NCBI GenBank assembly: GCA_018816945.1
Contig: JAHIVC010000099.1
Coordinates: forward strand, 378,554-442,553
Source: Bacteroidota bacterium
Lineage (GTDB): Bacteria > Bacteroidota > Bacteroidia > Bacteroidales > GCA-2711565
Direction: 5' to 3'
DNA: 64,000 bases
Below, one piece after another: positions 1 to 64,000 of the stretch. The position numbers were made by a program, and so were the translations under genes. Under the pieces are notes generated by a model. That model saw only the letters and a program-made list of their open reading frames with translations, was not told where the DNA came from and ran no database searches. The first letter of the stretch is position 1, and each line of letters begins with the position of its first letter.

Positions 1-726
1 GCAAACGATCGTTCTCAAAAATTGAAATATCATATTCAAACCTCAGGCCGATCATTGCATGCTCAGGAAATTGACTTTAATGATATTCGCACAACACTGC
101 AGGCGCTTTACGCCATTTACGATAATTGCAATTCTTTACATACCAATGCTTATGATGAAGCCATCACCACGCCAACAGAGGAATCGGTAAGACGAGCGAT
201 GGCTATTCAGTTAATCATTAACCATGAATTGGGCCTGGCAACAAATCAAAATCCATTGCAAGGTTCGTTTATTATTGAGGAATTAACCGATTTGGTTGAA
301 GAAGCAGTGATGCTTGAATTCGACCGGATCAACGAAAGAGGCGGAGTATTGGGAGCAATGGAGACCATGTATCAGCGCAGTAAAATACAGGAAGAATCAT
401 TGTATTACGAAACCCTAAAGCATAATGGCAAATTGCCGATTATGGGGGTAAATACTTTCTTATCCTCAAAAGGTTCACCAACAATCACTCCCGGAGAAGT
501 TATTCGTGCGACTCCTGAAGAAAAGGAATATCAGATTAAAATGCTGGAACAACTCCATAAAACATATGTTCAAGAATCGAAAACAAATCTTCAGGAATTA
601 AGATTGGCTGCGGTTCGAAACAAAAATGTTTTCGAACAATTAATGGAAGCCAGTAAGTATTGTTCAATAGGACAAATTACCGGAGCTTTGTTTGAAGTAG
701 GTGGACAATATCGAAGAAATATGTAA
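1..726 (+). CDS. icmF: Fused isobutyryl-CoA mutase, C-terminal part (5' end outside window)
   Basis: The frame is open from base 1 to a TAA at 724-726, so these are the last 241 codons of a gene that starts left of the window; an internal TTG at 22 is not a real start. The residues match the end of the substrate-binding barrel of adenosylcobalamin-dependent acyl-CoA mutases. The [10 protein letters not shown] stretch and the final [13 protein letters not shown] are what I know from IcmF, in which a B12 domain, a MeaB-like G-protein and the mutase domain form one chain. IcmF interconverts isobutyryl-CoA and n-butyryl-CoA, and some act on isovaleryl-CoA. The butyrate kinase gene 39 bases downstream on the same strand fits this substrate. 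A plain methylmalonyl-CoA mutase large subunit is less likely, because the B12 domain would then lie at this C-terminus and it does not. Confidence 0.88.
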
Positions 727-765
727 ATTTAACATCTTTAAATTACCTGATAAAAAACATAAATT

Positions 766-1842
766 ATGTACTCAAAAAAAATCCTGGTTATCTATCCTGA
801 AGAAAAATCAACATACATTGCTGTTTATTATGGATCAGAAATGACATTCCTTAAAAATATTAAGCACACAGATGTTGAACTGGATGCTTTTAAGGAAATA
901 AAAGATCAACTCACATTCAGGAAAAAAGCCATTTTAGATGTGTTGATTGAGAACGATATTGATATCAAAAAAGTTAATTTGTTAATGTCGAGATCGGGAA
1001 TGATGAAGCCTGTTAAATCAGGGATTTATGAAATCAACGAATTGATGATTAAAGATTTGGTCGAAGGCAGCAAAAGTGAGCATCATATCAATTTAGGTGG
1101 ATTGGTTTCGAAAGAGATTGCTGACGATTTAGGCATCAAAGCATACATGGCTGATCCTGTTGTTGTGGATGAATTTGATGAAGTAGCTCGTGTGAGCGGA
1201 CATCCGCTGATTGAAAGGAAATCCCGATTTCATGCATTGAGCCATAAACATTTTGCACGTAAATATGCCAAATCTATCAGCAAACAATATGAAGATTTAA
1301 ATCTTATTGTGGTTTATGTAGGAACCAAAGGAATTTCAATTGGTGCACATAAAAAAGGGAAGGTGATTGATGTAAATCAATCGTATGATGGAGATGGCCC
1401 TTTTGGAGTTACAAGGGCAGGATCTTTGCCAACAGGTGATTTGATCCGTTTGTGTTTCAGTAGGAAATATAATGAAAGCGAAATGCTTGACTTGGTTCAA
1501 CGAGGAGGAGGATATGCTGCATATCTTGGAACTTCTAATTTATCTGAAATAGATCAGCGACTCATGTCGGGCGACGATACCGCCATATTTATTTCTTATG
1601 CATGTGCCTATCAGGTTGCCAAAGAAATTGGTGGAATGTACGCGGTGTTGGATGCAAAAGTAGATGCCATTATTTTAAGCGGGAATATCTTTAATAGTGA
1701 ACGCTTTCTTGAAAATGTAACCCGAAGGGTTGGCAAAATTGCTCCCATTGCTTTGTATCCAAGCAAAAATGATTTTGAAGCCATTGCCATGAATGGATTA
1801 CGATTGCTGAAAGAAGAAATCGTGGCTCAAGAGTATAAGTAA
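766..1842 (+). CDS. buk: Butyrate kinase (butyrate/isobutyrate phosphorylation)
   Basis: This 358-residue protein is full length for the acetokinase-family butyrate kinases (about 355 residues). It has the family block DGDGPFGVTRAGSLPTGD in the middle, the GGLVSKEIAD and ADPVVVDEF stretches before it, and a C-terminal ILSGNIFNSERF nucleotide-site segment. The enzyme converts butyrate or a branched homologue plus ATP to the acyl phosphate, or runs in reverse to make ATP. No phosphotransbutyrylase gene is visible, although it is the usual partner. It follows icmF by 39 bases and is probably co-transcribed, which suggests a shared role in butyrate/isobutyrate handling. A perfect 34-base palindrome begins ten bases after the stop and may end the transcript. 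The cytoplasmic location is inferred from the absence of a signal peptide. Confidence 0.92.
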   Translation: MYSKKILVIYPEEKSTYIAVYYGSEMTFLKNIKHTDVELDAFKEIKDQLTFRKKAILDVLIENDIDIKKVNLLMSRSGMMKPVKSGIYEINELMIKDLVEGSKSEHHINLGGLVSKEIADDLGIKAYMADPVVVDEFDEVARVSGHPLIERKSRFHALSHKHFARKYAKSISKQYEDLNLIVVYVGTKGISIGAHKKGKVIDVNQSYDGDGPFGVTRAGSLPTGDLIRLCFSRKYNESEMLDLVQRGGGYAAYLGTSNLSEIDQRLMSGDDTAIFISYACAYQVAKEIGGMYAVLDAKVDAIILSGNIFNSERFLENVTRRVGKIAPIALYPSKNDFEAIAMNGLRLLKEEIVAQEYK

Positions 1843-1852
1843 CATCTCTATC

Positions 1853-1886
1853 CCCCAAAACCATAACTTAAGTTATGGTTTTGGGG
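1853..1886. repeat. Perfect 34-base palindrome left of the transposase
   Basis: The left arm CCCCAAAACCATAACTT is followed directly by its exact reverse complement, with no loop. It lies ten bases after the buk stop and 33 bases before the transposase start. It may be the left-end hairpin of the element and also a terminator for buk, though no clear T-run follows it. Confidence 0.75.
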
Positions 1887-1919
1887 ACATAAATAATACT
1901 CCCCATAAATTTAATTTGA

Positions 1920-2363
1920 ATGTCACATTCACTTGTTAAAATATGGGTACATGCAATCCTCGGTGTTAAATATCGTGAGAATCTCATCAATCCCAAATCG
2001 GAGAAATTAATTTACAAGATTTTATCAAGAGAGGTTTCCAAAACTGGTTGTAAGTTATTTGCCATTGGTGGAACTGAAAATCATGTTCATATTTTGATAA
2101 TGCTCAAATCAACGGTTAGTATCAGCAATGTAATGAAACAAGTTAAAGGTGCAAGTAGCCGAATGATTTCAAGATTAAAGTTATGCCCACAAGAATTTTA
2201 TTGGCAAATCGGATATGGTGCTTTTTCTGTTTCCGAGAAAAATGTGAAAGGTGTTATCAGGTATATCAAAAATCAAAAAATTCATCATCAGCAAGTTAGC
2301 CTGCATGATGAACTAAAATCTATTAGGGCTGGCCAGCATTCGCACTCAAAAACAATAAATTAA
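1920..2363 (+). CDS. tnpA: IS200/IS605-family Y1 (HUH) transposase
   Basis: This 147-residue protein has the normal length of an IS200 TnpA (about 150). The HUH metal-binding motif is seen as ENHVHILI near residue 60, and the nucleophilic tyrosine is in VIRYIKNQ near residue 120, the usual place. Such enzymes nick and rejoin single-stranded DNA as homodimers and need hairpins near the element ends. A palindrome lies before the gene and a second, imperfect one overlaps its stop codon. Both catalytic motifs are intact, so the protein could be active, although the C-terminal tail is short. It could alternatively be a REP-associated transposase, which has the same fold. No TnpB gene accompanies it. 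Confidence 0.88.
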   Translation: MSHSLVKIWVHAILGVKYRENLINPKSEKLIYKILSREVSKTGCKLFAIGGTENHVHILIMLKSTVSISNVMKQVKGASSRMISRLKLCPQEFYWQIGYGAFSVSEKNVKGVIRYIKNQKIHHQQVSLHDELKSIRAGQHSHSKTIN

Positions 2364-2375
2364 TTTATGGTTTTT
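2348..2375. repeat. Imperfect 28-base palindrome right of the transposase
   Basis: AAAAACAATAAATT is followed by AATTTATGGTTTTT, its reverse complement except for one base. It contains the transposase stop codon and ends 13 bases before the stop of the convergent gene. It shares the TTATGGTTTT arm with the left palindrome, which supports a common recognition by the transposase. Confidence 0.6.
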
Positions 2376-2388
2376 GGCAAATGGATTC

Positions 2389-4326
2389 TTACAATCGATC
2401 TTTAAAATATTCCAAGCTCTCAGGATTAGCCAAAGCATCTTTATTTTTAACCTCTTGACCATGTGCAATTTTTTTAACGGCAACTTCAACTTTTTTACCA
2501 TTGATGGTGTAAGGAACATCTTTGGTTTCCAAAATCAGGGCCGGAACATGACGTGGGCTGCAATTCTTCCGGATTTGATTTTTTATTTTCTGTTTTAATT
2601 CTTCTGTTAGTGATTGTCCAATGGACAGCTTTACAAAAAGCACAACTTCTTCATCATTTTCAAGTTGATGACCGATTACAACCGAATCGGCAATTTCATC
2701 CATATTCTCAACCACACGGTAAATTTCGGCAGTTCCTATTCGTACACCACCCGGATTTAAAGTTGCATCTGATCGACCATGCATTTGAATACCACCGTTT
2801 TCGGTAATGAGAATATAATCGCCATGATGCCAAATATTGGGATAAGTTGCAAAATAAGCATCGTGATATTTTTCACCATTCGGATCGTTCCAAAAATAAA
2901 CCGGCATTGAGGGGAAAGCTATTTTGCAAACTAGTTCCCCTTTTTCTCCAATTAAGCTTGTACCCGCTTCGTTGATGCAATCCACATCCATTCCAAGACC
3001 CTTGCATTGAATATCGCCACGATAAACCGGCAATAATGGATTTCCTAAAACAAAACAAGAAACAATATCCGTACCTCCGGCAATAGAAGAAAGCTGGACA
3101 TCCTTTTTCCAATCACGATAAACATATTCGAAGCTTTCTTCAGAAAGGGGCGAACCAGTTGAAAGAATCGCCTTAAGCTTAGGAAAATCGGAGATAGTAT
3201 TTGGAACAACTTCTTCCGATTCGAGCATGGCAATGTATTTTGCACTGGTACCAAAAATTGTGATGTCAAGTTCATCAGCCATTTTAAGCAGTGCATCAGC
3301 TTGGGGATAAAACGGATTGCCATCATAACAAACGATGGTTGCTCCAACCGCCAGCGAACTTACAAACCAGTTCCACATCATCCAACCACAGGTTGTGTAA
3401 TAAAAATGTACATCATTTTCTGTTAAATCGCAGTGCAATTTTAATTCTTTTAAATGTTGAATGAGCGTTCCACCTGCCGAATGAACGATGCTTTTTGGTA
3501 AACCGGTAGTACCCGAAGAATACATGATATACAATGGGTGATCGAAATCGAGTTGTTCGAAAACGAGTTTTTCAGCCGTTGGTTCTGTAAGTTCTTCGTA
3601 AGTAATCGCATTGCTAAATTTTCCTTTGTCAACCGTATGAGTATAATTCACCAAAACCACTTTTTTAACAGAGGGTAATTGATCCAAAATCTGCAAAAGT
3701 TTTTCTTGGGAATCAAATTGTTTTCCCTTAAAAAAGTAACCATCTGCTGCAAAAATTACCTTGGGTTCAATCTGACTGAACCGATCTAAAACTCCTTTAA
3801 TCCCAAAATCGGGAGACGAGGACGACCATATGGCACCAATGGCTGAAGTCGCCAACATGGCAATAATACTTTCAGGCATATTGGGCATAAATCCGGCGAT
3901 ACGATCTCCTTTCTTTACTCCAAGTTTTTTTAAACCTGCCACCGTTTTCCTGACTTCTTCGTATAATTCCTTGTAGGATAGTTGTCTTTTTATTTCTGAT
4001 TCGCCCCGAAAAATAATGGCCGTTTTATCATCTCTTCTCTGCAAAAGATTTTCAGCATAATTGAGTTTTGCATCGGTAAACCATTTGGCCCCTGGCATTT
4101 TTTGGGGATCATCAACAACCGAAGTATATTTTTCTGAATGAATGATGTTTGAATAATTCCAGAATTCTTCCCAAAAATCAGCCGGGTTTTCAACACTCCA
4201 CTGATGCAAATGCGCATAACTATTTTCAGCTAAATGATATTTATCGCGGATCAAATTTAGAAATTCCTGCATTTGGGATGCAGAAGCTTTTTCAGGGTTG
4301 GGTTGCCAAAGTTTTGTATTATTCAT
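2389..4326 (-). CDS. aacS: Acetoacetyl-CoA synthetase (acetoacetate-CoA ligase)
   Basis: This 645-residue adenylate-forming enzyme has the length and layout of acetoacetyl-CoA synthetases (about 650). The P-loop MYSSGTTGLPKSIVHS is near residues 269-284, the adenylation motif GGTDIVS near 420, the hinge GRSDATLNPGGVRIG near 525, and the catalytic lysine block YTINGKKVEVAVKK close to the C-terminus. The N-terminal WQPNPE and YAENLL stretches set it apart from ordinary acetyl-CoA synthetases. It activates acetoacetate with ATP and CoA, so it takes up the free acetoacetate released by HMG-CoA lyase, whose gene lies in the same cluster. It is the last gene of the minus-strand run and is separated from the acyl-CoA dehydrogenase gene by 126 bases of AT-rich repeat. 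It should be cytoplasmic. Confidence 0.93.
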   Translation of the reverse strand: MNNTKLWQPNPEKASASQMQEFLNLIRDKYHLAENSYAHLHQWSVENPADFWEEFWNYSNIIHSEKYTSVVDDPQKMPGAKWFTDAKLNYAENLLQRRDDKTAIIFRGESEIKRQLSYKELYEEVRKTVAGLKKLGVKKGDRIAGFMPNMPESIIAMLATSAIGAIWSSSSPDFGIKGVLDRFSQIEPKVIFAADGYFFKGKQFDSQEKLLQILDQLPSVKKVVLVNYTHTVDKGKFSNAITYEELTEPTAEKLVFEQLDFDHPLYIMYSSGTTGLPKSIVHSAGGTLIQHLKELKLHCDLTENDVHFYYTTCGWMMWNWFVSSLAVGATIVCYDGNPFYPQADALLKMADELDITIFGTSAKYIAMLESEEVVPNTISDFPKLKAILSTGSPLSEESFEYVYRDWKKDVQLSSIAGGTDIVSCFVLGNPLLPVYRGDIQCKGLGMDVDCINEAGTSLIGEKGELVCKIAFPSMPVYFWNDPNGEKYHDAYFATYPNIWHHGDYILITENGGIQMHGRSDATLNPGGVRIGTAEIYRVVENMDEIADSVVIGHQLENDEEVVLFVKLSIGQSLTEELKQKIKNQIRKNCSPRHVPALILETKDVPYTINGKKVEVAVKKIAHGQEVKNKDALANPESLEYFKDRL

Positions 4327-4365
4327 TTTAGTCTAGAATTAAGCACATAAGGGTTGCTCAAAAAT

Positions 4366-4452
4366 GAATTTGAAGATTTGAAAATGTGCTAATTTGAAAA
4401 TGACTCGTTCTCCTCAAATATTATCAAATTTTCAAATTGAATAATTTTCAAA
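4366..4452. repeat. AT-rich intergenic repeat (TTTGAAAAT/ATTTTCAAA units)
   Basis: Most of the gap between aacS and the acyl-CoA dehydrogenase gene consists of direct and inverted copies of an AATTTGAAAAT word. The stretch beginning at 4367 recurs almost unchanged at 5607-5642, with about 33 of 36 positions the same. Related text in inverse orientation is at 5738-5826 and about 17326-17352. Confidence 0.6.
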
Positions 4453-5598
4453 TTAACAACCTATATAGCGTGAAATCACCAATCGCTGAATTTCCGATGT
4501 TCCTTCGCCAATTTGCAATAATCGTTGATCGCGGAAAAATCGTTCAATCGCGTAATCTTTCATAAGGCCGTAACCACCATGCAATTGAAGTGCTTCGTCG
4601 GCAACTTGTTTCGCAATTTCCGAGCAATACAATTTCGACATGGCCGCCTCTTTAGCAAAGGGTTTATTTTCATCTTTCAGCCAACATGCTTTGTAAAGCA
4701 GGTTACGCGCCAGCTCAATTTTTAGCGCCATATCGGCCAATTTAAAGGCATTCACCTGAAATTTGGAGATGGGTTTGCCAAATTGTTTGCGTTCGTTAGC
4801 ATAATTTAAACCCAGTTCAAAGGCTCCTTGTGCCAATCCAAGGCCCATGGCGGCAATTGATAGCCGGCCATTATCAAGGGTGCTTAGCATGATTTTGGAA
4901 CCTTGCCCCACTTCTCCTAAAAGATTTCCTTCCGGAACTTTGCAATCCTCAAAATACAGTTCGGCTGTGTCGGAAGCCCGCCACATCATTTTGCCATGCA
5001 TGGTATTGCGCTTAAAGCCGGGAGTATCTTTGTCGACAATAATACAGGTGAATTCAGGTATACCATTTTTCACATCACTTACTGCCTGAACAGTTGAACC
5101 AACTGAAATTTCAGAAGACCCGTTGGTGATGAAAATTTTTGAACCATCAATTATCCATTGACCATTCTCTAGTCGTGCTTTGGTTTTAGTTCCCCTCGAG
5201 TCGGATCCGGCTGAAGCTTCGGTCAAACCGAAACCCCAAAGCGCTTCACCAGTGCAAAGAGGGGGAAGGTATTTTAGTTTTTGTTCTTCAGTGCCGTAAT
5301 AATACAGAGGCCCGATTCCTAGGGAATTGTGGGCAGCAAGAGTGGCAGCTTGTGAGCTGTCGACCCTGGCTAATTCTTCAACGGCAATGATGTAAGATAA
5401 AGTGTCAAGTCCCTGTCCACCGTATTTCTCGGGCAGGCACATTCCAAATAGGCCTAATTCTCCCATCTTTTGTGTCAGGTCAAGGGAAAACTCTGCTTTT
5501 TCGTCTAATTCCTGGGCAATTGGTTTAATTTCTAATTCAGCGAAGTCGCGGACCGCTTCGCGGATCATTTTTTGTTCCTCACTTAAATCGAAATTCAT
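4453..5598 (-). CDS. Acyl-CoA dehydrogenase, short-chain type (FAD)
   Basis: This 381-residue protein is full length for the family. Residues 1-120 form the helical N-domain, the central beta domain carries the FAD contacts WGFGLTEASAGSD and FITNGSSE, and the C-terminal helical domain holds the ERKQFGKPI and LHGGYGLMKDYAIER blocks. The catalytic base is Glu365, in IGEGTSEIQR. Isovaleryl-CoA dehydrogenases lack this Glu (they have GAGTSE there) and use a Glu in the LDLERL helix. Here that helix reads LDNGRL, as in short-chain acyl-CoA dehydrogenases. The pathway context would suggest isovaleryl-CoA as substrate, but the active site looks like the butyryl-CoA type, which would fit the nearby butyrate kinase and IcmF. 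Electrons normally go to electron-transfer flavoprotein, whose genes are not in the window. Confidence 0.9.
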   Translation of the reverse strand: MNFDLSEEQKMIREAVRDFAELEIKPIAQELDEKAEFSLDLTQKMGELGLFGMCLPEKYGGQGLDTLSYIIAVEELARVDSSQAATLAAHNSLGIGPLYYYGTEEQKLKYLPPLCTGEALWGFGLTEASAGSDSRGTKTKARLENGQWIIDGSKIFITNGSSEISVGSTVQAVSDVKNGIPEFTCIIVDKDTPGFKRNTMHGKMMWRASDTAELYFEDCKVPEGNLLGEVGQGSKIMLSTLDNGRLSIAAMGLGLAQGAFELGLNYANERKQFGKPISKFQVNAFKLADMALKIELARNLLYKACWLKDENKPFAKEAAMSKLYCSEIAKQVADEALQLHGGYGLMKDYAIERFFRDQRLLQIGEGTSEIQRLVISRYIGC

Positions 5599-5606
5599 AG
5601 TTATTT

Positions 5607-5826
5607 AATTTGAAGATTTGAAAATATGTTAATTTGAAAATGATTAGATTGTTTTAGAAATTGAATTATTTTAAAAGCACCTGTCTGGCTGTAACTAATT
5701 ATCTGCCAAATTTATAACACAATTGGTAATTTTATTGAACTTTCAAATTAGCACATTTCCAAATAGACACATTAAGGTTATCACATCTTAATTACCAAAT
5801 TTTCAAATTATCTAATTTTCAAATTG
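5607..5826. repeat. AT-rich intergenic repeats, direct copy and inverted copies
   Basis: This 230-base gap between the dehydrogenase and carboxyltransferase genes starts with a near copy of the repeat at 4367 (5607-5642). It ends with TTTTCAAATTA-type words in the opposite sense (5738-5826). The two orientations flank about 95 bases of unrelated sequence. No gene or clear promoter was seen in it. Confidence 0.55.
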
Positions 5827-5828
5827 TG

Positions 5829-8009
5829 TTATTCAATTTCTACCAATACTGCACCTGCATCTACCATATCATCGAGTAAAACAATTACTTTTGAAATTTT
5901 ACCATCTCTTTTGATCGATATATTATTTTCCATTTTCATGGCATCAATCACTATAACTACGTCATCTTTCTTCACTACATCACCCGGTTTAACCATGATT
6001 TTAAATATCCGGCCCGGAATTGGAGAAACAATAACGTTTTCTTCATTTACAGTAGTATCTTCAACAGTAGAAGTATGTTCAGTGTCTAATAAATCATTTC
6101 GTCTGATTAAAAAGTCACCGCCATTAATGCTAACTTTGATCATTTCATCATCGGCCTTCGTGAAACTTGCAAAATAAGTATTATTGCCAATTTTAAAATC
6201 AACTTCATTTTGATTCATATAAATCAATTGGCAATCATATCCAACTTCATCGAAGATAAATTGATAATTGTCATCTTTCGATTTATTAATTTCAATTTCA
6301 TGATCTGCACCCTGAAAATTAATTTGTAGTGACATTAGGTTTCTCCAATATCCTATCGCATTCCAAACATCATGCTTTGGATCCAAATAAGATTTGTCGC
6401 TTGCTTCTTTGTTTAAGGAATGGAGCAAATATGCCAGTATTGCCACTTGGTTTTCAACTGCACCTTTGGTGTAATTATTCCTGTTTGGAGATTGATCTTC
6501 TTTCACAGCTACTGAAGTTTTAGGGGTTGTTGAAGTTGTTGGAGCAGGCGTACGTTTTTTCGCTATTTCTTCTTCAAAACGTTTTTTAGCCAGTCCGGAT
6601 TTATAATCGCGATATTGTGTTTCGTGCATTGCAAATTCAAAAAGTTCTTCATCATCAGGGCCGGTATCCCAGCCATTCTCCAGCATTTCTTTTCGGAATT
6701 TATCCAATTCATCCGGATACGCATCTTGTGGGACTCCTGTATAGAATTCCCTGTTTTGTTTTTTTGCTAAAGCAAGAAGTTCGGGTGCCAAAGGACCGGG
6801 TAATTTACCGGCTTTGCCCAAAATCATATTCCAGGTATTTTCATCAATAATAGAATAACGCTCTTCTCCTTTTGATAATTGAACCAGATTCAAGAGGGCT
6901 ACATTTTTTACATATTGACTGAAAGGGGTTACCAATGGTGGATATCCAAGTTTTGGCCAAACATAAGCAACCTCATCAAAAAGTCTAATCAGCAATTCAT
7001 CCTGATTAATCTGATCTTTTCCATTCGCTTTTAACGAGTAATTGATACCATCATGAACGCCTTTTAAATCGGCCATTAAGCTGCCCATCATACCACCGGG
7101 TAATCCTGATCCTACCATTAAGGATGAAAGGAGCATGTTTTTTGGATCTATAAAATATCCAAGGAAATCGTCCATGAAACTTTGGGTAAGTGCCCTTGCT
7201 TCCATATAAGCTTTCATGTTGATTTCCGGAACATCAAATCCGGCATCTTTTAACATTGCCTGTATGGTAATAACGTCAGGGTGTATCATTCCCCAACTTA
7301 ATGGTTCCATGGCCACATCAATATAATCTGCTCCTGCTCTTGCAACTTCAAGCATTGAAGCTACTGAAAAACCCGGACCGGAATGACCATGATATTGAAT
7401 TGCAATGTGTGGATGTTTCTTTTTGATTCTGCTAACTAATTCACCAAGGCTTGCCGGACGACCAATACCAGCCATATCTTTCAAGCAAATTTCATCAGCA
7501 CCGTACTCAATTACCCGGTCGGCTAATTCGGCATAATAATCTACAGTATGTATGGCGGAATGTGTAATACTTAAGGCAGCCTGTGAAATCATTCCGGCTT
7601 CTTTCGCATATTTAACGGAGAGTTCCAGATTTCTATGATCATTTAATCCGCAGAAAGAACGGGAAATATCAGTTCCCTGAGCTTTCTTCACTTTATACAT
7701 CAATCGTCTCACATCGGCAGGTACCGGGAACATACGAATACCGTTCAATGCACGTTCAAGCATGTGGGTTTGTATTCCTACATCATTAAAAGGTTGGGTC
7801 CATTCACGAACTGCTGTATTTGGGTTCTCTCCATATAATAAGTTAACCTGCTCAAAAGCACCACCATTGGTTTCAACTCTTGCAAAACATCCCATATCGA
7901 TTATAACAGGTGCAATTTTCTTTAATTGATCAATCCTTGGAACATATTTTCCGGAAGATTGCCACATATCTCGGTAAACCAGGCTGAATTTAATTTGTCT
8001 CTTCTTCAT
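5829..8009 (-). CDS. 5S/PycB-type carboxyltransferase fused to biotin carboxyl carrier domain
   Basis: The chosen start at 8009 gives 726 residues; an upstream ATG at 8060 would overlap the preceding gene by 32 bases, while MKKRQIKFSLVYRDMWQS looks like the family N-terminus. Residues 1-300 form an HMGL-like barrel with the expected metal ligands: Asp in YRDMWQS, Lys in CLKDMAG and two His in YHGHSG. A conserved PYC/OADA domain follows to about residue 480, then a charged Pro/Thr-rich linker. A biotinyl domain at 645-726 carries the modified Lys692 in IDAMKMENN. This matches the pyruvate/oxaloacetate carboxyltransferase half of two-subunit pyruvate carboxylase, oxaloacetate decarboxylase alpha, or the 5S plus 1.3S parts of transcarboxylase. 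No biotin carboxylase gene lies beside it; its neighbours are an acyl-CoA carboxyltransferase and a methylglutaconyl-CoA hydratase. The true carboxyl donor and acceptor are unknown. Confidence 0.85.
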   Translation of the reverse strand: MKKRQIKFSLVYRDMWQSSGKYVPRIDQLKKIAPVIIDMGCFARVETNGGAFEQVNLLYGENPNTAVREWTQPFNDVGIQTHMLERALNGIRMFPVPADVRRLMYKVKKAQGTDISRSFCGLNDHRNLELSVKYAKEAGMISQAALSITHSAIHTVDYYAELADRVIEYGADEICLKDMAGIGRPASLGELVSRIKKKHPHIAIQYHGHSGPGFSVASMLEVARAGADYIDVAMEPLSWGMIHPDVITIQAMLKDAGFDVPEINMKAYMEARALTQSFMDDFLGYFIDPKNMLLSSLMVGSGLPGGMMGSLMADLKGVHDGINYSLKANGKDQINQDELLIRLFDEVAYVWPKLGYPPLVTPFSQYVKNVALLNLVQLSKGEERYSIIDENTWNMILGKAGKLPGPLAPELLALAKKQNREFYTGVPQDAYPDELDKFRKEMLENGWDTGPDDEELFEFAMHETQYRDYKSGLAKKRFEEEIAKKRTPAPTTSTTPKTSVAVKEDQSPNRNNYTKGAVENQVAILAYLLHSLNKEASDKSYLDPKHDVWNAIGYWRNLMSLQINFQGADHEIEINKSKDDNYQFIFDEVGYDCQLIYMNQNEVDFKIGNNTYFASFTKADDEMIKVSINGGDFLIRRNDLLDTEHTSTVEDTTVNEENVIVSPIPGRIFKIMVKPGDVVKKDDVVIVIDAMKMENNISIKRDGKISKVIVLLDDMVDAGAVLVEIE

Positions 8010-8028
8010 TCTTAATTCGTTATAAAAT

Positions 8029-8817
8029 TTATTTGACCCAATTAGGCTTTCTCTTTTCAAGAAAAGAAGCCATTCCCTCTTGTCCTTCTTTGGAAGCTCT
8101 TAATTCGGCTATTAGTTTAGCGCTGTAATCAATAGCACTTTCAAAATCGTATTTATTACTGATGTTATAAATTAATTCTTTACAAGCAGTAATCGCGTTA
8201 GGGCCACTACTTAATAAGAATTGAACCATTTTATTGGCATTTTCTTCAATCTCACTTTCAGGTTGAGCCGAATTTGCCAACTGATATTGTGCTGCTTCAA
8301 TTCCTGTAAAACGTCTTCCACTCAACATTAAATCCCTGGCTCTGAATTCGCCAATCCGTTTAAGAACGTATAGTGAAATTGTTGCAGGGGCAATGCCTAA
8401 TTTAACTTCAGAGAATGCGAATTTTGCATCCTCTGTACAAAATACAAAATCGCATGCTGCCAGTAAACCATTGGCACCACCAATAGCAGCACCCTGCACT
8501 AGAGCAATGGTGGGTTTTTTGCACGTATAGATTGTATTAAAGCATTTGGCCAGTTTTAAGCTGTCTTCATAATTTTCTTTGAAGCCAAATTCAGCAATAC
8601 CCTTCATATAATTGAGGTCAGCACCGGCACAAAATGATTTTCCCCTACCTTTTAAAAGTAGTACCCGAACTTCCGGATCATCATTTAACAATTCGAAACA
8701 ATCAATAATTTCCGATATCATTTCAGCATTCAATGCATTATGTTTATCAGGCCTGTTTAGCCATATAGTGCCAACTTGTTCCTGAAGCTCGAATTCGATA
8801 TTATTAAAAGATTTCAT
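8029..8817 (-). CDS. liuC: 3-methylglutaconyl-CoA hydratase (enoyl-CoA hydratase family)
   Basis: This 262-residue crotonase-fold protein forms the oxyanion hole with CAGADLNYMK near residue 63 and GAAIGGANGLLAACD near residue 110. The acidic residue of the FSEVKLGIAPATIS loop lies near residue 140. The C-terminal EGMASFLEKRKPNW is characteristic of methylglutaconyl-CoA hydratases of leucine breakdown. It adds water to 3-methylglutaconyl-CoA to give HMG-CoA. It lies between the carboxyltransferase/biotin protein (19 bases downstream) and MccB (99 bases upstream) on the same strand, as in Liu clusters, which strongly supports the role. A general short-chain enoyl-CoA hydratase is the alternative. 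It should be cytoplasmic, with no cofactor. Confidence 0.87.
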   Translation of the reverse strand: MKSFNNIEFELQEQVGTIWLNRPDKHNALNAEMISEIIDCFELLNDDPEVRVLLLKGRGKSFCAGADLNYMKGIAEFGFKENYEDSLKLAKCFNTIYTCKKPTIALVQGAAIGGANGLLAACDFVFCTEDAKFAFSEVKLGIAPATISLYVLKRIGEFRARDLMLSGRRFTGIEAAQYQLANSAQPESEIEENANKMVQFLLSSGPNAITACKELIYNISNKYDFESAIDYSAKLIAELRASKEGQEGMASFLEKRKPNWVK

Positions 8818-8916
8818 CCGCAGATTTTTTTATTTAAATTGGTCGGATGGAACTCGCATGGGATATTTCCATCTTCGGGTGTATAAAAAGAACATGCTCG
8901 TTTCATCTGTTTTGAT

Positions 8917-10524
8917 TTACATTCTGAAAACGCCAAATTTCTGATCGTCAAATGGCTTATTTAAAGACATGGAGATTCCCATTGCCAAAACTTTTCGGGT
9001 ATCAACAGGATCAATGATCCCATCATCCCATAAACGAGCCGTGCTATAGTATGCTGAACCTTCATGGTCGTATTTTTCGATAATACTATTTCGAAGTTCA
9101 TCAATTTCTTCTTGTGGCATTGTTTTACCCTTGGCTTCGTATTGATCCTTTTTAACGGTTATCAATACATTTGCAGCTTGTCGTCCACCCATTACCGAAA
9201 TTTTGGCATTTGGCCACATAAATAAAAGGTTGGGGCTGTATGCACGACCAGCCATTCCATAATTGCCTGCTCCGAAGGAACCTCCAAATATTACCGTGAA
9301 TTTAGGAACATTTGCATTTGCAACGGCATGTACCAGTTTTGCACCATCCTTGGCAATTCCTTTTCTTTCATAATCTTTACCAACAATAAATCCGGTAATG
9401 TTTTGAAGAAAAACCAATGGTATTTTACGGGCACAACACAATTCAATAAAATGCGCTCCTTTAAGTGCTGATTCGTTAAATAGGATTCCTTTATTGGCAA
9501 TAATACCAACCGGATAACCCATGATTTTCGCAAAACCGGTAACTAAAGAGGTACCGTATTTTGCTTTGAATTCGTGAAACTTACTTCCATCAACCATGCG
9601 CATGATGATTTCCAATGGATCTACCATTTTTCGTAAATCAATAGGTGCAATGCCATAAAGTTCTTTTGGATCGTAAAGAGGTTCTTCAATCGGACTTAGA
9701 TCAAGCTTTTGTTTGTCTTTTTTATCCAGATTTTGGAAAATATTTCGGCAAATTTGAATGGCATGAACATCATCGTCGGCCATGTGATCGGCAACACCCG
9801 AGTGGGTTGTATGAACTTCTGCTCCGCCTAATTCTTCGGGAGTTACCACTTCGCCGGTAGCAGCTTTCACCAATGGGGGTCCACCGAGGAAAATCGTACC
9901 TTGATTCTTGACAATAATTGTTTCATCGCTCATCGCAGGAACGTAAGCTCCTCCGGCTGTACATGAACCCATTACAATGGCAATTTGAGGGATGCCTTGT
10001 GCCGACATTTTTGCCTGGTTATAGAAAAAGCGTCCAAAATGTTCTTTGTCTGGAAATACGTTTGCTTGCTCAGGTAAAAATACCCCACCTGAATCTACCA
10101 TATAAACACAGGGAAGCTGGCTGTCCATTGCAATTTCCTGAGCCCTTAAATGTTTCTTGATACCTTCTTTGACATAAGTACCCCCTTTAACAGTGGCATC
10201 ATTCGCAATGATAACAGTTTCGCGACCATTAATTACACCAATACCGGTAATGATACCGGCAGATGGATGGCCATCGTCATACATTTTAAAAGCAGCCAGG
10301 GCAGAAAGTTCAAGAAATGGGGTATTGGGATCTATTAACTTGTCAATACGTTCTCTGGCTAATAATTTTCCACGCTCTTTATGTTTCTTAACTGTAGAGT
10401 CGCCACCACCTTTCTTAACCTGTTTATGGATCGCTTTGTATTCGCTAAGGAGCTTTAAAAAATCTTCTTTGTTTTTCTTAAACTCATCAGAGCTTGTGTC
10501 AATTTTAGTTTCTAGCTTAAACAC
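8917..10524 (-). CDS. mccB: Methylcrotonyl-CoA carboxylase, carboxyltransferase (beta) subunit
   Basis: The 535 residues have the two-domain crotonase-like layout of acyl-CoA carboxylase beta subunits. The N-domain shows [35 protein letters not shown] and [17 protein letters not shown]. The block [19 protein letters not shown] near residue 215 is a strong mark of 3-methylcrotonyl-CoA over propionyl-CoA carboxylases. The C-domain has the [14 protein letters not shown] and [12 protein letters not shown] stretches. It transfers the carboxyl group from biotin to 3-methylcrotonyl-CoA to make 3-methylglutaconyl-CoA. The start is a GTG at 10524; no ATG follows before conserved residues. It is the first gene of the minus-strand run. 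The expected alpha subunit, biotin carboxylase plus biotin domain, is missing nearby, and the only biotin carrier in sight is the fusion protein two genes downstream. Confidence 0.92.
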
Positions 10525-10597
10525 GTTTCAATTTTTTCGTTTGACTATATTTTCACTTCCAGGTATTGTATTTGTCAATTTTTTTGTATTTTTACTC

Positions 10598-10621
10598 GAG
10601 TTGTTAGCGGATTAACAACTC
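10598..10621. promoter_or_regulatory. Palindrome between divergent mccB and HMGL-like genes
   Basis: GAGTTGTTA and TAACAACTC form a perfect 9-base inverted repeat around a 6-base centre. CTTTTT follows on the plus side. It lies in the 261-base gap between two divergent catabolic genes, 73 bases before the mccB start and 165 before the other. It could be an operator for a dimeric repressor or a plus-strand terminator/attenuator. Nothing else was recognised in this gap. Confidence 0.45.
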
Positions 10622-10785
10622 TTTTTATACAAGATGCAAGTATAGTGAAAATTTTATTCAATTGAAAATAATCAGAAATCATACATATTAGTAAATATAG
10701 AAACATAATGTGTTCACAAAGGAAAAAATTACGCAGACATTAGCAAATGCAACGGATCAAATTATAAAACTTTAAAAATATTATT

Positions 10786-11796
10786 ATGAATTACCCCAAA
10801 AAAGTAACAATCGGTGATATAACAGTTAGGGATGGATTTCAACATGAAGAAATATTTATTCCAACTGAAGCAAAACTATGGGTTCTGGAACAATTAATGT
10901 TGGCCGGATTTAAGCATGTTGAAGCTACCAATCTTGGAAATCCGCATGGGATGCCTCAATTTAAAGATTCAGACACCCTATTGAAGTTGCTCTATAAAAG
11001 TAAAAAAGTTGCCCACCTCATTGATAAGGTTTCTGTAACCGCTATAACAATTAGGGAAAAAGCAATAGAACGCGCAATTCAAGCAAAAAAAGAGGGTTGG
11101 GGCCCTGATCGCGTTTTGGTCATGGTTTCAACAAGTGAATCACATCAACGTCAAAATTCCGGACTTAGCATTGAAGAATATTTTAAAATGTGCGAAGAAT
11201 GGATTCCGAAAGCGCATGATGCAGGGATTAAGGTAAACGGAACCGTTAGTACCATTTGGGGTTGCCCTATTGAAGGTCCGACCGAAATGTCGAAAGCTAT
11301 TGATTTTACCAAACGCTGGTTGGATATTGGAGCCAATGATGTTGAGCATGCCGATCATGATGGTTCCGCATCTCCCGACAGGGTTTACAGATATTATTCG
11401 ATGCTGTTGGATGCCATACCGAATCCTGAAAAACATATCGTTCATTTTCATCAAACAAGAGGTTGGGGATTGGCAAATGTATTGGCTGCACTTCAGGCCG
11501 GGATGACAAATTATGAAGCAACCATGGGAGGAATTGGCGGTCAGCCTGCGAATTTTGTAAGTGGAGTTCCGGTATCGGGTACCGGCAAATATTATTATAA
11601 GGACCCTTCAATAGTTGGTTTAGTTTCGATGGAAGACATGGTAGTTATGATGGATGAAATGGGTATTGATACTGGTTTGGATGTGGATAAAGTACTTGAA
11701 ATAGGTAGGATGGTTGAAAGAATTTGTGGAAGGCCATTGCGTTCGGAAGCTATTAAAAATGGAAGGATTCCAAAGGAACTCTCGGGAAGAAAATAA
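10786..11796 (+). CDS. HMG-CoA lyase-like aldolase/lyase lacking the signature cysteine
   Basis: This is a 336-residue TIM-barrel protein of the HMGL family (HMG-CoA lyase, homocitrate and isopropylmalate synthases). The barrel begins with TVRDGFQHEE (Arg15, metal-binding Asp16), and the metal-binding pair is H220-F-H222. The G-rich loop reads MGGIGGQPANF, so Gln253 stands where HMG-CoA lyases have the reactive cysteine. It is also about 35 residues longer than typical bacterial HMG-CoA lyases. These points suggest a related but different lyase or condensation reaction, possibly on another branched hydroxyacyl-CoA. It is divergent from mccB, 261 bases apart, and is followed by a strong terminator and then a canonical HMG-CoA lyase gene. 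Its role in leucine or another branched-chain pathway is inferred from neighbours only. Confidence 0.72.
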   Translation: MNYPKKVTIGDITVRDGFQHEEIFIPTEAKLWVLEQLMLAGFKHVEATNLGNPHGMPQFKDSDTLLKLLYKSKKVAHLIDKVSVTAITIREKAIERAIQAKKEGWGPDRVLVMVSTSESHQRQNSGLSIEEYFKMCEEWIPKAHDAGIKVNGTVSTIWGCPIEGPTEMSKAIDFTKRWLDIGANDVEHADHDGSASPDRVYRYYSMLLDAIPNPEKHIVHFHQTRGWGLANVLAALQAGMTNYEATMGGIGGQPANFVSGVPVSGTGKYYYKDPSIVGLVSMEDMVVMMDEMGIDTGLDVDKVLEIGRMVERICGRPLRSEAIKNGRIPKELSGRK

Positions 11797-11816
11797 ATTA
11801 GATTTACAATTAAAAG

Positions 11817-11852
11817 AAGGTGTTTCTCAGTATCTGAGCAAACACCTTTTTT
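11817..11852 (+). terminator. Rho-independent terminator after the HMGL-like gene
   Basis: AAGGTGTTTCTCAG and CTGAGCAAACACCTT pair with one bulged base around a TAT loop, and a run of six T follows at 11847-11852. It lies 20 bases after the stop and only 16 before the next start, so the second lyase gene is either read through or has a promoter inside this gap. Confidence 0.8.
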
Positions 11853-11867
11853 GTTTAGCTTTGATTG

Positions 11868-12713
11868 ATGATTAAAATAATCGAAACAGCAAGAGATGGA
11901 TTTCAGGGGTTGAAACCCTTTATTCCGACAGCAAAAAAAATTGAATATATCAATGCTTTGCTAAAGGTTGGATTTGATGCCATTGATGTTGGATCTTTCG
12001 TTTCTGAAAAAGCAGTTCCTCAAATGACAGATACTGCTCAAGTGATCAGAAATTTGGATTTGTCAAGTACCAAGTCAAAAATTATGGTTTTGGTGGGGAA
12101 TGAAAAAGGAGCCATAACAGCCGCTGGTTTCGAACAAATTGATCAGTTAATTTATCCATTTTCAATTTCAGAAACTTTCCTTAAAAAGAATATTAATGCA
12201 GATTTTAAGAAAGCAGAAAACGATTTGGACGAAATTGTAAATAATTGCAATAAGCATCATAAAGAATTGGTAGTTTATTTGACCATGGGTTTTGGAAACC
12301 CATATGGTGATCTTTGGAGTTTGGAAATTATTCACCAATGGATTGAGAGATTAATTGCGAAGGGAGTTAAAATAATCCCTTTGTCGGATATTACCGGAGA
12401 ATCAACCCCTCAAAAGATCAAAGAAGTTTATACCTCAATTATTCCGGCCTATCCCGATATTGAATTTGGATTTCATTTACATAGCAGTAAAGATACTTGG
12501 TTTGAGAAAGTAGATGCCGCTTATAATTCCGGTGTCGAGCGATTTGATACGGTTATTGGCGGAATAGGCGGTTGTCCGATGACGGGTTATGAACTACTTT
12601 CAAACCTGAATACCACCAATTTATATTCTTATTTCGAGGATAAAAATATCGAAACCCAGATAGATAAAGATCAATTTGAGTTTTGTGTCAAGATGATCAA
12701 AAGCTTATTTTAA
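11868..12713 (+). CDS. mvaB: Hydroxymethylglutaryl-CoA lyase
   Basis: With the ATG at 11868 (a TTG directly before it is not needed) the protein has 281 residues, close to the normal 300. The barrel start carries Arg9-Asp10 in TARDGFQG, the metal-binding HLH is in FGFHLHSSKD, and the G-rich signature GGIGGCPMTG has the catalytic Cys236. All are hallmarks of HMG-CoA lyase. The enzyme splits HMG-CoA to acetoacetate and acetyl-CoA, the last step of the pathway formed with MccB and the methylglutaconyl-CoA hydratase. The acetoacetate can be reactivated by the synthetase at 2389-4326. It faces a convergent MBL-fold gene across 111 bases with no clear hairpin. Compared with its upstream neighbour it is the one with an intact active site. 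Confidence 0.88.
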   Translation: MIKIIETARDGFQGLKPFIPTAKKIEYINALLKVGFDAIDVGSFVSEKAVPQMTDTAQVIRNLDLSSTKSKIMVLVGNEKGAITAAGFEQIDQLIYPFSISETFLKKNINADFKKAENDLDEIVNNCNKHHKELVVYLTMGFGNPYGDLWSLEIIHQWIERLIAKGVKIIPLSDITGESTPQKIKEVYTSIIPAYPDIEFGFHLHSSKDTWFEKVDAAYNSGVERFDTVIGGIGGCPMTGYELLSNLNTTNLYSYFEDKNIETQIDKDQFEFCVKMIKSLF

Positions 12714-12824
12714 TGTGAGTTTGATATAAGAAAACATTAAAATACAGTCTCCTATTTCATAAGCGTTTTTATAAATTAAGATATAAGACGTTAGACTTTA
12801 AATATTAGACAAAAATTCATAAAT

Positions 12825-13670
12825 TTAGTTGGCTACCAATTTATTTAATGTAAAGGTTTCTTTAACCTTCACTCCTTTTTCTGTCATTTCGATAGAGCAA
12901 CATTCATGATATAAATCATGCTCAAAAAACAGAATGACATCTTCTTCCAAAGCTTCTTTAAAAAAGCGTTCACGATCTTCAAGAGTAATTAAAGGTTTGG
13001 TATCGTAAGCCATAATCCAGGGCATTGGGATATGGGCTGTAGAAGGGAAGAGATCGGCAGTGTAAGCAATGGTTTTATCCCCAAATTTTATATGTGGAAT
13101 AATTTGACCCTGTGTATGTCCATTAAATATTTTGGCATAGATATTTGGTATTATTTCACCTTCTTTTTCTACAATATTTAATTGTCCGCTTTCTTTTATC
13201 GGTAGTATATTTTCTTTTAAGAAAGATGCTTTTTCCCTTCGATTTGGATTTGTTGCCCACTCATACTGTTCTTTGCTGACCCAATATTTTGCATTCTTGA
13301 AAGCAGGAACCAACTTACCTTTTTCATCGTATTTGATACTTCCGCCACAATGATCAAAATGAAGGTGGGTAAGCAGCATATCCGTGACATCATCAGTGGT
13401 GTAACCGTATTTATTTAAGGAAGTTTCAAGTGTTGCTTCGCCATTTAAATAATAATGTTTCAGGAAATTTTCGTCTTGTTTATCGCCAATTCCATTATCA
13501 ATTAAAATAACATGTTCTCCGTCATCAATTAGCAAACAACGCATGGCCCAATTGCAAAGATTATTTTCATCGGCAGGATAAAGTTTGTTCCACATTACCT
13601 TCGGAACCACACCAAACATGGCTCCTCCATCCAATTTTAAATTTCCGGTTTCAATAGCGTATAATTTCAT
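12825..13670 (-). CDS. MBL-fold metallo-hydrolase
   Basis: The 281 residues contain the full zinc site of the metallo-beta-lactamase fold. HLHFDHCGG lies near residue 100, a His in NGHTQGQ near residue 187, an Asp in YTADLFP near residue 213, and the closing His in FFEHD near residue 256. The N-terminal MKLYAIETGNLKLDGGAMFGVVP resembles lactonase-like members of the family. Family members hydrolyse esters, lactones or thioesters; the substrate here is not known. There is no signal peptide. It starts 4 bases after the stop of the ROK-family gene, so the two are very likely one operon. Acyl-homoserine lactonase activity is possible but unsupported. Confidence 0.82.
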   Translation of the reverse strand: MKLYAIETGNLKLDGGAMFGVVPKVMWNKLYPADENNLCNWAMRCLLIDDGEHVILIDNGIGDKQDENFLKHYYLNGEATLETSLNKYGYTTDDVTDMLLTHLHFDHCGGSIKYDEKGKLVPAFKNAKYWVSKEQYEWATNPNRREKASFLKENILPIKESGQLNIVEKEGEIIPNIYAKIFNGHTQGQIIPHIKFGDKTIAYTADLFPSTAHIPMPWIMAYDTKPLITLEDRERFFKEALEEDVILFFEHDLYHECCSIEMTEKGVKVKETFTLNKLVAN

Positions 13671-13674
13671 CTAT

Positions 13675-14790
13675 TTATTTTTTTATATTTTTAACTAATT
13701 GATTCAAGGCAAATGCATATGCTCCTATTGAAGTTGCTTTTGAGGTTCCTAATTTACTGATTCCAACGCCAATTTTTTTAATGGGGTCATAAATTTGTTC
13801 TTGTTTAGAGAAAGGTACTTTAATTTTTATTTCTGAATTTTCTAGAAATGCTTTCAGTTCTTCGGTAGATTCAAGATTAAATGCCCGTACTTCCATTCTG
13901 CTTAAACGATTAGAACTTAGGGTTATAAAATTGGAATTCATTTCATCAACCAATGATTGAATAAAGAGCGAATGAGCCCCAGATAAGCCACCACCTATTA
14001 CTATTAAACCATCAATCAAACTGGTGGCACTTGCTAAGGTATCACCTGCTACAACTGCTAATTCATGAAAAGCTTTTAAGGCTGCTTTTTGATTCCCATC
14101 AGATTGACCCATTCCAATTTTACATATGAGATCCGGTTCCGGAACCTGATGTATGGGTAAACCGGATTCTCTGGCATAAACCCGCTTAATCCCTCTGATT
14201 GTTAGGCTATCTTCTGCACTTGTTTCAGGATAAAGTTTATTCCGAAAGCGGTTTATTTCAGCACTTGCCGAGTTATCACCACAAAACAGAATCTCATTAT
14301 GAACGATCCCTGCACCGTATCCTGTTCCCAATGTTACTCCCAATAAATTATTAAATTTTCTAAAACTTCCTTGTTGCTTAAAAATGGAATTAATTTCTGG
14401 AAGCAGGCCAACCATCGACTCTCCCAATGCAAATAAATCGCCGTCATTATTAATATACACAGGAAGTTTGAATTCATTTTCAAGCATTGCCTTCAGTGCA
14501 ATCCCACCTCTGAATTCAGGAATATTTTGAAGGTCACCAATAATACCATTCTTGTAATCGGCAGGCCCCGGAAAACTGAAACTTATTGCAACAGCTTGAT
14601 GTTTTGTGTTTTCGTTTAGTTGTTGAAATCCATCAATCATTGTTACTAAAATTTCTTTAAGTTTCAAACCCTTAATTTGCCTACTGATAGGTTGACCAAG
14701 TCCTTTTCCGGATTGAATTGCAGAAAAAACAAAATTTGTACCTCCGGCATCAAGGGTAAGCACAATTCTTTCATCTTTGAAATAATCCAT
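13675..14790 (-). CDS. ROK-family sugar kinase-like protein
   Basis: Starting at the ATG at 14790 gives 371 residues beginning MDYFKDERIVLTLDAGGTNF; the longer form from 14847 would add an unlikely hydrophobic leader and reach toward an upstream terminator. Visible ASKHA motifs are the phosphate-1 loop LDAGGTNFVFS, the catalytic-Asp segment INNDGDLFALGE, the phosphate-2 loop GVTLGTGYGAGI and the adenosine motif VIGGGLSGA. The Cys-rich zinc motif of typical ROK kinases and repressors is absent, and there is no helix-turn-helix, so this is an enzyme-like member, perhaps a hexokinase/glucokinase. It forms an operon with the MBL-fold gene (4-base gap). Sugar specificity cannot be read from the sequence. 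Confidence 0.8.
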   Translation of the reverse strand: MDYFKDERIVLTLDAGGTNFVFSAIQSGKGLGQPISRQIKGLKLKEILVTMIDGFQQLNENTKHQAVAISFSFPGPADYKNGIIGDLQNIPEFRGGIALKAMLENEFKLPVYINNDGDLFALGESMVGLLPEINSIFKQQGSFRKFNNLLGVTLGTGYGAGIVHNEILFCGDNSASAEINRFRNKLYPETSAEDSLTIRGIKRVYARESGLPIHQVPEPDLICKIGMGQSDGNQKAALKAFHELAVVAGDTLASATSLIDGLIVIGGGLSGAHSLFIQSLVDEMNSNFITLSSNRLSRMEVRAFNLESTEELKAFLENSEIKIKVPFSKQEQIYDPIKKIGVGISKLGTSKATSIGAYAFALNQLVKNIKK

Positions 14791-14831
14791 ATGTTTTTTT
14801 AAATGAGACCTTAAAATTAGAAATAATTTAA

Positions 14832-14860
14832 TAAAAAGACCTGCCAAAAATTGGCAGGTC
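14832..14860 (-). terminator. Terminator of the lipoprotein gene
   Basis: GACCTGCCAA and TTGGCAGGTC form a perfect 10-base stem with an AAA loop at 14838-14860. On the minus strand the stem is followed by TTTTTATT. It ends the transcript of the gene at 14908-15453 and lies just upstream of the ROK-family start. Confidence 0.8.
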
Positions 14861-14907
14861 CGTTGGATGTGTTATATATATAGAAGTACGCCCTTTTATT
14901 TAAGGAC

Positions 14908-15453
14908 TTACTGTTGAGCATGTGTTCTTTTTTCTACTTTACGATACGTTGCCTTCATGCTAAAATATTCGTTCTCAGTTAAAACTACTTTCATGTCATC
15001 TGTCGAACTAATGATTTTATAGTTTGAATTTAGGGATTTAGATTTTAGATCAAGAAAAATATCAGGTCCGTAAGGGTTACATTCAAGTACAAAGTAGTTA
15101 TCCAATCCGTCCATTCCATCATAAAATCGCGATCCAGGTTCCCCATAATTAATCCATATTTCGTAGTCAACTTCCCAGGCATATTCAACCCAGCCATTTC
15201 TTGTTCCAACCATACCATCATAATAGAGGGTATAAATACCCGGGCGAATTCGGTAGTAGTCATCCCAATAAAAATTTGAAGGTATTGCATTGGTACCTGG
15301 ATCAATATAATCAGGTTCTGAGTCAGTCCAGCTTAGTGCAATAAAAGCTTTACCATCAAATCCGTCGTAACCCCAATACTCTTTTTGACATGAACTAAGA
15401 AAAAGCAGTAAAACCCCGGCAATAATTATTTTATATCCAGAGAGAAAATTCAT
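14908..15453 (-). CDS. Small lipoprotein of unknown function
   Basis: I do not recognise a family. With the ATG at 15453 the 181-residue protein opens with a lipoprotein signal: MNFLSGYK, a hydrophobic stretch IIIAGVLLLFL, then SSC with Cys22 as lipidation site. Starts at 15507 (ATG) or 15510 (GTG) would give an oddly long leader, so the shorter one is preferred. The mature part is rich in Tyr, Trp, Asp and Gly (KEYWGYDGFDG, YYDGMVG, YEIWINYGEPG). It looks like an exported beta-rich protein without repeats or catalytic motifs. It stands alone, with a terminator behind it and a 324-base gap in front. Attachment to the outer or inner membrane is inferred from the lipobox. Confidence 0.68.
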   Translation of the reverse strand: MNFLSGYKIIIAGVLLLFLSSCQKEYWGYDGFDGKAFIALSWTDSEPDYIDPGTNAIPSNFYWDDYYRIRPGIYTLYYDGMVGTRNGWVEYAWEVDYEIWINYGEPGSRFYDGMDGLDNYFVLECNPYGPDIFLDLKSKSLNSNYKIISSTDDMKVVLTENEYFSMKATYRKVEKRTHAQQ

Positions 15454-15510
15454 TGATTCACTTTCTTGGATTTTTTCATTTAGTTTTGAAAATATTGTCC
15501 TTTTCATCAC

Positions 15511-15834
15511 TTTTGTATTTAGATTAACAATTCCGCTTCCAATCAGAGTTATCCAAACAGCGTGCCAATTTTAAATATAATTAAATTAAATGTTTGGTAT
15601 AGATTTTGGATAATTATGAAAAAAAATCAATTTATTTTGACAATACTTAGAAATTGACATTTAATTATGTAATTTTAATATTCTGATTTACAGATAAATC
15701 ATATTATTAACGATCAAATCATTATTTATAGGTAGGGTTGAGTTTCAGTAAATCATCATTAATAAAGTTAGTAAAAAGTCAAAAAAAATAATTCATTTTA
15801 AATAAAGTAACAATCTCACCAAAACAATTAGAAA
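15511..15834. other. 324-base gap between divergent genes, no gene seen
   Basis: This strongly AT-rich gap lies between the lipoprotein gene and the first plug-domain gene. No open frame of note, RNA gene or hairpin terminator was seen. It must hold promoters for both directions. A TTGACA-N17-TTTAAT match at 15637-15665 exists, but Bacteroidota promoters follow a different consensus, so I do not call it. Confidence 0.5.
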
Positions 15835-15900
15835 ATGAAATTAAAAACAATCGTTATAATAGCTTTGTCACTATTGGTAGTTGAAGTATCTTTTGCTCAA
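15835..15900 (+). repeat. 66-base segment repeated exactly at 16603-16668
   Basis: The first 66 bases of the two plug-protein genes, encoding the whole signal peptide, are identical. The rest of the genes differ at a large share of positions. The ATTAGAAA sequence just before each start is also shared. Confidence 0.9.
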
Positions 15901-16542
15901 ACTAAAAAGCAGAAAAAAATTACCCTTAGTGGGTATGTTACTGATGGCAATAAAAAACCTTTATCAGGAGTGACAATTATTGTCGATGGAGTTACACTTA
16001 ATAAGTCCACCAATTCGAAAGGATTTTATAAAATTAATGTTAAGCCCGAAATAAAAACTTTGATGGTCTACACGATGTTAAACGGTGGATTGGAAGTTGA
16101 ATTTACCGGAAGGACAAAAATAAATTTTATATTGGAGCCAAATACATCAAATGAAGGAAAGTATATACCAAAAGATCAACTGGTTGACCTAGGGTATGGA
16201 AATGCACTAAAGAGCAACCTAGCATCTAGTTACGGGGTAATAGATGGCGAGAAATCGGACGATTTTAATTATAAAAACATATTTGATATGATTCAAGGTC
16301 AGGTTCCCGGTGTAGTTGTAAGTGGAAGTTCTGTTCTTATTAGGGGAACAAATTCAATTAATGGGGGTACGCAGCCACTTTTTGTCGTAGATGGTTCTGC
16401 GACCTATTCTATTGAGTATATCAATCCAAGGGATGTAAAATCAATCTCTATTATCAAAGGTCCTGCAACTGCAATCTATGGCGTTAAGGGTGCAAACGGA
16501 GTAATCCTGATAACAACCAAGAGCGGATCGATTAAAAAATAG
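15835..16542 (+). CDS. Exported SusC-like N-terminal protein: CarboxypepD_reg plus TonB plug, no barrel
   Basis: The 235 residues begin with a signal peptide ending near VSFA-Q (residue 21/22). Residues 30-100 are a carboxypeptidase-regulatory-like beta domain (SGYVTDGNKKPLSGVTIIV). Residues 140-235 are a plug domain with the SusC marks IQGQVPGVVV, VLIRGTNSINGG, PLFVVDG, INPRDVKSISIIKGP, AIYG and GANGVILITTKSG. Full SusC/RagA receptors carry a 22-strand barrel after this point; here the stop comes directly after the plug and no barrel sequence follows. It is therefore a free plug-like periplasmic protein or an old truncation kept in frame. A paralogue of the same length follows 60 bases downstream with the same signal-peptide DNA. 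Function unknown; a TonB or SusD partner is not visible. Confidence 0.8.
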   Translation: MKLKTIVIIALSLLVVEVSFAQTKKQKKITLSGYVTDGNKKPLSGVTIIVDGVTLNKSTNSKGFYKINVKPEIKTLMVYTMLNGGLEVEFTGRTKINFILEPNTSNEGKYIPKDQLVDLGYGNALKSNLASSYGVIDGEKSDDFNYKNIFDMIQGQVPGVVVSGSSVLIRGTNSINGGTQPLFVVDGSATYSIEYINPRDVKSISIIKGPATAIYGVKGANGVILITTKSGSIKK

Positions 16543-16602
16543 CACTCAATGTTAAAAGGGAAAATGAATAATAGTTTTTACCATATAAATAATTAGAAAA
16601 AA

Positions 16603-17310
16603 ATGAAATTAAAAACAATCGTTATAATAGCTTTGTCACTATTGGTAGTTGAAGTATCTTTTGCTCAAGAAAAAAAGAAGACAAAAAAAATATTAGTAAG
16701 TGGTTATGTAACCGATGTGTATGAAATGCCTCTTGAAGGGGTTTCAATTATTGTGGATGATGCGATATCTGATGTAATGACCAATAAAAAAGGGTTTTAT
16801 AAAATAAAAGTACAGCCGGATACAAAAACTATAATGGCATATTCGTTCAATCATGGTGGTATCGAGGTGAATTTTACCGGAAGAACTAAAATTAATTTTA
16901 TTTTATTAGCTGATTCGACAAATTCCAACTATGTTAGTTCAGAGGAAGGTAAAATGCTCGATTATGGATATGGTAAGGTTAGTAAGAAGCACAGTACTTC
17001 GAGTATAGCTAATGTTGAAGATAATGTGATAAAAGATAACACGTATACTGATATCTATGAAATGATAAAGGGTAAGGTTGCTGGTGTTGCCGTTACCGGA
17101 AAACAAATAACGATCAGAGGGATTTCTTCATTAACTGCCCAAGGAAATCCATTATTTGTTGTGAATGGGATGGAGACAAACTCTATCGATCATATTAATC
17201 CAAGAGATGTACAATCAATTTCTGTACTTAAAGGACCTTCTGCAGCCATATATGGCTCAAGAGGGAGTATGGGTGTAATCATTATTAATTTGAGAAGCGG
17301 TAATAAATAA
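16603..17310 (+). CDS. Second barrel-less CarboxypepD_reg/TonB-plug protein
   Basis: This protein is 235 residues, like its upstream paralogue, with the same 22-residue start. The regulatory-like domain (SGYVTDVYEMPLEGVSIIVDD) is followed by a plug (MIKGKVAGVAV, ITIRGISSLTAQG, PLFVVNG, INPRDVQSISVLKGPSAAIYG). It ends at IIINLRSGNK, again exactly where a barrel would begin. The mature parts of the two proteins are clearly homologous but only about half the residues agree. Two independent genes ending at the same boundary argue against a chance truncation and for a functional stand-alone module. It is probably co-transcribed with the first copy. What it binds is unknown. Confidence 0.8.
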   Translation: MKLKTIVIIALSLLVVEVSFAQEKKKTKKILVSGYVTDVYEMPLEGVSIIVDDAISDVMTNKKGFYKIKVQPDTKTIMAYSFNHGGIEVNFTGRTKINFILLADSTNSNYVSSEEGKMLDYGYGKVSKKHSTSSIANVEDNVIKDNTYTDIYEMIKGKVAGVAVTGKQITIRGISSLTAQGNPLFVVNGMETNSIDHINPRDVQSISVLKGPSAAIYGSRGSMGVIIINLRSGNK

Positions 17311-17361
17311 GACTTTAAATACTCAAATCTAATTTTCAAATTGGGCTATTTAATTCTTTCG

Positions 17362-20157
17362 TTAATGTGCCTCTAGCCAGTTATTGCCTGTGTTTATATC
17401 AACAACAATTGGTACTTCCATTTTTATGGCGTTTTTCATACTGTTTTCCACAATTTTTTGTACGATCTGCAATTCCGATTTCAAAGTATCAAAAACCAAC
17501 TCATCATGTACTTGAAGGATCATTTTTGATTGAAGTTTTTGTTTCTCGAATTCTTCATAAATGCGAATCATGGCAATCTTGATCATGTCTGCAGATGAAC
17601 CCTGTATAGGGGCATTGATGGCATTTCTTTCTGCAAACCCTCTAACTATGGCGTTATTTGAATTAATATCATTCAAATACCTGCGACGGCCCATAATGGT
17701 TTCAACATAACCTTTTTCACGAGCCGACTTTATGGTAGATTCCATGTAATTTTTCACACCTTTATATTGCTTAAAATACTGGTCGATTATCTCAGCGGCT
17801 TCTTTTCGTGGAATTGATAATCGTTCAGATAAGCCAAAGGCAGAAATACCGTAAATAATACCAAAGTTGACCATTTTCGCATTTCTGCGCATATCTTTTG
17901 TAACTTCATCAAGACCAACACCATAAACCTTTGATGCGGTTGCCGTATGAATGTCGATCCCATCCTTGAATGCTGCAATCATTTGTTGATCTTTGCTTAA
18001 TTCTGCAATAATTCTCAATTCGATTTGCGAATAATCTGCAGCAAATAGAATATGGTTTTCGTCTCTCGGGATAAAAGTTCTCCGAATTTCCCGGCCTTTT
18101 TCTGTGCGGATAGGAATATTTTGAAGATTTGGATTTTGTGAACTTAATCTTCCGGTTGACGCCACCGTTTGCATATAAGAAGTGTGGATACGTCCATCAC
18201 GAGGATTTACCAATTCGGGTAAAGTATCAACATACGTTGATTTTAATTTGGTCAAAGTGCGAAAATCCAATATTTCAGAAATAATGGGATGCTTATTTAC
18301 TAATTTCTGTAAAATATCTTCTCCTGTAGAATATTGCTTGGTCTTGGTTTTTTTGGCGTTATCAATTATTTTTAAACGGTCAAATAAAATTTCGCCCAAC
18401 TGTTTTGGAGATGCAATATTAAATTCTTGTCCTGCATGACCATAAATCCGATCTCTGATTTTCAGTAATTCTTCATGCAACTCTTTAGAGTAAGTATTCA
18501 GGACCTCAAAATCAAGTCTGACACCTTCTGTTTCCATCGAAACCAGGACCGGAATGAGAGGCCCTTCAATTTTTTCATATAATTCAAGCGTACCTGATTC
18601 TTTTAACTTTGGTCTGAATAATTTTGATAGTTGCAGCGTAATATCTGCGTCTTCGCAAGCATAATCAACCAATTGAGAAAGCTTATACTGCTGAACCTGC
18701 CTCATGTTAAGCTGATGTCCTCGTTTTTTTTCGGTGATTTCATCATAACTTATGGGCCTATATTTCAAATAAGTTTCTGCCAGATAATCCATCCCGTGAC
18801 GTAAATCAGGTTCAAGTAAATAGTGTGCAATCATTGTGTCAAATAGCGGACCTTTCACTTCAATCTCATACCATTTTAAAATCGTAATATCGTATTTGAT
18901 ATTTTGTCCGACTTTCTCAATTTTTTCATTTTCAAAGAGAGCCTTAAATTCAGAGAGAATCCGCAGACATTCATTATAATTTTCAGGTAATGGTACATAA
19001 AATGCCTTGCTAATTTCAAAGGCAAATGATAAGCCGACAATTTCTGCGTTATTCGCATCCTTATCGGTAGTTTCGGTATCAAAACAAAATGAAGATTTTG
19101 AACTTAATGCTTCAATTAACTCTTTACGTGCTGCTGAAGAATCAACCAGAGTATAAGAGTGGGCTACCGTTGAAATATTGCTTTTGTCAGGAATTAATCT
19201 TTCATTTTCGGGTAATTCGCTGAACAAATCCGCATAAGTATTATTGTCTTGCTTCACCACAACGCTAGGTTGAGCTGGTTGATCCGTGAAAAATCTTTGG
19301 GCCAACTGACGAAATTCAAGTTCAGCAAATAATTGTTTAAGGACAGGAATATCCGGTTCATTGATCTCTAACAGGTTTTCATCAAAATCGACCGGAACAT
19401 CCAAGATGATCGTTGCCAGTTGTTTTGACATAATCGCTTGTTCACTGAAAGCTTCCAAATTTTCTTTTAGTTTTCCCTTCAGTTGATGTGTTTTTTTTAA
19501 TAGATTTTCCAAGCTGTCAAATTCACCAATAAGTTTTGAAGCCGTTTTTTCACCAACCCCGGGAACCCCCGGAATATTATCTGAAGCATCTCCCCAAAGT
19601 CCGAGAATATCAATGAATTGTTCAGGCCGTTTTAAACCATATTTCTCACAAATCTCTTTTACTCCAACAATCTCTGGTTTATTACCTAATCGGGCAGGCT
19701 TATACATCAAAATGTTTTCTGAAATCAATTGTCCGAAATCCTTGTCAGGAGTCATCATGTAAGTAATATAGCCTTTTTTTTCAGCTTTTTTCGCAAGGGT
19801 TCCTATGATATCATCAGCTTCGTATCCATCCAGAGCGATTAAAGGAATATTTAGTGCTTTTATTAATCGAATAATATAAGGGATCGCCAGGGATATATCT
19901 TCAGGCATTGCTTCACGATTTGCTTTGTAAGCAGCAAATTCAATGTGTCGAACTGTGGGTGCTTTTGAATCAATGGCAACCCCTATATGACTGGGATTTT
20001 CACTCTTTAAAACCTCAATCAGGGTATTGGCAAAACCAAGAATTGCAGAGGTATTTAATCCTTTTGAGTTGATCCGGGGGTTTTTATTAAGTGCAAAATA
20101 AGCACGGTAAATCAATGCCATTGCGTCAAGTAAGAAAAGTTTTTTTGGTTCGGCCAT
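17362..20157 (-). CDS. polA: DNA polymerase I
   Basis: From the ATG at 20157 the protein has 931 residues, the normal size. Residues 1-290 are the 5'-3' exonuclease (FLLDAMALIYRAYFA, DGYEADDIIGTLA, GDASDNIPGVPGVGEKTA). Residues 330-510 are a 3'-5' exonuclease that keeps the DxE motif (CFDTETTDKD), so proofreading is expected. The polymerase part has motif A DYSQIELRI, motif B RRNAKMVNFGIIYG and motif C VHDELVF. It fills gaps and removes RNA primers in replication and repair. A TTG two codons upstream (20163) is not favoured over the ATG. It stands alone and is divergent from the PIN-PhoH gene. Confidence 0.97.
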   Translation of the reverse strand: MAEPKKLFLLDAMALIYRAYFALNKNPRINSKGLNTSAILGFANTLIEVLKSENPSHIGVAIDSKAPTVRHIEFAAYKANREAMPEDISLAIPYIIRLIKALNIPLIALDGYEADDIIGTLAKKAEKKGYITYMMTPDKDFGQLISENILMYKPARLGNKPEIVGVKEICEKYGLKRPEQFIDILGLWGDASDNIPGVPGVGEKTASKLIGEFDSLENLLKKTHQLKGKLKENLEAFSEQAIMSKQLATIILDVPVDFDENLLEINEPDIPVLKQLFAELEFRQLAQRFFTDQPAQPSVVVKQDNNTYADLFSELPENERLIPDKSNISTVAHSYTLVDSSAARKELIEALSSKSSFCFDTETTDKDANNAEIVGLSFAFEISKAFYVPLPENYNECLRILSEFKALFENEKIEKVGQNIKYDITILKWYEIEVKGPLFDTMIAHYLLEPDLRHGMDYLAETYLKYRPISYDEITEKKRGHQLNMRQVQQYKLSQLVDYACEDADITLQLSKLFRPKLKESGTLELYEKIEGPLIPVLVSMETEGVRLDFEVLNTYSKELHEELLKIRDRIYGHAGQEFNIASPKQLGEILFDRLKIIDNAKKTKTKQYSTGEDILQKLVNKHPIISEILDFRTLTKLKSTYVDTLPELVNPRDGRIHTSYMQTVASTGRLSSQNPNLQNIPIRTEKGREIRRTFIPRDENHILFAADYSQIELRIIAELSKDQQMIAAFKDGIDIHTATASKVYGVGLDEVTKDMRRNAKMVNFGIIYGISAFGLSERLSIPRKEAAEIIDQYFKQYKGVKNYMESTIKSAREKGYVETIMGRRRYLNDINSNNAIVRGFAERNAINAPIQGSSADMIKIAMIRIYEEFEKQKLQSKMILQVHDELVFDTLKSELQIVQKIVENSMKNAIKMEVPIVVDINTGNNWLEAH

Positions 20158-20392
20158 CGTCAAAAATTTGTGTTATTCTTTTGTTCAAAATTATTAGGAT
20201 CGTTCAGAATGAATAATGTGGATGAGCACCTATAAATCAGTAATTCCCAATTATGCAAATATACTTAAAAGATCAGGATTTTAGATCATAAATGCTTTCC
20301 GGATATTTTTTGATTTGTTATTAATTTGTGGCTCATCCATTATTTTTAAGCATTTTTATGGTTAACTTTACCCGTATACAATACCTAAAATT

Positions 20393-21724
20393 ATGGCAAA
20401 GAGGAAGCAAAAGAAGATATTTGTGCTCGACACTTCAGTTATATTGTATAATCATGGTGCCCTGCATAGTTTTGATGATAATGATGTAGCCATTCCTATA
20501 ACAGTGCTTGAAGAGCTCGATAATTTCAAGAAAGGCAACGAAATCAAAAATTTTGAAGCTCGTGAATTTATTCGTATCATGGATCGCTTATCAGGTAAAA
20601 TTACACTGCAGAATTGGATTCCCTTAGATGGAAAAGGAAAAGGAAATTTTAAGGTTGTGATGAATGAAAAAAGTGAATTGGATGCTGTCAAGATTTTTGG
20701 CGAAAATAAACCCGACCATCGAATCTTAAATGCTGCAATCGTTCTGGCTAACGAAAATCCGGATAAGAAAGTGATTTTAGTGACCAAGGATATAAACCTG
20801 AGGCTTAAGGCCAAATCTTTAAGCATTCCTGCCGAAGATTTTGAAACTGGCAAGGTGAAAGACGTTGATTCATTATATTCAGGAAAATCGGTTATTGAGG
20901 ATGTTGATAAAGCTGTGATTGATAAACTTTATATAGAAGGAAGTTGCACCCTGGCTGATATTGGAGAAAAAGCTTGCCATCCAAATCATTATTTTATTTT
21001 AAAAAATAACCGAACATCTGCGCTTGGTTTTTTTAATCCTGTGACTAAATTGGTTGAGCGGGTTGAAAAAAGACAGGCGTATAAAATTTCACCCCGAAAT
21101 GCCGAACAGGTTTTTGCGATCCATGCCATTATGAATCCTGATGTAAAACTGGTAACGCTTCAAGGTGTGGCCGGTACTGGTAAAACATTAATTGCGCTTG
21201 CAGGTGCCCTTGATCAAAAACGTTCTTTTAAGCAGATTTATCTGGCCAGGCCAATCGTTCCGTTAAGCAATAAGGATATAGGCTATCTGCCGGGAAATAT
21301 TAAAGAAAAAATCAATCCATACATGGAACCCCTCTGGGACAATCTAAAATTCATCCAGAATCAGTACAGTGAAAGTGATAAGGAATTCAAGGTGATTACC
21401 AATGCGATAGATTCGGAAAAACTGGTGATTACACCACTTGCCTATATCCGGGGTAGAAGTATTTCGAATGTTTGTTTTATCGTTGATGAGGCACAGAACC
21501 TGACACCTCACGAAGTGAAGACCATTATTACACGGGCTGGTGAGAATACCAAAATTATTTTCACGGGAGATGTATATCAAATTGATACTCCTTATCTTGA
21601 TTCTCAAAGTAATGGATTATCATATTTGATCGATAAAATTAAACACCATGAAATATACGCTCATGTTCGTTTAGAGAAAGGAGAACGTTCGGAACTGGCA
21701 AATCTGGCGAATGAACTTTTGTAG
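20393..21724 (+). CDS. phoH: PIN domain-PhoH family ATPase
   Basis: The 443 residues join an N-terminal PIN ribonuclease domain to a C-terminal PhoH ATPase. The PIN domain opens with FVLDTSVILYN and has ITVLEELDNFK and a later VTKDINLRLKA acidic motif. The PhoH part has Walker A GVAGTGKT near residues 258-265, Walker B CFIVDEAQNL and FTGDVYQID. Such PhoH2-type proteins act as sequence-directed RNA-unwinding ribonucleases. Bacteroidota and others usually keep one chromosomal copy with a presumed RNA-metabolism role. No antitoxin-like gene precedes it. It is cytoplasmic and faces the convergent M28 peptidase gene with a 10-base gap. Confidence 0.93.
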   Translation: MAKRKQKKIFVLDTSVILYNHGALHSFDDNDVAIPITVLEELDNFKKGNEIKNFEAREFIRIMDRLSGKITLQNWIPLDGKGKGNFKVVMNEKSELDAVKIFGENKPDHRILNAAIVLANENPDKKVILVTKDINLRLKAKSLSIPAEDFETGKVKDVDSLYSGKSVIEDVDKAVIDKLYIEGSCTLADIGEKACHPNHYFILKNNRTSALGFFNPVTKLVERVEKRQAYKISPRNAEQVFAIHAIMNPDVKLVTLQGVAGTGKTLIALAGALDQKRSFKQIYLARPIVPLSNKDIGYLPGNIKEKINPYMEPLWDNLKFIQNQYSESDKEFKVITNAIDSEKLVITPLAYIRGRSISNVCFIVDEAQNLTPHEVKTIITRAGENTKIIFTGDVYQIDTPYLDSQSNGLSYLIDKIKHHEIYAHVRLEKGERSELANLANELL

Positions 21725-21734
21725 GAATCAGATA

Positions 21735-22721
21735 CTACTTTTCTTCAAAAATAACGGTCATCACGGTACGCCCTACCACTCCTAAACTTATCGGGTCTAT
21801 TACAGAGAGATCATCCCCTATGGTATGCCAGTGTTCAAAAAATCCTGTGGAACTGTTATCATCATAATCGATAATATTGATGGTTGGAATATTCAAGTAT
21901 TTGTTAATTGGCACATGGTCATCGAGAATTGAACCACCGGAAATAGATTTAAAATAATCGGCATAGCCCAGTTTTGCTGCTGTTTTCCATACCATATCCA
22001 TAATGCCAGGTGCATAATGCATTGAGGTAGATTCTTTTGCGAAAATCGGATCAGTGGCACCAACCATATCTAACAAAATCCCAAATCTGGCAGTATAATT
22101 AATCTGATGTGGATTTTTTGACCAATATTGAGAACCCAATGCCCAACTATCGTTATTCCCATAACTACCTGAATCTTCAATATCAAACAAAACAATATCG
22201 ATCCCAGCCGAAGTATAATGCTGACCTAAGTGACGAGCAATTTCTAATAATACGCCAACTCCGCTGGCCCCATCATTAGCCCCTTGTATTGGCTTATTAT
22301 GATTAGAGGGATCAGGATCTTGATCGGCATTTGGACGAGAATCCCAATGAGCACATAGCAAAATCCTGTTTTTCTTTTCAGGTTGAAAAGAAGCAATAAT
22401 ATTTTTGCCTTCAATAATATTCCCGTCAGGCAAGCGCGTTTTAAAATTTTGAATCTGAACTGCTGCACCAAATTGGTTCAGCGTAGTTTCGAGATAAGAA
22501 AGACAATTCGCATGAGCGGTTGAACCAGGAACCCTGGGTCCAAAAGATAATTGTTGCGCTACAAAAAAGTAAGCCGAATCAGCATTAAATGAAGGTATAA
22601 ATATTTCTTTTTTTTCAATTGTTGCACTTACCTTTTTCTCAGATGGCCTGGAATTTCCGCAGGCTACACTAAATAGTAAAATAGTGATGGATATAGATGC
22701 TTTGAAATATGTTGTTTTCAT
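21735..22721 (-). CDS. M28-family lipoprotein, glutaminyl-peptide cyclotransferase-like
   Basis: The 328 residues start with a lipoprotein signal (ISITILLFSVAC, Cys21 as lipidation site). The metallopeptidase fold follows: FGPRVPGSTAHANC near residue 60, metal ligands in LLCAHWDSRP and GANDGASGVGVLLE, acidic FDIEDSG, and a late EHWHTIGDD His. This set matches bacterial glutaminyl cyclases of the M28 fold, which close N-terminal Gln to pyroglutamate on exported proteins. Many Bacteroidota secreted proteins start with Gln after signal cleavage, as the two plug proteins here would. A true aminopeptidase role cannot be ruled out. It should act in the periplasm, anchored by lipid. Confidence 0.85.
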   Translation of the reverse strand: MKTTYFKASISITILLFSVACGNSRPSEKKVSATIEKKEIFIPSFNADSAYFFVAQQLSFGPRVPGSTAHANCLSYLETTLNQFGAAVQIQNFKTRLPDGNIIEGKNIIASFQPEKKNRILLCAHWDSRPNADQDPDPSNHNKPIQGANDGASGVGVLLEIARHLGQHYTSAGIDIVLFDIEDSGSYGNNDSWALGSQYWSKNPHQINYTARFGILLDMVGATDPIFAKESTSMHYAPGIMDMVWKTAAKLGYADYFKSISGGSILDDHVPINKYLNIPTINIIDYDDNSSTGFFEHWHTIGDDLSVIDPISLGVVGRTVMTVIFEEK

Positions 22722-22828
22722 GTGTTAATAATTTTGATTTTAATGGTCACATAGCTTTTCCCGATTTTTCGGAAGAATATCTATTATTAACATTCGTGAT
22801 TAGTATGAACAGTATTAATATGGCTATA

Positions 22829-23434
22829 TCATTTTGATTTATTGATTAAAGAAGCGGGTGCGCCAAAAACATCCTGAGATATAATTTCATTTATGGGTTT
22901 TCTTTCTCGTTCAGCCTTTTCGGAAACTTGCATTCTGGAAGGTAAAATTGACGGGTCACCTATATAACCCAGAGCAGTTATCGTTAATGGCTCAAAATTA
23001 TTGGGTATTTGTAATAATTCGATGGCTTTTTCTTTGGAGAATCCAGCCATTTGATGTGCATAAATACCATCGCTCATTGCCTGAAAAGTGAGATGTGCAA
23101 CAGCTTGTCCAACATCATATCGGAAAGATTGGTTTTCACTACCATCTTTTCCGGTTCTTTCACCACAATTAAGTATTAAAATCGGTGCGTGAATTGCCCA
23201 TAGTTGATTAAATTCAACCATTGTTTCGAATATTTTCCGATAGGTTGCGTCATGTTTTTTGCCGATTATAAAATACCAAGGCTGAAGATTGCTGGCTGAT
23301 GGCGACCATCGAGCCGCTTCAATCAGTTTTAAAAGTAAGTCGTCAGAAATCTTTTTTTCACAAAAAGCCCTTGGGCTCCATCTATTTGCTAAAAGATGAT
23401 TTATTTCAATGCTGGTTTTAGCTGCTTTTGTCAT
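22829..23434 (-). CDS. Nitroreductase-family flavoprotein
   Basis: The 201-residue protein has the FMN-binding motifs of the family: RWSPRAF near residue 20, AARWSPSASNLQPWYFI near residue 45, and ALGYIGDP near residue 155. It should be a dimeric FMN enzyme that reduces nitro-compounds, quinones or other electron acceptors with NAD(P)H; the substrate is unknown. It starts 4 bases after the stop of the histidine kinase gene, so it is the third gene of the response regulator-kinase operon. That position could mean a detoxifying job linked to the same stress, or simple read-through. Confidence 0.88.
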   Translation of the reverse strand: MTKAAKTSIEINHLLANRWSPRAFCEKKISDDLLLKLIEAARWSPSASNLQPWYFIIGKKHDATYRKIFETMVEFNQLWAIHAPILILNCGERTGKDGSENQSFRYDVGQAVAHLTFQAMSDGIYAHQMAGFSKEKAIELLQIPNNFEPLTITALGYIGDPSILPSRMQVSEKAERERKPINEIISQDVFGAPASLINKSK

Positions 23435-23438
23435 CCCA

Positions 23439-24794
23439 TTAAAAAATTAAGGTAAAAGTGGTCCCATCTTTTGGGGTTGATCGCACGGAGATTGCTCCCT
23501 TATGCAAGCTCATGATTTGTCGTGACAAACTTAATCCAATACCCGATCCGGTTTTTTTAGATGTAAAGAAAGGCATAAATATTTTATCCAGTATATCGGG
23601 TTTGATACCGCTGCCGTTATCCGAAATTTCTATTAAAACCCTGCCCGAATCATTCTTATAAGCCATAATGAATATTTGAGGGTTTTGAATTTCGCTTACG
23701 GCATCAATTGCATTTAGCATCAAATTTATGATTACCTGGTCAATTAAATCAGGATCGGCGGTAATTTTCAAATCATTCGGCATAACCTTAGAAGTACACT
23801 GGATTTTATGATTATCCATTTTTGGCTTCATCAGTTCAGAAGAGCGTTCGAATAATTCCTTTACTTCAAAGTATCGGAAATTTGGTTTTGGGATACGTGT
23901 AAGGTTTCGGTATATTTCAACAAAATTTAAAAGCCCCTGACTTCTTTTTTGTATTGTTTTTAATGCACTGCCAATTCCATCCATATCTTCCTGGTCAAGC
24001 TCTTTTAATCTCAGATCAGCTTCCGGATCAACAAACATCATTTCTTGTACCGTTGATGCCAGAGATGAAATGGGTGTAATTGAATTCATGATTTCATGCG
24101 TGAGTACCCTGATTAGTTTTTGCCACGATTCAATTTCTTTTTCTTCTAATTCAGCGTGAATATTTTGCAGGGCAATTAAAGTGTATTCTTCGCCACGCAT
24201 GCGAAATTCAGTAGCATAAACCGACAATTGTAAAAGCTCATCCTTAATAAATAACTTGATTAAGGTATTATCGCCGGCTTTCATTTTGTAAAGCATTTCC
24301 GGCAAATCTTTTTTTATCAGTTTTAAATCGTCAATGTACCGAAGATTTGATATTTTAAATAATCGTTTCCCAGCCGTATTTATGATGTCAACTTTCCCAT
24401 CTCTGGTGAAAGAAATAATCCCTATGCTTACATGCTGAACAACTGTTTGAAGGTAATTAAAATGCTCTTCTTTTTCGGCACGGTAACGTTTAAATTCATT
24501 TATGATTTGATTAAACTCATTATTCAATCCTTCAAAACTTTTGCCCATTCCTTTATCAGAGAATGAAGTTGCAAAATCGGCATGCCTGATGCTTTCGAGG
24601 AATTTCCCAAGTTTTTTGTTTGTGTTTTCAACAAAGCGAATGGCACTTATTACTTGTACAATAATTAATGCGCCAACAATTAAAAGGCTGATTAAATACT
24701 TTTCAAATTCAGCCAGATAAACTAACAGAAAAATAGATAAAGTGAGTAAAATAATCCTGGCAATAACCAGAAAACGAAATCTATTATAAACCAT
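23439..24794 (-). CDS. Sensor-less (intramembrane-type) histidine kinase, unit A
   Basis: The 451 residues open with two membrane helices (about 8-28 and 33-53) joined by only a few residues (AEFEKY), so there is no extracytoplasmic sensor domain. A juxtamembrane segment (ENTNKKLGKFL) and a PAS-like domain (HVSIGIISFTRDGKVDIIN) follow. The DHp helix holds the phospho-acceptor His in LTHEIMNSITPISS. The ATPase domain has N-box LMLNAIDA, DNGSGI and GSGIGLSLSRQIM. It resembles NtrY-type kinases in the catalytic part. Its start overlaps the response regulator stop by 11 bases, and a nitroreductase gene follows after 4 bases. The divergent genes across the promoter are the HlyD-type adaptor and ABC ATPase. 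It likely receives its signal inside the membrane or from a partner permease. Confidence 0.9.
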   Translation of the reverse strand: MVYNRFRFLVIARIILLTLSIFLLVYLAEFEKYLISLLIVGALIIVQVISAIRFVENTNKKLGKFLESIRHADFATSFSDKGMGKSFEGLNNEFNQIINEFKRYRAEKEEHFNYLQTVVQHVSIGIISFTRDGKVDIINTAGKRLFKISNLRYIDDLKLIKKDLPEMLYKMKAGDNTLIKLFIKDELLQLSVYATEFRMRGEEYTLIALQNIHAELEEKEIESWQKLIRVLTHEIMNSITPISSLASTVQEMMFVDPEADLRLKELDQEDMDGIGSALKTIQKRSQGLLNFVEIYRNLTRIPKPNFRYFEVKELFERSSELMKPKMDNHKIQCTSKVMPNDLKITADPDLIDQVIINLMLNAIDAVSEIQNPQIFIMAYKNDSGRVLIEISDNGSGIKPDILDKIFMPFFTSKKTGSGIGLSLSRQIMSLHKGAISVRSTPKDGTTFTLIF

Positions 24795-26163
24795 ATTTTT
24801 CGATTCTACGATACAAAGAAGCCCTTGTTAGTCCGAGTTCTTTTGCCGCTTTGCTTATATTACCCCCATGTTTGTCAATCACCTTTCTGATAAGCATTTT
24901 CTCTGTTTCCTCAAGATTCATGTTTGATGGAAGATTGTCCAAATTGTTATCTGAATCATTTTGAGAAATAAAGAAATCATGAGGCTCAAGTAAATCGGAT
25001 TCACTCATAATAACGGCTCTTTCTACAGCATGTTGCAGCTCCCGTATATTTCCGGGCCATGTGTGTTTTTCAAGTCGCTTTGCAGTACTTGAGTTCAACC
25101 GTTTTTTGCTTATTTTGTATTTTTTGCAATAAATATCCAAGAAGTGATCGACCAACAATGAAATATCTTCAACTCTTTCGCGCAAGGAGGGTATTTGAAT
25201 TTCCACGGTATTGATCCTGTATAACAAATCCTGACGAAATTTATTTTCGTTCACCATTTGGTACAACGGCATATTAGTAGCACAAATTAAACGAACATCA
25301 ATTGGTATTTCCTTGTTGGTTCCTAATCTGACTACTTTTCTGTTTTGGAGTACACTTAATAATTTTGATTGTAAACTGAATGTAAGATTCCCGATTTCAT
25401 CCAAAAAAATGGTCCCTTTATTCGCAGCCTCAAAGCGTCCGGCTCGATCTTCTTTTGCATCGGTAAAGGCCCCTTTTTTAAATCCGAATAATTCGCTTTC
25501 GAATAGGCTTTCGGTAATTGCCCCCAAATCAACACTTATAAAAACCTGATCTTTCCGGTTCGATGCCCTGTGAATTGCTCTGGCGATTAATTCTTTGCCG
25601 GTACCATTTTCACCTAATATCAAAATATTGGCATCAGTAACAGCGACCTTTTGAACCGTATTTAAAACCTTTTGCATCGATTCCGATTCTCCAATCAAAT
25701 CTCTATATGCATGGTTTGTGTCAGCAATTAAAACTTTTTGTTTTGATCTTAAATCCTCAAGCTCAACTTTTGATTTTTTTAATTGTAAGGTGGTAGTTAT
25801 AGTTGCCAAAAGTTTTTTATTTTCCCAGGGTTTTAATAAGAAATTTGTAGCACCTTCCTTAATTCCCTGAACGGCTAATTCAATATCTCCGTATCCGGTA
25901 ATTAAAATTACAATTGAAGTTGGATCTATTTCTAAAATCTTATTCATCCAATGAAATCCTTCTTTTCCGCTAGTTGCGTCGGGTGAAAAATTCATATCCA
26001 GAAGGATTAATTCATAACTCTCATTCTTCAGTAAATCAGGAATATTTGCAGGATTGGCTTCCGTGTGTACAATATTGATATGTTGTTTAAGAAATAACTT
26101 GGCAGCTAAAAGCACATCCTGATCATCATCTACAATTAAAACTTTGGCGTCTAATTTCTCCAT
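24784..26163 (-). CDS. NtrC-type sigma54-dependent response regulator, unit A
   Basis: The 459 residues comprise a receiver (VDDDQD acidic pair, phospho-Asp in ILLDMNF, Lys in LLKPWEN), an AAA+ domain and a Fis-type helix-turn-helix. The AAA+ part has Walker A GENGTGKE, the sigma54-contact loop GAFTDA, Walker B TIFLDEIGNL and arginine-finger RINTVEIQIPSLRER. The C-terminal helix-turn-helix is NISKAAKELGLTRASLYRR. The contact loop reads GAFTDA instead of the usual GAFTGA, as in the other three regulators here. The loop after the phospho-Asp has an insertion ending SGKEGFHWM, also shared. It should activate sigma54 promoters from upstream sites; the best candidate is the divergent gap 26164-26366. 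The kinase gene overlaps its end. Confidence 0.93.
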   Translation of the reverse strand: MEKLDAKVLIVDDDQDVLLAAKLFLKQHINIVHTEANPANIPDLLKNESYELILLDMNFSPDATSGKEGFHWMNKILEIDPTSIVILITGYGDIELAVQGIKEGATNFLLKPWENKKLLATITTTLQLKKSKVELEDLRSKQKVLIADTNHAYRDLIGESESMQKVLNTVQKVAVTDANILILGENGTGKELIARAIHRASNRKDQVFISVDLGAITESLFESELFGFKKGAFTDAKEDRAGRFEAANKGTIFLDEIGNLTFSLQSKLLSVLQNRKVVRLGTNKEIPIDVRLICATNMPLYQMVNENKFRQDLLYRINTVEIQIPSLRERVEDISLLVDHFLDIYCKKYKISKKRLNSSTAKRLEKHTWPGNIRELQHAVERAVIMSESDLLEPHDFFISQNDSDNNLDNLPSNMNLEETEKMLIRKVIDKHGGNISKAAKELGLTRASLYRRIEKYGL

Positions 26164-26219
26164 AATCTAAAGGCAAAAAATTGAATGAATTTAAAGATTA
26201 TGGTAAAGGTATAAATTCT

Positions 26220-26335
26220 GTTCGTATTTGTACAAAAAAATGAACGATATCGAACAATATATACTATTACGACATTTGACACATGCTGTAATTGTCAGAA
26301 AAATAGCGCATTATAATTAGTGGCATGCATTTAGT
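26220..26335 (+). promoter_or_regulatory. Activator half-site array and sigma54-like promoter, unit A
   Basis: Half-sites GTTC, GTAC, GAAC and GAAC start at 26220, 26230, 26242 and 26252. The last is 69 bases before a TGGCAT at 26321, which is followed after 5 bases by TAGT. The -24 half is good and the -12 half is poor. The start codon of the adaptor gene is 46 bases after the -24 element. Units B and D have the same arrangement, which is the main support. Confidence 0.55.
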
Positions 26336-26366
26336 TAAATAGTGTTAAAATATTAATTTTTAAGAA

Positions 26367-27617
26367 ATGGACAGAGCAATTGAAAAGAAAACATGGACGC
26401 CTAAAAGAATCGCAAGCATTATTGCAATAGCAGCATTTTTATTTTTTATTTTTTATTTGTTATTCCTTAGGGATAAGTCGAGTAAACTTTATGTTGATAA
26501 AAATACCTTAACAATTGCACCTGTTTTAGCAGATAAATTTTTAGAGTTTATTCCAATTGATGGGGTTGTGTTCCCAAAAAACACAAATTATATTGATGTT
26601 GCAGAGGGTGGAGTTGTTGAAGAAAAATTTGTTGAGGATGGAGCCATGCTTAAGGCGGGGGATACCATCGTTAAGTTGATGAATTCGCAAATGGAATTGA
26701 GCAATATGGAGCAGGAAACCAGAATGCTAGCCGAAATCAATAATTTATCAAACACTAAACTGGCTCTTGAACAAAATAACTTTTACCGACAAAAGGAAAT
26801 CGTAACACTCGAATATACCATTGATAAAACTAAGATTGATTTTGAACGAAAGCAAGGTTTATTTAATGAAAAAGTGATATCTCCAAAAGAATTTGAAGAT
26901 GCTGAACGGGAATATAATTTTACCATGAAACAGCTAATGATTTCTCTCGAACTTCAACGTTTGGATTCAATTTCAGGAGCTAATCAAACCCGATCGATCA
27001 ATACATCACTTAGTAGGATGCAGCAAAATATCCAATTGCTGAGAAAAAAAATGGAAAATGCATTTATTAAAGCACCTGCTTCAGGAAAACTCTCTTCATT
27101 TAATGTAGAAATAGGTGAAACAAAGAGACCTGGTGATCGCCTTGGACAAATCGATATGCAGGATGGGTTTAAGTTAAAAGCTAATATTGACGAAAGATAT
27201 ATTTCACGTGTTTATGAAGGACAAGGTGCAGAATTCGATTTCAATGGGGTAAATTATCCACTCGAAATATTTAAAATTTATACAGATGTAACTAATGGCT
27301 CATTTCAGGTTGATATGCATTTTGTAAATGGCTATCCTGAAAGTATTAAACGCGGCCAAACCATTCAATTACGCTTAAAGTTTAGTGGCGAATCAGATGC
27401 AATTATCATTAAACGTGGAAGTTTCTTCCAGGAAACCGGAGGCAATTGGATTTATGTTGTTGATCCAACAGGAAGTTTTGCTATAAAACGATCTATCAGA
27501 TTAAACAGACAAAATACCAATTATTATGAGGTAATGGAAGGATTGCAACCTGGTGAAAATGTGATTGTATCTTCATACGATTCATTTGGTAGTAAGGACA
27601 AACTAATTTTCAGATAA
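26367..27617 (+). CDS. HlyD/MacA-type periplasmic adaptor (efflux membrane-fusion protein)
   Basis: The 416 residues have a short cytoplasmic N-terminus, one membrane helix (about 14-35) and a lipoyl/barrel-sandwich half near residue 70 (VVEEKFVEDGAMLKAGDTIVKL). A long alpha-helical hairpin at about 100-235 follows, then the second lipoyl half (FIKAPASGKLSSFNVEIGE) and beta-barrel and membrane-proximal domains (IKRGQTIQLRLKF). Such adaptors link an inner-membrane ABC transporter to an outer-membrane duct. It is the first gene behind the unit A sigma54-like promoter, and the ABC ATPase gene starts 54 bases later. It is the only adaptor in the window, although eight permeases are present. The substrate is unknown. 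Confidence 0.9.
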   Translation: MDRAIEKKTWTPKRIASIIAIAAFLFFIFYLLFLRDKSSKLYVDKNTLTIAPVLADKFLEFIPIDGVVFPKNTNYIDVAEGGVVEEKFVEDGAMLKAGDTIVKLMNSQMELSNMEQETRMLAEINNLSNTKLALEQNNFYRQKEIVTLEYTIDKTKIDFERKQGLFNEKVISPKEFEDAEREYNFTMKQLMISLELQRLDSISGANQTRSINTSLSRMQQNIQLLRKKMENAFIKAPASGKLSSFNVEIGETKRPGDRLGQIDMQDGFKLKANIDERYISRVYEGQGAEFDFNGVNYPLEIFKIYTDVTNGSFQVDMHFVNGYPESIKRGQTIQLRLKFSGESDAIIIKRGSFFQETGGNWIYVVDPTGSFAIKRSIRLNRQNTNYYEVMEGLQPGENVIVSSYDSFGSKDKLIFR

Positions 27618-27671
27618 AATCTTTTATATCTTTAGAAAAGCAAATAATATTATTATATAAAACCATATATC

Positions 27672-28361
27672 ATGTTAAAAACAACTAATCTATCAAAAGT
27701 GTTTCGAACCGACGAGGTTGAAACAACTGCATTAAACAATGTATCCTTCGAAATTAAAAAGGGTGAATTCGTTGCAATTATGGGTCCTTCCGGATGCGGA
27801 AAATCAACATTATTAAACATCCTTGGATTATTAGACAATCCAACTGGTGGAGAATATTTTTTCCTCGACAATGAAGTGGCTAAACACAGTGAAAAACAAC
27901 GTGCCAAACTTAGGAAGAATAATATTGGCTTTGTTTTTCAAAACTTCAACCTTATCGACGAACTCAATGTTTTCGAAAATGTTGAACTTCCTTTAATTTA
28001 TTTGGGATACAGTGCAAGTGAAAGAAAAAAACGTGTAGATGAAGTTTTGGAGCAAATGCAAATCATTCATCGTAAAAAACATTTTCCACTTCAATTGTCG
28101 GGCGGACAGCAACAAAGAGTTGCAGTTGCCAGAGCTGTGGTAGCTAAACCAAGTTTAATTTTAGCGGATGAGCCTACAGGTAACCTTGATTCAGCACATG
28201 GCGAAGAGGTTATGAATTTACTCGAAGGCTTGAATCAAACCGGTACAACCATAATCATGGTTACCCACTCGCAACGTGATTCTGAATATGCTCAAAGGGT
28301 TATCAGGTTATTCGACGGCCAGATAATTAATGAGAATATCAAAAGTGCTGCAGCAGTTTAA
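27672..28361 (+). CDS. MacB/LolD-type ABC transporter ATPase
   Basis: The 229-residue ATPase shows Walker A GPSGCGKST near residue 39, Q-loop FVFQNFNLIDELNV, signature LSGGQQQRVAVARA, Walker B LILADEPTGNLD and the switch His in MVTHSQRD. The size and the SGGQQQRVA signature fit the MacB/LolD/FtsE subfamily that serves FtsX-type permeases. These proteins do not pump through the membrane but drive periplasmic conformational work or extraction. It follows the adaptor gene by 54 bases; a strong hairpin terminator comes after it. It is the only ATPase of this type in the window and may serve several of the eight permeases. It is cytoplasmic, bound to the inner membrane. Confidence 0.94.
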   Translation: MLKTTNLSKVFRTDEVETTALNNVSFEIKKGEFVAIMGPSGCGKSTLLNILGLLDNPTGGEYFFLDNEVAKHSEKQRAKLRKNNIGFVFQNFNLIDELNVFENVELPLIYLGYSASERKKRVDEVLEQMQIIHRKKHFPLQLSGGQQQRVAVARAVVAKPSLILADEPTGNLDSAHGEEVMNLLEGLNQTGTTIIMVTHSQRDSEYAQRVIRLFDGQIINENIKSAAAV

Positions 28362-28440
28362 AAACAATTGGAAACAATTTCTATTTGTTTAGAAATGCAT
28401 TCGTGCTGGTAAATAAATAGTGTATTTATTATCGAAAATG

Positions 28441-28508
28441 CTTCTTTCCTTGTGTTTTGTGCTTCTGATAGGTTTAGCACAACATACACATTGAAAGAAG
28501 TGTTTTTT
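28441..28508 (+). terminator. Long hairpin with T-run after the ABC ATPase gene
   Basis: CTTCTTTC (28441) pairs with GAAAGAAG (28493) and TTGTGCT (28457) with AGCACAA (28476), giving a long interrupted stem. A run of T follows at 28503-28508. It separates the adaptor-ATPase pair from the next three genes. Confidence 0.65.
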
Positions 28509-28593
28509 GTTATTGAAAATATTAAACCAACTTTTTTATCGTGTGAAATTGGATTGAATAATTATTTAATTATTAACGCTAAAAATTATTGTT

Positions 28594-28857
28594 ATGAGAG
28601 AAGTAGTTGTATTAATACCGGATATCGACAGAGAACAAAATGTCGAAATAGACGTACGGATCAATGGCCGTAAAAAAACCATGGAATATCGTGTTGAATT
28701 ATTGGATTGGGAAGGAAATAATGTTCCACCTGAAGATAAGGTTCAGGTTCTTCGTCATAAAATTGCAGCTTATGACAAAGATTGGGAATTGGTTGAAATT
28801 GGTGCTCCAACAGATCAAAACATTCCACTTATGTTCAGAAAAAAAGCTGACAAATAA
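28594..28857 (+). CDS. Small conserved-looking cytoplasmic protein, unknown function
   Basis: I do not recognise this 87-residue protein. It has no signal peptide or membrane helix, is highly charged, and reads as a small alternating beta/alpha chain (MREVVVLIPDIDRE, VEIDVRINGRKKTMEYRVELLDWEG). It lies between the ABC ATPase and a small secreted protein in front of the first permease, all on one strand. A hairpin terminator precedes it by 85 bases, so it probably has its own promoter. A second frame over the same bases encodes a much less protein-like chain. Confidence 0.6.
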   Translation: MREVVVLIPDIDREQNVEIDVRINGRKKTMEYRVELLDWEGNNVPPEDKVQVLRHKIAAYDKDWELVEIGAPTDQNIPLMFRKKADK

Positions 28858-28905
28858 AAATTGTTTGTACATTCAAATTAAATCATCTAACTAAAATTTT
28901 ATACC

Positions 28906-29358
28906 ATGAGAAAATTATCAACGACCATAATTTGTGCCTTCATTCTGATCTCCGGATTTTCGCAAACCGAATTAATTGTGGAAAAAGACAATATTAAAAA
29001 ACTGATATTATCTGCTTATATCGACGGGATTCATAATAAAGGGGATATTGCCCAAACTGAAAAAGGATTTCATCCGGGTTTCGATCTGTTGATCCTTCAA
29101 AATAACAAACTTGAAAAACTACCAATTTATAATTGGATTGAAAGTTCGAAAGAAAGAAAGACAAAGAATCCAATTCCTTTTACTGATGATGAAATGACGA
29201 AATGTGAATTTTTGGATATTGATATCTCCGGGACCGCCGCTGTTGCAAAAATTAAATTATCAAAAGGCGGCAAAGATATTTTTATTGATTACTTGTCGCT
29301 TTATAAATTTAATGAGGGTTGGAAAATCGTCGGTAAAATTTATTATCGTTTGCCATAG
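28906..29358 (+). CDS. Secreted NTF2-like (putative lumazine-binding type) protein
   Basis: The 150 residues open with a signal peptide (STTIICAFILISGFSQ, cut near residue 21). The mature part has the helix-then-sheet pattern of small NTF2-fold proteins of the putative lumazine-binding group: IKKLILSAYIDGIHNKGD, then IPIYNWIESS-like middle helices, then strands GTAAVAKIKLSKGGKDIFIDYLSL and a final strand GWKIVGKIYYR. Proteins of this group are common in Bacteroidota and mostly uncharacterised; a small-molecule binding or enzymatic role is possible. It precedes the permease of unit A, separated by a hairpin. Confidence 0.7.
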   Translation: MRKLSTTIICAFILISGFSQTELIVEKDNIKKLILSAYIDGIHNKGDIAQTEKGFHPGFDLLILQNNKLEKLPIYNWIESSKERKTKNPIPFTDDEMTKCEFLDIDISGTAAVAKIKLSKGGKDIFIDYLSLYKFNEGWKIVGKIYYRLP

Positions 29359-29375
29359 TCATAGTTTTATAGAGG

Positions 29376-29415
29376 TACCGCCACATTTGTATCATTAAAA
29401 GTAGGGCGGTATTTC
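29376..29415 (+). terminator. Possible terminator before the unit A permease
   Basis: TACCGCC (29376-29382) and GGCGGTA (29405-29411) form a 7-base stem with a long loop, followed by TTTC. It is weaker than the others in the window. Confidence 0.4.
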
Positions 29416-29447
29416 ACTATTAAGTTATGCTATCAATAAGGCTTCTT

Positions 29448-31892
29448 ATGGTAAAAAATTTGATTAACATCAGTATCAGGTATTTCTTAAAAAATCAGGG
29501 TTATTCTTCGATTAATGTTTTTGGCCTCGGGCTGGGATTGGCTACCTGTATTCTGATTTTCTTATTCCTGCAGGATGAGTTATCGTATGATAAATTCCAT
29601 GAGAATGCATCAAACATTTATAGAGTTGAGACTCATATTGTGGGACAGGGAGAAGATTCACATTGGGCCGCTTCGACGGGCAATCTCATTCCTTTTATTC
29701 AGGAGAACTACCCTGAAGTTCAAGCAGCATGTAAATTGAATTTCAGCTTCAATCAGGATGTACTGTCATATGGAGATTTATCTTTCAGAGAAGAAAATAT
29801 GGTGTGGGCCGATTCCACATTTTTTGATGTTTTTTCCTTTGAAATCATAAAAGGGAATAAAATAGATGCACTCTCCGGTCCCGCCAAACTGGTATTTACC
29901 GAATCAACTGCAAAAAAATACTTTGGGAATGATGATCCCATCGGTAAAATTATCAAGTTGTACGACAGAAGCTTTCAGGTAACAGCAGTAATTAAGGATG
30001 TTCCGTCAAATTCGCATTTCCATTTCAACATAATCGTTGCAATGGATGACCGAAGAAGAGGTGATAACAGAGTTGATCGCTCAATGGCCAATGCGTTTTA
30101 CTCCTATGTCCGTGTTAAGGACGAGGAGACAATGCTAAGTTTCAAAGAAAAATTGGATCAACGCATTTGGGAAATTTTAGGTTATACTGTTTCCGGCGAT
30201 AGCACAAATATACCGGAGGGTACAGATGCTGAATTCATCCTTCAATCCATTACCGATATTCATTTAAACGGGCACGCTGAAAAAGAGATTAAAGCCAATG
30301 GGGATAAGCAATATGTAATTAGTTTTTCAATCATTGCCTTGTTCGTTTTAACCATTGCATGCATAAACTATATGAACCTGGCAACTGCCCGATCAGCCAA
30401 AAGGGGTCGAGAAGTGGGAGTAAGAAAAGTGTTGGGTGCAAATAGATCAAATATTTTCCGACAATTTATGGGCGAGTCGTATGTAATGAGCCTGCTTGCC
30501 TTAATGATCGCTATTGTAATTGTCGAAATTGTCTTGCCGGGCTTTAATGTAATAACTGGAAAAACACTTACTTTATCCGTTTTGGCAAACCTCCCATTAT
30601 TAGGTTCAATCATCGTAATATTCTTATTTGTTGGATTTATTTCAGGATCATATCCGTCACTATTTCTTTCTAATTTTAATCCATTGGTAGTTTTAAAATC
30701 AAATACCATTAGTGGGCATAGCAAAACAGCTCTTTTTCTAAGAAGAGGTTTGGTAATTCTTCAATTTTCCATCTCAATTATACTCATTATTGGGGCACTC
30801 ATTATTTATGCTCAAATTAAATACATTCAAAATAAAGATTTGGGTTTTGATAAAAAAGATATTGTTGTATTAAGATTAACGAATACCATTCGTGAAGAAC
30901 AAATAAGCATCCTGAAAAATGAATTCAAGAGTATTCCAGAAATTGCCTCGGCAACTGGTACATCTGTTATTCCTGGCGATCGTGTTCATTTTCTGACAGT
31001 GAGATTACCGGATCAGGTTGATGAAAATATTCAAACCACAGACGAGGATGGCGGTGTTTTTACGATGCGTGTTTTGTTAGCGGATGAAGATGTGATAAAT
31101 ACTTTTGGAATTCAAATAAAAGAAGGTCGTGGTTTTTCTTCTGAATTTGGAACGGATTCAGATGCAGCATTTTTAATTAATGAAGCAGCGGTTGAATGGT
31201 TGGAACTTAAAGATCCGGTTGGAACTCGTTTCGAGTATTTGTATGCTTTACCGCAACCTAAAAAGGGCCAAATAATCGGGGTCATGAAAAACTTTCATTA
31301 TGCCTCTCTGCATGCAGATGTTGAGCCGATAATGATACATATTTCTCCAATGCTTAAACAATATTTAAGTATCAAAGTTAATTCGAAAGATGTAAAAAAT
31401 GTAATTGCTTTGATTGAGCAAAAATGGGTTTCTGTTTTCCCATCCATTCCTTTCGAATATTTTTTACTGGAATCATCTTACAATGAAATGTATAAGTCGG
31501 AAATCAATATGGGGCAGATCATTACCTATTTTACTTTTTTAGCCATATTAATTGCTTGCTTAGGATTATTTGGACTTGCTTCCTATATCATGGAACAACG
31601 AACAAAGGAAATTGGAATCCGCAAAACTTTGGGTGCATCCATGTCTTCCATAATCAGGGCATTATCAAAAGAGTTCATAATACTTGTTGCCATATCTAAT
31701 ATCATTGCGTTTGTGCCGGCTTATATTTTAATGAGAAATTGGTTGAATAATTTTTATTACAGAATTGATATCAGTATTTGGGTGTTCATCGTTACAGCGA
31801 TATTATCAATTACAATTGCTTTGATTACCATTGGCTCTCAAGCCTTGATCGCAGCACGTGAAAATCCGGTAAAGAGTTTGAAATATGAATAA
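29448..31892 (+). CDS. FtsX/MacB-type pseudo-dimeric ABC permease, unit A (P1)
   Basis: The ATG at 29448 (MVKNLINISIRYFLKNQ) aligns with the starts of the other permeases; an ATG at 29427 would add seven residues. The 814 residues are two fused MacB halves. Each half has one membrane helix, a large periplasmic domain of about 230 residues, three more helices and a cytoplasmic coupling segment: AKRGREVGVRKVLGANR near residue 320 and EQRTKEIGIRKTLGAS near residue 715. The first half ends GSYPSLFLSNFNPLVVLKS and the protein ends NPVKSLKYE, the shared C-terminus of all eight. It has no ATPase domain and would use the ATPase at 27672. It probably moves or senses a lipid, peptide or antimicrobial in the periplasm. 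Confidence 0.88.
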   Translation: MVKNLINISIRYFLKNQGYSSINVFGLGLGLATCILIFLFLQDELSYDKFHENASNIYRVETHIVGQGEDSHWAASTGNLIPFIQENYPEVQAACKLNFSFNQDVLSYGDLSFREENMVWADSTFFDVFSFEIIKGNKIDALSGPAKLVFTESTAKKYFGNDDPIGKIIKLYDRSFQVTAVIKDVPSNSHFHFNIIVAMDDRRRGDNRVDRSMANAFYSYVRVKDEETMLSFKEKLDQRIWEILGYTVSGDSTNIPEGTDAEFILQSITDIHLNGHAEKEIKANGDKQYVISFSIIALFVLTIACINYMNLATARSAKRGREVGVRKVLGANRSNIFRQFMGESYVMSLLALMIAIVIVEIVLPGFNVITGKTLTLSVLANLPLLGSIIVIFLFVGFISGSYPSLFLSNFNPLVVLKSNTISGHSKTALFLRRGLVILQFSISIILIIGALIIYAQIKYIQNKDLGFDKKDIVVLRLTNTIREEQISILKNEFKSIPEIASATGTSVIPGDRVHFLTVRLPDQVDENIQTTDEDGGVFTMRVLLADEDVINTFGIQIKEGRGFSSEFGTDSDAAFLINEAAVEWLELKDPVGTRFEYLYALPQPKKGQIIGVMKNFHYASLHADVEPIMIHISPMLKQYLSIKVNSKDVKNVIALIEQKWVSVFPSIPFEYFLLESSYNEMYKSEINMGQIITYFTFLAILIACLGLFGLASYIMEQRTKEIGIRKTLGASMSSIIRALSKEFIILVAISNIIAFVPAYILMRNWLNNFYYRIDISIWVFIVTAILSITIALITIGSQALIAARENPVKSLKYE

Positions 31893-32176
31893 TGAATATT
31901 AATTGGATTCAGATATAAATGTATTGGCCCCGAAAGGTTTATGGGAAAAAAAAGGGAAAATTAACATATTTGATGCGGACTAAAGCACTGAAAATCGCAC
32001 TTCGATGGCACTTAACTATACCATGTGCCAGCAAAAGTACCATTTTTTAAAGATATCTTCGAAATCACTTGGATTTTATATTTTAATAGTTGTATTTTTG
32101 TAAACTTCAAAATAAATGAAGTATATAAAATATTAATTATCATGAGTTATCAATCAAAAATAAGAATATCGATTGG
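31893..32176. other. 284-base gap, no gene seen; contains a TGGCAC/GTGCCA inverted repeat
   Basis: The gap between the unit A permease and the next membrane-protein gene has no convincing gene. TGGCAC at 32006 and GTGCCA at 32025 form a 6-base stem with a 13-base loop. A 19-codon frame starts at 32142 and runs into the next gene in another frame. Confidence 0.4.
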
Positions 32177-32953
32177 ATGGCTTACCCAATTGGAGTATTA
32201 ACCTCGTACATAATTGCACTTGTAGAAATTGTCATAAGAGAATATTTAATAAAAAAGGGATATGAGATTATCATAACTCCATATTTTGCAATATCGCTTG
32301 TTGGATTATTTTTTATTGTACTGGGGGTTATTCAGTGGTTCAGGTACAATAATTGGATATACCCAATTCTGGGAATATTAATGGGGATTACTACATTCTT
32401 TGCTTCATTTAGTTTCTCAGATCACTCTGCCATATCCAAAGTTATTTATTTAGTATGTTCTATTGTCACTATACTCTTTGTTGTAATAAACTGGCAATCC
32501 TTTTACTGCCACGAACGATTTGAAATCAATTCGCGTAGGTTGTTTAGACTTGCCTCTGAAAGGATATATCAAACGAGCGAAGGGTTTACTGAACGCCTTT
32601 ATTCTGCCGGAAAGGTAGATTGTAGCAAAGATGAATTGCTAGGTTTTGCAAGGATTCTGCATAGCTATTATGTTGTCCGTCCTTTCTATTATGAGAATTA
32701 TATTACTCTTGCATTTTCGATGAATACTAGCATTTTGGCTATCAAAGAGGCTTTGGATGTTAGTCATATCATTCTCGATTATAATGGAAGTATCAGGGTA
32801 AAGATTTCTGAAAAAGATTATAGAGATTATAAAGAGCGGTTGAGCTTTGATCAGCTATGTTCATCAATGGCCAATGTTTTTATAAGATTTCTTGATTATT
32901 ATCAAAAAGGACTTGAATCGCGGATAGTAACAGAATTAAAATCGGCAAAATAA
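32177..32953 (+). CDS. Membrane protein of unknown function (four helices plus soluble C-domain)
   Basis: I do not recognise the family. The 258 residues begin with four predicted membrane helices (about 6-24, 32-52, 60-78 and 85-104). A soluble, charged C-terminal part of about 150 residues follows (ERFEINSRRLFRLASERI onward). No catalytic motif is visible. The start is uncertain: the frame is open for several codons upstream (KNKNIDW), and a separate ATG at 32142 opens a short overlapping frame. It is followed after 47 bases by a winged-helix-like gene and then an ABC-2 exporter pair, with which it may share an operon. Base use in 32.1-35.8 kb seems somewhat richer in GAG, AGG and CTC codons than the permeases around it, by eye only. 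Confidence 0.62.
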   Translation: MAYPIGVLTSYIIALVEIVIREYLIKKGYEIIITPYFAISLVGLFFIVLGVIQWFRYNNWIYPILGILMGITTFFASFSFSDHSAISKVIYLVCSIVTILFVVINWQSFYCHERFEINSRRLFRLASERIYQTSEGFTERLYSAGKVDCSKDELLGFARILHSYYVVRPFYYENYITLAFSMNTSILAIKEALDVSHIILDYNGSIRVKISEKDYRDYKERLSFDQLCSSMANVFIRFLDYYQKGLESRIVTELKSAK

Positions 32954-33000
32954 CTCCATAGAGTTAATCTTACAATGAACTTCAGATTTAATTTCGAATA

Positions 33001-33603
33001 ATGAATTTCAAACAAGCAGCAATACTGGGTTCCTATATTTCAAAGGATTATGCCGAAGATCTCTTCCGGCTTCTTACAACTTATAAAAGCATTTCTGCAT
33101 CTGAGGCGGCATCACGGCTTAATCTTCATATTAAAACCATTCAGGATTTTCTGGAGGATATGCATAAACTAGAGATACTCGATAAGGAAGAGGTTTATGA
33201 AGGGAAGAGGCCCTATTTCAGGTATTGGTTAAAGGTAAAGCGAATTTCGATGGATATCGATTTGACACCACTCTATCAGGACGAAGACTCTTCTGATTCG
33301 AGAATTAGTCTGAAAATCAGGGAGAAAAAGAATGCAAAGGTAAAATTTACAACATCCAGAAGTAACGATTATTTAAGCAATATTGTAATATGGGTAGGTG
33401 AAGGTCGCGATCGCAAAGAGAGAAAGATTAATCTTTCAATCCCGCAGGGTAAATTCTTATTCCATCTCCCTTTCCCTAGTGCAGATTATATAAGTATTAA
33501 GGAAATTATGAATAAAGCAGGTGTTGATGCGTTAAATATCCATGAAATACTTGATATTGTAGATGTTATGTTGAAATTTGGGGTAATCGAAAGTAATATA
33601 TAA
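33001..33603 (+). CDS. Winged-helix-like protein beside ABC-2 exporter, probable regulator
   Basis: The 200 residues have an N-terminal segment that reads like a winged helix-turn-helix: LFRLLTTYKSISASEAASRL, LHIKTIQDFLEDMHKLEIL, then a hairpin KEEVYEGKRPYFRYWLK. The rest (residues 80-200) is a mixed domain with no motif I can name. The exporter ATPase gene starts 24 bases later, so the gene order membrane protein, winged-helix protein, ATPase, permease looks like one operon. Regulation of that exporter is an inference from position. Enzymatic function is not indicated. Confidence 0.6.
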   Translation: MNFKQAAILGSYISKDYAEDLFRLLTTYKSISASEAASRLNLHIKTIQDFLEDMHKLEILDKEEVYEGKRPYFRYWLKVKRISMDIDLTPLYQDEDSSDSRISLKIREKKNAKVKFTTSRSNDYLSNIVIWVGEGRDRKERKINLSIPQGKFLFHLPFPSADYISIKEIMNKAGVDALNIHEILDIVDVMLKFGVIESNI

Positions 33604-33627
33604 TTATTCAATAAAAACGGTTGAATT

Positions 33628-34536
33628 ATGAATGTCATAGAGTTGAATCATATCACGAAAAGCTTTGGTAAGCACGTTGCTGTAAATGATCTTTCCCTTG
33701 ACGTGCCAGAGGGTAGCATTTACGGATTCATTGGCCCAAACGGATCGGGGAAGACAACCACCATTAGGATGATAATGAATATTTTCTACCCTGATAGCGG
33801 AATAATCAAAGTCTTTAATGGTGAACAAGCAGGAAATCTTTTGAATAGGATTGGCTACCTTCCAGAAGAGAGAGGTTTATACAAAAAAATGAAGGTGAAA
33901 GAGCTGATCTGTTTTTACGGAGAGTTGAAACATGTATCCAATCCTTCGCGTGAAGCTGATTATTGGCTCGAAAAATTCGACCTGTCGAATTGGGCAAAGA
34001 AAAAGGTTGAGACCCTAAGTAAGGGTATGAGCCAGAAGGTTCAATTCATCATTACAATAATCAATAAGCCCGAGATTATTATCCTCGATGAGCCGTTCAG
34101 CGGGCTGGATCCAGTAAATGCAGAAATTATCAAAGAGGTAATCCTTGATCTTAGAGCCAAAGGATCAACCATTGTTTTCAGTACTCACGATATGTCAGTA
34201 GCAGAAAAGATGTGTGATTTTATTTTTATGATCTATAAAGGAAAAAAGGTTCTTGATGGTACCCTTGAATCAATACAAAAGCAGTTTGGTCGGGATACTA
34301 TAAGAATTCAAATGGAAGGAGGAGTTTCTATGCTTAATGGGATTTCTGGAATAGAAAGAATAAATGATTTTGGACAGATTCAAGAACTTCGGATGCTACT
34401 AGGAGCCGATTCACAACAAATCCTATCAGACATTATCTCAAAAACAAGGGTGACAAAATTTGAAATTGCCTCACCCTCATTAAATGATATTTTTATCCGA
34501 ATTGCCAGACCTGAAAAAAATGGAAGTTATGAATAA
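33628..34536 (+). CDS. NatA-type ABC-2 exporter ATPase
   Basis: The 302 residues have Walker A GPNGSGKTTT near residue 36, a Q-loop region GYLPEERGLYKKM, signature LSKGMSQKVQF near residue 132, Walker B IIILDEPFSGLD near residue 150 and switch His in FSTHDMS. The C-terminal extension of about 80 residues is usual for NatA/drug-exporter ATPases (DUF4162-like). It energises the permease encoded next, whose start overlaps its end by 8 bases. NatAB systems move sodium or small compounds out; the actual substrate here is unknown. It is unrelated to the MacB-type ATPase at 27672. Confidence 0.9.
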   Translation: MNVIELNHITKSFGKHVAVNDLSLDVPEGSIYGFIGPNGSGKTTTIRMIMNIFYPDSGIIKVFNGEQAGNLLNRIGYLPEERGLYKKMKVKELICFYGELKHVSNPSREADYWLEKFDLSNWAKKKVETLSKGMSQKVQFIITIINKPEIIILDEPFSGLDPVNAEIIKEVILDLRAKGSTIVFSTHDMSVAEKMCDFIFMIYKGKKVLDGTLESIQKQFGRDTIRIQMEGGVSMLNGISGIERINDFGQIQELRMLLGADSQQILSDIISKTRVTKFEIASPSLNDIFIRIARPEKNGSYE

Positions 34537-35842
34537 ATCATTTGTAATAGCAAAGCGCGAATATCGTGCAGCGGTCAGAACTAAAGCATTTCTGATCTCT
34601 CTTCTTCTTCTCCCGGTTTTTATGGGAGGGGGTTTAATTGTACTAACGCTGTTTAAGGACAAGATCGATCTCACGGATAAGAAGGTAGTAGTTCTGGACT
34701 ACTCTGGTTTGATGGGGGATCATATTATAAAAACAGCAGAGAGCTGGAATAAAAACAATATTTACAATGATAAAAAAGAACAAATTTCACCACTGTATTT
34801 CATCGAGATTGTTCAACCTGATACAGTAAACTCATTACAACAGAAGTTGGATTTAAGCAATAGGATACGCCATAAGGAAATTCATGCATTTTTGCAGATT
34901 GGGGTTGACGTAGTACATCCTCATTATGGGGAGGAGCAATCAAGGATATTCTACTTTGCTGAGAATTCTGCGGTTGATAATGTCAGAGAGTGGCTTAGTA
35001 ATGTTATTAACAATAAGATACGCGAAATGAGGGTTGTTGAACTTGGGGTGGACCCGAAAAAGATTAATGACCTATTCTACCGGGTTGGTGCAGAGAGTAT
35101 GGGCCTCTTAAAGGTTGATAGCAAATCAGGTCAGGTAATTGATGCCAAAGAGGTAAACGAGATGCAGGCAATTCTTATTCCCTATTTCCTAATTTTTCTG
35201 ATGTTCATGATGCTGATGATGTCAGCAGTTCCACTTCTCTCTTCTGTTATGGAGGAGAAAAGTGAAAGGGTTGCAGAGGTGTTGTTGGGTTCAGTCACAC
35301 CGTGGCAGTTTATGATGGGAAAAATCATTGGAGGCCTAGGTGTTTCGCTTACCACTTCTACAATCTACGTTTTAGGGGCAGTTATTACACTAAGAAAAAT
35401 GGGAATGAACGATATAATCCCATATGAGGTATTGCCTTGGTTCTTTGCTTACATGTTACTCAATATTATAATGGTAGGCTCTATCATGGCGGCACTTGGG
35501 GCTTCCTGTAACGACTCAAAGGATGCTCAGGCGATCCAGTTTCCAGCAATGCTTCCAATAATTCTACCACTATTCTTTATGATGCCGATAATTATGGATC
35601 CTCTGGGTAAATTAGCCACTGGTTTATCGCTTTTCCCACTATGGACTCCAATGATTATGCTTTTACGACAGTCAACTTCTGTGACCATTCCCACTTGGCA
35701 ACCAATAGTAGGTTTGATAGGAGTTGTACTATTCACATTCTTTTGCGTATGGGCAGGTGCTCGTATTTTTCGGTCAGCCATTATTCTTCAAGGTAAACGG
35801 CCTAAAATAGGCACTTTGTTTAGGTATATTATTAAGGGCTAA
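34529..35842 (+). CDS. NatB-type ABC-2 exporter permease
   Basis: The ATG at 34529 (MNKSFVIAKREYRAAVRTKAF) gives 437 residues and an 8-base overlap with the ATPase gene; earlier starts at 34484 and 34520 would extend into conserved ATPase sequence. The layout is typical of NatB/ABC2_membrane_3 proteins: a first helix at about 20-40 (LISLLLLPVFMGGGLIVL), a long extracytoplasmic domain of about 170 residues, then five or six helices from about residue 215. The MEEKSERVAEVLLGSVTPW coupling segment sits after the second helix. It exports an unknown substrate together with the preceding ATPase. It is the last gene of this operon. Confidence 0.88.
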   Translation: MNKSFVIAKREYRAAVRTKAFLISLLLLPVFMGGGLIVLTLFKDKIDLTDKKVVVLDYSGLMGDHIIKTAESWNKNNIYNDKKEQISPLYFIEIVQPDTVNSLQQKLDLSNRIRHKEIHAFLQIGVDVVHPHYGEEQSRIFYFAENSAVDNVREWLSNVINNKIREMRVVELGVDPKKINDLFYRVGAESMGLLKVDSKSGQVIDAKEVNEMQAILIPYFLIFLMFMMLMMSAVPLLSSVMEEKSERVAEVLLGSVTPWQFMMGKIIGGLGVSLTTSTIYVLGAVITLRKMGMNDIIPYEVLPWFFAYMLLNIIMVGSIMAALGASCNDSKDAQAIQFPAMLPIILPLFFMMPIIMDPLGKLATGLSLFPLWTPMIMLLRQSTSVTIPTWQPIVGLIGVVLFTFFCVWAGARIFRSAIILQGKRPKIGTLFRYIIKG

Positions 35843-36007
35843 TAGTACAGTTTGAAGTATTAGTTTATAGTCCCGAGAGACAGGTCGATATTGCTATTAC
35901 AATACAAAATTATATAAATCAACTGGGCCGATAGACTGGAATGGACAACCACGTCACACCGATATTTTATAAGGGTGTTATGCTTTATAACCTTTAATAC
36001 AAAAAAG

Positions 36008-36181
36008 ATGAAGATAAATTTTTGCGCAACATTATATTATATAGGTTTTGCAATGATATTTGCAGCTTCCTTAAGATATATCCTTGATATGTTATCCTTT
36101 AAGAATATCAACTTTTGGAGTATTATTTTATGTATAGGACTAATATTTTTAAGTATTGGCATGAGAAATACAAATAAATGA
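36008..36181 (+). CDS. Possible small two-helix membrane protein
   Basis: The 57-residue frame from ATG 36008 has two hydrophobic stretches (CATLYYIGFAMIFAASL and WSIILCIGLIFLSIG) with a short polar link, as in small membrane proteins. It ends 18 bases before the next gene. No family is recognised. In very AT-rich DNA such frames arise by chance, so only its position in a compact segment supports it. Confidence 0.35.
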   Translation: MKINFCATLYYIGFAMIFAASLRYILDMLSFKNINFWSIILCIGLIFLSIGMRNTNK

Positions 36182-36199
36182 ACTGAAAAACAAGATAAA

Positions 36200-37282
36200 A
36201 TGAAAAACTTCAAATTAAAAATAATCCTGATAATTTTAATTTTGGGATTAAGCAAAAATCTTTATTGCCAACATGAGGATAATCATTTAATTAATGGTGT
36301 TAAATATTATGCCATGTTGGATGGATACTGTGCCATGGCAGCCCTTCAAATGAATCTGGATTATTATGGATTTATCGTTGATCAATCATTATTACTGAAT
36401 CTTGGATGGAATTATGGGTTTATGTATTTAAAAACACCTTACTACTCAATATCGTATCCTGATACTGACCCTGTTGAAGAAATTATTTTCGCATGTGACA
36501 AGATTGGATTTAATGCTACTGTTTTAGTACATAAATCTATTAAAGAAGCAAAAGAAACTTTATTAAACTATATTTCTCAGGATATACCGGTAATTATACA
36601 ATGGATACCGCATACAGTTTTAGCTTATGGTTATAAAGACAGTGCAAACATTATAGTTTATAATGATCCAGGTAACATTAGAAATCAACTTATAGAAGAC
36701 ATTGATAGAACTCCATTTGGTAAAGGAGAAAAAGTATTAATGGCTATTTCTGATTGGGAGAAGATGCCTTATTTATGGGGGATGAGACAATATCAAATGG
36801 TAATAGTAGAATCAAAAGACAAAAATATTAATATAAACTGGAAAGAAATATGGAAAAGAAATGCCGAAAAAACTTTGGGTTTAATAAAGAATACATATCC
36901 AGCATATTATGGCATTGATGGCATAAGTAAAATGATCAAGGATTTAAAAATCAGTATAAATCAAGATATTTCAAAAAGTATCGAAATAGTAAAAAATTAT
37001 GAAATGTGTTTTAGCCTCGGAACAGGATTTCGAAGAAACGCAGCTTCGTTTCTATCTGGACAAGCATCTATTCTGAATAACGATAATTTACGACTTGCTT
37101 CATTAGAGTTTTTAAAATCAGCACATTATTTCCGCCAGGGATATAATTTAATAAATTGGTTTAAAAAAAATTATGACCAAGCGAAGGGTGATCAAGCTTT
37201 AAATGAATTCTTAGAAATATTAGATAATATTGTTGAATGTGAAAGGAATGGTGCAAATTATCTATTAGAAGCTTCAAAGTAG
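36200..37282 (+). CDS. Secreted papain-like (C39/BtrH-like) protein
   Basis: The 360 residues start with a signal peptide (LKIILIILILGLSKNLYCQ, cut near residue 23). The mature N-terminal half looks like a papain-fold cysteine domain. The candidate nucleophile is Cys44 in LDGYCAMAALQMNLDYYG, followed by LLNLGWNYGFMYL; a His lies in IPHTVLAYGY and an acidic residue in YNDPG. This order matches C39-like peptidases and the N-domain of BtrH-type acyltransferases. The C-terminal half (210-360) is helical, with no motif known to me. It could cut or transfer acyl groups on an extracellular substrate. It is the main gene of a segment with cassette-like boundaries and has no relation to the permease units around it. 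Confidence 0.62.
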   Translation: MKNFKLKIILIILILGLSKNLYCQHEDNHLINGVKYYAMLDGYCAMAALQMNLDYYGFIVDQSLLLNLGWNYGFMYLKTPYYSISYPDTDPVEEIIFACDKIGFNATVLVHKSIKEAKETLLNYISQDIPVIIQWIPHTVLAYGYKDSANIIVYNDPGNIRNQLIEDIDRTPFGKGEKVLMAISDWEKMPYLWGMRQYQMVIVESKDKNININWKEIWKRNAEKTLGLIKNTYPAYYGIDGISKMIKDLKISINQDISKSIEIVKNYEMCFSLGTGFRRNAASFLSGQASILNNDNLRLASLEFLKSAHYFRQGYNLINWFKKNYDQAKGDQALNEFLEILDNIVECERNGANYLLEASK

Positions 37283-37330
37283 AAACAGTCATCTATAATC
37301 AAACAGATACATAAATAAAAAGGTTACAAA

Positions 37331-37462
37331 GCATAACACAGTGTATACATCATTGCGGGTTTCAGAGCAATTTGCAAGTTCAGTGCTCGCTAGCAAAGGC
37401 AGTAACGGTGGATAGTGAAGTGTCCACGAATTCCCGCACGCTGCATACACTCACCGTTAGTA
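37331..37462. repeat. attC-like fold-back sequence
   Basis: GCATAAC (37331) and GTTAG (37456) form the outer ends. Inside, GTGTAT (37341) pairs with ATACAC (37445) and GCGGG (37355) with CCCGC (37433). GTGGA and TCCAC pair at 37408-37427. TAACGGTG (37403) can also pair with CACCGTTA (37452). Nested pairing over about 130 bases, and a base composition clearly less AT-rich than the flanks, fit an integron recombination site or another structured element. Confidence 0.45.
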
Positions 37463-37974
37463 AGCTTATTAGGCTGGCTTCTGGATTTGTAAAGGCAGTA
37501 GACGGCGAAAAGGGATCTTGTTACGATGCATTTTATTACTTGGAGTGCGAGTAATCGAATGTTCTGGCCTTCTTCCGTATTTTTGCTTACACGGATGGAA
37601 GATTTGATTATCAATTTGAGAATCCAAATTTAAATTTATTATAATTTAGATCAAATTTGGTGGCTTGTTGTAAATACAGTTCAGTATCCGCAATTCACGT
37701 GGTTAGGGTTCAGGGTTGAACCGGTGATAATTCAAAAGGGTGCTTCAATTTAAGGGATGATTTAAATGATTTATATAAGTTTATACCGAAAATTTCTTTT
37801 TGTTAAAATATTCATATCGAATCGTTTGTGGCAGACAAGGAAAAAACTAATATATTTAGTGTATTAATATAGATTATAAATCGTCTTATATTTTATTTGC
37901 TAGTTTTTATTGAAATAATTTGTAACTAAAACTATAATTTGTACTCTAATAGATAATTGTAAAACCCTATAACC
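37463..37974. other. 512-base gap before permease P2, no gene seen
   Basis: Short open frames on both strands at 37372-37614 have no protein-like features and overlap the fold-back sequence. The later half is AT-rich and holds GGTTCAGGGTTGAACC (37707-37722), a dyad with the same GTTC...GAAC ends as the activator sites elsewhere, but without a recognisable -24/-12 element at the expected distance. The promoter of P2 should be here. Confidence 0.45.
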
Positions 37975-40443
37975 ATGATTAAAAATTATTTTAAAAGTGC
38001 TTACCGGAATATCATCAGAAACAAATTTTATTCATTCATCAATATTCTGGGGCTGGCCATTGGATTTATGGCTACTATCATCATCTTATTGTATAACCAA
38101 AATGAGTTAAATTATGATAAGCACAATAAGAAATATGATCGGATTTATCGACTCGAATCGCATTTTACCATTGCCGGCAAAGATGATCTCTTTGCAGTAA
38201 CCTCTGTTCCTTTAGGACTTGCGTTCAAGGTTGAATATCCGGAAGTAGAAGAGTTTGTTCGACTTTTCGGTGGTGATGGGATGTTGATAGAGATTGATGA
38301 GAATAAATATTATGAGGACCGCCTGTTCTGGGCTGATTCCACCATTTTCAATGTATTCACTCATGAGTTTATTTATGGTGATCCGATGAATGCATTGACC
38401 GAACCTAATACCTGTGTGATCAATGAAACCCTCGCGAAAAAATATTTTGGAAAAAATAACCCAATGGGAGAGGTAATTAAGGCAGTCAATGAAATACCCT
38501 TCAAAATTACTGGAGTCATCAAGGACCAGCCAGACAATACCCACTTAAAATACAATGGATTATTTTCGATTGTTACTTTATCTGAGCGAATAGGACGAGA
38601 ACGATTTAATAGTTTTGATCCGGCTGCATTCTGGAATATTAATCCTTTTACATACATTCTTTTAAAAGAAAATTCTTCAATGGAATCTATATCGGAGAAA
38701 TCGCCCCTGTTTTATGAAAAATATATGAAGTCGGTTGGCGATCAAATCAATGCCAACTTTGTTCCAATGGCCACTCCTTTAGCCGACATTCATCTAAATT
38801 CTAAATTGAAAGGTGATGAACCCACGGGAAATAAAGCTTATGTATTGATTTTTACCATCGTTGCATTGTTTATCCTTGTTATTGCAGGGATAAACTATAT
38901 GAATATGGCAACCGCCCGATCAACCAAACGTGCTAAAGAAGTAGGTTTGAGAAAAGTAATTGGTGCAGTTCGTTCACAACTCATGCGTCAATTCTTAAGT
39001 GAGTCTTTAATCCTGGCATTGATAGCTTTTTTAATATCACTCCTAGCCGTGGCTTTAATTTTACCGTCGTTTAATGAACTTGCCGGAAAAAATTTGGTTT
39101 TTGGAATTGAAACATCCGGCATAATCTTATGGACCTTACTCATATCCATAGGTGTTGGCTTGTTATCAGGAAGTTATCCTTCATTTTATCTTTCAGCGTT
39201 TGCTCCAATTAAGGTTTTAAAAGGAAAAATAAATACCGGAAAATCGAAAGGTTCTCTAAGGAAAATCCTAGTGGTTTTTCAATTTATTATTTCTATTTCG
39301 ATGATCGTCGGAACGCTTGTGGTTACTAAACAATTGAACTATATGCGTTCAAAAGATCTTGGATTTGCCAAGGATAATATACTTGTAACAACCATTCAGG
39401 CAGATACCAATTTACTTAAAAAAATGCCAACTTTTAGAGAAGAACTTTTGCAGAATCCGAATGTAAAAGATTTATCAACCTCAAATGGATATCCGGGTAA
39501 TATTGGTGGCATTGTAGTAATGAAAGTCGAGCAAGACACAAAATTCGGAACATCTGATTCAACAGCTTCGAGTTCTGGAGGAAGTCAAATGGTTGAAGAA
39601 ACCCTTAATTTTACAATGATTGATTATGATTTCTTAAATCTTTACGAGATCAAATTTAAGGAAGGCCGTAATTTCAGTCGTGAAATGGGAACTGACTTGC
39701 AGGAGGGAGTGATCATCAATGAGGCATGTGCCAAAGAACTCGGATGGACCGATAATCCACTTGGTAAAAAAATCGGCTTTGGACTTCAACTTGATGGAAC
39801 CTTCACCCGAAGTACCAAAGTAATTGGGGTAGTCAAAGATTTTAATTATCGCTCATTGCATAATGCCGTTGAACCATTGGCATTATTTCTAACTGACCGG
39901 CCATTGAATGCCGTATCGATAAAAATTGGTCTGGAAAATCGCCAGCAAACGATTCAATTTATTGAGGATAAATGGAATGAGTTTGGAGCAATACACCCAT
40001 TTGATTATAACTTCCTTAAAGATACCATGGATGATATGTATCAGGCAGAAGAAAAAATTGGTAAGGTGTTTACCATTGCATCATTACTTTCTGTATTCAT
40101 TGCATTACTTGGCTTGCTGGGATTATCGTCTTTTATTGCTGAACAACGAACCAAAGAAATAGGAATTAGAAAAGTGGTTGGGGCTACATTGGAGTCGATA
40201 CTAACCTTATTATTCAAAGAGTTTGTCATACTTATCTTAATTGCATTTGTGATTGCTTCGCCAATTGCCTGGTATTTGCTAAATAATTGGCTCGATTCAA
40301 ATTTTGTTTACGCAACCAATATAGGGTTGTTAACTTTCCTTTTGGCAGGTTTTATTGCATTTGTTATTGGGATATTAACCATCAGTTTTCACATTTACAG
40401 GGCTGCAAGCTCAAATCCGGTTGATGCTCTTAAATACGAATAG
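37975..40443 (+). CDS. FtsX/MacB-type pseudo-dimeric ABC permease (P2)
   Basis: The 822 residues have the same duplicated layout as P1: helix 1 (ILGLAIGFMATIIILLYNQNEL), a periplasmic MacB domain, and a first coupling segment TKRAKEVGLRKVIGAVRSQ near residue 315. GSYPSFYLSAFAPIKVLKG follows near residue 400. The second half has EQRTKEIGIRKVVGATL near residue 724 and ends NPVDALKYE. The second periplasmic domain has an unusually Ser/Thr-rich insert (GTSDSTASSSGGSQ) near residue 525. It stands between the cassette-like segment and the 3' end of the unit B kinase gene, only 15 bases away and convergent. No regulator pair is directly upstream, so its control is unclear. It needs an ATPase from elsewhere. 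Confidence 0.88.
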   Translation: MIKNYFKSAYRNIIRNKFYSFINILGLAIGFMATIIILLYNQNELNYDKHNKKYDRIYRLESHFTIAGKDDLFAVTSVPLGLAFKVEYPEVEEFVRLFGGDGMLIEIDENKYYEDRLFWADSTIFNVFTHEFIYGDPMNALTEPNTCVINETLAKKYFGKNNPMGEVIKAVNEIPFKITGVIKDQPDNTHLKYNGLFSIVTLSERIGRERFNSFDPAAFWNINPFTYILLKENSSMESISEKSPLFYEKYMKSVGDQINANFVPMATPLADIHLNSKLKGDEPTGNKAYVLIFTIVALFILVIAGINYMNMATARSTKRAKEVGLRKVIGAVRSQLMRQFLSESLILALIAFLISLLAVALILPSFNELAGKNLVFGIETSGIILWTLLISIGVGLLSGSYPSFYLSAFAPIKVLKGKINTGKSKGSLRKILVVFQFIISISMIVGTLVVTKQLNYMRSKDLGFAKDNILVTTIQADTNLLKKMPTFREELLQNPNVKDLSTSNGYPGNIGGIVVMKVEQDTKFGTSDSTASSSGGSQMVEETLNFTMIDYDFLNLYEIKFKEGRNFSREMGTDLQEGVIINEACAKELGWTDNPLGKKIGFGLQLDGTFTRSTKVIGVVKDFNYRSLHNAVEPLALFLTDRPLNAVSIKIGLENRQQTIQFIEDKWNEFGAIHPFDYNFLKDTMDDMYQAEEKIGKVFTIASLLSVFIALLGLLGLSSFIAEQRTKEIGIRKVVGATLESILTLLFKEFVILILIAFVIASPIAWYLLNNWLDSNFVYATNIGLLTFLLAGFIAFVIGILTISFHIYRAASSNPVDALKYE

Positions 40444-40458
40444 TAATTTTAATTCAAA

Positions 40459-41811
40459 TCAAAACTCTAGGGTGAAGGTACTTCCTTCGCCCTTTTTTGA
40501 TTTTACGGAAATACTGCCATTATGCAGTCGCATAACCTGTCGGCAAAAATTAAGCCCGATTCCTGAGCCATGCTCTTTGGTTGTGAAGAGCGGGATAAAG
40601 ATGTCGTTTAACAATGCATCATCAATCCCAATACCGTTGTCCGTAACCTCAATGACTGCTTTACCTTGATTGTTCAAATAAGCCTTCAAACTTATTTTTG
40701 GAGTGTTTTGTTGAAATAAGGCATCCATGGCATTTTTGATTAGATTGATCATCACCTGATTCATCAAACTTTCGTCCATGGTAATTTCAAGTAAAGCGGG
40801 TTCAGATAGAGAATCTATCTGAATTTCACATTTTTTTATGTCGTCCGAAAGTAATGAAATGGTTTTATCAAATAATTTTTGAACCTGATAACTTTCGAAT
40901 TTTGGGATTGACAGTTTGGTCAAGGTTCGGTATTTTTGAATGAAATCAATCAAGCCCTGACTTCTTTCTTCGATCAGTTCGCTGCATGTCAAAGCATCTT
41001 CAATATTTTCCTGGCTAAGGGTTTCAACGGCTTTTATTTGTTTGTCATCCGAAAAATTTCTTCTGATCGAAGTTGTTAAAGTGGTGATAGGAGTAAGCGA
41101 ATTCATCATCTCATGGGTCATCACACGGATCAGTTTTTGGTATGAAAGCAATTCGTTTTCTTCCAGTTCGGTTTTAATATCCTGAATTGATAATAGGGTT
41201 ATTTTTTGTTTATTTGCCTTAATAATGGTTGATTTGAAGGAGTATTGATTAAGATAGTTTTTCAAATTAATTTTTAAAATTGATGGAATTCCGGTTTTAA
41301 TGTTTTTAACTTCCTGATATAATCCTGACTGTATTTTTTCAAGATCACTCAATTTTAATAACGTTGAAATGCCTAAAAATTTGGCTGCGGCTTTATTAAA
41401 AATATAGACTTTACCATCCTGATCAAAAGAAATAATCCCAACGCCAATGTGTTCAACAGTGGTTTTAATAAACATCTCCTGCTCTTCTTTTTCAGCTTTA
41501 ATTTGATGAACATCTTCAATAATTTGATTGAAATTTTTACTTAATCCCTTGAATATTTTTTCAATTTGATGGGTTGAAAAATGCAGACTGGTATCACCAT
41601 ATTTTAGATAAAAAAGAAATTTGGCTAAATCGCGATTTGTTTTACTCACGTAGCGATAAAGTTGCCAAATTTGAGCAAGGAGGATAAGAAACAGGAAAAT
41701 AACAGTAAATAACCGCTTTTCCATGCCCCCAAAATAAACGATCATAAAGCTGTTCATGGAAATCAGTACAACCCGGATGAATGTGGAAATCAAGAAACGA
41801 TTATAAATCAT
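40459..41811 (-). CDS. Sensor-less (intramembrane-type) histidine kinase, unit B
   Basis: The 450 residues begin MIYNRFLISTFIRVVLI, and two membrane helices are joined only by GGMEKRLF. The juxtamembrane YVSKTNRDLAKFL is close to that of units A and D. A PAS-like domain (HIGVGIISFDQDGKVYIFN), DHp with MTHEMMNSLTPITT, and an ATPase domain follow (N-box LIKNAMDA, DNGIGIDD, GSGIGLNFCRQVM). It ends GSTFTLEF, the common C-terminal signature of these kinases. The gene overlaps the regulator by 11 bases, like unit A. Across the regulator lies the sigma54-like promoter of permeases P3-P5, so this pair probably controls them. Confidence 0.9.
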   Translation of the reverse strand: MIYNRFLISTFIRVVLISMNSFMIVYFGGMEKRLFTVIFLFLILLAQIWQLYRYVSKTNRDLAKFLFYLKYGDTSLHFSTHQIEKIFKGLSKNFNQIIEDVHQIKAEKEEQEMFIKTTVEHIGVGIISFDQDGKVYIFNKAAAKFLGISTLLKLSDLEKIQSGLYQEVKNIKTGIPSILKINLKNYLNQYSFKSTIIKANKQKITLLSIQDIKTELEENELLSYQKLIRVMTHEMMNSLTPITTLTTSIRRNFSDDKQIKAVETLSQENIEDALTCSELIEERSQGLIDFIQKYRTLTKLSIPKFESYQVQKLFDKTISLLSDDIKKCEIQIDSLSEPALLEITMDESLMNQVMINLIKNAMDALFQQNTPKISLKAYLNNQGKAVIEVTDNGIGIDDALLNDIFIPLFTTKEHGSGIGLNFCRQVMRLHNGSISVKSKKGEGSTFTLEF

Positions 41812-43165
41812 ACTTTTTAATTTTTTTATAAAGGGTGGTTCGGGAAATCCCCATCTCTTTCGCTACGTTGCTTAAGTTGTTCCGGTGCTTTGCCAAGGCT
41901 TTAAACAATGCTTCTTTTTCAAATTCGTTGAGTTTAAAACTTTGTACTTCATCCTGCATTTCAGTATTTGTTTTAAAGAAAAAGTCTTCGGGAGTTAGTA
42001 GATTTGATTCGCTTAAAATAACAGCTTTTTCAATGCTGTGTTTAAGCTCTCTTACATTACCCGGCCAGTAATACTGGGTCAATTTGTCAATGGCATCCTG
42101 ATTCAATTTTAACTGGGGTTTTTCATATTTTTCACGATATTTTTTCAGGAAAAATTCCGCAATCATAATAATGTCGTCTTTTCTTTTACGCAGTGGGGGG
42201 ATGGTAATTTCGATGGTGTTTATCCTGAAATACAAATCTTCCCTAAATAACCCATCATTGATGAGTTGATCGACCGACTTATTGGTAGCAGTAATGAGAC
42301 GGATATCCAGATCAATGGGTTTGTTAGAGCCCAGTTTGGTGATTTGTTTTTCCTGAATTGTCCTCAAAAGTTTTGCTTGCATCGAAGGCGGTAGATTGGC
42401 AATTTCATCCAAAAAGAGGGTTCCCCCATTGGCGGCTTCAATTTTTCCAATCCGGTCTTCCTTTGCATCGGTGAATGCCCCTTTTTTATATCCAAAAAGT
42501 TCGCTCTCGAATAAGGATTCGCTGATGGAGCCCACGTCAACAGCGATAAAAATTTCTTTTGCCCGTTTTGATTTAAGGTGAATTAGTCGGGCAAATAAAT
42601 CCTTTCCTGTCCCGTTTTCTCCCAATAAAAGTACATTTGCATCAGTAGCTGCAACTTTTTCGATCATCGAAAAAACTTCAATCATTGCTTTTGATTTTCC
42701 AATAATCTGAAAATGATTGTTCGTAATATTTTCCTGAAAAACCTGATGTTTGTTCTTTAGCTTCGCGATCTCGTATTTTGAAGTTCTTAGTTTATATGCC
42801 GAGTGCAAAGTTGCAAGAAGTTTTTCGGCATCCCATGGTTTCTGCACAAAATCCGTAGCACCTTGCTTGATTGCCTTAACCGCCAATTCGATATCGCCGT
42901 AAGCAGTGATTAAAATAACAACCGCATCCGAATCAATATCCAAAATTTTTTTAAGCCAGAACAAACCTTCATTTCCCGTATTTATCCCTGTTTTAAAATT
43001 CATATCCAACAGTACAAGATCATAGGCGGTTTTCGCGAACATTTGTTTGATTTGTTCGGGATTACTAATGATATCAATTTGTTGATATTCCGATTTAAGC
43101 AGTAACTGAAGCGATTTAAGAATACTGATATTATCATCAACGATTAAGATACTTCCCTTTTTCAT
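41801..43165 (-). CDS. NtrC-type sigma54-dependent response regulator, unit B
   Basis: The 454 residues comprise a receiver (VDDN, phospho-Asp in VLLDMNF, Lys in VQKPWDA), AAA+ and Fis-type helix-turn-helix. Motifs are Walker A GENGTGKD, loop GAFTDA, Walker B TLFLDEIANL, RINTIEITIPPLRKR, and the closing NLSNVAKEMGISRTTLYKK. The receiver has the family insertion INTGNEGLFWL after the phospho-Asp. Starting at 43165 leaves a 212-base divergent gap to permease P3 that carries four ordered half-sites and a near-consensus sigma54 promoter. This is the clearest regulator-target arrangement in the window. Confidence 0.93.
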   Translation of the reverse strand: MKKGSILIVDDNISILKSLQLLLKSEYQQIDIISNPEQIKQMFAKTAYDLVLLDMNFKTGINTGNEGLFWLKKILDIDSDAVVILITAYGDIELAVKAIKQGATDFVQKPWDAEKLLATLHSAYKLRTSKYEIAKLKNKHQVFQENITNNHFQIIGKSKAMIEVFSMIEKVAATDANVLLLGENGTGKDLFARLIHLKSKRAKEIFIAVDVGSISESLFESELFGYKKGAFTDAKEDRIGKIEAANGGTLFLDEIANLPPSMQAKLLRTIQEKQITKLGSNKPIDLDIRLITATNKSVDQLINDGLFREDLYFRINTIEITIPPLRKRKDDIIMIAEFFLKKYREKYEKPQLKLNQDAIDKLTQYYWPGNVRELKHSIEKAVILSESNLLTPEDFFFKTNTEMQDEVQSFKLNEFEKEALFKALAKHRNNLSNVAKEMGISRTTLYKKIKKYDL

Positions 43166-43228
43166 TTAGTGCTTATCTGTCATATAAAAGCTAAATTTAT
43201 AAAAAGATTGCTTATATGTTATTAAAAT

Positions 43229-43344
43229 GTCCATTTAGTGTACAAAAAGTGTTCATTTTGTGAACAATTAATTTATTTTAAACATCACTAAAAATTATAA
43301 TCATCACAAAAACAACTAAATATGGATATGGCATACTGATTGCC
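43229..43344 (+). promoter_or_regulatory. Four-half-site activator array and sigma54 promoter, unit B
   Basis: GTCC, GTAC, GTTC and GAAC start at 43229, 43240, 43251 and 43262, spaced exactly 11 bases; the last two form GTTC-N7-GAAC. Sixty-seven bases after the last half-site comes TGGCATACTGATTGCC (43329-43344), a near-perfect -24/-12 sigma54 element (TGGCAT, 5 bases, TTGC). The P3 start codon lies 49 bases after its beginning. Confidence 0.8.
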
Positions 43345-43377
43345 AAGCTTAGGAAATTAACCTAAAATATCAATAAG

Positions 43378-45747
43378 ATGTTTTTTAATTATATAAAAAT
43401 AGCCATCAGGGCATTTGGGCGGAATAAACTCATTTCTATCATTAACCTTTTAGGCTTATCAATTGGGATTGCCATCTTTGCCATCAGTATTTTTTATGTT
43501 GATTATGAGTTTAACTATGAAAATTTTCAACCCAATAACGATCAGATTTATCGCATTTGCCTAAATAAAGAATTTGTGGGTTCTCCAAGTGCCCTTGGCA
43601 GGTTGATCTCAAGAGATTTTCCGGAAGTTGAATCTTTTGCAAGAATTGGTAGATCAAGTTGGTCGGAAAAAGTTACGATAAAAGCCAATGAAACTTTCTT
43701 CTATGAGTCCCGTTTCTTTTTTACTGATAGTACATTCTTTAAAACATTTGATTATCAATTGGTGCTTGGAGACAGGGAAAGTGTGCTGAACGAAGCTTTT
43801 TCGGTTGTTATCAACGAAAAGACTGCAATTAAATACTTTAATAAAATTGATGTACTTGGCAAAACCATCGAATTTAATGGGAAGACTTATGTAATTTCGG
43901 GTGTCGCAAAGGATGTTCCCCCTAATTCGCATTTTCATTTCGATCTCATCACCACTTTTCGTGGTACTGGAGATTATATGTACGCCGATTTAAAAAAATA
44001 CTGGGGTTCAATAAATTATTTTACTTATGTTAAATTCAAGGAAAACGTATCAGTAAGAAATTTTCAGAATAAACTGATTGAATATGCTACCGAAGAATAT
44101 AAAGATTACGCAGGAATTGAATTTTTCAGAAATTTATATTTTCAACCGATCAGGCTTGCCCATGTTGAAATTATCAGAGGAAACCTTGAAGCACCCGTGA
44201 ATAAAAAATACCTGCTCATTTATATTTTTGTTGCCATCGTTATTTTGGTAGTTGCTTCCATAAATTACGTGAACCTATCCATCGCTGCTTCCCTTCGCAG
44301 GGCAAAAGAAGTTGGATTAAGAAAAGTTGTTGGTGCCGACCGGTATAAAATCCGTAATCAGTTTTTAAGTGAATCTGTCATGTTTACAGTCTTTTCATTA
44401 GCATTAAGTTTCGTTTTTATCGAATCATTTATTCCTTTGTTAAACCGATGGTTCGAACTTAACATTTTTATCGATTATCTGGATTGGAGATTTATTGTTT
44501 TTAGCATAATTATAATCATTTGGGTTGGCATAATATCCGGAAGCTATCCCGCCTTTGTGGTTTCAAGGTTGCAACCCATTAAGGTATTAAAATCCGGATT
44601 TGGGGGGAACAAGGCCAATACCACTTTCAGAAATGTTTTGATGGTTATTCAATTCGTAATTTCCATTTCTTTGATTGTTGGGGCATTTTTTATCACCCAG
44701 CAAATGAATTATGTGGATAACCTTGATTTAGGATATAACCGTCATGGGGTTGTGAATATACCGCTTCATGATGATCGCTTGAAAGAAAAAGGGGAGATTA
44801 TCAAACAGGAGTTTGCTAAAAATTCTGAAATCATTGATTTATCGGCCAATTCCTTCAATATTACAGATCAACCATTTCACCAGACAGTTTATTATGAAAA
44901 TGGAAATGAAGTAGAACAAGATATGACCTGGTATATTTTGGTTGACAAGGATTTTTTTAAAACTTATAAAATAAGGATTCTGCAAGGAAATACTTTTCCA
45001 CAGGTCTCTTTTGAAAATCCAACAGCAGCATATGTGATAAATAAATCAGCAGCAGTTGCATATTTCGGTGATGGAAATCCGATTGGTAAACGACTGAGTA
45101 TGCAAAGTGAAAAAAATATGGGTTACGTGGCAGGTGTGGTCGACGATTTTAATTTCAGGTCGCTGCATTATGCCGTAGAACCTTTGGTCTTTTCTATGGA
45201 TCCTTATGGATATGATTATCTATCTCTTAGGATTGATCCGGAAAAAAGTGAACAAACTATGGATTTTATTGAAAGCAAATGGATGGAATTGTATCCGAAT
45301 TACCCTTTCGAAATTCAGTATGTCGACAACGAATACAAAAAACTTTATAAGGCTGAATTCCAAACAGGATCATTAATACTAGTGTTTACGATGCTTTCAA
45401 TATTGATTTCCTGTATGGGACTTTTCGGGATTAACAGTTTAATTACCAAATACCGGATTCGGGAAATTAGTGTGCGTAAGGTTTTTGGCGCAAGCGTAAG
45501 CCGCATAGTTTTGATATTATCGTCCAATATCGCGAAGCTGGTTTTAATTGCAAATATTATTGCCTGGCCTTTATCTTATTATACCATGGATAATTGGCTG
45601 AATAATTTTACCTATCGGATTCAAATGAATTGGTATATATTTATTTTGGCGGGTTTAATAACACTTATTATATCATTGTTAACAGTGAGTGCACAAGCTA
45701 TCAAGGCTGCCAATACAAATCCATCAGAAACATTAAAATTTGAATAA
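43378..45747 (+). CDS. FtsX/MacB-type pseudo-dimeric ABC permease, unit B (P3)
   Basis: The 789 residues open MFFNYIKIAIRAFGRNKL with helix 1 just after. The first coupling segment is LRRAKEVGLRKVVGADRYK near residue 305, followed by GSYPAFVVSRLQPIKVLKS. The second coupling segment KYRIREISVRKVFGASVSR near residue 695 differs from the usual EQRTKEIGIRK, and the end reads NPSETLKFE. It is first in a three-permease run (P3-P5) behind the best sigma54 promoter of the window, divergent from the unit B regulator. P4 follows after 29 bases. It has no ATPase domain. It is likely expressed on activation of the unit B pair; the substrate is unknown. Confidence 0.88.
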   Translation: MFFNYIKIAIRAFGRNKLISIINLLGLSIGIAIFAISIFYVDYEFNYENFQPNNDQIYRICLNKEFVGSPSALGRLISRDFPEVESFARIGRSSWSEKVTIKANETFFYESRFFFTDSTFFKTFDYQLVLGDRESVLNEAFSVVINEKTAIKYFNKIDVLGKTIEFNGKTYVISGVAKDVPPNSHFHFDLITTFRGTGDYMYADLKKYWGSINYFTYVKFKENVSVRNFQNKLIEYATEEYKDYAGIEFFRNLYFQPIRLAHVEIIRGNLEAPVNKKYLLIYIFVAIVILVVASINYVNLSIAASLRRAKEVGLRKVVGADRYKIRNQFLSESVMFTVFSLALSFVFIESFIPLLNRWFELNIFIDYLDWRFIVFSIIIIIWVGIISGSYPAFVVSRLQPIKVLKSGFGGNKANTTFRNVLMVIQFVISISLIVGAFFITQQMNYVDNLDLGYNRHGVVNIPLHDDRLKEKGEIIKQEFAKNSEIIDLSANSFNITDQPFHQTVYYENGNEVEQDMTWYILVDKDFFKTYKIRILQGNTFPQVSFENPTAAYVINKSAAVAYFGDGNPIGKRLSMQSEKNMGYVAGVVDDFNFRSLHYAVEPLVFSMDPYGYDYLSLRIDPEKSEQTMDFIESKWMELYPNYPFEIQYVDNEYKKLYKAEFQTGSLILVFTMLSILISCMGLFGINSLITKYRIREISVRKVFGASVSRIVLILSSNIAKLVLIANIIAWPLSYYTMDNWLNNFTYRIQMNWYIFILAGLITLIISLLTVSAQAIKAANTNPSETLKFE

Positions 45748-45776
45748 AAACTACTAATTCAACTGAAATAAATACA

Positions 45777-48167
45777 ATGTGGATCAATTATTTGAAAGTA
45801 ATTGTTAGAACTTTAATCAGGAATAAATTCTTTTCACTGATCAATATCATTGGTTTATCTGTGGGGATAGCAGCCTTCGTGCTGATTATGATGTTTGTTG
45901 AGCATGAATTTGAATTTGACAAACATTTTAAAAATGCTAATCAAATATACCGGGTTACTTTGGATATGGAATGGGAACAAGCCCCCACCCAATTTACGGC
46001 ACTGGCTCCCGGTCCAACAGCCATTCAACTGGCAAAAGATTACCCAGAAATCATTGCAGGTACCCGTTTTAGTACATCCGATCGAAGGATGTTCGAGGCA
46101 GTTGACGATCATTTAAATACTGTAGGACAGAAATTTTATGAGAACAATATTTTTATGGTTGATTCAAATTTCTTTAAAGTATTTAATATTCACGTTGTTG
46201 CTGGTGATAAAAACACAATGCTGACAGTTCCGAATTCAATTGTTTTATCGGAAAGTTTGGCCGAAAAATATTTTGGAATGATTGACGTGGTTGGACGAAC
46301 TTTAAAAATGGATAATGAGCAGCATTTAACCATTACAGGGGTGATAAAGGATTTGCCAACTACCACCCATTTTAAAACAGACATTTTACTCACCACCAAC
46401 GGCGATCCCAATTTCAATATCAATAATTGGCGGACATTTTTGTATTCATTTGTCAGGATTACAGAAAATGCCGATTTGAAAAATATCGATCAAAAACTGC
46501 TTGCTTTCAAGGAAAAATATTACGCTCCATGGAAAGAAACTTCAACTTTCCGCTTTCAAAAAATGCTCGATATTCACCTCAAAAACGACCGGATTTTTGA
46601 TTATGCCCTGACTGGAGATTTTAAAAATGTATTGTTTTTAATTTCCATTGCTTTTTTGGTTCTGGTTATCGCTTGTATGAATTTTATGAATTTATCGACT
46701 GCCAGATCCATGCATCGATCAAAGGAAGTAGGGATCAGAAAGGTTGTTGGGGCAAGCCGTACAAATCTAATCGTGCAGTTTTTGGGCGAATCCATCATGG
46801 TATCTTTCATCTCCATGTTTATTGGCATTGTTTTGATTGAATCGATCATTCCCGAATTTCAAAAATTAATTAGTGCCAATTTATCGGTTAATTATTTAAA
46901 ACATTTAATCAGTTTTATTGGATTGACCATAGTTGTTGGATTATTCTCAGGAATCTATCCTGCCTTTTTCACTTCTTCTTTTCAGCCCATGGTTGCTTTA
47001 AAAAATAAAACCGTTTTGGGAGGAACTAGCATTATCACCCGTAAAATATTGGTGATTTTCCAATTTGTGGTAATGGTGATTTTATTGAGTGGAGTAATGG
47101 TGATTTTTCAGCAAATGAAATATGTGAAAAACCGACCCTTGGGTTTTGATAAAGATCAAATTGTTTATACCTCTTTTAAAGATGAGATTCAGGGAGGACA
47201 AGCAAATTTATTGAAAGAGATGTTGCTTTCGAATCCAAATATCAAAACCGCTTTTCTTACCTCTCAACTTCCCGGTGAAACTCCTTTTGGAGATCATTTT
47301 TTGATTGAAGGAAATGAAAAGTCATTTCCGGCCCGAACAACAAGTATTGGCTACGAATACATACCAGGGCTTAAAATCGAAATTCTTACCGGAAGAAATT
47401 TTTCAAAAGAATTTGGAACTGATTCTTCTTCATGCATCATAAATGAAAGCGCCATGAAGAAATTCGGATGGAATATGGATGATGTGATTGGTAAAAAAAT
47501 GAGCTGGAACTTTGCTTCCAGCTGGGATAACCAGATAAATGGTCGTGTGATTGGGGTTGTTAAAGATTATCATTTTAAATCATTGCATGAAGAAATTGAA
47601 CCCATCATTTTAACATTCAATCCTTCACTTAATCGAATTGTTGCGGCAAAAGTCAACATGGAGAATATTGATCAAACCATCAGATTTATCGAAAAATCAT
47701 TTAAAGAAATTAATCCGGCTTATCCTTTTGAGTATAGTTTCTTGTCCGACGATTTTGAGGTGCTTTACAAAAGGGAAGCACAATTCGAAAAAATATTCAG
47801 ATATTTTGTTGTTCTGGCTATCATCATAGCAATTCTTGGTTTATTGGGCCTAACGGCATTTATGGCCGAAAAGAAGGTGAGGGAAATAGGCATCCGTAAA
47901 ACTTATGGGGCTTCTATTTTAGGTATCATTAAATTATTTACCCGCGAATTTACCCTTTATGTAAGCATTGCAAATATTATCGGAATACCTATTGCCATCT
48001 TGATTATGAACCGATGGTTGAACAATTTTTATTACCGGATCAATATTACCTGGTGGCTATTTTTAATGGTTTTTATACTCAGTTTAATTATTGCCATTGG
48101 CACTGTTGCATTTCTTGCCTGGAAAGCAGCCCTTAAAAATCCAATTGAGGCTATTAAATATGAATGA
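45777..48167 (+). CDS. FtsX/MacB-type pseudo-dimeric ABC permease, unit B (P4)
   Basis: The 796 residues open MWINYLKVIVRTLIRNKF. The first coupling segment is MHRSKEVGIRKVVGASRTN near residue 315, then GIYPAFFTSSFQPMVALKN. The second is EKKVREIGIRKTYGASILG near residue 702, and the protein ends NPIEAIKYE. The layout is again one plus three helices with a large periplasmic domain in each half. It lies 29 bases behind P3 and is surely co-transcribed. P3 and P4 are distant relatives rather than recent copies, so they may form a heteromeric transporter or have separate substrates. Confidence 0.88.
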   Translation: MWINYLKVIVRTLIRNKFFSLINIIGLSVGIAAFVLIMMFVEHEFEFDKHFKNANQIYRVTLDMEWEQAPTQFTALAPGPTAIQLAKDYPEIIAGTRFSTSDRRMFEAVDDHLNTVGQKFYENNIFMVDSNFFKVFNIHVVAGDKNTMLTVPNSIVLSESLAEKYFGMIDVVGRTLKMDNEQHLTITGVIKDLPTTTHFKTDILLTTNGDPNFNINNWRTFLYSFVRITENADLKNIDQKLLAFKEKYYAPWKETSTFRFQKMLDIHLKNDRIFDYALTGDFKNVLFLISIAFLVLVIACMNFMNLSTARSMHRSKEVGIRKVVGASRTNLIVQFLGESIMVSFISMFIGIVLIESIIPEFQKLISANLSVNYLKHLISFIGLTIVVGLFSGIYPAFFTSSFQPMVALKNKTVLGGTSIITRKILVIFQFVVMVILLSGVMVIFQQMKYVKNRPLGFDKDQIVYTSFKDEIQGGQANLLKEMLLSNPNIKTAFLTSQLPGETPFGDHFLIEGNEKSFPARTTSIGYEYIPGLKIEILTGRNFSKEFGTDSSSCIINESAMKKFGWNMDDVIGKKMSWNFASSWDNQINGRVIGVVKDYHFKSLHEEIEPIILTFNPSLNRIVAAKVNMENIDQTIRFIEKSFKEINPAYPFEYSFLSDDFEVLYKREAQFEKIFRYFVVLAIIIAILGLLGLTAFMAEKKVREIGIRKTYGASILGIIKLFTREFTLYVSIANIIGIPIAILIMNRWLNNFYYRINITWWLFLMVFILSLIIAIGTVAFLAWKAALKNPIEAIKYE

Positions 48168-48339
48168 TCAGTTAAGCTGGTAGGTTCTTAAACAATAAGG
48201 TTAATTTTATCAACTTTTTTGTAATTTTTTAGTCGCTCAATCGTCATTATAAGTCTATTAACTTTCTTTAACATTCTTTTAACTAAGCAGTTAAAATAAT
48301 TTTTTATTTTTAGTCTTCACAACCCCAAAATGATTTAAA

Positions 48340-50742
48340 ATGATTCAAAATTATCTTAAAACCGCACTTCGATTATTGATCCGCCAAAAAAGCTATTCGA
48401 TGATAAACATTGGTGGCCTGGCTATTGGTATGTCAGTCTGTATCCTTATCCTATCCTATGTTATTCATGAACTTAGCTTTGATAAATTTCATGAAAAGTC
48501 AGATCAAATTTATAGGGTTGGTTTGAATGCTACCGTTGGTGGGAATATAATGAACCTTGCTGTTACGAGTGCTCCAATGGGAGAAGCTTTACGTGAAGAT
48601 TTTCCGGAAGTGATTGACAATACAAAGTTTGTTATCGCCAGTGGTCAGGAATTCGAAGTTGGAGAACGAAAATTTATTCAGGATGGAATTTTATATGCTG
48701 ATTCTTCGTTTTTGGATATTTTTTCTTTTAAACTGATTCAAGGTAATCGAACAGAAGTTTTATTGAATCCCAGAAGCATCGTTTTAACGGAAACTGTCGC
48801 TAAAAAATTCTTCGGAGAAAACAAGGCTGTGGGAGAGGTCATTCGGATCGATAATGAAATTGCTTACACTGTTACCGGTGTATTGCAGGATATTCCTCCG
48901 AATTCTCAAATCCAGTTTCAACTAATTGTTAGTATGGACATCAGAGATCCCAGCTCCAGGTTATATGGATCAAATAGTTGGGGAAATATTATGATGTATT
49001 CCTATGTAATGTTGGATAAAAATGCAGATTATCTGAAATTACAGGAGAAATTTAATGATTTTAAAATAAGGCATACACAACAATTGGTTGATATGGGTGT
49101 GCATTTTGATCTTTTTTTACAACCATTAACCAGCATCCATTTATATTCAAATTTGGAAAGAGAAGGGGATAATAAAGGGGATATCACCTATGTTTATTTA
49201 TTTTCAGCCATTGCCACATTTATTCTCTTCATTGCATGTATTAATTATATGAATCTGGCATCAGCCCGTTCATTTAAACGTGCCAAAGAAGTGGGAATGC
49301 GTAAAATTCATGGAGCCATCCGGTCTCAATTGATACGTCAATTTATAGGAGAATCTATCTTATTTAGCATAGTCGCTTTTGTGTTATCAATTATAATTGT
49401 TCAGATTACTTTGCCGATGTTCAATAATTTAGTCTATCAAAATGACAGTTCTTCGGATTTATTCAGTAATAAGCTGACAATTATTGGTGTTTTTGTGGCG
49501 ATTACTTTTATTGTTGGTATTTTGGCAGGATCATATCCTGCCTTTTATATGTCATCCTTTTCGCCCATTGCTGCTTTAAAGGGTGAAAAAGTGAAAGGCA
49601 AGAAAAAATCATTATTGCGCAATATATTAGTAGTTATACAGTTTAGCATTGCCGTGACTCTAATAATTTGCACTTCGGTTATTTATAAGCAATTAAATTT
49701 TATGCAGAATAAAGATCTGGGGTTTAAAGGAGAGAATAGAATTATTATACCAATTAGGAGTGAATCATTGCGGAAAAAGAGTGAAGTTTTAAGAAATGAA
49801 TTTATAGCATTATCTGATGTTGAAAAGGTCAGCATTACGAATGGTGCTCCTGGTATTGGGATGAGTGGCTCGGGGTATTATCCAGAAGGTGGTGATAATA
49901 ATAATCCGGTTATTATTTATAATAGTACCATTGATGATCAGTTTGTTGAAACAATGGGAATGGAAATTGTTATTGGAAGGAATTTTTCTCATGAATTTGG
50001 CACTGATACATTAGCTGTATTAATTAATGAAGAGCTTGCAAAAAGATATAATTGGGATGATCCAATTGGTAAAAAATTATCAGTTAATGTTGGAGACAGT
50101 GTGCCACGGATTGATTTTAAAGTAGTTGGGGTGCTTAAGAGTTTTCATTTCCGTTCTTTGCTTACAAAAGTGGAACCCTTTGCATACCATTACCGACAAT
50201 CAAATATGCAATATGTTTTGATAAAATTAAATGCTAAAAACAAAGAATCAGCTTTAAAAAAGGTTGAAGAAAAATGGGCCGAATTATCAAATAATGCCCC
50301 ATTCGATTATTTATTTGTTGATGAAAATTTTAAAAAGAGTTATTTTTCCTATATCCGAATGGGAATACTGTTCACAGCTTTTACCTTGATTGCCATATTT
50401 ATAGCATGTATCGGATTATTTGGTTTGGCATCATTCCTAACCGAGTTGCGAACAAAGGAAATTGGAATCCGCAAAGTAAATGGTGCGGGTGTAATGAAAA
50501 TTTTGCAGTTGTTAAATACTGATTTTTTGAAATGGGTATGCATTGCTAATATTATTGCATGGCCTGTTGCTTGGTATTTTATGACTGAATGGCTGAAGAA
50601 TTTTTCTTATCAAATAAGCTTAAGCTGGTATTATTTTGCTTTTGGTGCATTACTTTCAATAATGATTGCGCTGATTACAGTCAGCTATCAATCAATTAAA
50701 TCGGCAACACAAAACCCGGTAGATTGTTTGAGATATGAATAG
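48340..50742 (+). CDS. FtsX/MacB-type pseudo-dimeric ABC permease, unit B (P5)
   Basis: The 800 residues open MIQNYLKTALRLLIRQKS. The first coupling segment is FKRAKEVGMRKIHGAIRSQ near residue 310, then GSYPAFYMSSFSPIAALKG. The second is ELRTKEIGIRKVNGAGVMK near residue 705, and the end reads NPVDCLRYE. It is 172 bases behind P4, a gap without hairpin or sigma54 element. It may belong to the P3-P4 transcript or have its own promoter. A strong palindromic terminator follows immediately, and after it the remnant of a kinase gene. Confidence 0.88.
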   Translation: MIQNYLKTALRLLIRQKSYSMINIGGLAIGMSVCILILSYVIHELSFDKFHEKSDQIYRVGLNATVGGNIMNLAVTSAPMGEALREDFPEVIDNTKFVIASGQEFEVGERKFIQDGILYADSSFLDIFSFKLIQGNRTEVLLNPRSIVLTETVAKKFFGENKAVGEVIRIDNEIAYTVTGVLQDIPPNSQIQFQLIVSMDIRDPSSRLYGSNSWGNIMMYSYVMLDKNADYLKLQEKFNDFKIRHTQQLVDMGVHFDLFLQPLTSIHLYSNLEREGDNKGDITYVYLFSAIATFILFIACINYMNLASARSFKRAKEVGMRKIHGAIRSQLIRQFIGESILFSIVAFVLSIIIVQITLPMFNNLVYQNDSSSDLFSNKLTIIGVFVAITFIVGILAGSYPAFYMSSFSPIAALKGEKVKGKKKSLLRNILVVIQFSIAVTLIICTSVIYKQLNFMQNKDLGFKGENRIIIPIRSESLRKKSEVLRNEFIALSDVEKVSITNGAPGIGMSGSGYYPEGGDNNNPVIIYNSTIDDQFVETMGMEIVIGRNFSHEFGTDTLAVLINEELAKRYNWDDPIGKKLSVNVGDSVPRIDFKVVGVLKSFHFRSLLTKVEPFAYHYRQSNMQYVLIKLNAKNKESALKKVEEKWAELSNNAPFDYLFVDENFKKSYFSYIRMGILFTAFTLIAIFIACIGLFGLASFLTELRTKEIGIRKVNGAGVMKILQLLNTDFLKWVCIANIIAWPVAWYFMTEWLKNFSYQISLSWYYFAFGALLSIMIALITVSYQSIKSATQNPVDCLRYE

Positions 50743-50748
50743 TGAAGT

Positions 50749-50784
50749 AAGGGATGGCTTCCCCAATTGGGGAAGCCATCCCTT
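50749..50784. terminator. Perfect 36-base palindrome after P5
   Basis: AAGGGATGGCTTCCCC, an AATT centre and the exact reverse complement form a self-complementary hairpin six bases after the P5 stop. It probably ends the P3-P5 transcript. No long T-run follows, so it may work in both directions or as an RNA stability element. A related hairpin stands after P7. Confidence 0.65.
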
Positions 50785-50796
50785 AGGGTTGCTAAC

Positions 50797-50863
50797 CTAA
50801 AAATTCAATGTAAAAGTTGTTTTATTTTTGGATTGACTGAACCGAGATGCTTCCTTTATGTTT
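50797..50863 (-). pseudogene. Remnant of a histidine kinase gene 3' end
   Basis: Read on the minus strand, the bases encode HKGSISVQSIQK and then, after a frame change in an A-run, KTTFTLNF and a stop. The kinases of this window end in HNGSISVKS...GSTFTLEF, HEGSISVRS...TIFTLKF and HNGNISVQS...GSTFTLMF. Position (behind a permease terminator) and orientation equal those of the intact kinases at 40459 and 63919. The rest of the gene is gone and the stop of permease P6 follows 11 bases away. Confidence 0.62.
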
Positions 50864-50874
50864 TTCCGGAAATA

Positions 50875-53304
50875 TCATTGGTATCTTAAACTATCCAACG
50901 GATTCGATCGCCCTGCTTTAACAGACTGATAGATTACAATCGTCAAACTGATGCCCATGGAAATAAAAAACGATAAAATAAATATCCAGGGCCTTAAGTC
51001 GATGTGATAAGCAAAGTTGTCAAGCCATTTGTCAAAGAGGTAATAGGCAATAGGCCAGGCAATAATATTTGCGAGAATCGTCAGATAAATGATTGATTTC
51101 ACCAATAACAAAACAATATCTTTCATGGAAGCACCAAAGGTTTTCCTAATCCCGATTTCTTTAATCTTTTGCTCGGCCGTAAATGCGGAAAGTGCAAAAA
51201 GCCCCAAACAGGTGATGATGACCAGAATGATTGAAAAAATGCCAAATAAATTTGCCATGAATGCTTCAGCGCGATAAAGTTTATCGAATTCCACCTCTAA
51301 GAACTGATATTCAAACGGAATATTGGGGTCGGCCGAAAGTAAGGTTTTTTCAATATGATTGATCGCATTTGTTTTATTTTCAGGATTAATTTTTACATAG
51401 ATAAAACGAAACATTCTTGGGTCATAGGATAATACCAAAGGACGGATTTCAGATTTCAGGGTCTGAAAGTGAAAATCTTTTATTATGCCGATGATATTGT
51501 GTTCTTTATCAAAAGATCCCCTATGAGGAACCACTTTCATACCGATTGGATTTTCGATATTCATTCTGCCCAAAGTAGATTCATTAATTATAATCTCTTT
51601 ATGTCTCATTTTAACAGATGGAGATAGATCTTCACCCATGATTAGTTTTATTCCAAACGTTTTTAAGAAGTCATGTTCAATATGATTGAATCCAAAATCT
51701 CCCCCTCCATTAATAAATTTTTCATCAGCCCCCATCCACAAAAAGTTAGATGATGAGTATGCACCAGCACTCATGGCCGCAGTACTGGCCGTGACATTAA
51801 CAATATCGGGGTTCTTTAATAACTCGGTTTTGATAAAATCAAATTTCTCAAGATATTTCCCGGATACATTTATAGTAACCGTATTTTTATAATCAAACCC
51901 CAGGTCTTTATTCCGGATAAATGAATATTGGCTGAAGATGATCACCGTCCCTATAATAAGTGCAACGGAAAACGTGAACTGGATAAGTACCAATATTTTT
52001 CTAAAAAGGTTCCCCCCTTGTTTGTTTCCGGACGCACCATAAAGGACTTTAATGGGACGGAAATTCGACAATAAAAGAGCCGGATAGCTCCCTGCCATAA
52101 CACTGCTGGCCAAGGTGATCAAAATTAATACGCCCACTATTTTTATACTTCCAAAGCTGCTGAACGACAATGTTTCTCCGATCAACTGATTGCAAAATGG
52201 CAGAATGAGTTTTACAATGGCCAATGAAATCAGTAATGAGAGGATAGCCATTAACAGCGTTTCGAGATAAAATTGGATGATCAGGTTTTTTCGCAGTGCC
52301 CCAAATGTTTTTTTGATCCCGACCTCTTTGGCACGAATGGATGAACGGGCCGTTGTCAGGGTCATGAAATTGATACAGGAAACCAACAATAACAGGCCCG
52401 AAATAATCAGAAACATATTTACATTGCTTTTGTTCCCTTTTTTATTGGCCGCGCCTCCTATAATTTTATCGGACTCCAGATACATGTTTTTTAAGGGCAT
52501 CAGGTGAATATAGTATTGCCAATTATTTTCAAATTCAGGTTGTCTGGCCTGAAGATAACCATATGCTTTTTGCCGGAAATTTTCAATATCCGTACCCTCT
52601 TTTAATAAAATATAGCTTTGAAAAAAATGAAGTCCCCAATTACCATTAATATCATAATTTCCATTTTCAGGCATGAAATCCGTTATTCGAATAAACGGGA
52701 TGAGCGAAACAAACTGAAGGCTTGAATTTTCGGGAACATCCTTTAGTATGCCTGTTACCTTAAAGTTAAAGTTGTTGTCCACCTGAATTACTTTTCCCAT
52801 GGGGTCTTCGTCCCCAAATATTTTTTTTGAAAAAGATGCTGTCAATACGATTGAATTTGGATCGAGCAAAGCGGTATTTGGGTCCCCTTCTAAAAAGGGG
52901 AACGAAAATATCTGAAAGAAATCAGTATCGGCAAATCCAAAAAATTCTTCTGAAAAAACGACGTCTTTATATTTAATCAGGTTGTTGTTACGCTCTCTTT
53001 GAATAAAGACCCGGAAACGTGCATATTTTTCAATTTCAGGAAGATCGGCTGCCATACTTGGAACCAAGGCTGGGGCTGTTCCAGAATTAATATTGTTTTT
53101 ACGTGAGACTACCCATTCCTTGTAAAGCTGATAGGTACGGTCGTTTTTTTCGTGAATACGGTCGTAGCTTAATTGATTAAATACCCATAAAAGAATAATG
53201 ATACTGATCGACATTCCCAATACCAGCCCGGCTACATTTATAAGGGAGGATAACTTTCTGCTTTTAATATTTATCCAAGCGGTTTTAAAATAATAGTTGA
53301 CCAT
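50875..53304 (-). CDS. FtsX/MacB-type pseudo-dimeric ABC permease, unit C (P6)
   Basis: The 809 residues open MVNYYFKTAWINIKSRKL. The first coupling segment is SIRAKEVGIKKTFGALRKN near residue 322, then GSYPALLLSNFRPIKVLYG. The second is EQKIKEIGIRKTFGASMKD near residue 715, and the protein ends NPLDSLRYQ; it is the only one of eight ending in Gln. It is the only permease on the minus strand. Its regulator pair is divergent on the plus strand, so unit C is the mirror image of units B and D. A sigma54-like element lies 45-60 bases before its start. Its periplasmic domains are diverged from the rest, which suggests a distinct ligand. Confidence 0.88.
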   Translation of the reverse strand: MVNYYFKTAWINIKSRKLSSLINVAGLVLGMSISIIILLWVFNQLSYDRIHEKNDRTYQLYKEWVVSRKNNINSGTAPALVPSMAADLPEIEKYARFRVFIQRERNNNLIKYKDVVFSEEFFGFADTDFFQIFSFPFLEGDPNTALLDPNSIVLTASFSKKIFGDEDPMGKVIQVDNNFNFKVTGILKDVPENSSLQFVSLIPFIRITDFMPENGNYDINGNWGLHFFQSYILLKEGTDIENFRQKAYGYLQARQPEFENNWQYYIHLMPLKNMYLESDKIIGGAANKKGNKSNVNMFLIISGLLLLVSCINFMTLTTARSSIRAKEVGIKKTFGALRKNLIIQFYLETLLMAILSLLISLAIVKLILPFCNQLIGETLSFSSFGSIKIVGVLILITLASSVMAGSYPALLLSNFRPIKVLYGASGNKQGGNLFRKILVLIQFTFSVALIIGTVIIFSQYSFIRNKDLGFDYKNTVTINVSGKYLEKFDFIKTELLKNPDIVNVTASTAAMSAGAYSSSNFLWMGADEKFINGGGDFGFNHIEHDFLKTFGIKLIMGEDLSPSVKMRHKEIIINESTLGRMNIENPIGMKVVPHRGSFDKEHNIIGIIKDFHFQTLKSEIRPLVLSYDPRMFRFIYVKINPENKTNAINHIEKTLLSADPNIPFEYQFLEVEFDKLYRAEAFMANLFGIFSIILVIITCLGLFALSAFTAEQKIKEIGIRKTFGASMKDIVLLLVKSIIYLTILANIIAWPIAYYLFDKWLDNFAYHIDLRPWIFILSFFISMGISLTIVIYQSVKAGRSNPLDSLRYQ

Positions 53305-53348
53305 GATTTAAAGAATAAAATTTGATATATGATATTAGATTTATTATT

Positions 53349-53455
53349 TTCAAAATCAATGCCAGTACGTAATGCAATGAAATACAGATGTATAAGATTT
53401 TTTAGTTTTTGAAAGTGTAACAATTCAATACATTGAGAGTATCTATATCATACAC
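53349..53455 (-). promoter_or_regulatory. Sigma54-like promoter of P6 with a different dyad pair, unit C
   Basis: On the minus strand, TGGCATTGATTTTGAA (53364 down to 53349) has a good -24 half and a TTGA -12 half; the start codon is 60 bases after its beginning. Upstream, GTGTA-N8-ATAC occurs twice in opposite orientation, at 53415-53431 on plus and 53455-53439 on minus. This differs from the GTTC/GAAC sites of units A, B and D. Confidence 0.55.
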
Positions 53456-53472
53456 TTCTATCATTTTTAAAA

Positions 53473-54864
53473 ATGCAAATAAATTCAGGTAAAATAATAT
53501 TGATAGATGATCATCAAAAAATTCTGGAATCTCTTCGGTTCCTGCTTAAATATCACTTCAGGGAGATCATCATGCTTTCGGGTCCTGAACAGATTTTCGG
53601 GGATGAAAAACTGAATGATGCAGATGTCATTATATTAGATATGAATTTTAAAGCCCAGGAGAAAAGCGGAAAAGACGGCTTATTCTGGCTTAAACGCATT
53701 TTACATAAATTTGAAGCAAAAGTTATTTGCCTGACCGCCTACGGGAGCATTTCCCTGACGGTTGAAGCCATGAAAATCGGGGCCACTGATTTTGTTACCA
53801 AGCCCTGGGAGAATGATAAGCTGGTAGCGACTATAAAATCGGCTTTAGCATTGAAAAAAGCACAGGATGAGGTGTCCCGGCTAAAAAGCAAGCAAATTCA
53901 TTTATCTTCCGAGATCAATAAACAGAATTACCAGATCATAGGAAATTCACCCGCCATTCAAAAAATACTTCAATTGGCCCATAAGGTAGCCCCATCCGAT
54001 GCCAATATTTTAATTACAGGTGAAAACGGAACGGGCAAGGATCTGATTGCCAGAGAAATTCATAGGTTGTCTCTCCGCAGGGAGGAGGCCTTTATAAGTA
54101 TCGACATTGGCTCATTAAGCGAATCGTTGTTTGAAAGTGAATTTTTCGGACATATGAAAGGGGCTTTTACAGATGCCATAGCGAACCGGACCGGTAAATT
54201 TGAAGCAGCTTCGGGTGGAACCTTATTTTTGGATGAAATCGGAAATCTATCCATCACAATGCAACCTAAAATACTTTCGGCCTTACAAAAAAAAGCAATA
54301 ACACCTGTAGGAAGCATTAAAGAAATTCCGGTAGATATCCGGATTATTTGTGCTACCAACAAGAACCTTCGTGAAATGATCGTTAACCATTTTTTTCGCG
54401 AAGACTTATTTTATCGGATGAATACTGTCGAAATCCATATCCCACCATTACGTGAGCGAAAAGAAGATATTCCGACGATAGCTAATTATTTTCTGAGGCT
54501 TTTTGGGGATAAATATGAAAAATTTCCCATCAGGTTTGATAAGATGGGTACAGATACTCTCATGAATTATGATTGGCCCGGAAATATTCGGGAATTGAAG
54601 CATACTATCGAACGGGCTGTAATATTGTGTGAATCAAATGTCTTATCATCTTCTGATTTTTCAAATCTGAACCAATTTAATGTCTCAAATAATAGCCAGC
54701 TAATTTCCCTGAATGAAGCTGAAAAAATGTTGATCAGCCGGGCAATGGACAGAAATGATAGAAATATTGCCGCAACATCACGCGAATTAAAAATTGGCCG
54801 CCAATCCTTATATCGTAAATTAAAGCGTTACCGGATTTATGTCCCCAATGAAAACAACGTATGA
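53473..54864 (+). CDS. NtrC-type sigma54-dependent response regulator, unit C
   Basis: The 463 residues comprise a receiver (IDDHQ, phospho-Asp in IILDMNF, Lys in VTKPWEN), AAA+ and Fis-type helix-turn-helix. Motifs are Walker A GENGTGKD, loop GAFTDA, Walker B TLFLDEIGNL, RMNTVEIHIPPLRER, and NIAATSRELKIGRQSLYRK near the end. The recognition region differs from units A, B and D, which fits the different dyad in its promoter gap. After the helix-turn-helix it has a short extra tail (YVPNENNV). The kinase gene overlaps it by four bases (ATGA). It is divergent from permease P6, its likely target. Confidence 0.93.
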   Translation: MQINSGKIILIDDHQKILESLRFLLKYHFREIIMLSGPEQIFGDEKLNDADVIILDMNFKAQEKSGKDGLFWLKRILHKFEAKVICLTAYGSISLTVEAMKIGATDFVTKPWENDKLVATIKSALALKKAQDEVSRLKSKQIHLSSEINKQNYQIIGNSPAIQKILQLAHKVAPSDANILITGENGTGKDLIAREIHRLSLRREEAFISIDIGSLSESLFESEFFGHMKGAFTDAIANRTGKFEAASGGTLFLDEIGNLSITMQPKILSALQKKAITPVGSIKEIPVDIRIICATNKNLREMIVNHFFREDLFYRMNTVEIHIPPLRERKEDIPTIANYFLRLFGDKYEKFPIRFDKMGTDTLMNYDWPGNIRELKHTIERAVILCESNVLSSSDFSNLNQFNVSNNSQLISLNEAEKMLISRAMDRNDRNIAATSRELKIGRQSLYRKLKRYRIYVPNENNV

Positions 54865-56234
54865 TTCACCCAAAACTATATTTAAATATTATTATCCGGG
54901 TAGTGTTAATTTCCATTACGTCCATCATCACAAGTTTTATTTATACTGTTTATCAGGATTGGTATTTATTGCTGTTTTTTACAAGTATAGCGGCGATTCA
55001 AACATTATCCTTAATTAATTTCATAAAAAAAACCAATAAAACAATAGCCGACTTTTTTCTTTTTGCCAAAAACGGAGAAAAGAACATTCGTTCGTATAAA
55101 TCAAAAAATCAAATATCTCATGCATTAATAAACTCGCTGGAGGAAATTTATGCAACCATACAAAATCTAAGGTTGGAAAGCGAAAAAAGAGAACAATATT
55201 TTGGCAAGGTATTCGAGATGATTACTACAGGGATTATGATAGTGGGGAAGAACGGCGATATTGAATTTCATAATAATGCCCTAAAAAAAATGATTAATAG
55301 AAAACAGATTCTCAATATTAATCAGTTTCGAAGGCTTTCTCCTGACTTTTATCATTCCCTTGATTCAATAAGGAACGGTCAAAAGAAAATTATTAAAATT
55401 TCATCAAATTCATCAATGAGCTTTTTGTTAAAAGCCAACAATTTTATTATAAATAATAGTCCGGTTCGTGTATTTACCCTGGATAATATCAAACAGGAGT
55501 TGGATGAAAGGGAACAGGAATCCTGGAGACGACTGGTAAAAATATTTAATCATGAAATTTCAAATTCGATGAGTCCGATTGTATCTACTAGTAGAGCAAT
55601 ATGTGATTTGTTAAAAGAGAATTTTTGTGAAAATCCTTACCCTTCGAAGGAGTTATCAAAAGAAATAATAGCTGATTTGATTCATGGGCTTGAAATGATA
55701 AATGAAATTGGTGCCGGTATCCATTATTTTGTCACCCAAGTAAAGAGTTTAGACTCCATTCCCGATCCCAAATGCAAGGATATTATGGTTAAGGATTTTA
55801 TATTCAACTTGATCAATATGTCAGAAAAAAGTGGGTGGGAGCATATTCAAATTGAACAAAAATTAGAACCCGAAGAGGTTGCAATTTTCGCAGATAAAGA
55901 ATTGATTTCACTGGTTTTCATTAATATTATCAAAAACTCTTGTGAAGCTCTTCAAACTACAAAACGCCCTAAGATCCTTATTAGCAACGAAGAAACAAGT
56001 GAATATTCAATCATTCATATAAGTGATAATGGATCAGGAATTTCTGAAAATGAATTGGAAGAAATTTTCGTTCCATTTTATACCACACGCAAATCAGGAA
56101 CAGGAATAGGTTTAAGCCTGTCCAGACAAATCATGCATTTACACGGAGGTAAAATTGAAGTACAATCCAAACCATATCACGAAACAACTTTATCTCTGTT
56201 TTTCCCTAAAATTATTAAACTTCAGTTAAATTGA
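54861..56234 (+). CDS. Sensor-less (intramembrane-type) histidine kinase, unit C
   Basis: The 457 residues have two membrane helices near the start (LNIIIRVVLISITSIITSFIY and LLLFFTSIAAIQTLSLI) linked by about eight residues (TVYQDWYL). The juxtamembrane FIKKTNKTIADFF, a PAS-like domain (MITTGIMIVGKNGDIEFHN), DHp with the variant FNHEISNSMSPIVS, and the ATPase domain follow (IIKNSCEA, DNGSGISE, GTGIGLSLSRQIM). Its H-box and C-terminus (TTLSLFFPK) deviate most among the kinases, in line with the separate lineage of unit C. It starts with a 4-base overlap to its regulator instead of the 11-base overlap of the others. Confidence 0.9.
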   Translation: MIHPKLYLNIIIRVVLISITSIITSFIYTVYQDWYLLLFFTSIAAIQTLSLINFIKKTNKTIADFFLFAKNGEKNIRSYKSKNQISHALINSLEEIYATIQNLRLESEKREQYFGKVFEMITTGIMIVGKNGDIEFHNNALKKMINRKQILNINQFRRLSPDFYHSLDSIRNGQKKIIKISSNSSMSFLLKANNFIINNSPVRVFTLDNIKQELDEREQESWRRLVKIFNHEISNSMSPIVSTSRAICDLLKENFCENPYPSKELSKEIIADLIHGLEMINEIGAGIHYFVTQVKSLDSIPDPKCKDIMVKDFIFNLINMSEKSGWEHIQIEQKLEPEEVAIFADKELISLVFINIIKNSCEALQTTKRPKILISNEETSEYSIIHISDNGSGISENELEEIFVPFYTTRKSGTGIGLSLSRQIMHLHGGKIEVQSKPYHETTLSLFFPKIIKLQLN

Positions 56235-56292
56235 TTATTTTATATTTTAGTCTTTTCTCATCTTCTATAAGAAATGTCGGAAAATTAATTGA

Positions 56293-57642
56293 CTAGAATT
56301 TTAAAGTAAAGATTGTTTCTATTTGTGGTTGGGATCGAACAGAAATACTTCCTTCATGCAAATACATGATTTGACGCGAAAGGCTTAGTCCGATACCTGA
56401 ACCATTTTCTTTGGTCGAGTAGAAGGGGATAAAGATTTTGTCCAGTTCACTTTCTGATATTCCATTACCATTGTCCTCTATATTAATCAGTAAATTTACT
56501 TCGCTCGATTTTTTAGCAGTAATCTTAATTTTCGGATTTGGACGATCAACAAGAGCCTCCAAAGAATTTTTTATGAGATTGATTAACATTTGCTCGATGA
56601 GCGATTCATCCGCAAAAAGGTCAAGATCGGGATCAATATGATATTCAAATTCAATTTGTTCGGACTTGAACCTTTCCTGATAAAATTTTTGAATTTTTTC
56701 AACGGTATGAACGATTTTAAATTTTGTCAGATTGAGTTTGGGGTTCTTGGTGACGTTTTTATAAACCTCTATAAAATCAACCAATCCTTTGCCTCTTTCT
56801 TCAATGATCTCGGTATTGATTGCGATGTCCTTAATAATTTCATCATCCAATTCAGATGCTTTTTTAATCACTCCATCCTGATAAATGTAGCGCCTGATCA
56901 CCTTTGATAAGGAAGTAATGGGTGTGAGAGAGTTCATGATTTCATGATTCAAAACCTGAATTAATTTTTGCCAGGATTCCAATTCGTTATGATCAAGTTC
57001 ACGGCGGATATTTTGAAAAGAGATAATATGGATGGTATTTGAACCAATTTGGATGAGGGTCCTTTTGATCGCCAGGTTTTGGATTTCAGCATTCAGACTT
57101 ATTTTTACGACTTGGTTTTTCTCAGTTTTTAAATCAGTAATTGCCTGATGAAAGTCGGGACATTTTTCGAATAACGTATTCATGAATTTGCAGGCTTCGC
57201 AATGCAGGATATTTGATGCTTCAGGATTAAAAAGCTCAATTTTACCTTTGTCATCAAAAGCAATAATGCCAATTTTTACATGATTTACAATGGTATTAAG
57301 ATAATGGGTTTTTTGTTCATTTTCAATGCGTATTTGTTGTAATTCTTTATTGATGTAATCAAATGAAAGATTAAGCCCTTTGAAGTTTTTCATTACATGC
57401 TCATCCTGATAATTTACGGCTGTATCTTTTGATTGAATCCTGAGAAAAAATGCGGCGAGGTTTCTGTTTGTTTTATTAATGTAGTTGATGAGTAAAATCG
57501 TTTGGGCCACAATTAGAACAAATGAGATGATGCTTGCCATGATTTTATCTTCTTGCCTTATCATGAAAGCAAATAAAACACCCATGATAACAATCAGTAT
57601 CACCCGAAGGATGATGGAGACATAAAATCGGTTAAAGCCCAT
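56293..57642 (-). CDS. Sensor-less (intramembrane-type) histidine kinase with Cys-rich PAS region, unit D
   Basis: The ATG at 57642 (MGFNRFYVSIILRVILI) is chosen over 57651 because it gives the same 11-base overlap with the regulator as units A and B; the protein has 449 residues. Two membrane helices are separated only by RQEDKIM. The juxtamembrane YINKTNRNLAAFF, PAS-like domain (HVKIGIIAFDDKGKIELFN), DHp LNHEIMNSLTPITS and ATPase domain (LIKNSLEA, DNGNGISE, GSGIGLSLSRQIM) follow. The PAS region contains HCEAC and a further Cys in FEKCPDF, not present in the other kinases, possibly a metal or redox site. It likely controls P7 and P8 through the overlapping regulator gene. Confidence 0.9.
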   Translation of the reverse strand: MGFNRFYVSIILRVILIVIMGVLFAFMIRQEDKIMASIISFVLIVAQTILLINYINKTNRNLAAFFLRIQSKDTAVNYQDEHVMKNFKGLNLSFDYINKELQQIRIENEQKTHYLNTIVNHVKIGIIAFDDKGKIELFNPEASNILHCEACKFMNTLFEKCPDFHQAITDLKTEKNQVVKISLNAEIQNLAIKRTLIQIGSNTIHIISFQNIRRELDHNELESWQKLIQVLNHEIMNSLTPITSLSKVIRRYIYQDGVIKKASELDDEIIKDIAINTEIIEERGKGLVDFIEVYKNVTKNPKLNLTKFKIVHTVEKIQKFYQERFKSEQIEFEYHIDPDLDLFADESLIEQMLINLIKNSLEALVDRPNPKIKITAKKSSEVNLLINIEDNGNGISESELDKIFIPFYSTKENGSGIGLSLSRQIMYLHEGSISVRSQPQIETIFTLKF

Positions 57643-59005
57643 GTTTTTCAATTTTTAGATAGAGGGTGGTGCGAGAAATATTTAATTCCTGGGCGGCTTT
57701 GGTCAGGTTGCCCTGATGTTTGTCCAGTACTTTTTTAACAATGTATTTTTCAACATCAACAAGTTTGTTTGAAGAACCCAAATCCCAATTGTTGCTGGTT
57801 TTTATTTCAATCCGAAAGTCTTCCGGCCTAAGAATGTCGGATTCGGCAAGAATGACGGCTTTTTCGATGGTATGTTTTAACTCTCTCACATTTCCGGGCC
57901 AGGTATGGTTTAATAGTGAGTCAATTCCTGTACTGCTGATCTTAATTTCTCCTTTATTATATTTCTTGGAGTATCGCTTAAGGTAAAAATCAGCAATGAT
58001 CAAAATGTCGTCACCTCTTTCACGTAGTGGGGGGATTTCAATTTTTATGGTATTAAGCCGATACAATAAGTCTTCCCTGAACAATTCCTGATTGGTTAGC
58101 AAAAAGGGATTTTTGTTAGTGGCTGAAATCAAGCGGATGTCAATCTTCACAGCCTTGTCCGAACCCACCGGGGTTACTTCCCTGCTTTGCAAAACCCGCA
58201 ATAATTTTGATTGTAAATTCATCGAGAGGTTGGTAATTTCATCTAAAAACAAGGTCCCTCCGGAAGCCGCAACAAACCGGCCTGTTCTATCGCTTTGGGC
58301 ATCGGTGAAAGCCCCTTTTTTGTGGCCGAACATTTCACTTTCAAATAAATTTTCATTAATGGAACCTAAATCAACACTTACGAATAATTCTTTTTTCCGA
58401 CCTGATAGTTTGTGGATTTCCCTTGCAACCAATTCCTTCCCTGTGCCGTTTTCGCCCAATATCAAAATGTTTGCATCGGTAGCTGCCACTTTACGGATGG
58501 TTTTAAAAACTTCGGTCATTTTTGGTGATGATCCCAGAAAATCATTCTGAACATTCAAGGAATTTTCTATCAATACCTCTTGAAATCCCTTTAGTTTTTT
58601 AACTTTTCGTTCTGCATCACGCAGTTTAAGTGCAGCGTGTAAACTGGCAATCAGTTTGTCGATGTCCCAGGGTTTGGTAATAAAATCGTAAGCTCCTTCT
58701 TTGATCCCTTTCACTGCAATATCAACTTCACTGTAAGCTGTGATCAATATTACAAGAATATCGGGGTTACTTTCCCTAATTTTTCTTAACCAGTACAAAC
58801 CTTCATTCCCTGAATTCACCCCAGCCTTAAAATTCATATCCAGCAAAACAAGATCCCAATCTTTTTCATTCAAAAGGTTTGGAATTAAATTGGGGTTGCG
58901 CACAGTTTCTATTTCCTTAAATTCGTACTTTAACGATTGCTTAAGCGTAAGCAAGATGCTTTCGTTATCGTCAACAATTAATATTTTTCCTTTGGTCGGA
59001 TTCAT
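57632..59005 (-). CDS. NtrC-type sigma54-dependent response regulator, unit D
   Basis: The 457 residues comprise a receiver (VDDNES, phospho-Asp in VLLDMNF, Lys in ITKPWDI), AAA+ and Fis-type helix-turn-helix. Motifs are Walker A GENGTGKE, loop GAFTDA, Walker B TLFLDEITNL, RLNTIKIEIPPLRER, and NLTKAAQELNISRTTLYLK at the end. The helix-turn-helix shares ISRTTLY with unit B, and both promoter gaps contain the same type of 11-base-spaced half-sites. It is divergent from P7 with a 186-base gap. Confidence 0.93.
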   Translation of the reverse strand: MNPTKGKILIVDDNESILLTLKQSLKYEFKEIETVRNPNLIPNLLNEKDWDLVLLDMNFKAGVNSGNEGLYWLRKIRESNPDILVILITAYSEVDIAVKGIKEGAYDFITKPWDIDKLIASLHAALKLRDAERKVKKLKGFQEVLIENSLNVQNDFLGSSPKMTEVFKTIRKVAATDANILILGENGTGKELVAREIHKLSGRKKELFVSVDLGSINENLFESEMFGHKKGAFTDAQSDRTGRFVAASGGTLFLDEITNLSMNLQSKLLRVLQSREVTPVGSDKAVKIDIRLISATNKNPFLLTNQELFREDLLYRLNTIKIEIPPLRERGDDILIIADFYLKRYSKKYNKGEIKISSTGIDSLLNHTWPGNVRELKHTIEKAVILAESDILRPEDFRIEIKTSNNWDLGSSNKLVDVEKYIVKKVLDKHQGNLTKAAQELNISRTTLYLKIEKHGL

Positions 59006-59043
59006 TGAAAAACAACTTATTGAAAGGCAAATATATGAAAATT

Positions 59044-59160
59044 GTTCAGATGCCGAACGCTAATTGTCCAGACTCTGAACAGTTTTATAATAATTTATAA
59101 GTAAAAATAAGTTAAGTTATTGAAAAAGAATAATTAAACTATTTTGGCATTTACTTTGAC
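59044..59160 (+). promoter_or_regulatory. Four-half-site activator array and sigma54-like promoter, unit D
   Basis: GTTC, GAAC, GTCC and GAAC start at 59044, 59055, 59066 and 59077, spaced exactly 11 bases, as two G-T-N-C-N7-GAAC dyads. Sixty-eight bases after the last begins TGGCATTTACTTTGAC (59145-59160): a good -24 half and TTGA in place of TTGC. The start codon used at 59192 is 47 bases after it, as in units A and B. Confidence 0.72.
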
Positions 59161-59191
59161 TTAACTTATGCGAAGTCAAAATTTTTTAAAA

Positions 59192-61510
59192 ATGATCAAA
59201 TCTTATATCAAACTCGCCATTCGGAATTTTACGAGAAACCTGTCTTTCTCATTAATTAACCTGTTTGGATTGAGCATTGCCTTTGCTTTATTTATTCTGC
59301 TTTCTCTTTATATAAAAAGCGAGCTGACTACAGATAAGCATCTTCAAAATTCTGAAAATATTTATTGTCTATTTGAGAAAAACAGGAGCCATATTTTCGG
59401 TAACGGTTTGTTTGCCGAATTTGTGAATGAGCGCTATCCTGAAATAAAGCAGGTTTGCAGGTCCATTATTTTTGACGGGGAGTTTTATTTGGATGACGGG
59501 CATTATGTTTATTTTGATAAAGTAGGATTGGTAGATTCCACCTATTTTAAAATATTCAAAAATAAAGAACACTTGGGAAATTTGGATCATGCGCTGGATG
59601 GGCGAAATGGCATGGTGCTGACCGAAAGTTCGGCCAAAGCCTTGTTCCATAATGAAAATCCAATTGGCCGAAAAGTTAGATGGAACAATCAGTACGATTT
59701 TACAGTAAATGCAGTAATACCTGACCTACTTGAAAATTCTTTGTACCATGTTGATTGTTTTGTATCCATAAATTGTTTGCTGAATTTTTTTGTAGGAGCT
59801 CTCACAAATCCAAACGATTGGGGCATCAATACTTTTGTTGAACTTGAGCAAAACGCGGATATTCCATTACTTGAAGAGAAGCTAAGTAAAGATTTGTTGG
59901 CTGAGTTTGGACGGGATTCGAATTGGGGACTGATCCCTTATTCGGCTTTATACTTTAATCAAAAAGCTCAGGCACCTGAAGAGTTCAAAAGAGGAAACAT
60001 GCAATTTGTGAAATTGTTTATCGGCATAGCGTTGTTTATCATTGTTATCGCCTGTATCAATTATGTCAACCTAACTACGGCTAAAGCGGGAAGCCGCGCA
60101 AGGGAAGTTGGCATTAGAAAAGTAGTGGGTGCCTATAAGCAAAAGCTGATCAAACAGTTTTTGACCGAATCAATTTTGCTAATTTTTATTTCGCTCATCA
60201 TTGGCTTTTTATTGGCAGAACTTTCAATCGGAGAGTTTAATCGTTTGGCCGAGATAAATTTACAGGTAAAGGATTTTTATTTTTTCCCATTTAATATCTT
60301 TTTTGTGATGGGTGTGATATTGTTAGGTGTGATTTCAGGCTTGTATCCTGCATTGGCACTAACTTCATTTAAAACAGTCGAGGTAATTAAGGGAAAAGTA
60401 TCAAAAAGCCGAAGTGGCATTATCGCGCGAAAAGCATTAATGGTTTTTCAGTTTGTAATTTCGTTGGTGATGATTGTGGGCACCATCGTCATTTACCGTC
60501 AGATTAATTATGTGAAGCAATTAAACCTTGGGTTTGACAAAGAAAATGTGATCCGTTTAAAAACGAAAGATGACGCTTATAAAAACGCACAAGATTTTAA
60601 ACAGGAATTGCTCACAATACCGGGTGTTCAAAAAATAGCTTTTGCTAATGCTGTGCCAGGTAATATCTCCAACGGAATGTTTGCCCAAGTGGATGGCCAG
60701 GATATTAACATGCGCCATTTAAAGTGTGATCCGGCGTATTTCGATCTCTTGGGGTTTCAATTGGTAAGCGGGAGGCATTTTTCGAGCGAAGATGAAGCGG
60801 ATAGGGCCGGAAAATATATCATGAATGAAGCTGCCACGAAAATCTATGGTTGGGAAGATCCTTATCAGATCAGACTTTGGGGTTTTAAACTTATTGGGAT
60901 CGTTAAAGATTTTAATTTTCAAAGTTTACATCAGCCGATCGGGCCTTTGTTTATTACTTTTTTGGATACCATGAATGAAATCGTTATCCGTATTTCGGGA
61001 ACAAACCAAACGGCAACGCTTGCCGAGATTGAAAAGGCATGGATGAAAAAATACCCCGAGGACCCATTTAAATTTGAGTTTGTCGATCAGGTTGTAGATC
61101 AACAATACAAATCCGAAGAACGCCTTGGCAAGATTGTGGGTTACTTTTCCATATTTGCATTGATTATTGCATGTATGGGTTTATTGGGAATGACCTCTTA
61201 TATGATACAGCAACGACATCGTGAAATCGGAATCCGAAAAGTTCATGGCGGATCTGTTCAGCAAATTATCAATATGCTTTCTTTTGAGTTTGTGAAATGG
61301 GTAATTTTGGCCTTTGCAATATCTGTACCTGTCTCTTATTACCTGATGAAAATATGGCTTGCAAATAATTTCACTTATCAGGTCGATATTGATTGGTGGA
61401 TTTATGTTCTTAGCGGTTTGGCTGTCGTTTTTGTATCATTAGTTACTGTTAGCATTCAATCTTATCGTGCAGCAATCATGAACCCTGTGGATAGTTTGAG
61501 GTACGAATAA
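59192..61510 (+). CDS. FtsX/MacB-type pseudo-dimeric ABC permease, unit D (P7)
   Basis: The ATG at 59192 (MIKSYIKLAIRNFTRN) aligns exactly with P8. An ATG at 59168 would lie at or before the expected transcription start of the sigma54 element. The 772 residues have the first coupling segment GSRAREVGIRKVVGAYKQK near residue 305, then GLYPALALTSFKTVEVIKG. The second is QQRHREIGIRKVHGGSVQQ near residue 680, and the protein ends NPVDSLRYE. It is the first gene behind the unit D promoter. P8 is a close paralogue 86 bases downstream, and a 218-base stretch is nearly identical between them. The substrate is unknown; an ATPase must come from another locus. Confidence 0.88.
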   Translation: MIKSYIKLAIRNFTRNLSFSLINLFGLSIAFALFILLSLYIKSELTTDKHLQNSENIYCLFEKNRSHIFGNGLFAEFVNERYPEIKQVCRSIIFDGEFYLDDGHYVYFDKVGLVDSTYFKIFKNKEHLGNLDHALDGRNGMVLTESSAKALFHNENPIGRKVRWNNQYDFTVNAVIPDLLENSLYHVDCFVSINCLLNFFVGALTNPNDWGINTFVELEQNADIPLLEEKLSKDLLAEFGRDSNWGLIPYSALYFNQKAQAPEEFKRGNMQFVKLFIGIALFIIVIACINYVNLTTAKAGSRAREVGIRKVVGAYKQKLIKQFLTESILLIFISLIIGFLLAELSIGEFNRLAEINLQVKDFYFFPFNIFFVMGVILLGVISGLYPALALTSFKTVEVIKGKVSKSRSGIIARKALMVFQFVISLVMIVGTIVIYRQINYVKQLNLGFDKENVIRLKTKDDAYKNAQDFKQELLTIPGVQKIAFANAVPGNISNGMFAQVDGQDINMRHLKCDPAYFDLLGFQLVSGRHFSSEDEADRAGKYIMNEAATKIYGWEDPYQIRLWGFKLIGIVKDFNFQSLHQPIGPLFITFLDTMNEIVIRISGTNQTATLAEIEKAWMKKYPEDPFKFEFVDQVVDQQYKSEERLGKIVGYFSIFALIIACMGLLGMTSYMIQQRHREIGIRKVHGGSVQQIINMLSFEFVKWVILAFAISVPVSYYLMKIWLANNFTYQVDIDWWIYVLSGLAVVFVSLVTVSIQSYRAAIMNPVDSLRYE
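61085..61302 (+). repeat. 218-base tract nearly identical to 63493-63710
   Basis: Within the second FtsX half of P7 and P8, 218 bases agree with about three differences, while the sequence just after is clearly diverged. The tract encodes the membrane helix and the coupling segment that should face the ATPase. Confidence 0.85.
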
Positions 61511-61515
61511 AATTT

Positions 61516-61547
61516 AAGGGGTGACACCCTACAGGGTGTCACCCCTT
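61516..61547 (+). terminator. Perfect hairpin between P7 and P8
   Basis: AAGGGGTGACACCCT, a 2-base loop and its exact complement form a 15-base stem six bases after the P7 stop. No T-run follows, so it may limit read-through into P8 rather than stop it fully. It sits where the palindrome after P5 sits. Confidence 0.6.
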
Positions 61548-61596
61548 AAGATTTGCTTTGACTTAGCTTATATGTGAAATCAAATTTTATTAAAAA

Positions 61597-63918
61597 ATGA
61601 TTAAATCTTATATCAAAATCGCTATCCGAAATTTTACGAGAAATATAACTTTCTCATTGATAAATCTTTTTGGACTGAGCATCGCTTTCGCCCTGTTCAT
61701 CCTGCTTTCATTATACATTAGAAGCGAACTTACAACCGACAAACATATTGAGAATGTAGAAAATATCTATTGTTTGTATGAAAAAAACAAAAACCATATT
61801 TCAACCGCAGGTATGTTTGCTGAATATGTTAACGGCCGTTATCCTGAAATAAAACAGGTTTGCAGGAACTTTAAGTATGATGGGGAATTTTTTTTGAAAG
61901 ACGGGAGTTTTGTATACTTTGACAGATTCATTACAGTCGATTCAAACTATTTTGAAATATTCAGGAACAAAGCCATACTAGGCAATCTTGAACATGCTTT
62001 GGATGGGAAAAACGGAATGGTACTGACCGAAACTGCCGCGAAAGCCTTGTTTGGTGATAAAAACCCAATAGGAAAAACGGTTAACTGGAACAACAATTAT
62101 GATTTTGTAGTTAATGCCGTGATTCCGGATGTACCTGAAAATTCAAGTTACCATGCGGATTGTTACGTTTCGATCTTGTGCCTATTGGTTATTGACAAAG
62201 CAAAGCTTATCAGTCCCGGAGACTGGACCATAACAACCTTTGTAGAGGTCAATGAAAATGTGGATATCACAAAACTGGAAAAAAAGCTGAGTACAGATTT
62301 ATTGGAACAGTTCAAACAGAATACCAATTGGGGCTTGCTTCCCTATTTGGATATTTACTTTAATCAACAAAAAGTCAATACCTATGGTTTCAGACATGGA
62401 AATAAACAATTTGTGCTGTTGTTTATTTGGATTGCGTTGTTTATCCTCGTCATTGCCTGCATCAATTATATAAATTTAACTACCGCCAAGACCGGAAGCC
62501 GGGCAAGAGAAGTTGGAATTCGTAAGGTTGTGGGCGCTTATAAGCAGAAGCTGATAAAACAGTTTCTTGCCGAATCCATCCTCCTGATCCTTTTTTCACT
62601 TGTTATTGGATTTTTATTGGCAGAATTTACAATTAATGAATTTAACCGATTGGCTGAAATAAATTTACACGTAAAGACTTTTTATGAATATCCATACAAT
62701 ATCGTGTTTATTTTAGGAGCAATTATTTTGGGAATAATTTCGGGCTTGTACCCTGCATTTGTTCTGACATCTTTTAAAACTGTCGAGGTGATAAAAGGAA
62801 AAGTAAATAAAAGTAAAGGTGGTGTAATTGCAAGAAAAGCACTCATGGTTTTCCAGTTTATTATATCATTGATTATGATTGTTGGTACCATTGTAATTTA
62901 CCGTCAGATCAATTATGTAAAACAAATAAACCTTGGGTTTAACAAGGAACATGTGATCCATTTAAAAACCAATGATGCAGCCTATAAGAATGCACAGGAC
63001 TTTAAAAACGAATTGCTGGCCATACTTGGAGTTGAAAAAGTTTCATTTTGTGCAGGTATTCCAGGGGATGTCACCAATGGGATCTATGATGAGATTGATG
63101 GCCAGGAAATCTATATGAAACATTTGTCTTGTGATGATGAATATCTGGATTTGATGGGCATGGAACTTGTCAGTGGCCGGAACTTTTCGGGTGTGGATGC
63201 ATCTGATATAAGGAAAACCTATATGGTGAATGAAGCTGCAGTAAAAGCTTTTGGCTTGGAAAATCCATACGAGGTCAAATTTTTTGGTTTCTTAAAACTG
63301 ATCGGGATTGTTAAAGATTTTAATTTTCAAAGCCTTCATCAACCGATTGCCCCATTATTTATTACCTTTTTGGATAACATGGAGGAAATAGTTATCCGTA
63401 TTTCCGGCACAAATCAAACCGCCATAATTGATCAAATTGAAAAAGCCTGGATCAAAAAATATCCGAAAGACCCATTTTCTTTTAAGTTTGTTGATCAGGT
63501 TGTAGATCAACAATACAAATCCGAAGAACGCCTTGGCAAGATTGTGGGTTACTTTTCCATATTTGCATTGATTATTGCTTGTATGGGTTTATTGGGAATG
63601 ACTTCTTATATGATACAGCAACGACATCGTGAAATCGGAATCCGAAAAGTTCATGGCGGATCTGTTCAACAAATTATCAATATGCTTTCTTTTGAGTTTG
63701 TGAAATGGGTCATCCTTGCTTTTCTATTATCCGTTCCGGTATCATATTATCTCATGAAAACGTGGTTAGCTAAAAACTTTACCTATCAGGTCGAGGTGGA
63801 ATGGTGGATATTCATTGTAAGCGGAATTATAGTTGTTGTTATCTCACTCTTAACAGTTATTCTACAATCTTATCGGGCTGCTGTGATGAATCCGGTGGAT
63901 AGTTTGAGATATGAATAA
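61597..63918 (+). CDS. FtsX/MacB-type pseudo-dimeric ABC permease, unit D (P8)
   Basis: The 773-residue close paralogue of P7 has the same start (MIKSYIKIAIRNFTRN), coupling segments GSRAREVGIRKVVGAYKQK and QQRHREIGIRKVHGGSVQQ, and the same end NPVDSLRYE. The first periplasmic domain is moderately conserved and the second, around residues 470-560, is more diverged from P7. That is where ligand choice would be expected to differ. The bases before its start resemble those before P7, including TTTGAC, but the -24 GG is lost, so it probably depends on read-through past the hairpin. Its stop is directly followed by the stop of the convergent kinase gene. Confidence 0.88.
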   Translation: MIKSYIKIAIRNFTRNITFSLINLFGLSIAFALFILLSLYIRSELTTDKHIENVENIYCLYEKNKNHISTAGMFAEYVNGRYPEIKQVCRNFKYDGEFFLKDGSFVYFDRFITVDSNYFEIFRNKAILGNLEHALDGKNGMVLTETAAKALFGDKNPIGKTVNWNNNYDFVVNAVIPDVPENSSYHADCYVSILCLLVIDKAKLISPGDWTITTFVEVNENVDITKLEKKLSTDLLEQFKQNTNWGLLPYLDIYFNQQKVNTYGFRHGNKQFVLLFIWIALFILVIACINYINLTTAKTGSRAREVGIRKVVGAYKQKLIKQFLAESILLILFSLVIGFLLAEFTINEFNRLAEINLHVKTFYEYPYNIVFILGAIILGIISGLYPAFVLTSFKTVEVIKGKVNKSKGGVIARKALMVFQFIISLIMIVGTIVIYRQINYVKQINLGFNKEHVIHLKTNDAAYKNAQDFKNELLAILGVEKVSFCAGIPGDVTNGIYDEIDGQEIYMKHLSCDDEYLDLMGMELVSGRNFSGVDASDIRKTYMVNEAAVKAFGLENPYEVKFFGFLKLIGIVKDFNFQSLHQPIAPLFITFLDNMEEIVIRISGTNQTAIIDQIEKAWIKKYPKDPFSFKFVDQVVDQQYKSEERLGKIVGYFSIFALIIACMGLLGMTSYMIQQRHREIGIRKVHGGSVQQIINMLSFEFVKWVILAFLLSVPVSYYLMKTWLAKNFTYQVEVEWWIFIVSGIIVVVISLLTVILQSYRAAVMNPVDSLRYE

Positions 63919-64000
63919 TTAAAACATTAAAGTGAAAGTACTTCCTTTGTTTACAGTAGATTGAACAGAAATATTTCCATTATGCATCCGCATAATCTGG
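63919..64000 (-). CDS. Histidine kinase, C-terminal end only (5' part outside window)
   Basis: The minus-strand frame encodes QIMRMHNGNISVQS...NKGSTFTLMF and stops at 63919-63921. This is the end of the ATPase domain of the same kinase family as at 40459, 56293 and 23439. The remaining gene, and presumably its regulator and another permease promoter, lie right of the window. It abuts the P8 stop codon with no spacer and continues the unit pattern. Confidence 0.85.
   Translation of the reverse strand, partial: QIMRMHNGNISVQSTVNKGSTFTLMF

Follow-up and report, generated by a model that had tools for sequence, protein, structure and literature searches.

Homology-facilitated illegitimate recombination is defined in work on E. 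coli conjugation (PMC3240628) and, according to the citations in PMC5361080, has also been described in Acinetobacter, Pseudomonas stutzeri and Streptococcus pneumoniae. A model of this type was proposed for the type VI cluster displacement arrays of Vibrio (PMC5361080). The locus presented here would resemble such events in combining homologous recombination at one end with illegitimate joining at the other; unlike observed events, however, it is inferred from a natural scar, and its homologous anchor is only about 77% identical. In the type VI effector-immunity displacement arrays of Vibrio cholerae and for Rhs orphan 3' ends (PMC5361080), modules enter via a conserved anchor, as appears to be the case here, and in both V. 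cholerae and our locus the displaced old 3' sequence persists beyond the new module. In contrast to V. cholerae, what was displaced here is the 21-codon tail of a kinase, unlikely to have a function, the target gene remains full length, and the module consists of a permease and a two-component pair.

The genes involved also have described counterparts. The passages of PMC12316311 that concern sigma-54-regulated FtsX-like (COG0577) permeases present them as enriched in Bacteroidia, and our permeases are likewise FtsX/MacB_PCD proteins with sigma-54-like sites in Bacteroidota. Those passages do not describe arrays of permeases with their own NtrC-type pairs, nor their turnover, and our literature search on Bacteroidetes did not find permease, sigma-54 and two-component system combined.

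A kinase-gene remnant between two permeases

The DNA studied is a 64-kb stretch (the window) of contig C99 of a draft Bacteroidota genome (G000). Large MacB_PCD/FtsX permeases form an array from about 23.4 kb of the window onward, and in most units a minus-strand HATPase_c kinase and an NtrC-type sigma-54 regulator are divergent from a plus-strand permease. Unit C, comprising permease P6, a regulator and a kinase, is the only unit of the array in reverse orientation. P6 lies 132 bp from permease P5 (48340-50742, plus strand), and this gap holds a perfect hairpin and a kinase fragment. The following features are compared with HGW-Bacteroidetes-17 (G001; PHDM01000028), a member of the same genus:

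50718-50742, plus strand: last eight codons of P5, identical to those of the G001 permease P5' and unlike those in G004, G005 and G003
50748-50785: perfect hairpin with 17-bp arms, between P5 and the remnant and P6 (z about -7.6, both strands)
50797-50860, minus strand: original 3' end of kinase K2, displaced (final 21 codons with the stop, one 2-bp deletion), identical in 62 of 66 columns to the intact G001 K2 3' end

The first-pass annotation had read this gap as holding a minus-strand kinase-gene remnant with one frame change, and had proposed aligning it with all kinase C-termini; the alignment bears this reading out. The minus strand of 50797-50860 encodes HKGSISVQSIQ and then, in another frame, KNKTTFTLNF-stop, matching the conserved end of the kinase family (for example, HKGAISVRSTPKDGTTFTLIF-stop in 23439-24794), and the frame change is a 2-base deletion relative to the intact gene. 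In a frameshift-tolerant alignment against the C-termini of 19 family kinases, the stretch scored 75 with the best kinase, against a mean of 25.4 (sd 4.6) and a maximum of 43 in 60 first-order Markov randomisations. The similarity to the kinase C-terminus is far above chance; together with it, the disrupted frame and the loss of the upstream part identify a gene remnant. Its bounds are best placed at 50797-50860, positions 50861-50863 belonging to the foreign side. When 21 sequences (19 loci and the two assembled arrays, about 400 kb) were scanned with a C-terminal profile, no second remnant of comparable strength appeared. The remnant is likely a scar devoid of function.

The hairpin is not followed by a T tract. 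A dispersed-repeat test confined its exact 16-bp core to the present seam and two seams of G001, with imperfect relatives (83-91%) elsewhere in the genome. The G001 counterpart lies between a convergent permease and kinase; in the window, the hairpin may now end the transcripts of both P5 and P6. The hairpins at L050 10364-10411 and window 50748-50785 share the core TTCCCCAATTGGGGAA, and the changes in their arms are compensatory (GGCT/AGCC vs GGAT/ATCC).

The uninterrupted seam in a sister genome

Does an intact permease-then-kinase junction, which the earlier annotation suggested seeking in related genomes, exist? It is present in G001, the only close relative retrieved when genome contigs were scanned with K2. 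There (contig C11; L050) the seam is uninterrupted and reads permease P5', hairpin, minus-strand kinase, regulator and two permeases. The kinase is the orthologue of window K2 (94.7%) and the regulator that of its neighbour RR2 (96.1%), and to the right of the seam both genomes have largely the same succession of units. Window positions 50718-50860 align with the G001 junction (L050 2724-2868) with two mismatches and one 2-base gap in 145 columns (about 97% identity). This shared stretch runs from the final eight permease codons through the hairpin to the terminal 21 codons of K2, and the similarity breaks off abruptly at 50860, on the P6 side. When the G001 junction was searched against the G000 genome, it gave two strong matches 5.5 kb apart, one of 97% (query 19-169) and one of 80% (query 104-361), which overlap across the kinase end, now present twice; the remaining matches were short and weak. 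The uninterrupted junction is seen in one genome, G001, and both it and G000 are draft assemblies.

With a draft genome of 108 contigs and 2.95% contamination, and with arrays of similar genes, which assemble poorly, it is conceivable that the contig is a chimera joining two strains or two array copies at similar kinase ends. However, the junction search found no second, intact copy of the G001-type junction elsewhere in the G000 assembly, the left joint has no homology to mislead an assembler, and the base composition of the block beyond it, which does not mark it as foreign, matches that of the neighbourhood. We consider a chimera quite unlikely.

The second match leads to K2 itself, whose sequence falls into two parts:

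56293-56498, minus strand: foreign 3' end that replaced that of K2, some 69 codons with 23% divergence from G001
56499-57651, minus strand: original body of K2, 3.7% diverged from G001
57632-59005, minus strand: RR2, the regulator partner of K2, 96% identical to G001

Divergence from G001 is thus low over the first 1153 nt of K2 and high over the last 206 nt or so, with a change point at 56495-56526 (log-likelihood gain 38.5 versus a permutation maximum of 7.3, n=300). While the end of K2 itself is identical to the G001 kinase end at only 46 of 70 positions, the remnant (62 of 66) matches G001 as closely as the K2 body does. Because the remnant matches the G001 K2 end where window K2 switches to 23% divergence, we conclude that K2 originally ended in this sequence. 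The two edges leave a gap of about 140 bp in the old K2. No comparable rise in 3' divergence is seen in kinase 85339, beside which there is no insertion. Most codon differences in the K2 body are synonymous (27 vs 10), so that K2 still looks like a maintained gene.

These observations bear on what became of the older arrangement. The first-pass annotation had it receive the inverted P6 unit, its regulatory pair being deleted or replaced. The former part agrees with the uninterrupted seam in G001, but the latter does not hold: K2 and RR2 persist 5.5 kb to the right, and the ancestral pair thought lost is this very pair (56293-57651 and 57632-59005), the remnant being the displaced 3' end of its kinase. 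One may still suppose that a separate kinase-regulator pair, with K2 and RR2 unrelated to the remnant, once followed P5 and was lost through deletion or through replacement by the inverted P6 unit, as the remnant occupies the position where intact units have a kinase. Yet divergence between the remnant and the end of the K2 orthologue in G001 is as low as that of the K2 body, and window K2 is exactly the gene that carries a foreign 3' end. This scenario would need both a lost K2 duplicate and an independent conversion of K2, and we hold it to be very unlikely.

K2 and RR2 are divergent from permeases 59168-63918, and a sigma-54-like site precedes 59168 while none precedes P5; the P5/K2 boundary therefore most likely separated two units rather than lying inside one. 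To judge from gene arrangement, K2 and RR2 most likely serve permeases 59168-63918. This seam had recombined at another time too, because P5' is only 55% identical to P5; the last eight P5 codons mark an older recombination seam.

The putative inserted block and its likely mode of entry

Between the displaced tail and the K2 body lie the following features:

50860-50861: left joint of the block, no homology seen
50861-56498 (right edge 56495-56526): putatively inserted block comprising P6, its regulator and kinase and a foreign 3' end for K2, not present at this position in G001
50875-53304, minus strand: P6, MacB_PCD/FtsX permease without orthologue in the genus (best 38%)
53473-54864, plus strand: NtrC-type sigma-54 response regulator of unit C (Pfam)
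54861-56234, plus strand: HATPase sensor kinase of unit C, with a complete C-terminus plus a 9-residue extension

Pfam assigns to unit C a MacB_PCD/FtsX permease, a sigma-54-activator regulator and a HATPase kinase; it is a complete unit with a sigma-54-like site, and is absent from the relatives. The -24/-12 site, TGGCATTGATTTTGAA, lies 46 nt upstream of P6 and scores 11.7 against a 95% background of 11.4, which is only suggestive of a promoter. Sigma-54-like TGGCAY..TTG sites are found upstream of 43378, 53304 (minus), 59168, 73134, 88228 and 93521; the permeases they precede face an NtrC-type regulator divergently, and the site at 66880 is weak (5.3). The unit-C kinase has no close relative that we could find in the genus, and a search for a P6 donor, covering 60 relatives as well as 393 genomes from the order, gave no match above 39%. 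No donor with unit C next to a K2-like end was found.

Could a resident unit C simply have flipped in place, with a breakpoint in its own kinase that left the kinase tail behind? Unit C alone is reversed within the array, as a local inversion would have it, but its kinase, about 33% identical to K2, keeps a complete C-terminus, the remnant belongs to K2, and G001 has no unit C. Such a flip is highly improbable. Direct insertion followed by inversion was also tested against the sequence and was disfavoured.

Very probably, then, the remnant is the detached tail of K2, left when the block carrying unit C inserted into the end of this gene, K2 being kept whole by a substitute tail. The ancestor would have had the arrangement still seen in G001, with a P5-side permease, the hairpin and a convergent K2, then RR2 and two divergent permeases. 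An unsampled donor block, with P6 on the minus strand, a regulator and a kinase on the plus strand and the 3' end of a gene for a K2-like kinase, would have recombined into K2; the model requires a donor in which unit C already stood tail-to-tail with a K2-like kinase. The right crossover would have fallen inside homologous kinase sequence (56495-56526), so that K2 kept an open, full-length frame whose C-terminal 69 or so codons are foreign. The left joint, made without homology at 50860/50861, would have cut off the last 21 old K2 codons with the hairpin attached, and this joining would also have deleted about 140 bp of K2. The severed tail would later have taken its 2-bp deletion. We infer this polarity, as a single event.

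Homology-facilitated illegitimate recombination is, on balance, the most likely mechanism, and fits a locus in which one joint falls within homologous kinase sequence and no homology is visible at the other. The homologous joint is the switch at 56495-56526 within K2. Past 50860 the block has no similarity to G001, a comparison with the recipient side, and about 140 bp of K2 are missing, presumably lost in the same event. The insertion itself is better supported than its mechanism.

Some genomic islands integrate site-specifically and regenerate the 3' end of their target gene, and would produce the same geometry, in which one side keeps the displaced original 3' end and the other gains a replacement; both edges indeed carry a similar 11-bp stretch (CTTCCTTTATG/CTTCCTTCATG). 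However, the open reading frames of the block are those of permease, regulator and kinase, with no recombinase gene among them, and identical attachment sites were not found at the two edges, which differ by about 140 bp in their position within the kinase. The 11 bp themselves belong to conserved coding sequence. Site-specific integration is thus extremely improbable. A target duplication producing the 11-bp edge repeat was likewise rejected: the right edge is some 140 bp deeper in K2, and the repeat consists of conserved codons.

Turnover in the permease array

To the right of P5, kinases and regulators of G000 and G001 are mostly 86-97% identical, whereas the neighbouring permeases range from 36 to 94% and many are replaced. 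Over window 48340-63918, compared with L050, the permeases have been replaced or have diverged far more than the kinases and regulators (P5 55%, K2/RR2 95-96%). A second block absent from G001 spans 63919-64000 and continues in L071 (C99 about 442472-448720), with kinase 63919, regulator 65261, permease 66880 and one more gene. It adjoins kinase 70226 (window-frame coordinates), whose last 140 nt or so have been exchanged relative to G001, divergence rising from 9.4% to 28% (gain 16.6). This suggests that kinase 3' ends are recurrent crossover points; two cases are no proof of a rule, and the second is not polarised.

Other differences are seen along the array. G001 lacks the five non-permease genes (window 32177-37282) that separate permeases 29427 and 37975, and has these two permeases next to each other. 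Regulator 86666 (window-frame) has an orthologue in G001 that is broken into two overlapping frames (L051 6870-8265), probably through a frameshift or sequencing error. At the same chromosomal place, G004 has a single permease, the orthologue of P5 (78%), right after adaptor and ATPase genes; it is followed by what look like the array-ending downstream genes of G000, as judged from protein ends and sizes. In G000, this lone permease between the ABC ATPase and apparently the same downstream genes has as its counterpart some 70 kb (28906 to about 98300, window-frame, C99) with 13 permeases and several kinase-regulator pairs.

It is possible, if doubtful at this stage, that kinase 3' ends and the NPVxxLRYE C-terminal ends of permeases are general crossover anchors through which sigma-54-controlled permease/two-component arrays of Bacteroidota are built and reshuffled, permease repertoires outpacing regulators in turnover; the remnant would then be one scar among others. 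At this locus, it is the scar of an insertion that is well resolved and of a known type, in an unusual, fast-changing sigma-54 permease array. The empty-site comparison resolves how one permease/two-component unit entered the array, and corrects the view that a regulatory pair had been lost. It also indicates that a sensor kinase can swap its C-terminal 69 or so codons during an insertion, its frame staying open. Holding 13 permeases in about 70 kb where G004 has one, the array is a good system for the study of recombination-driven growth of sensing and export repertoires.
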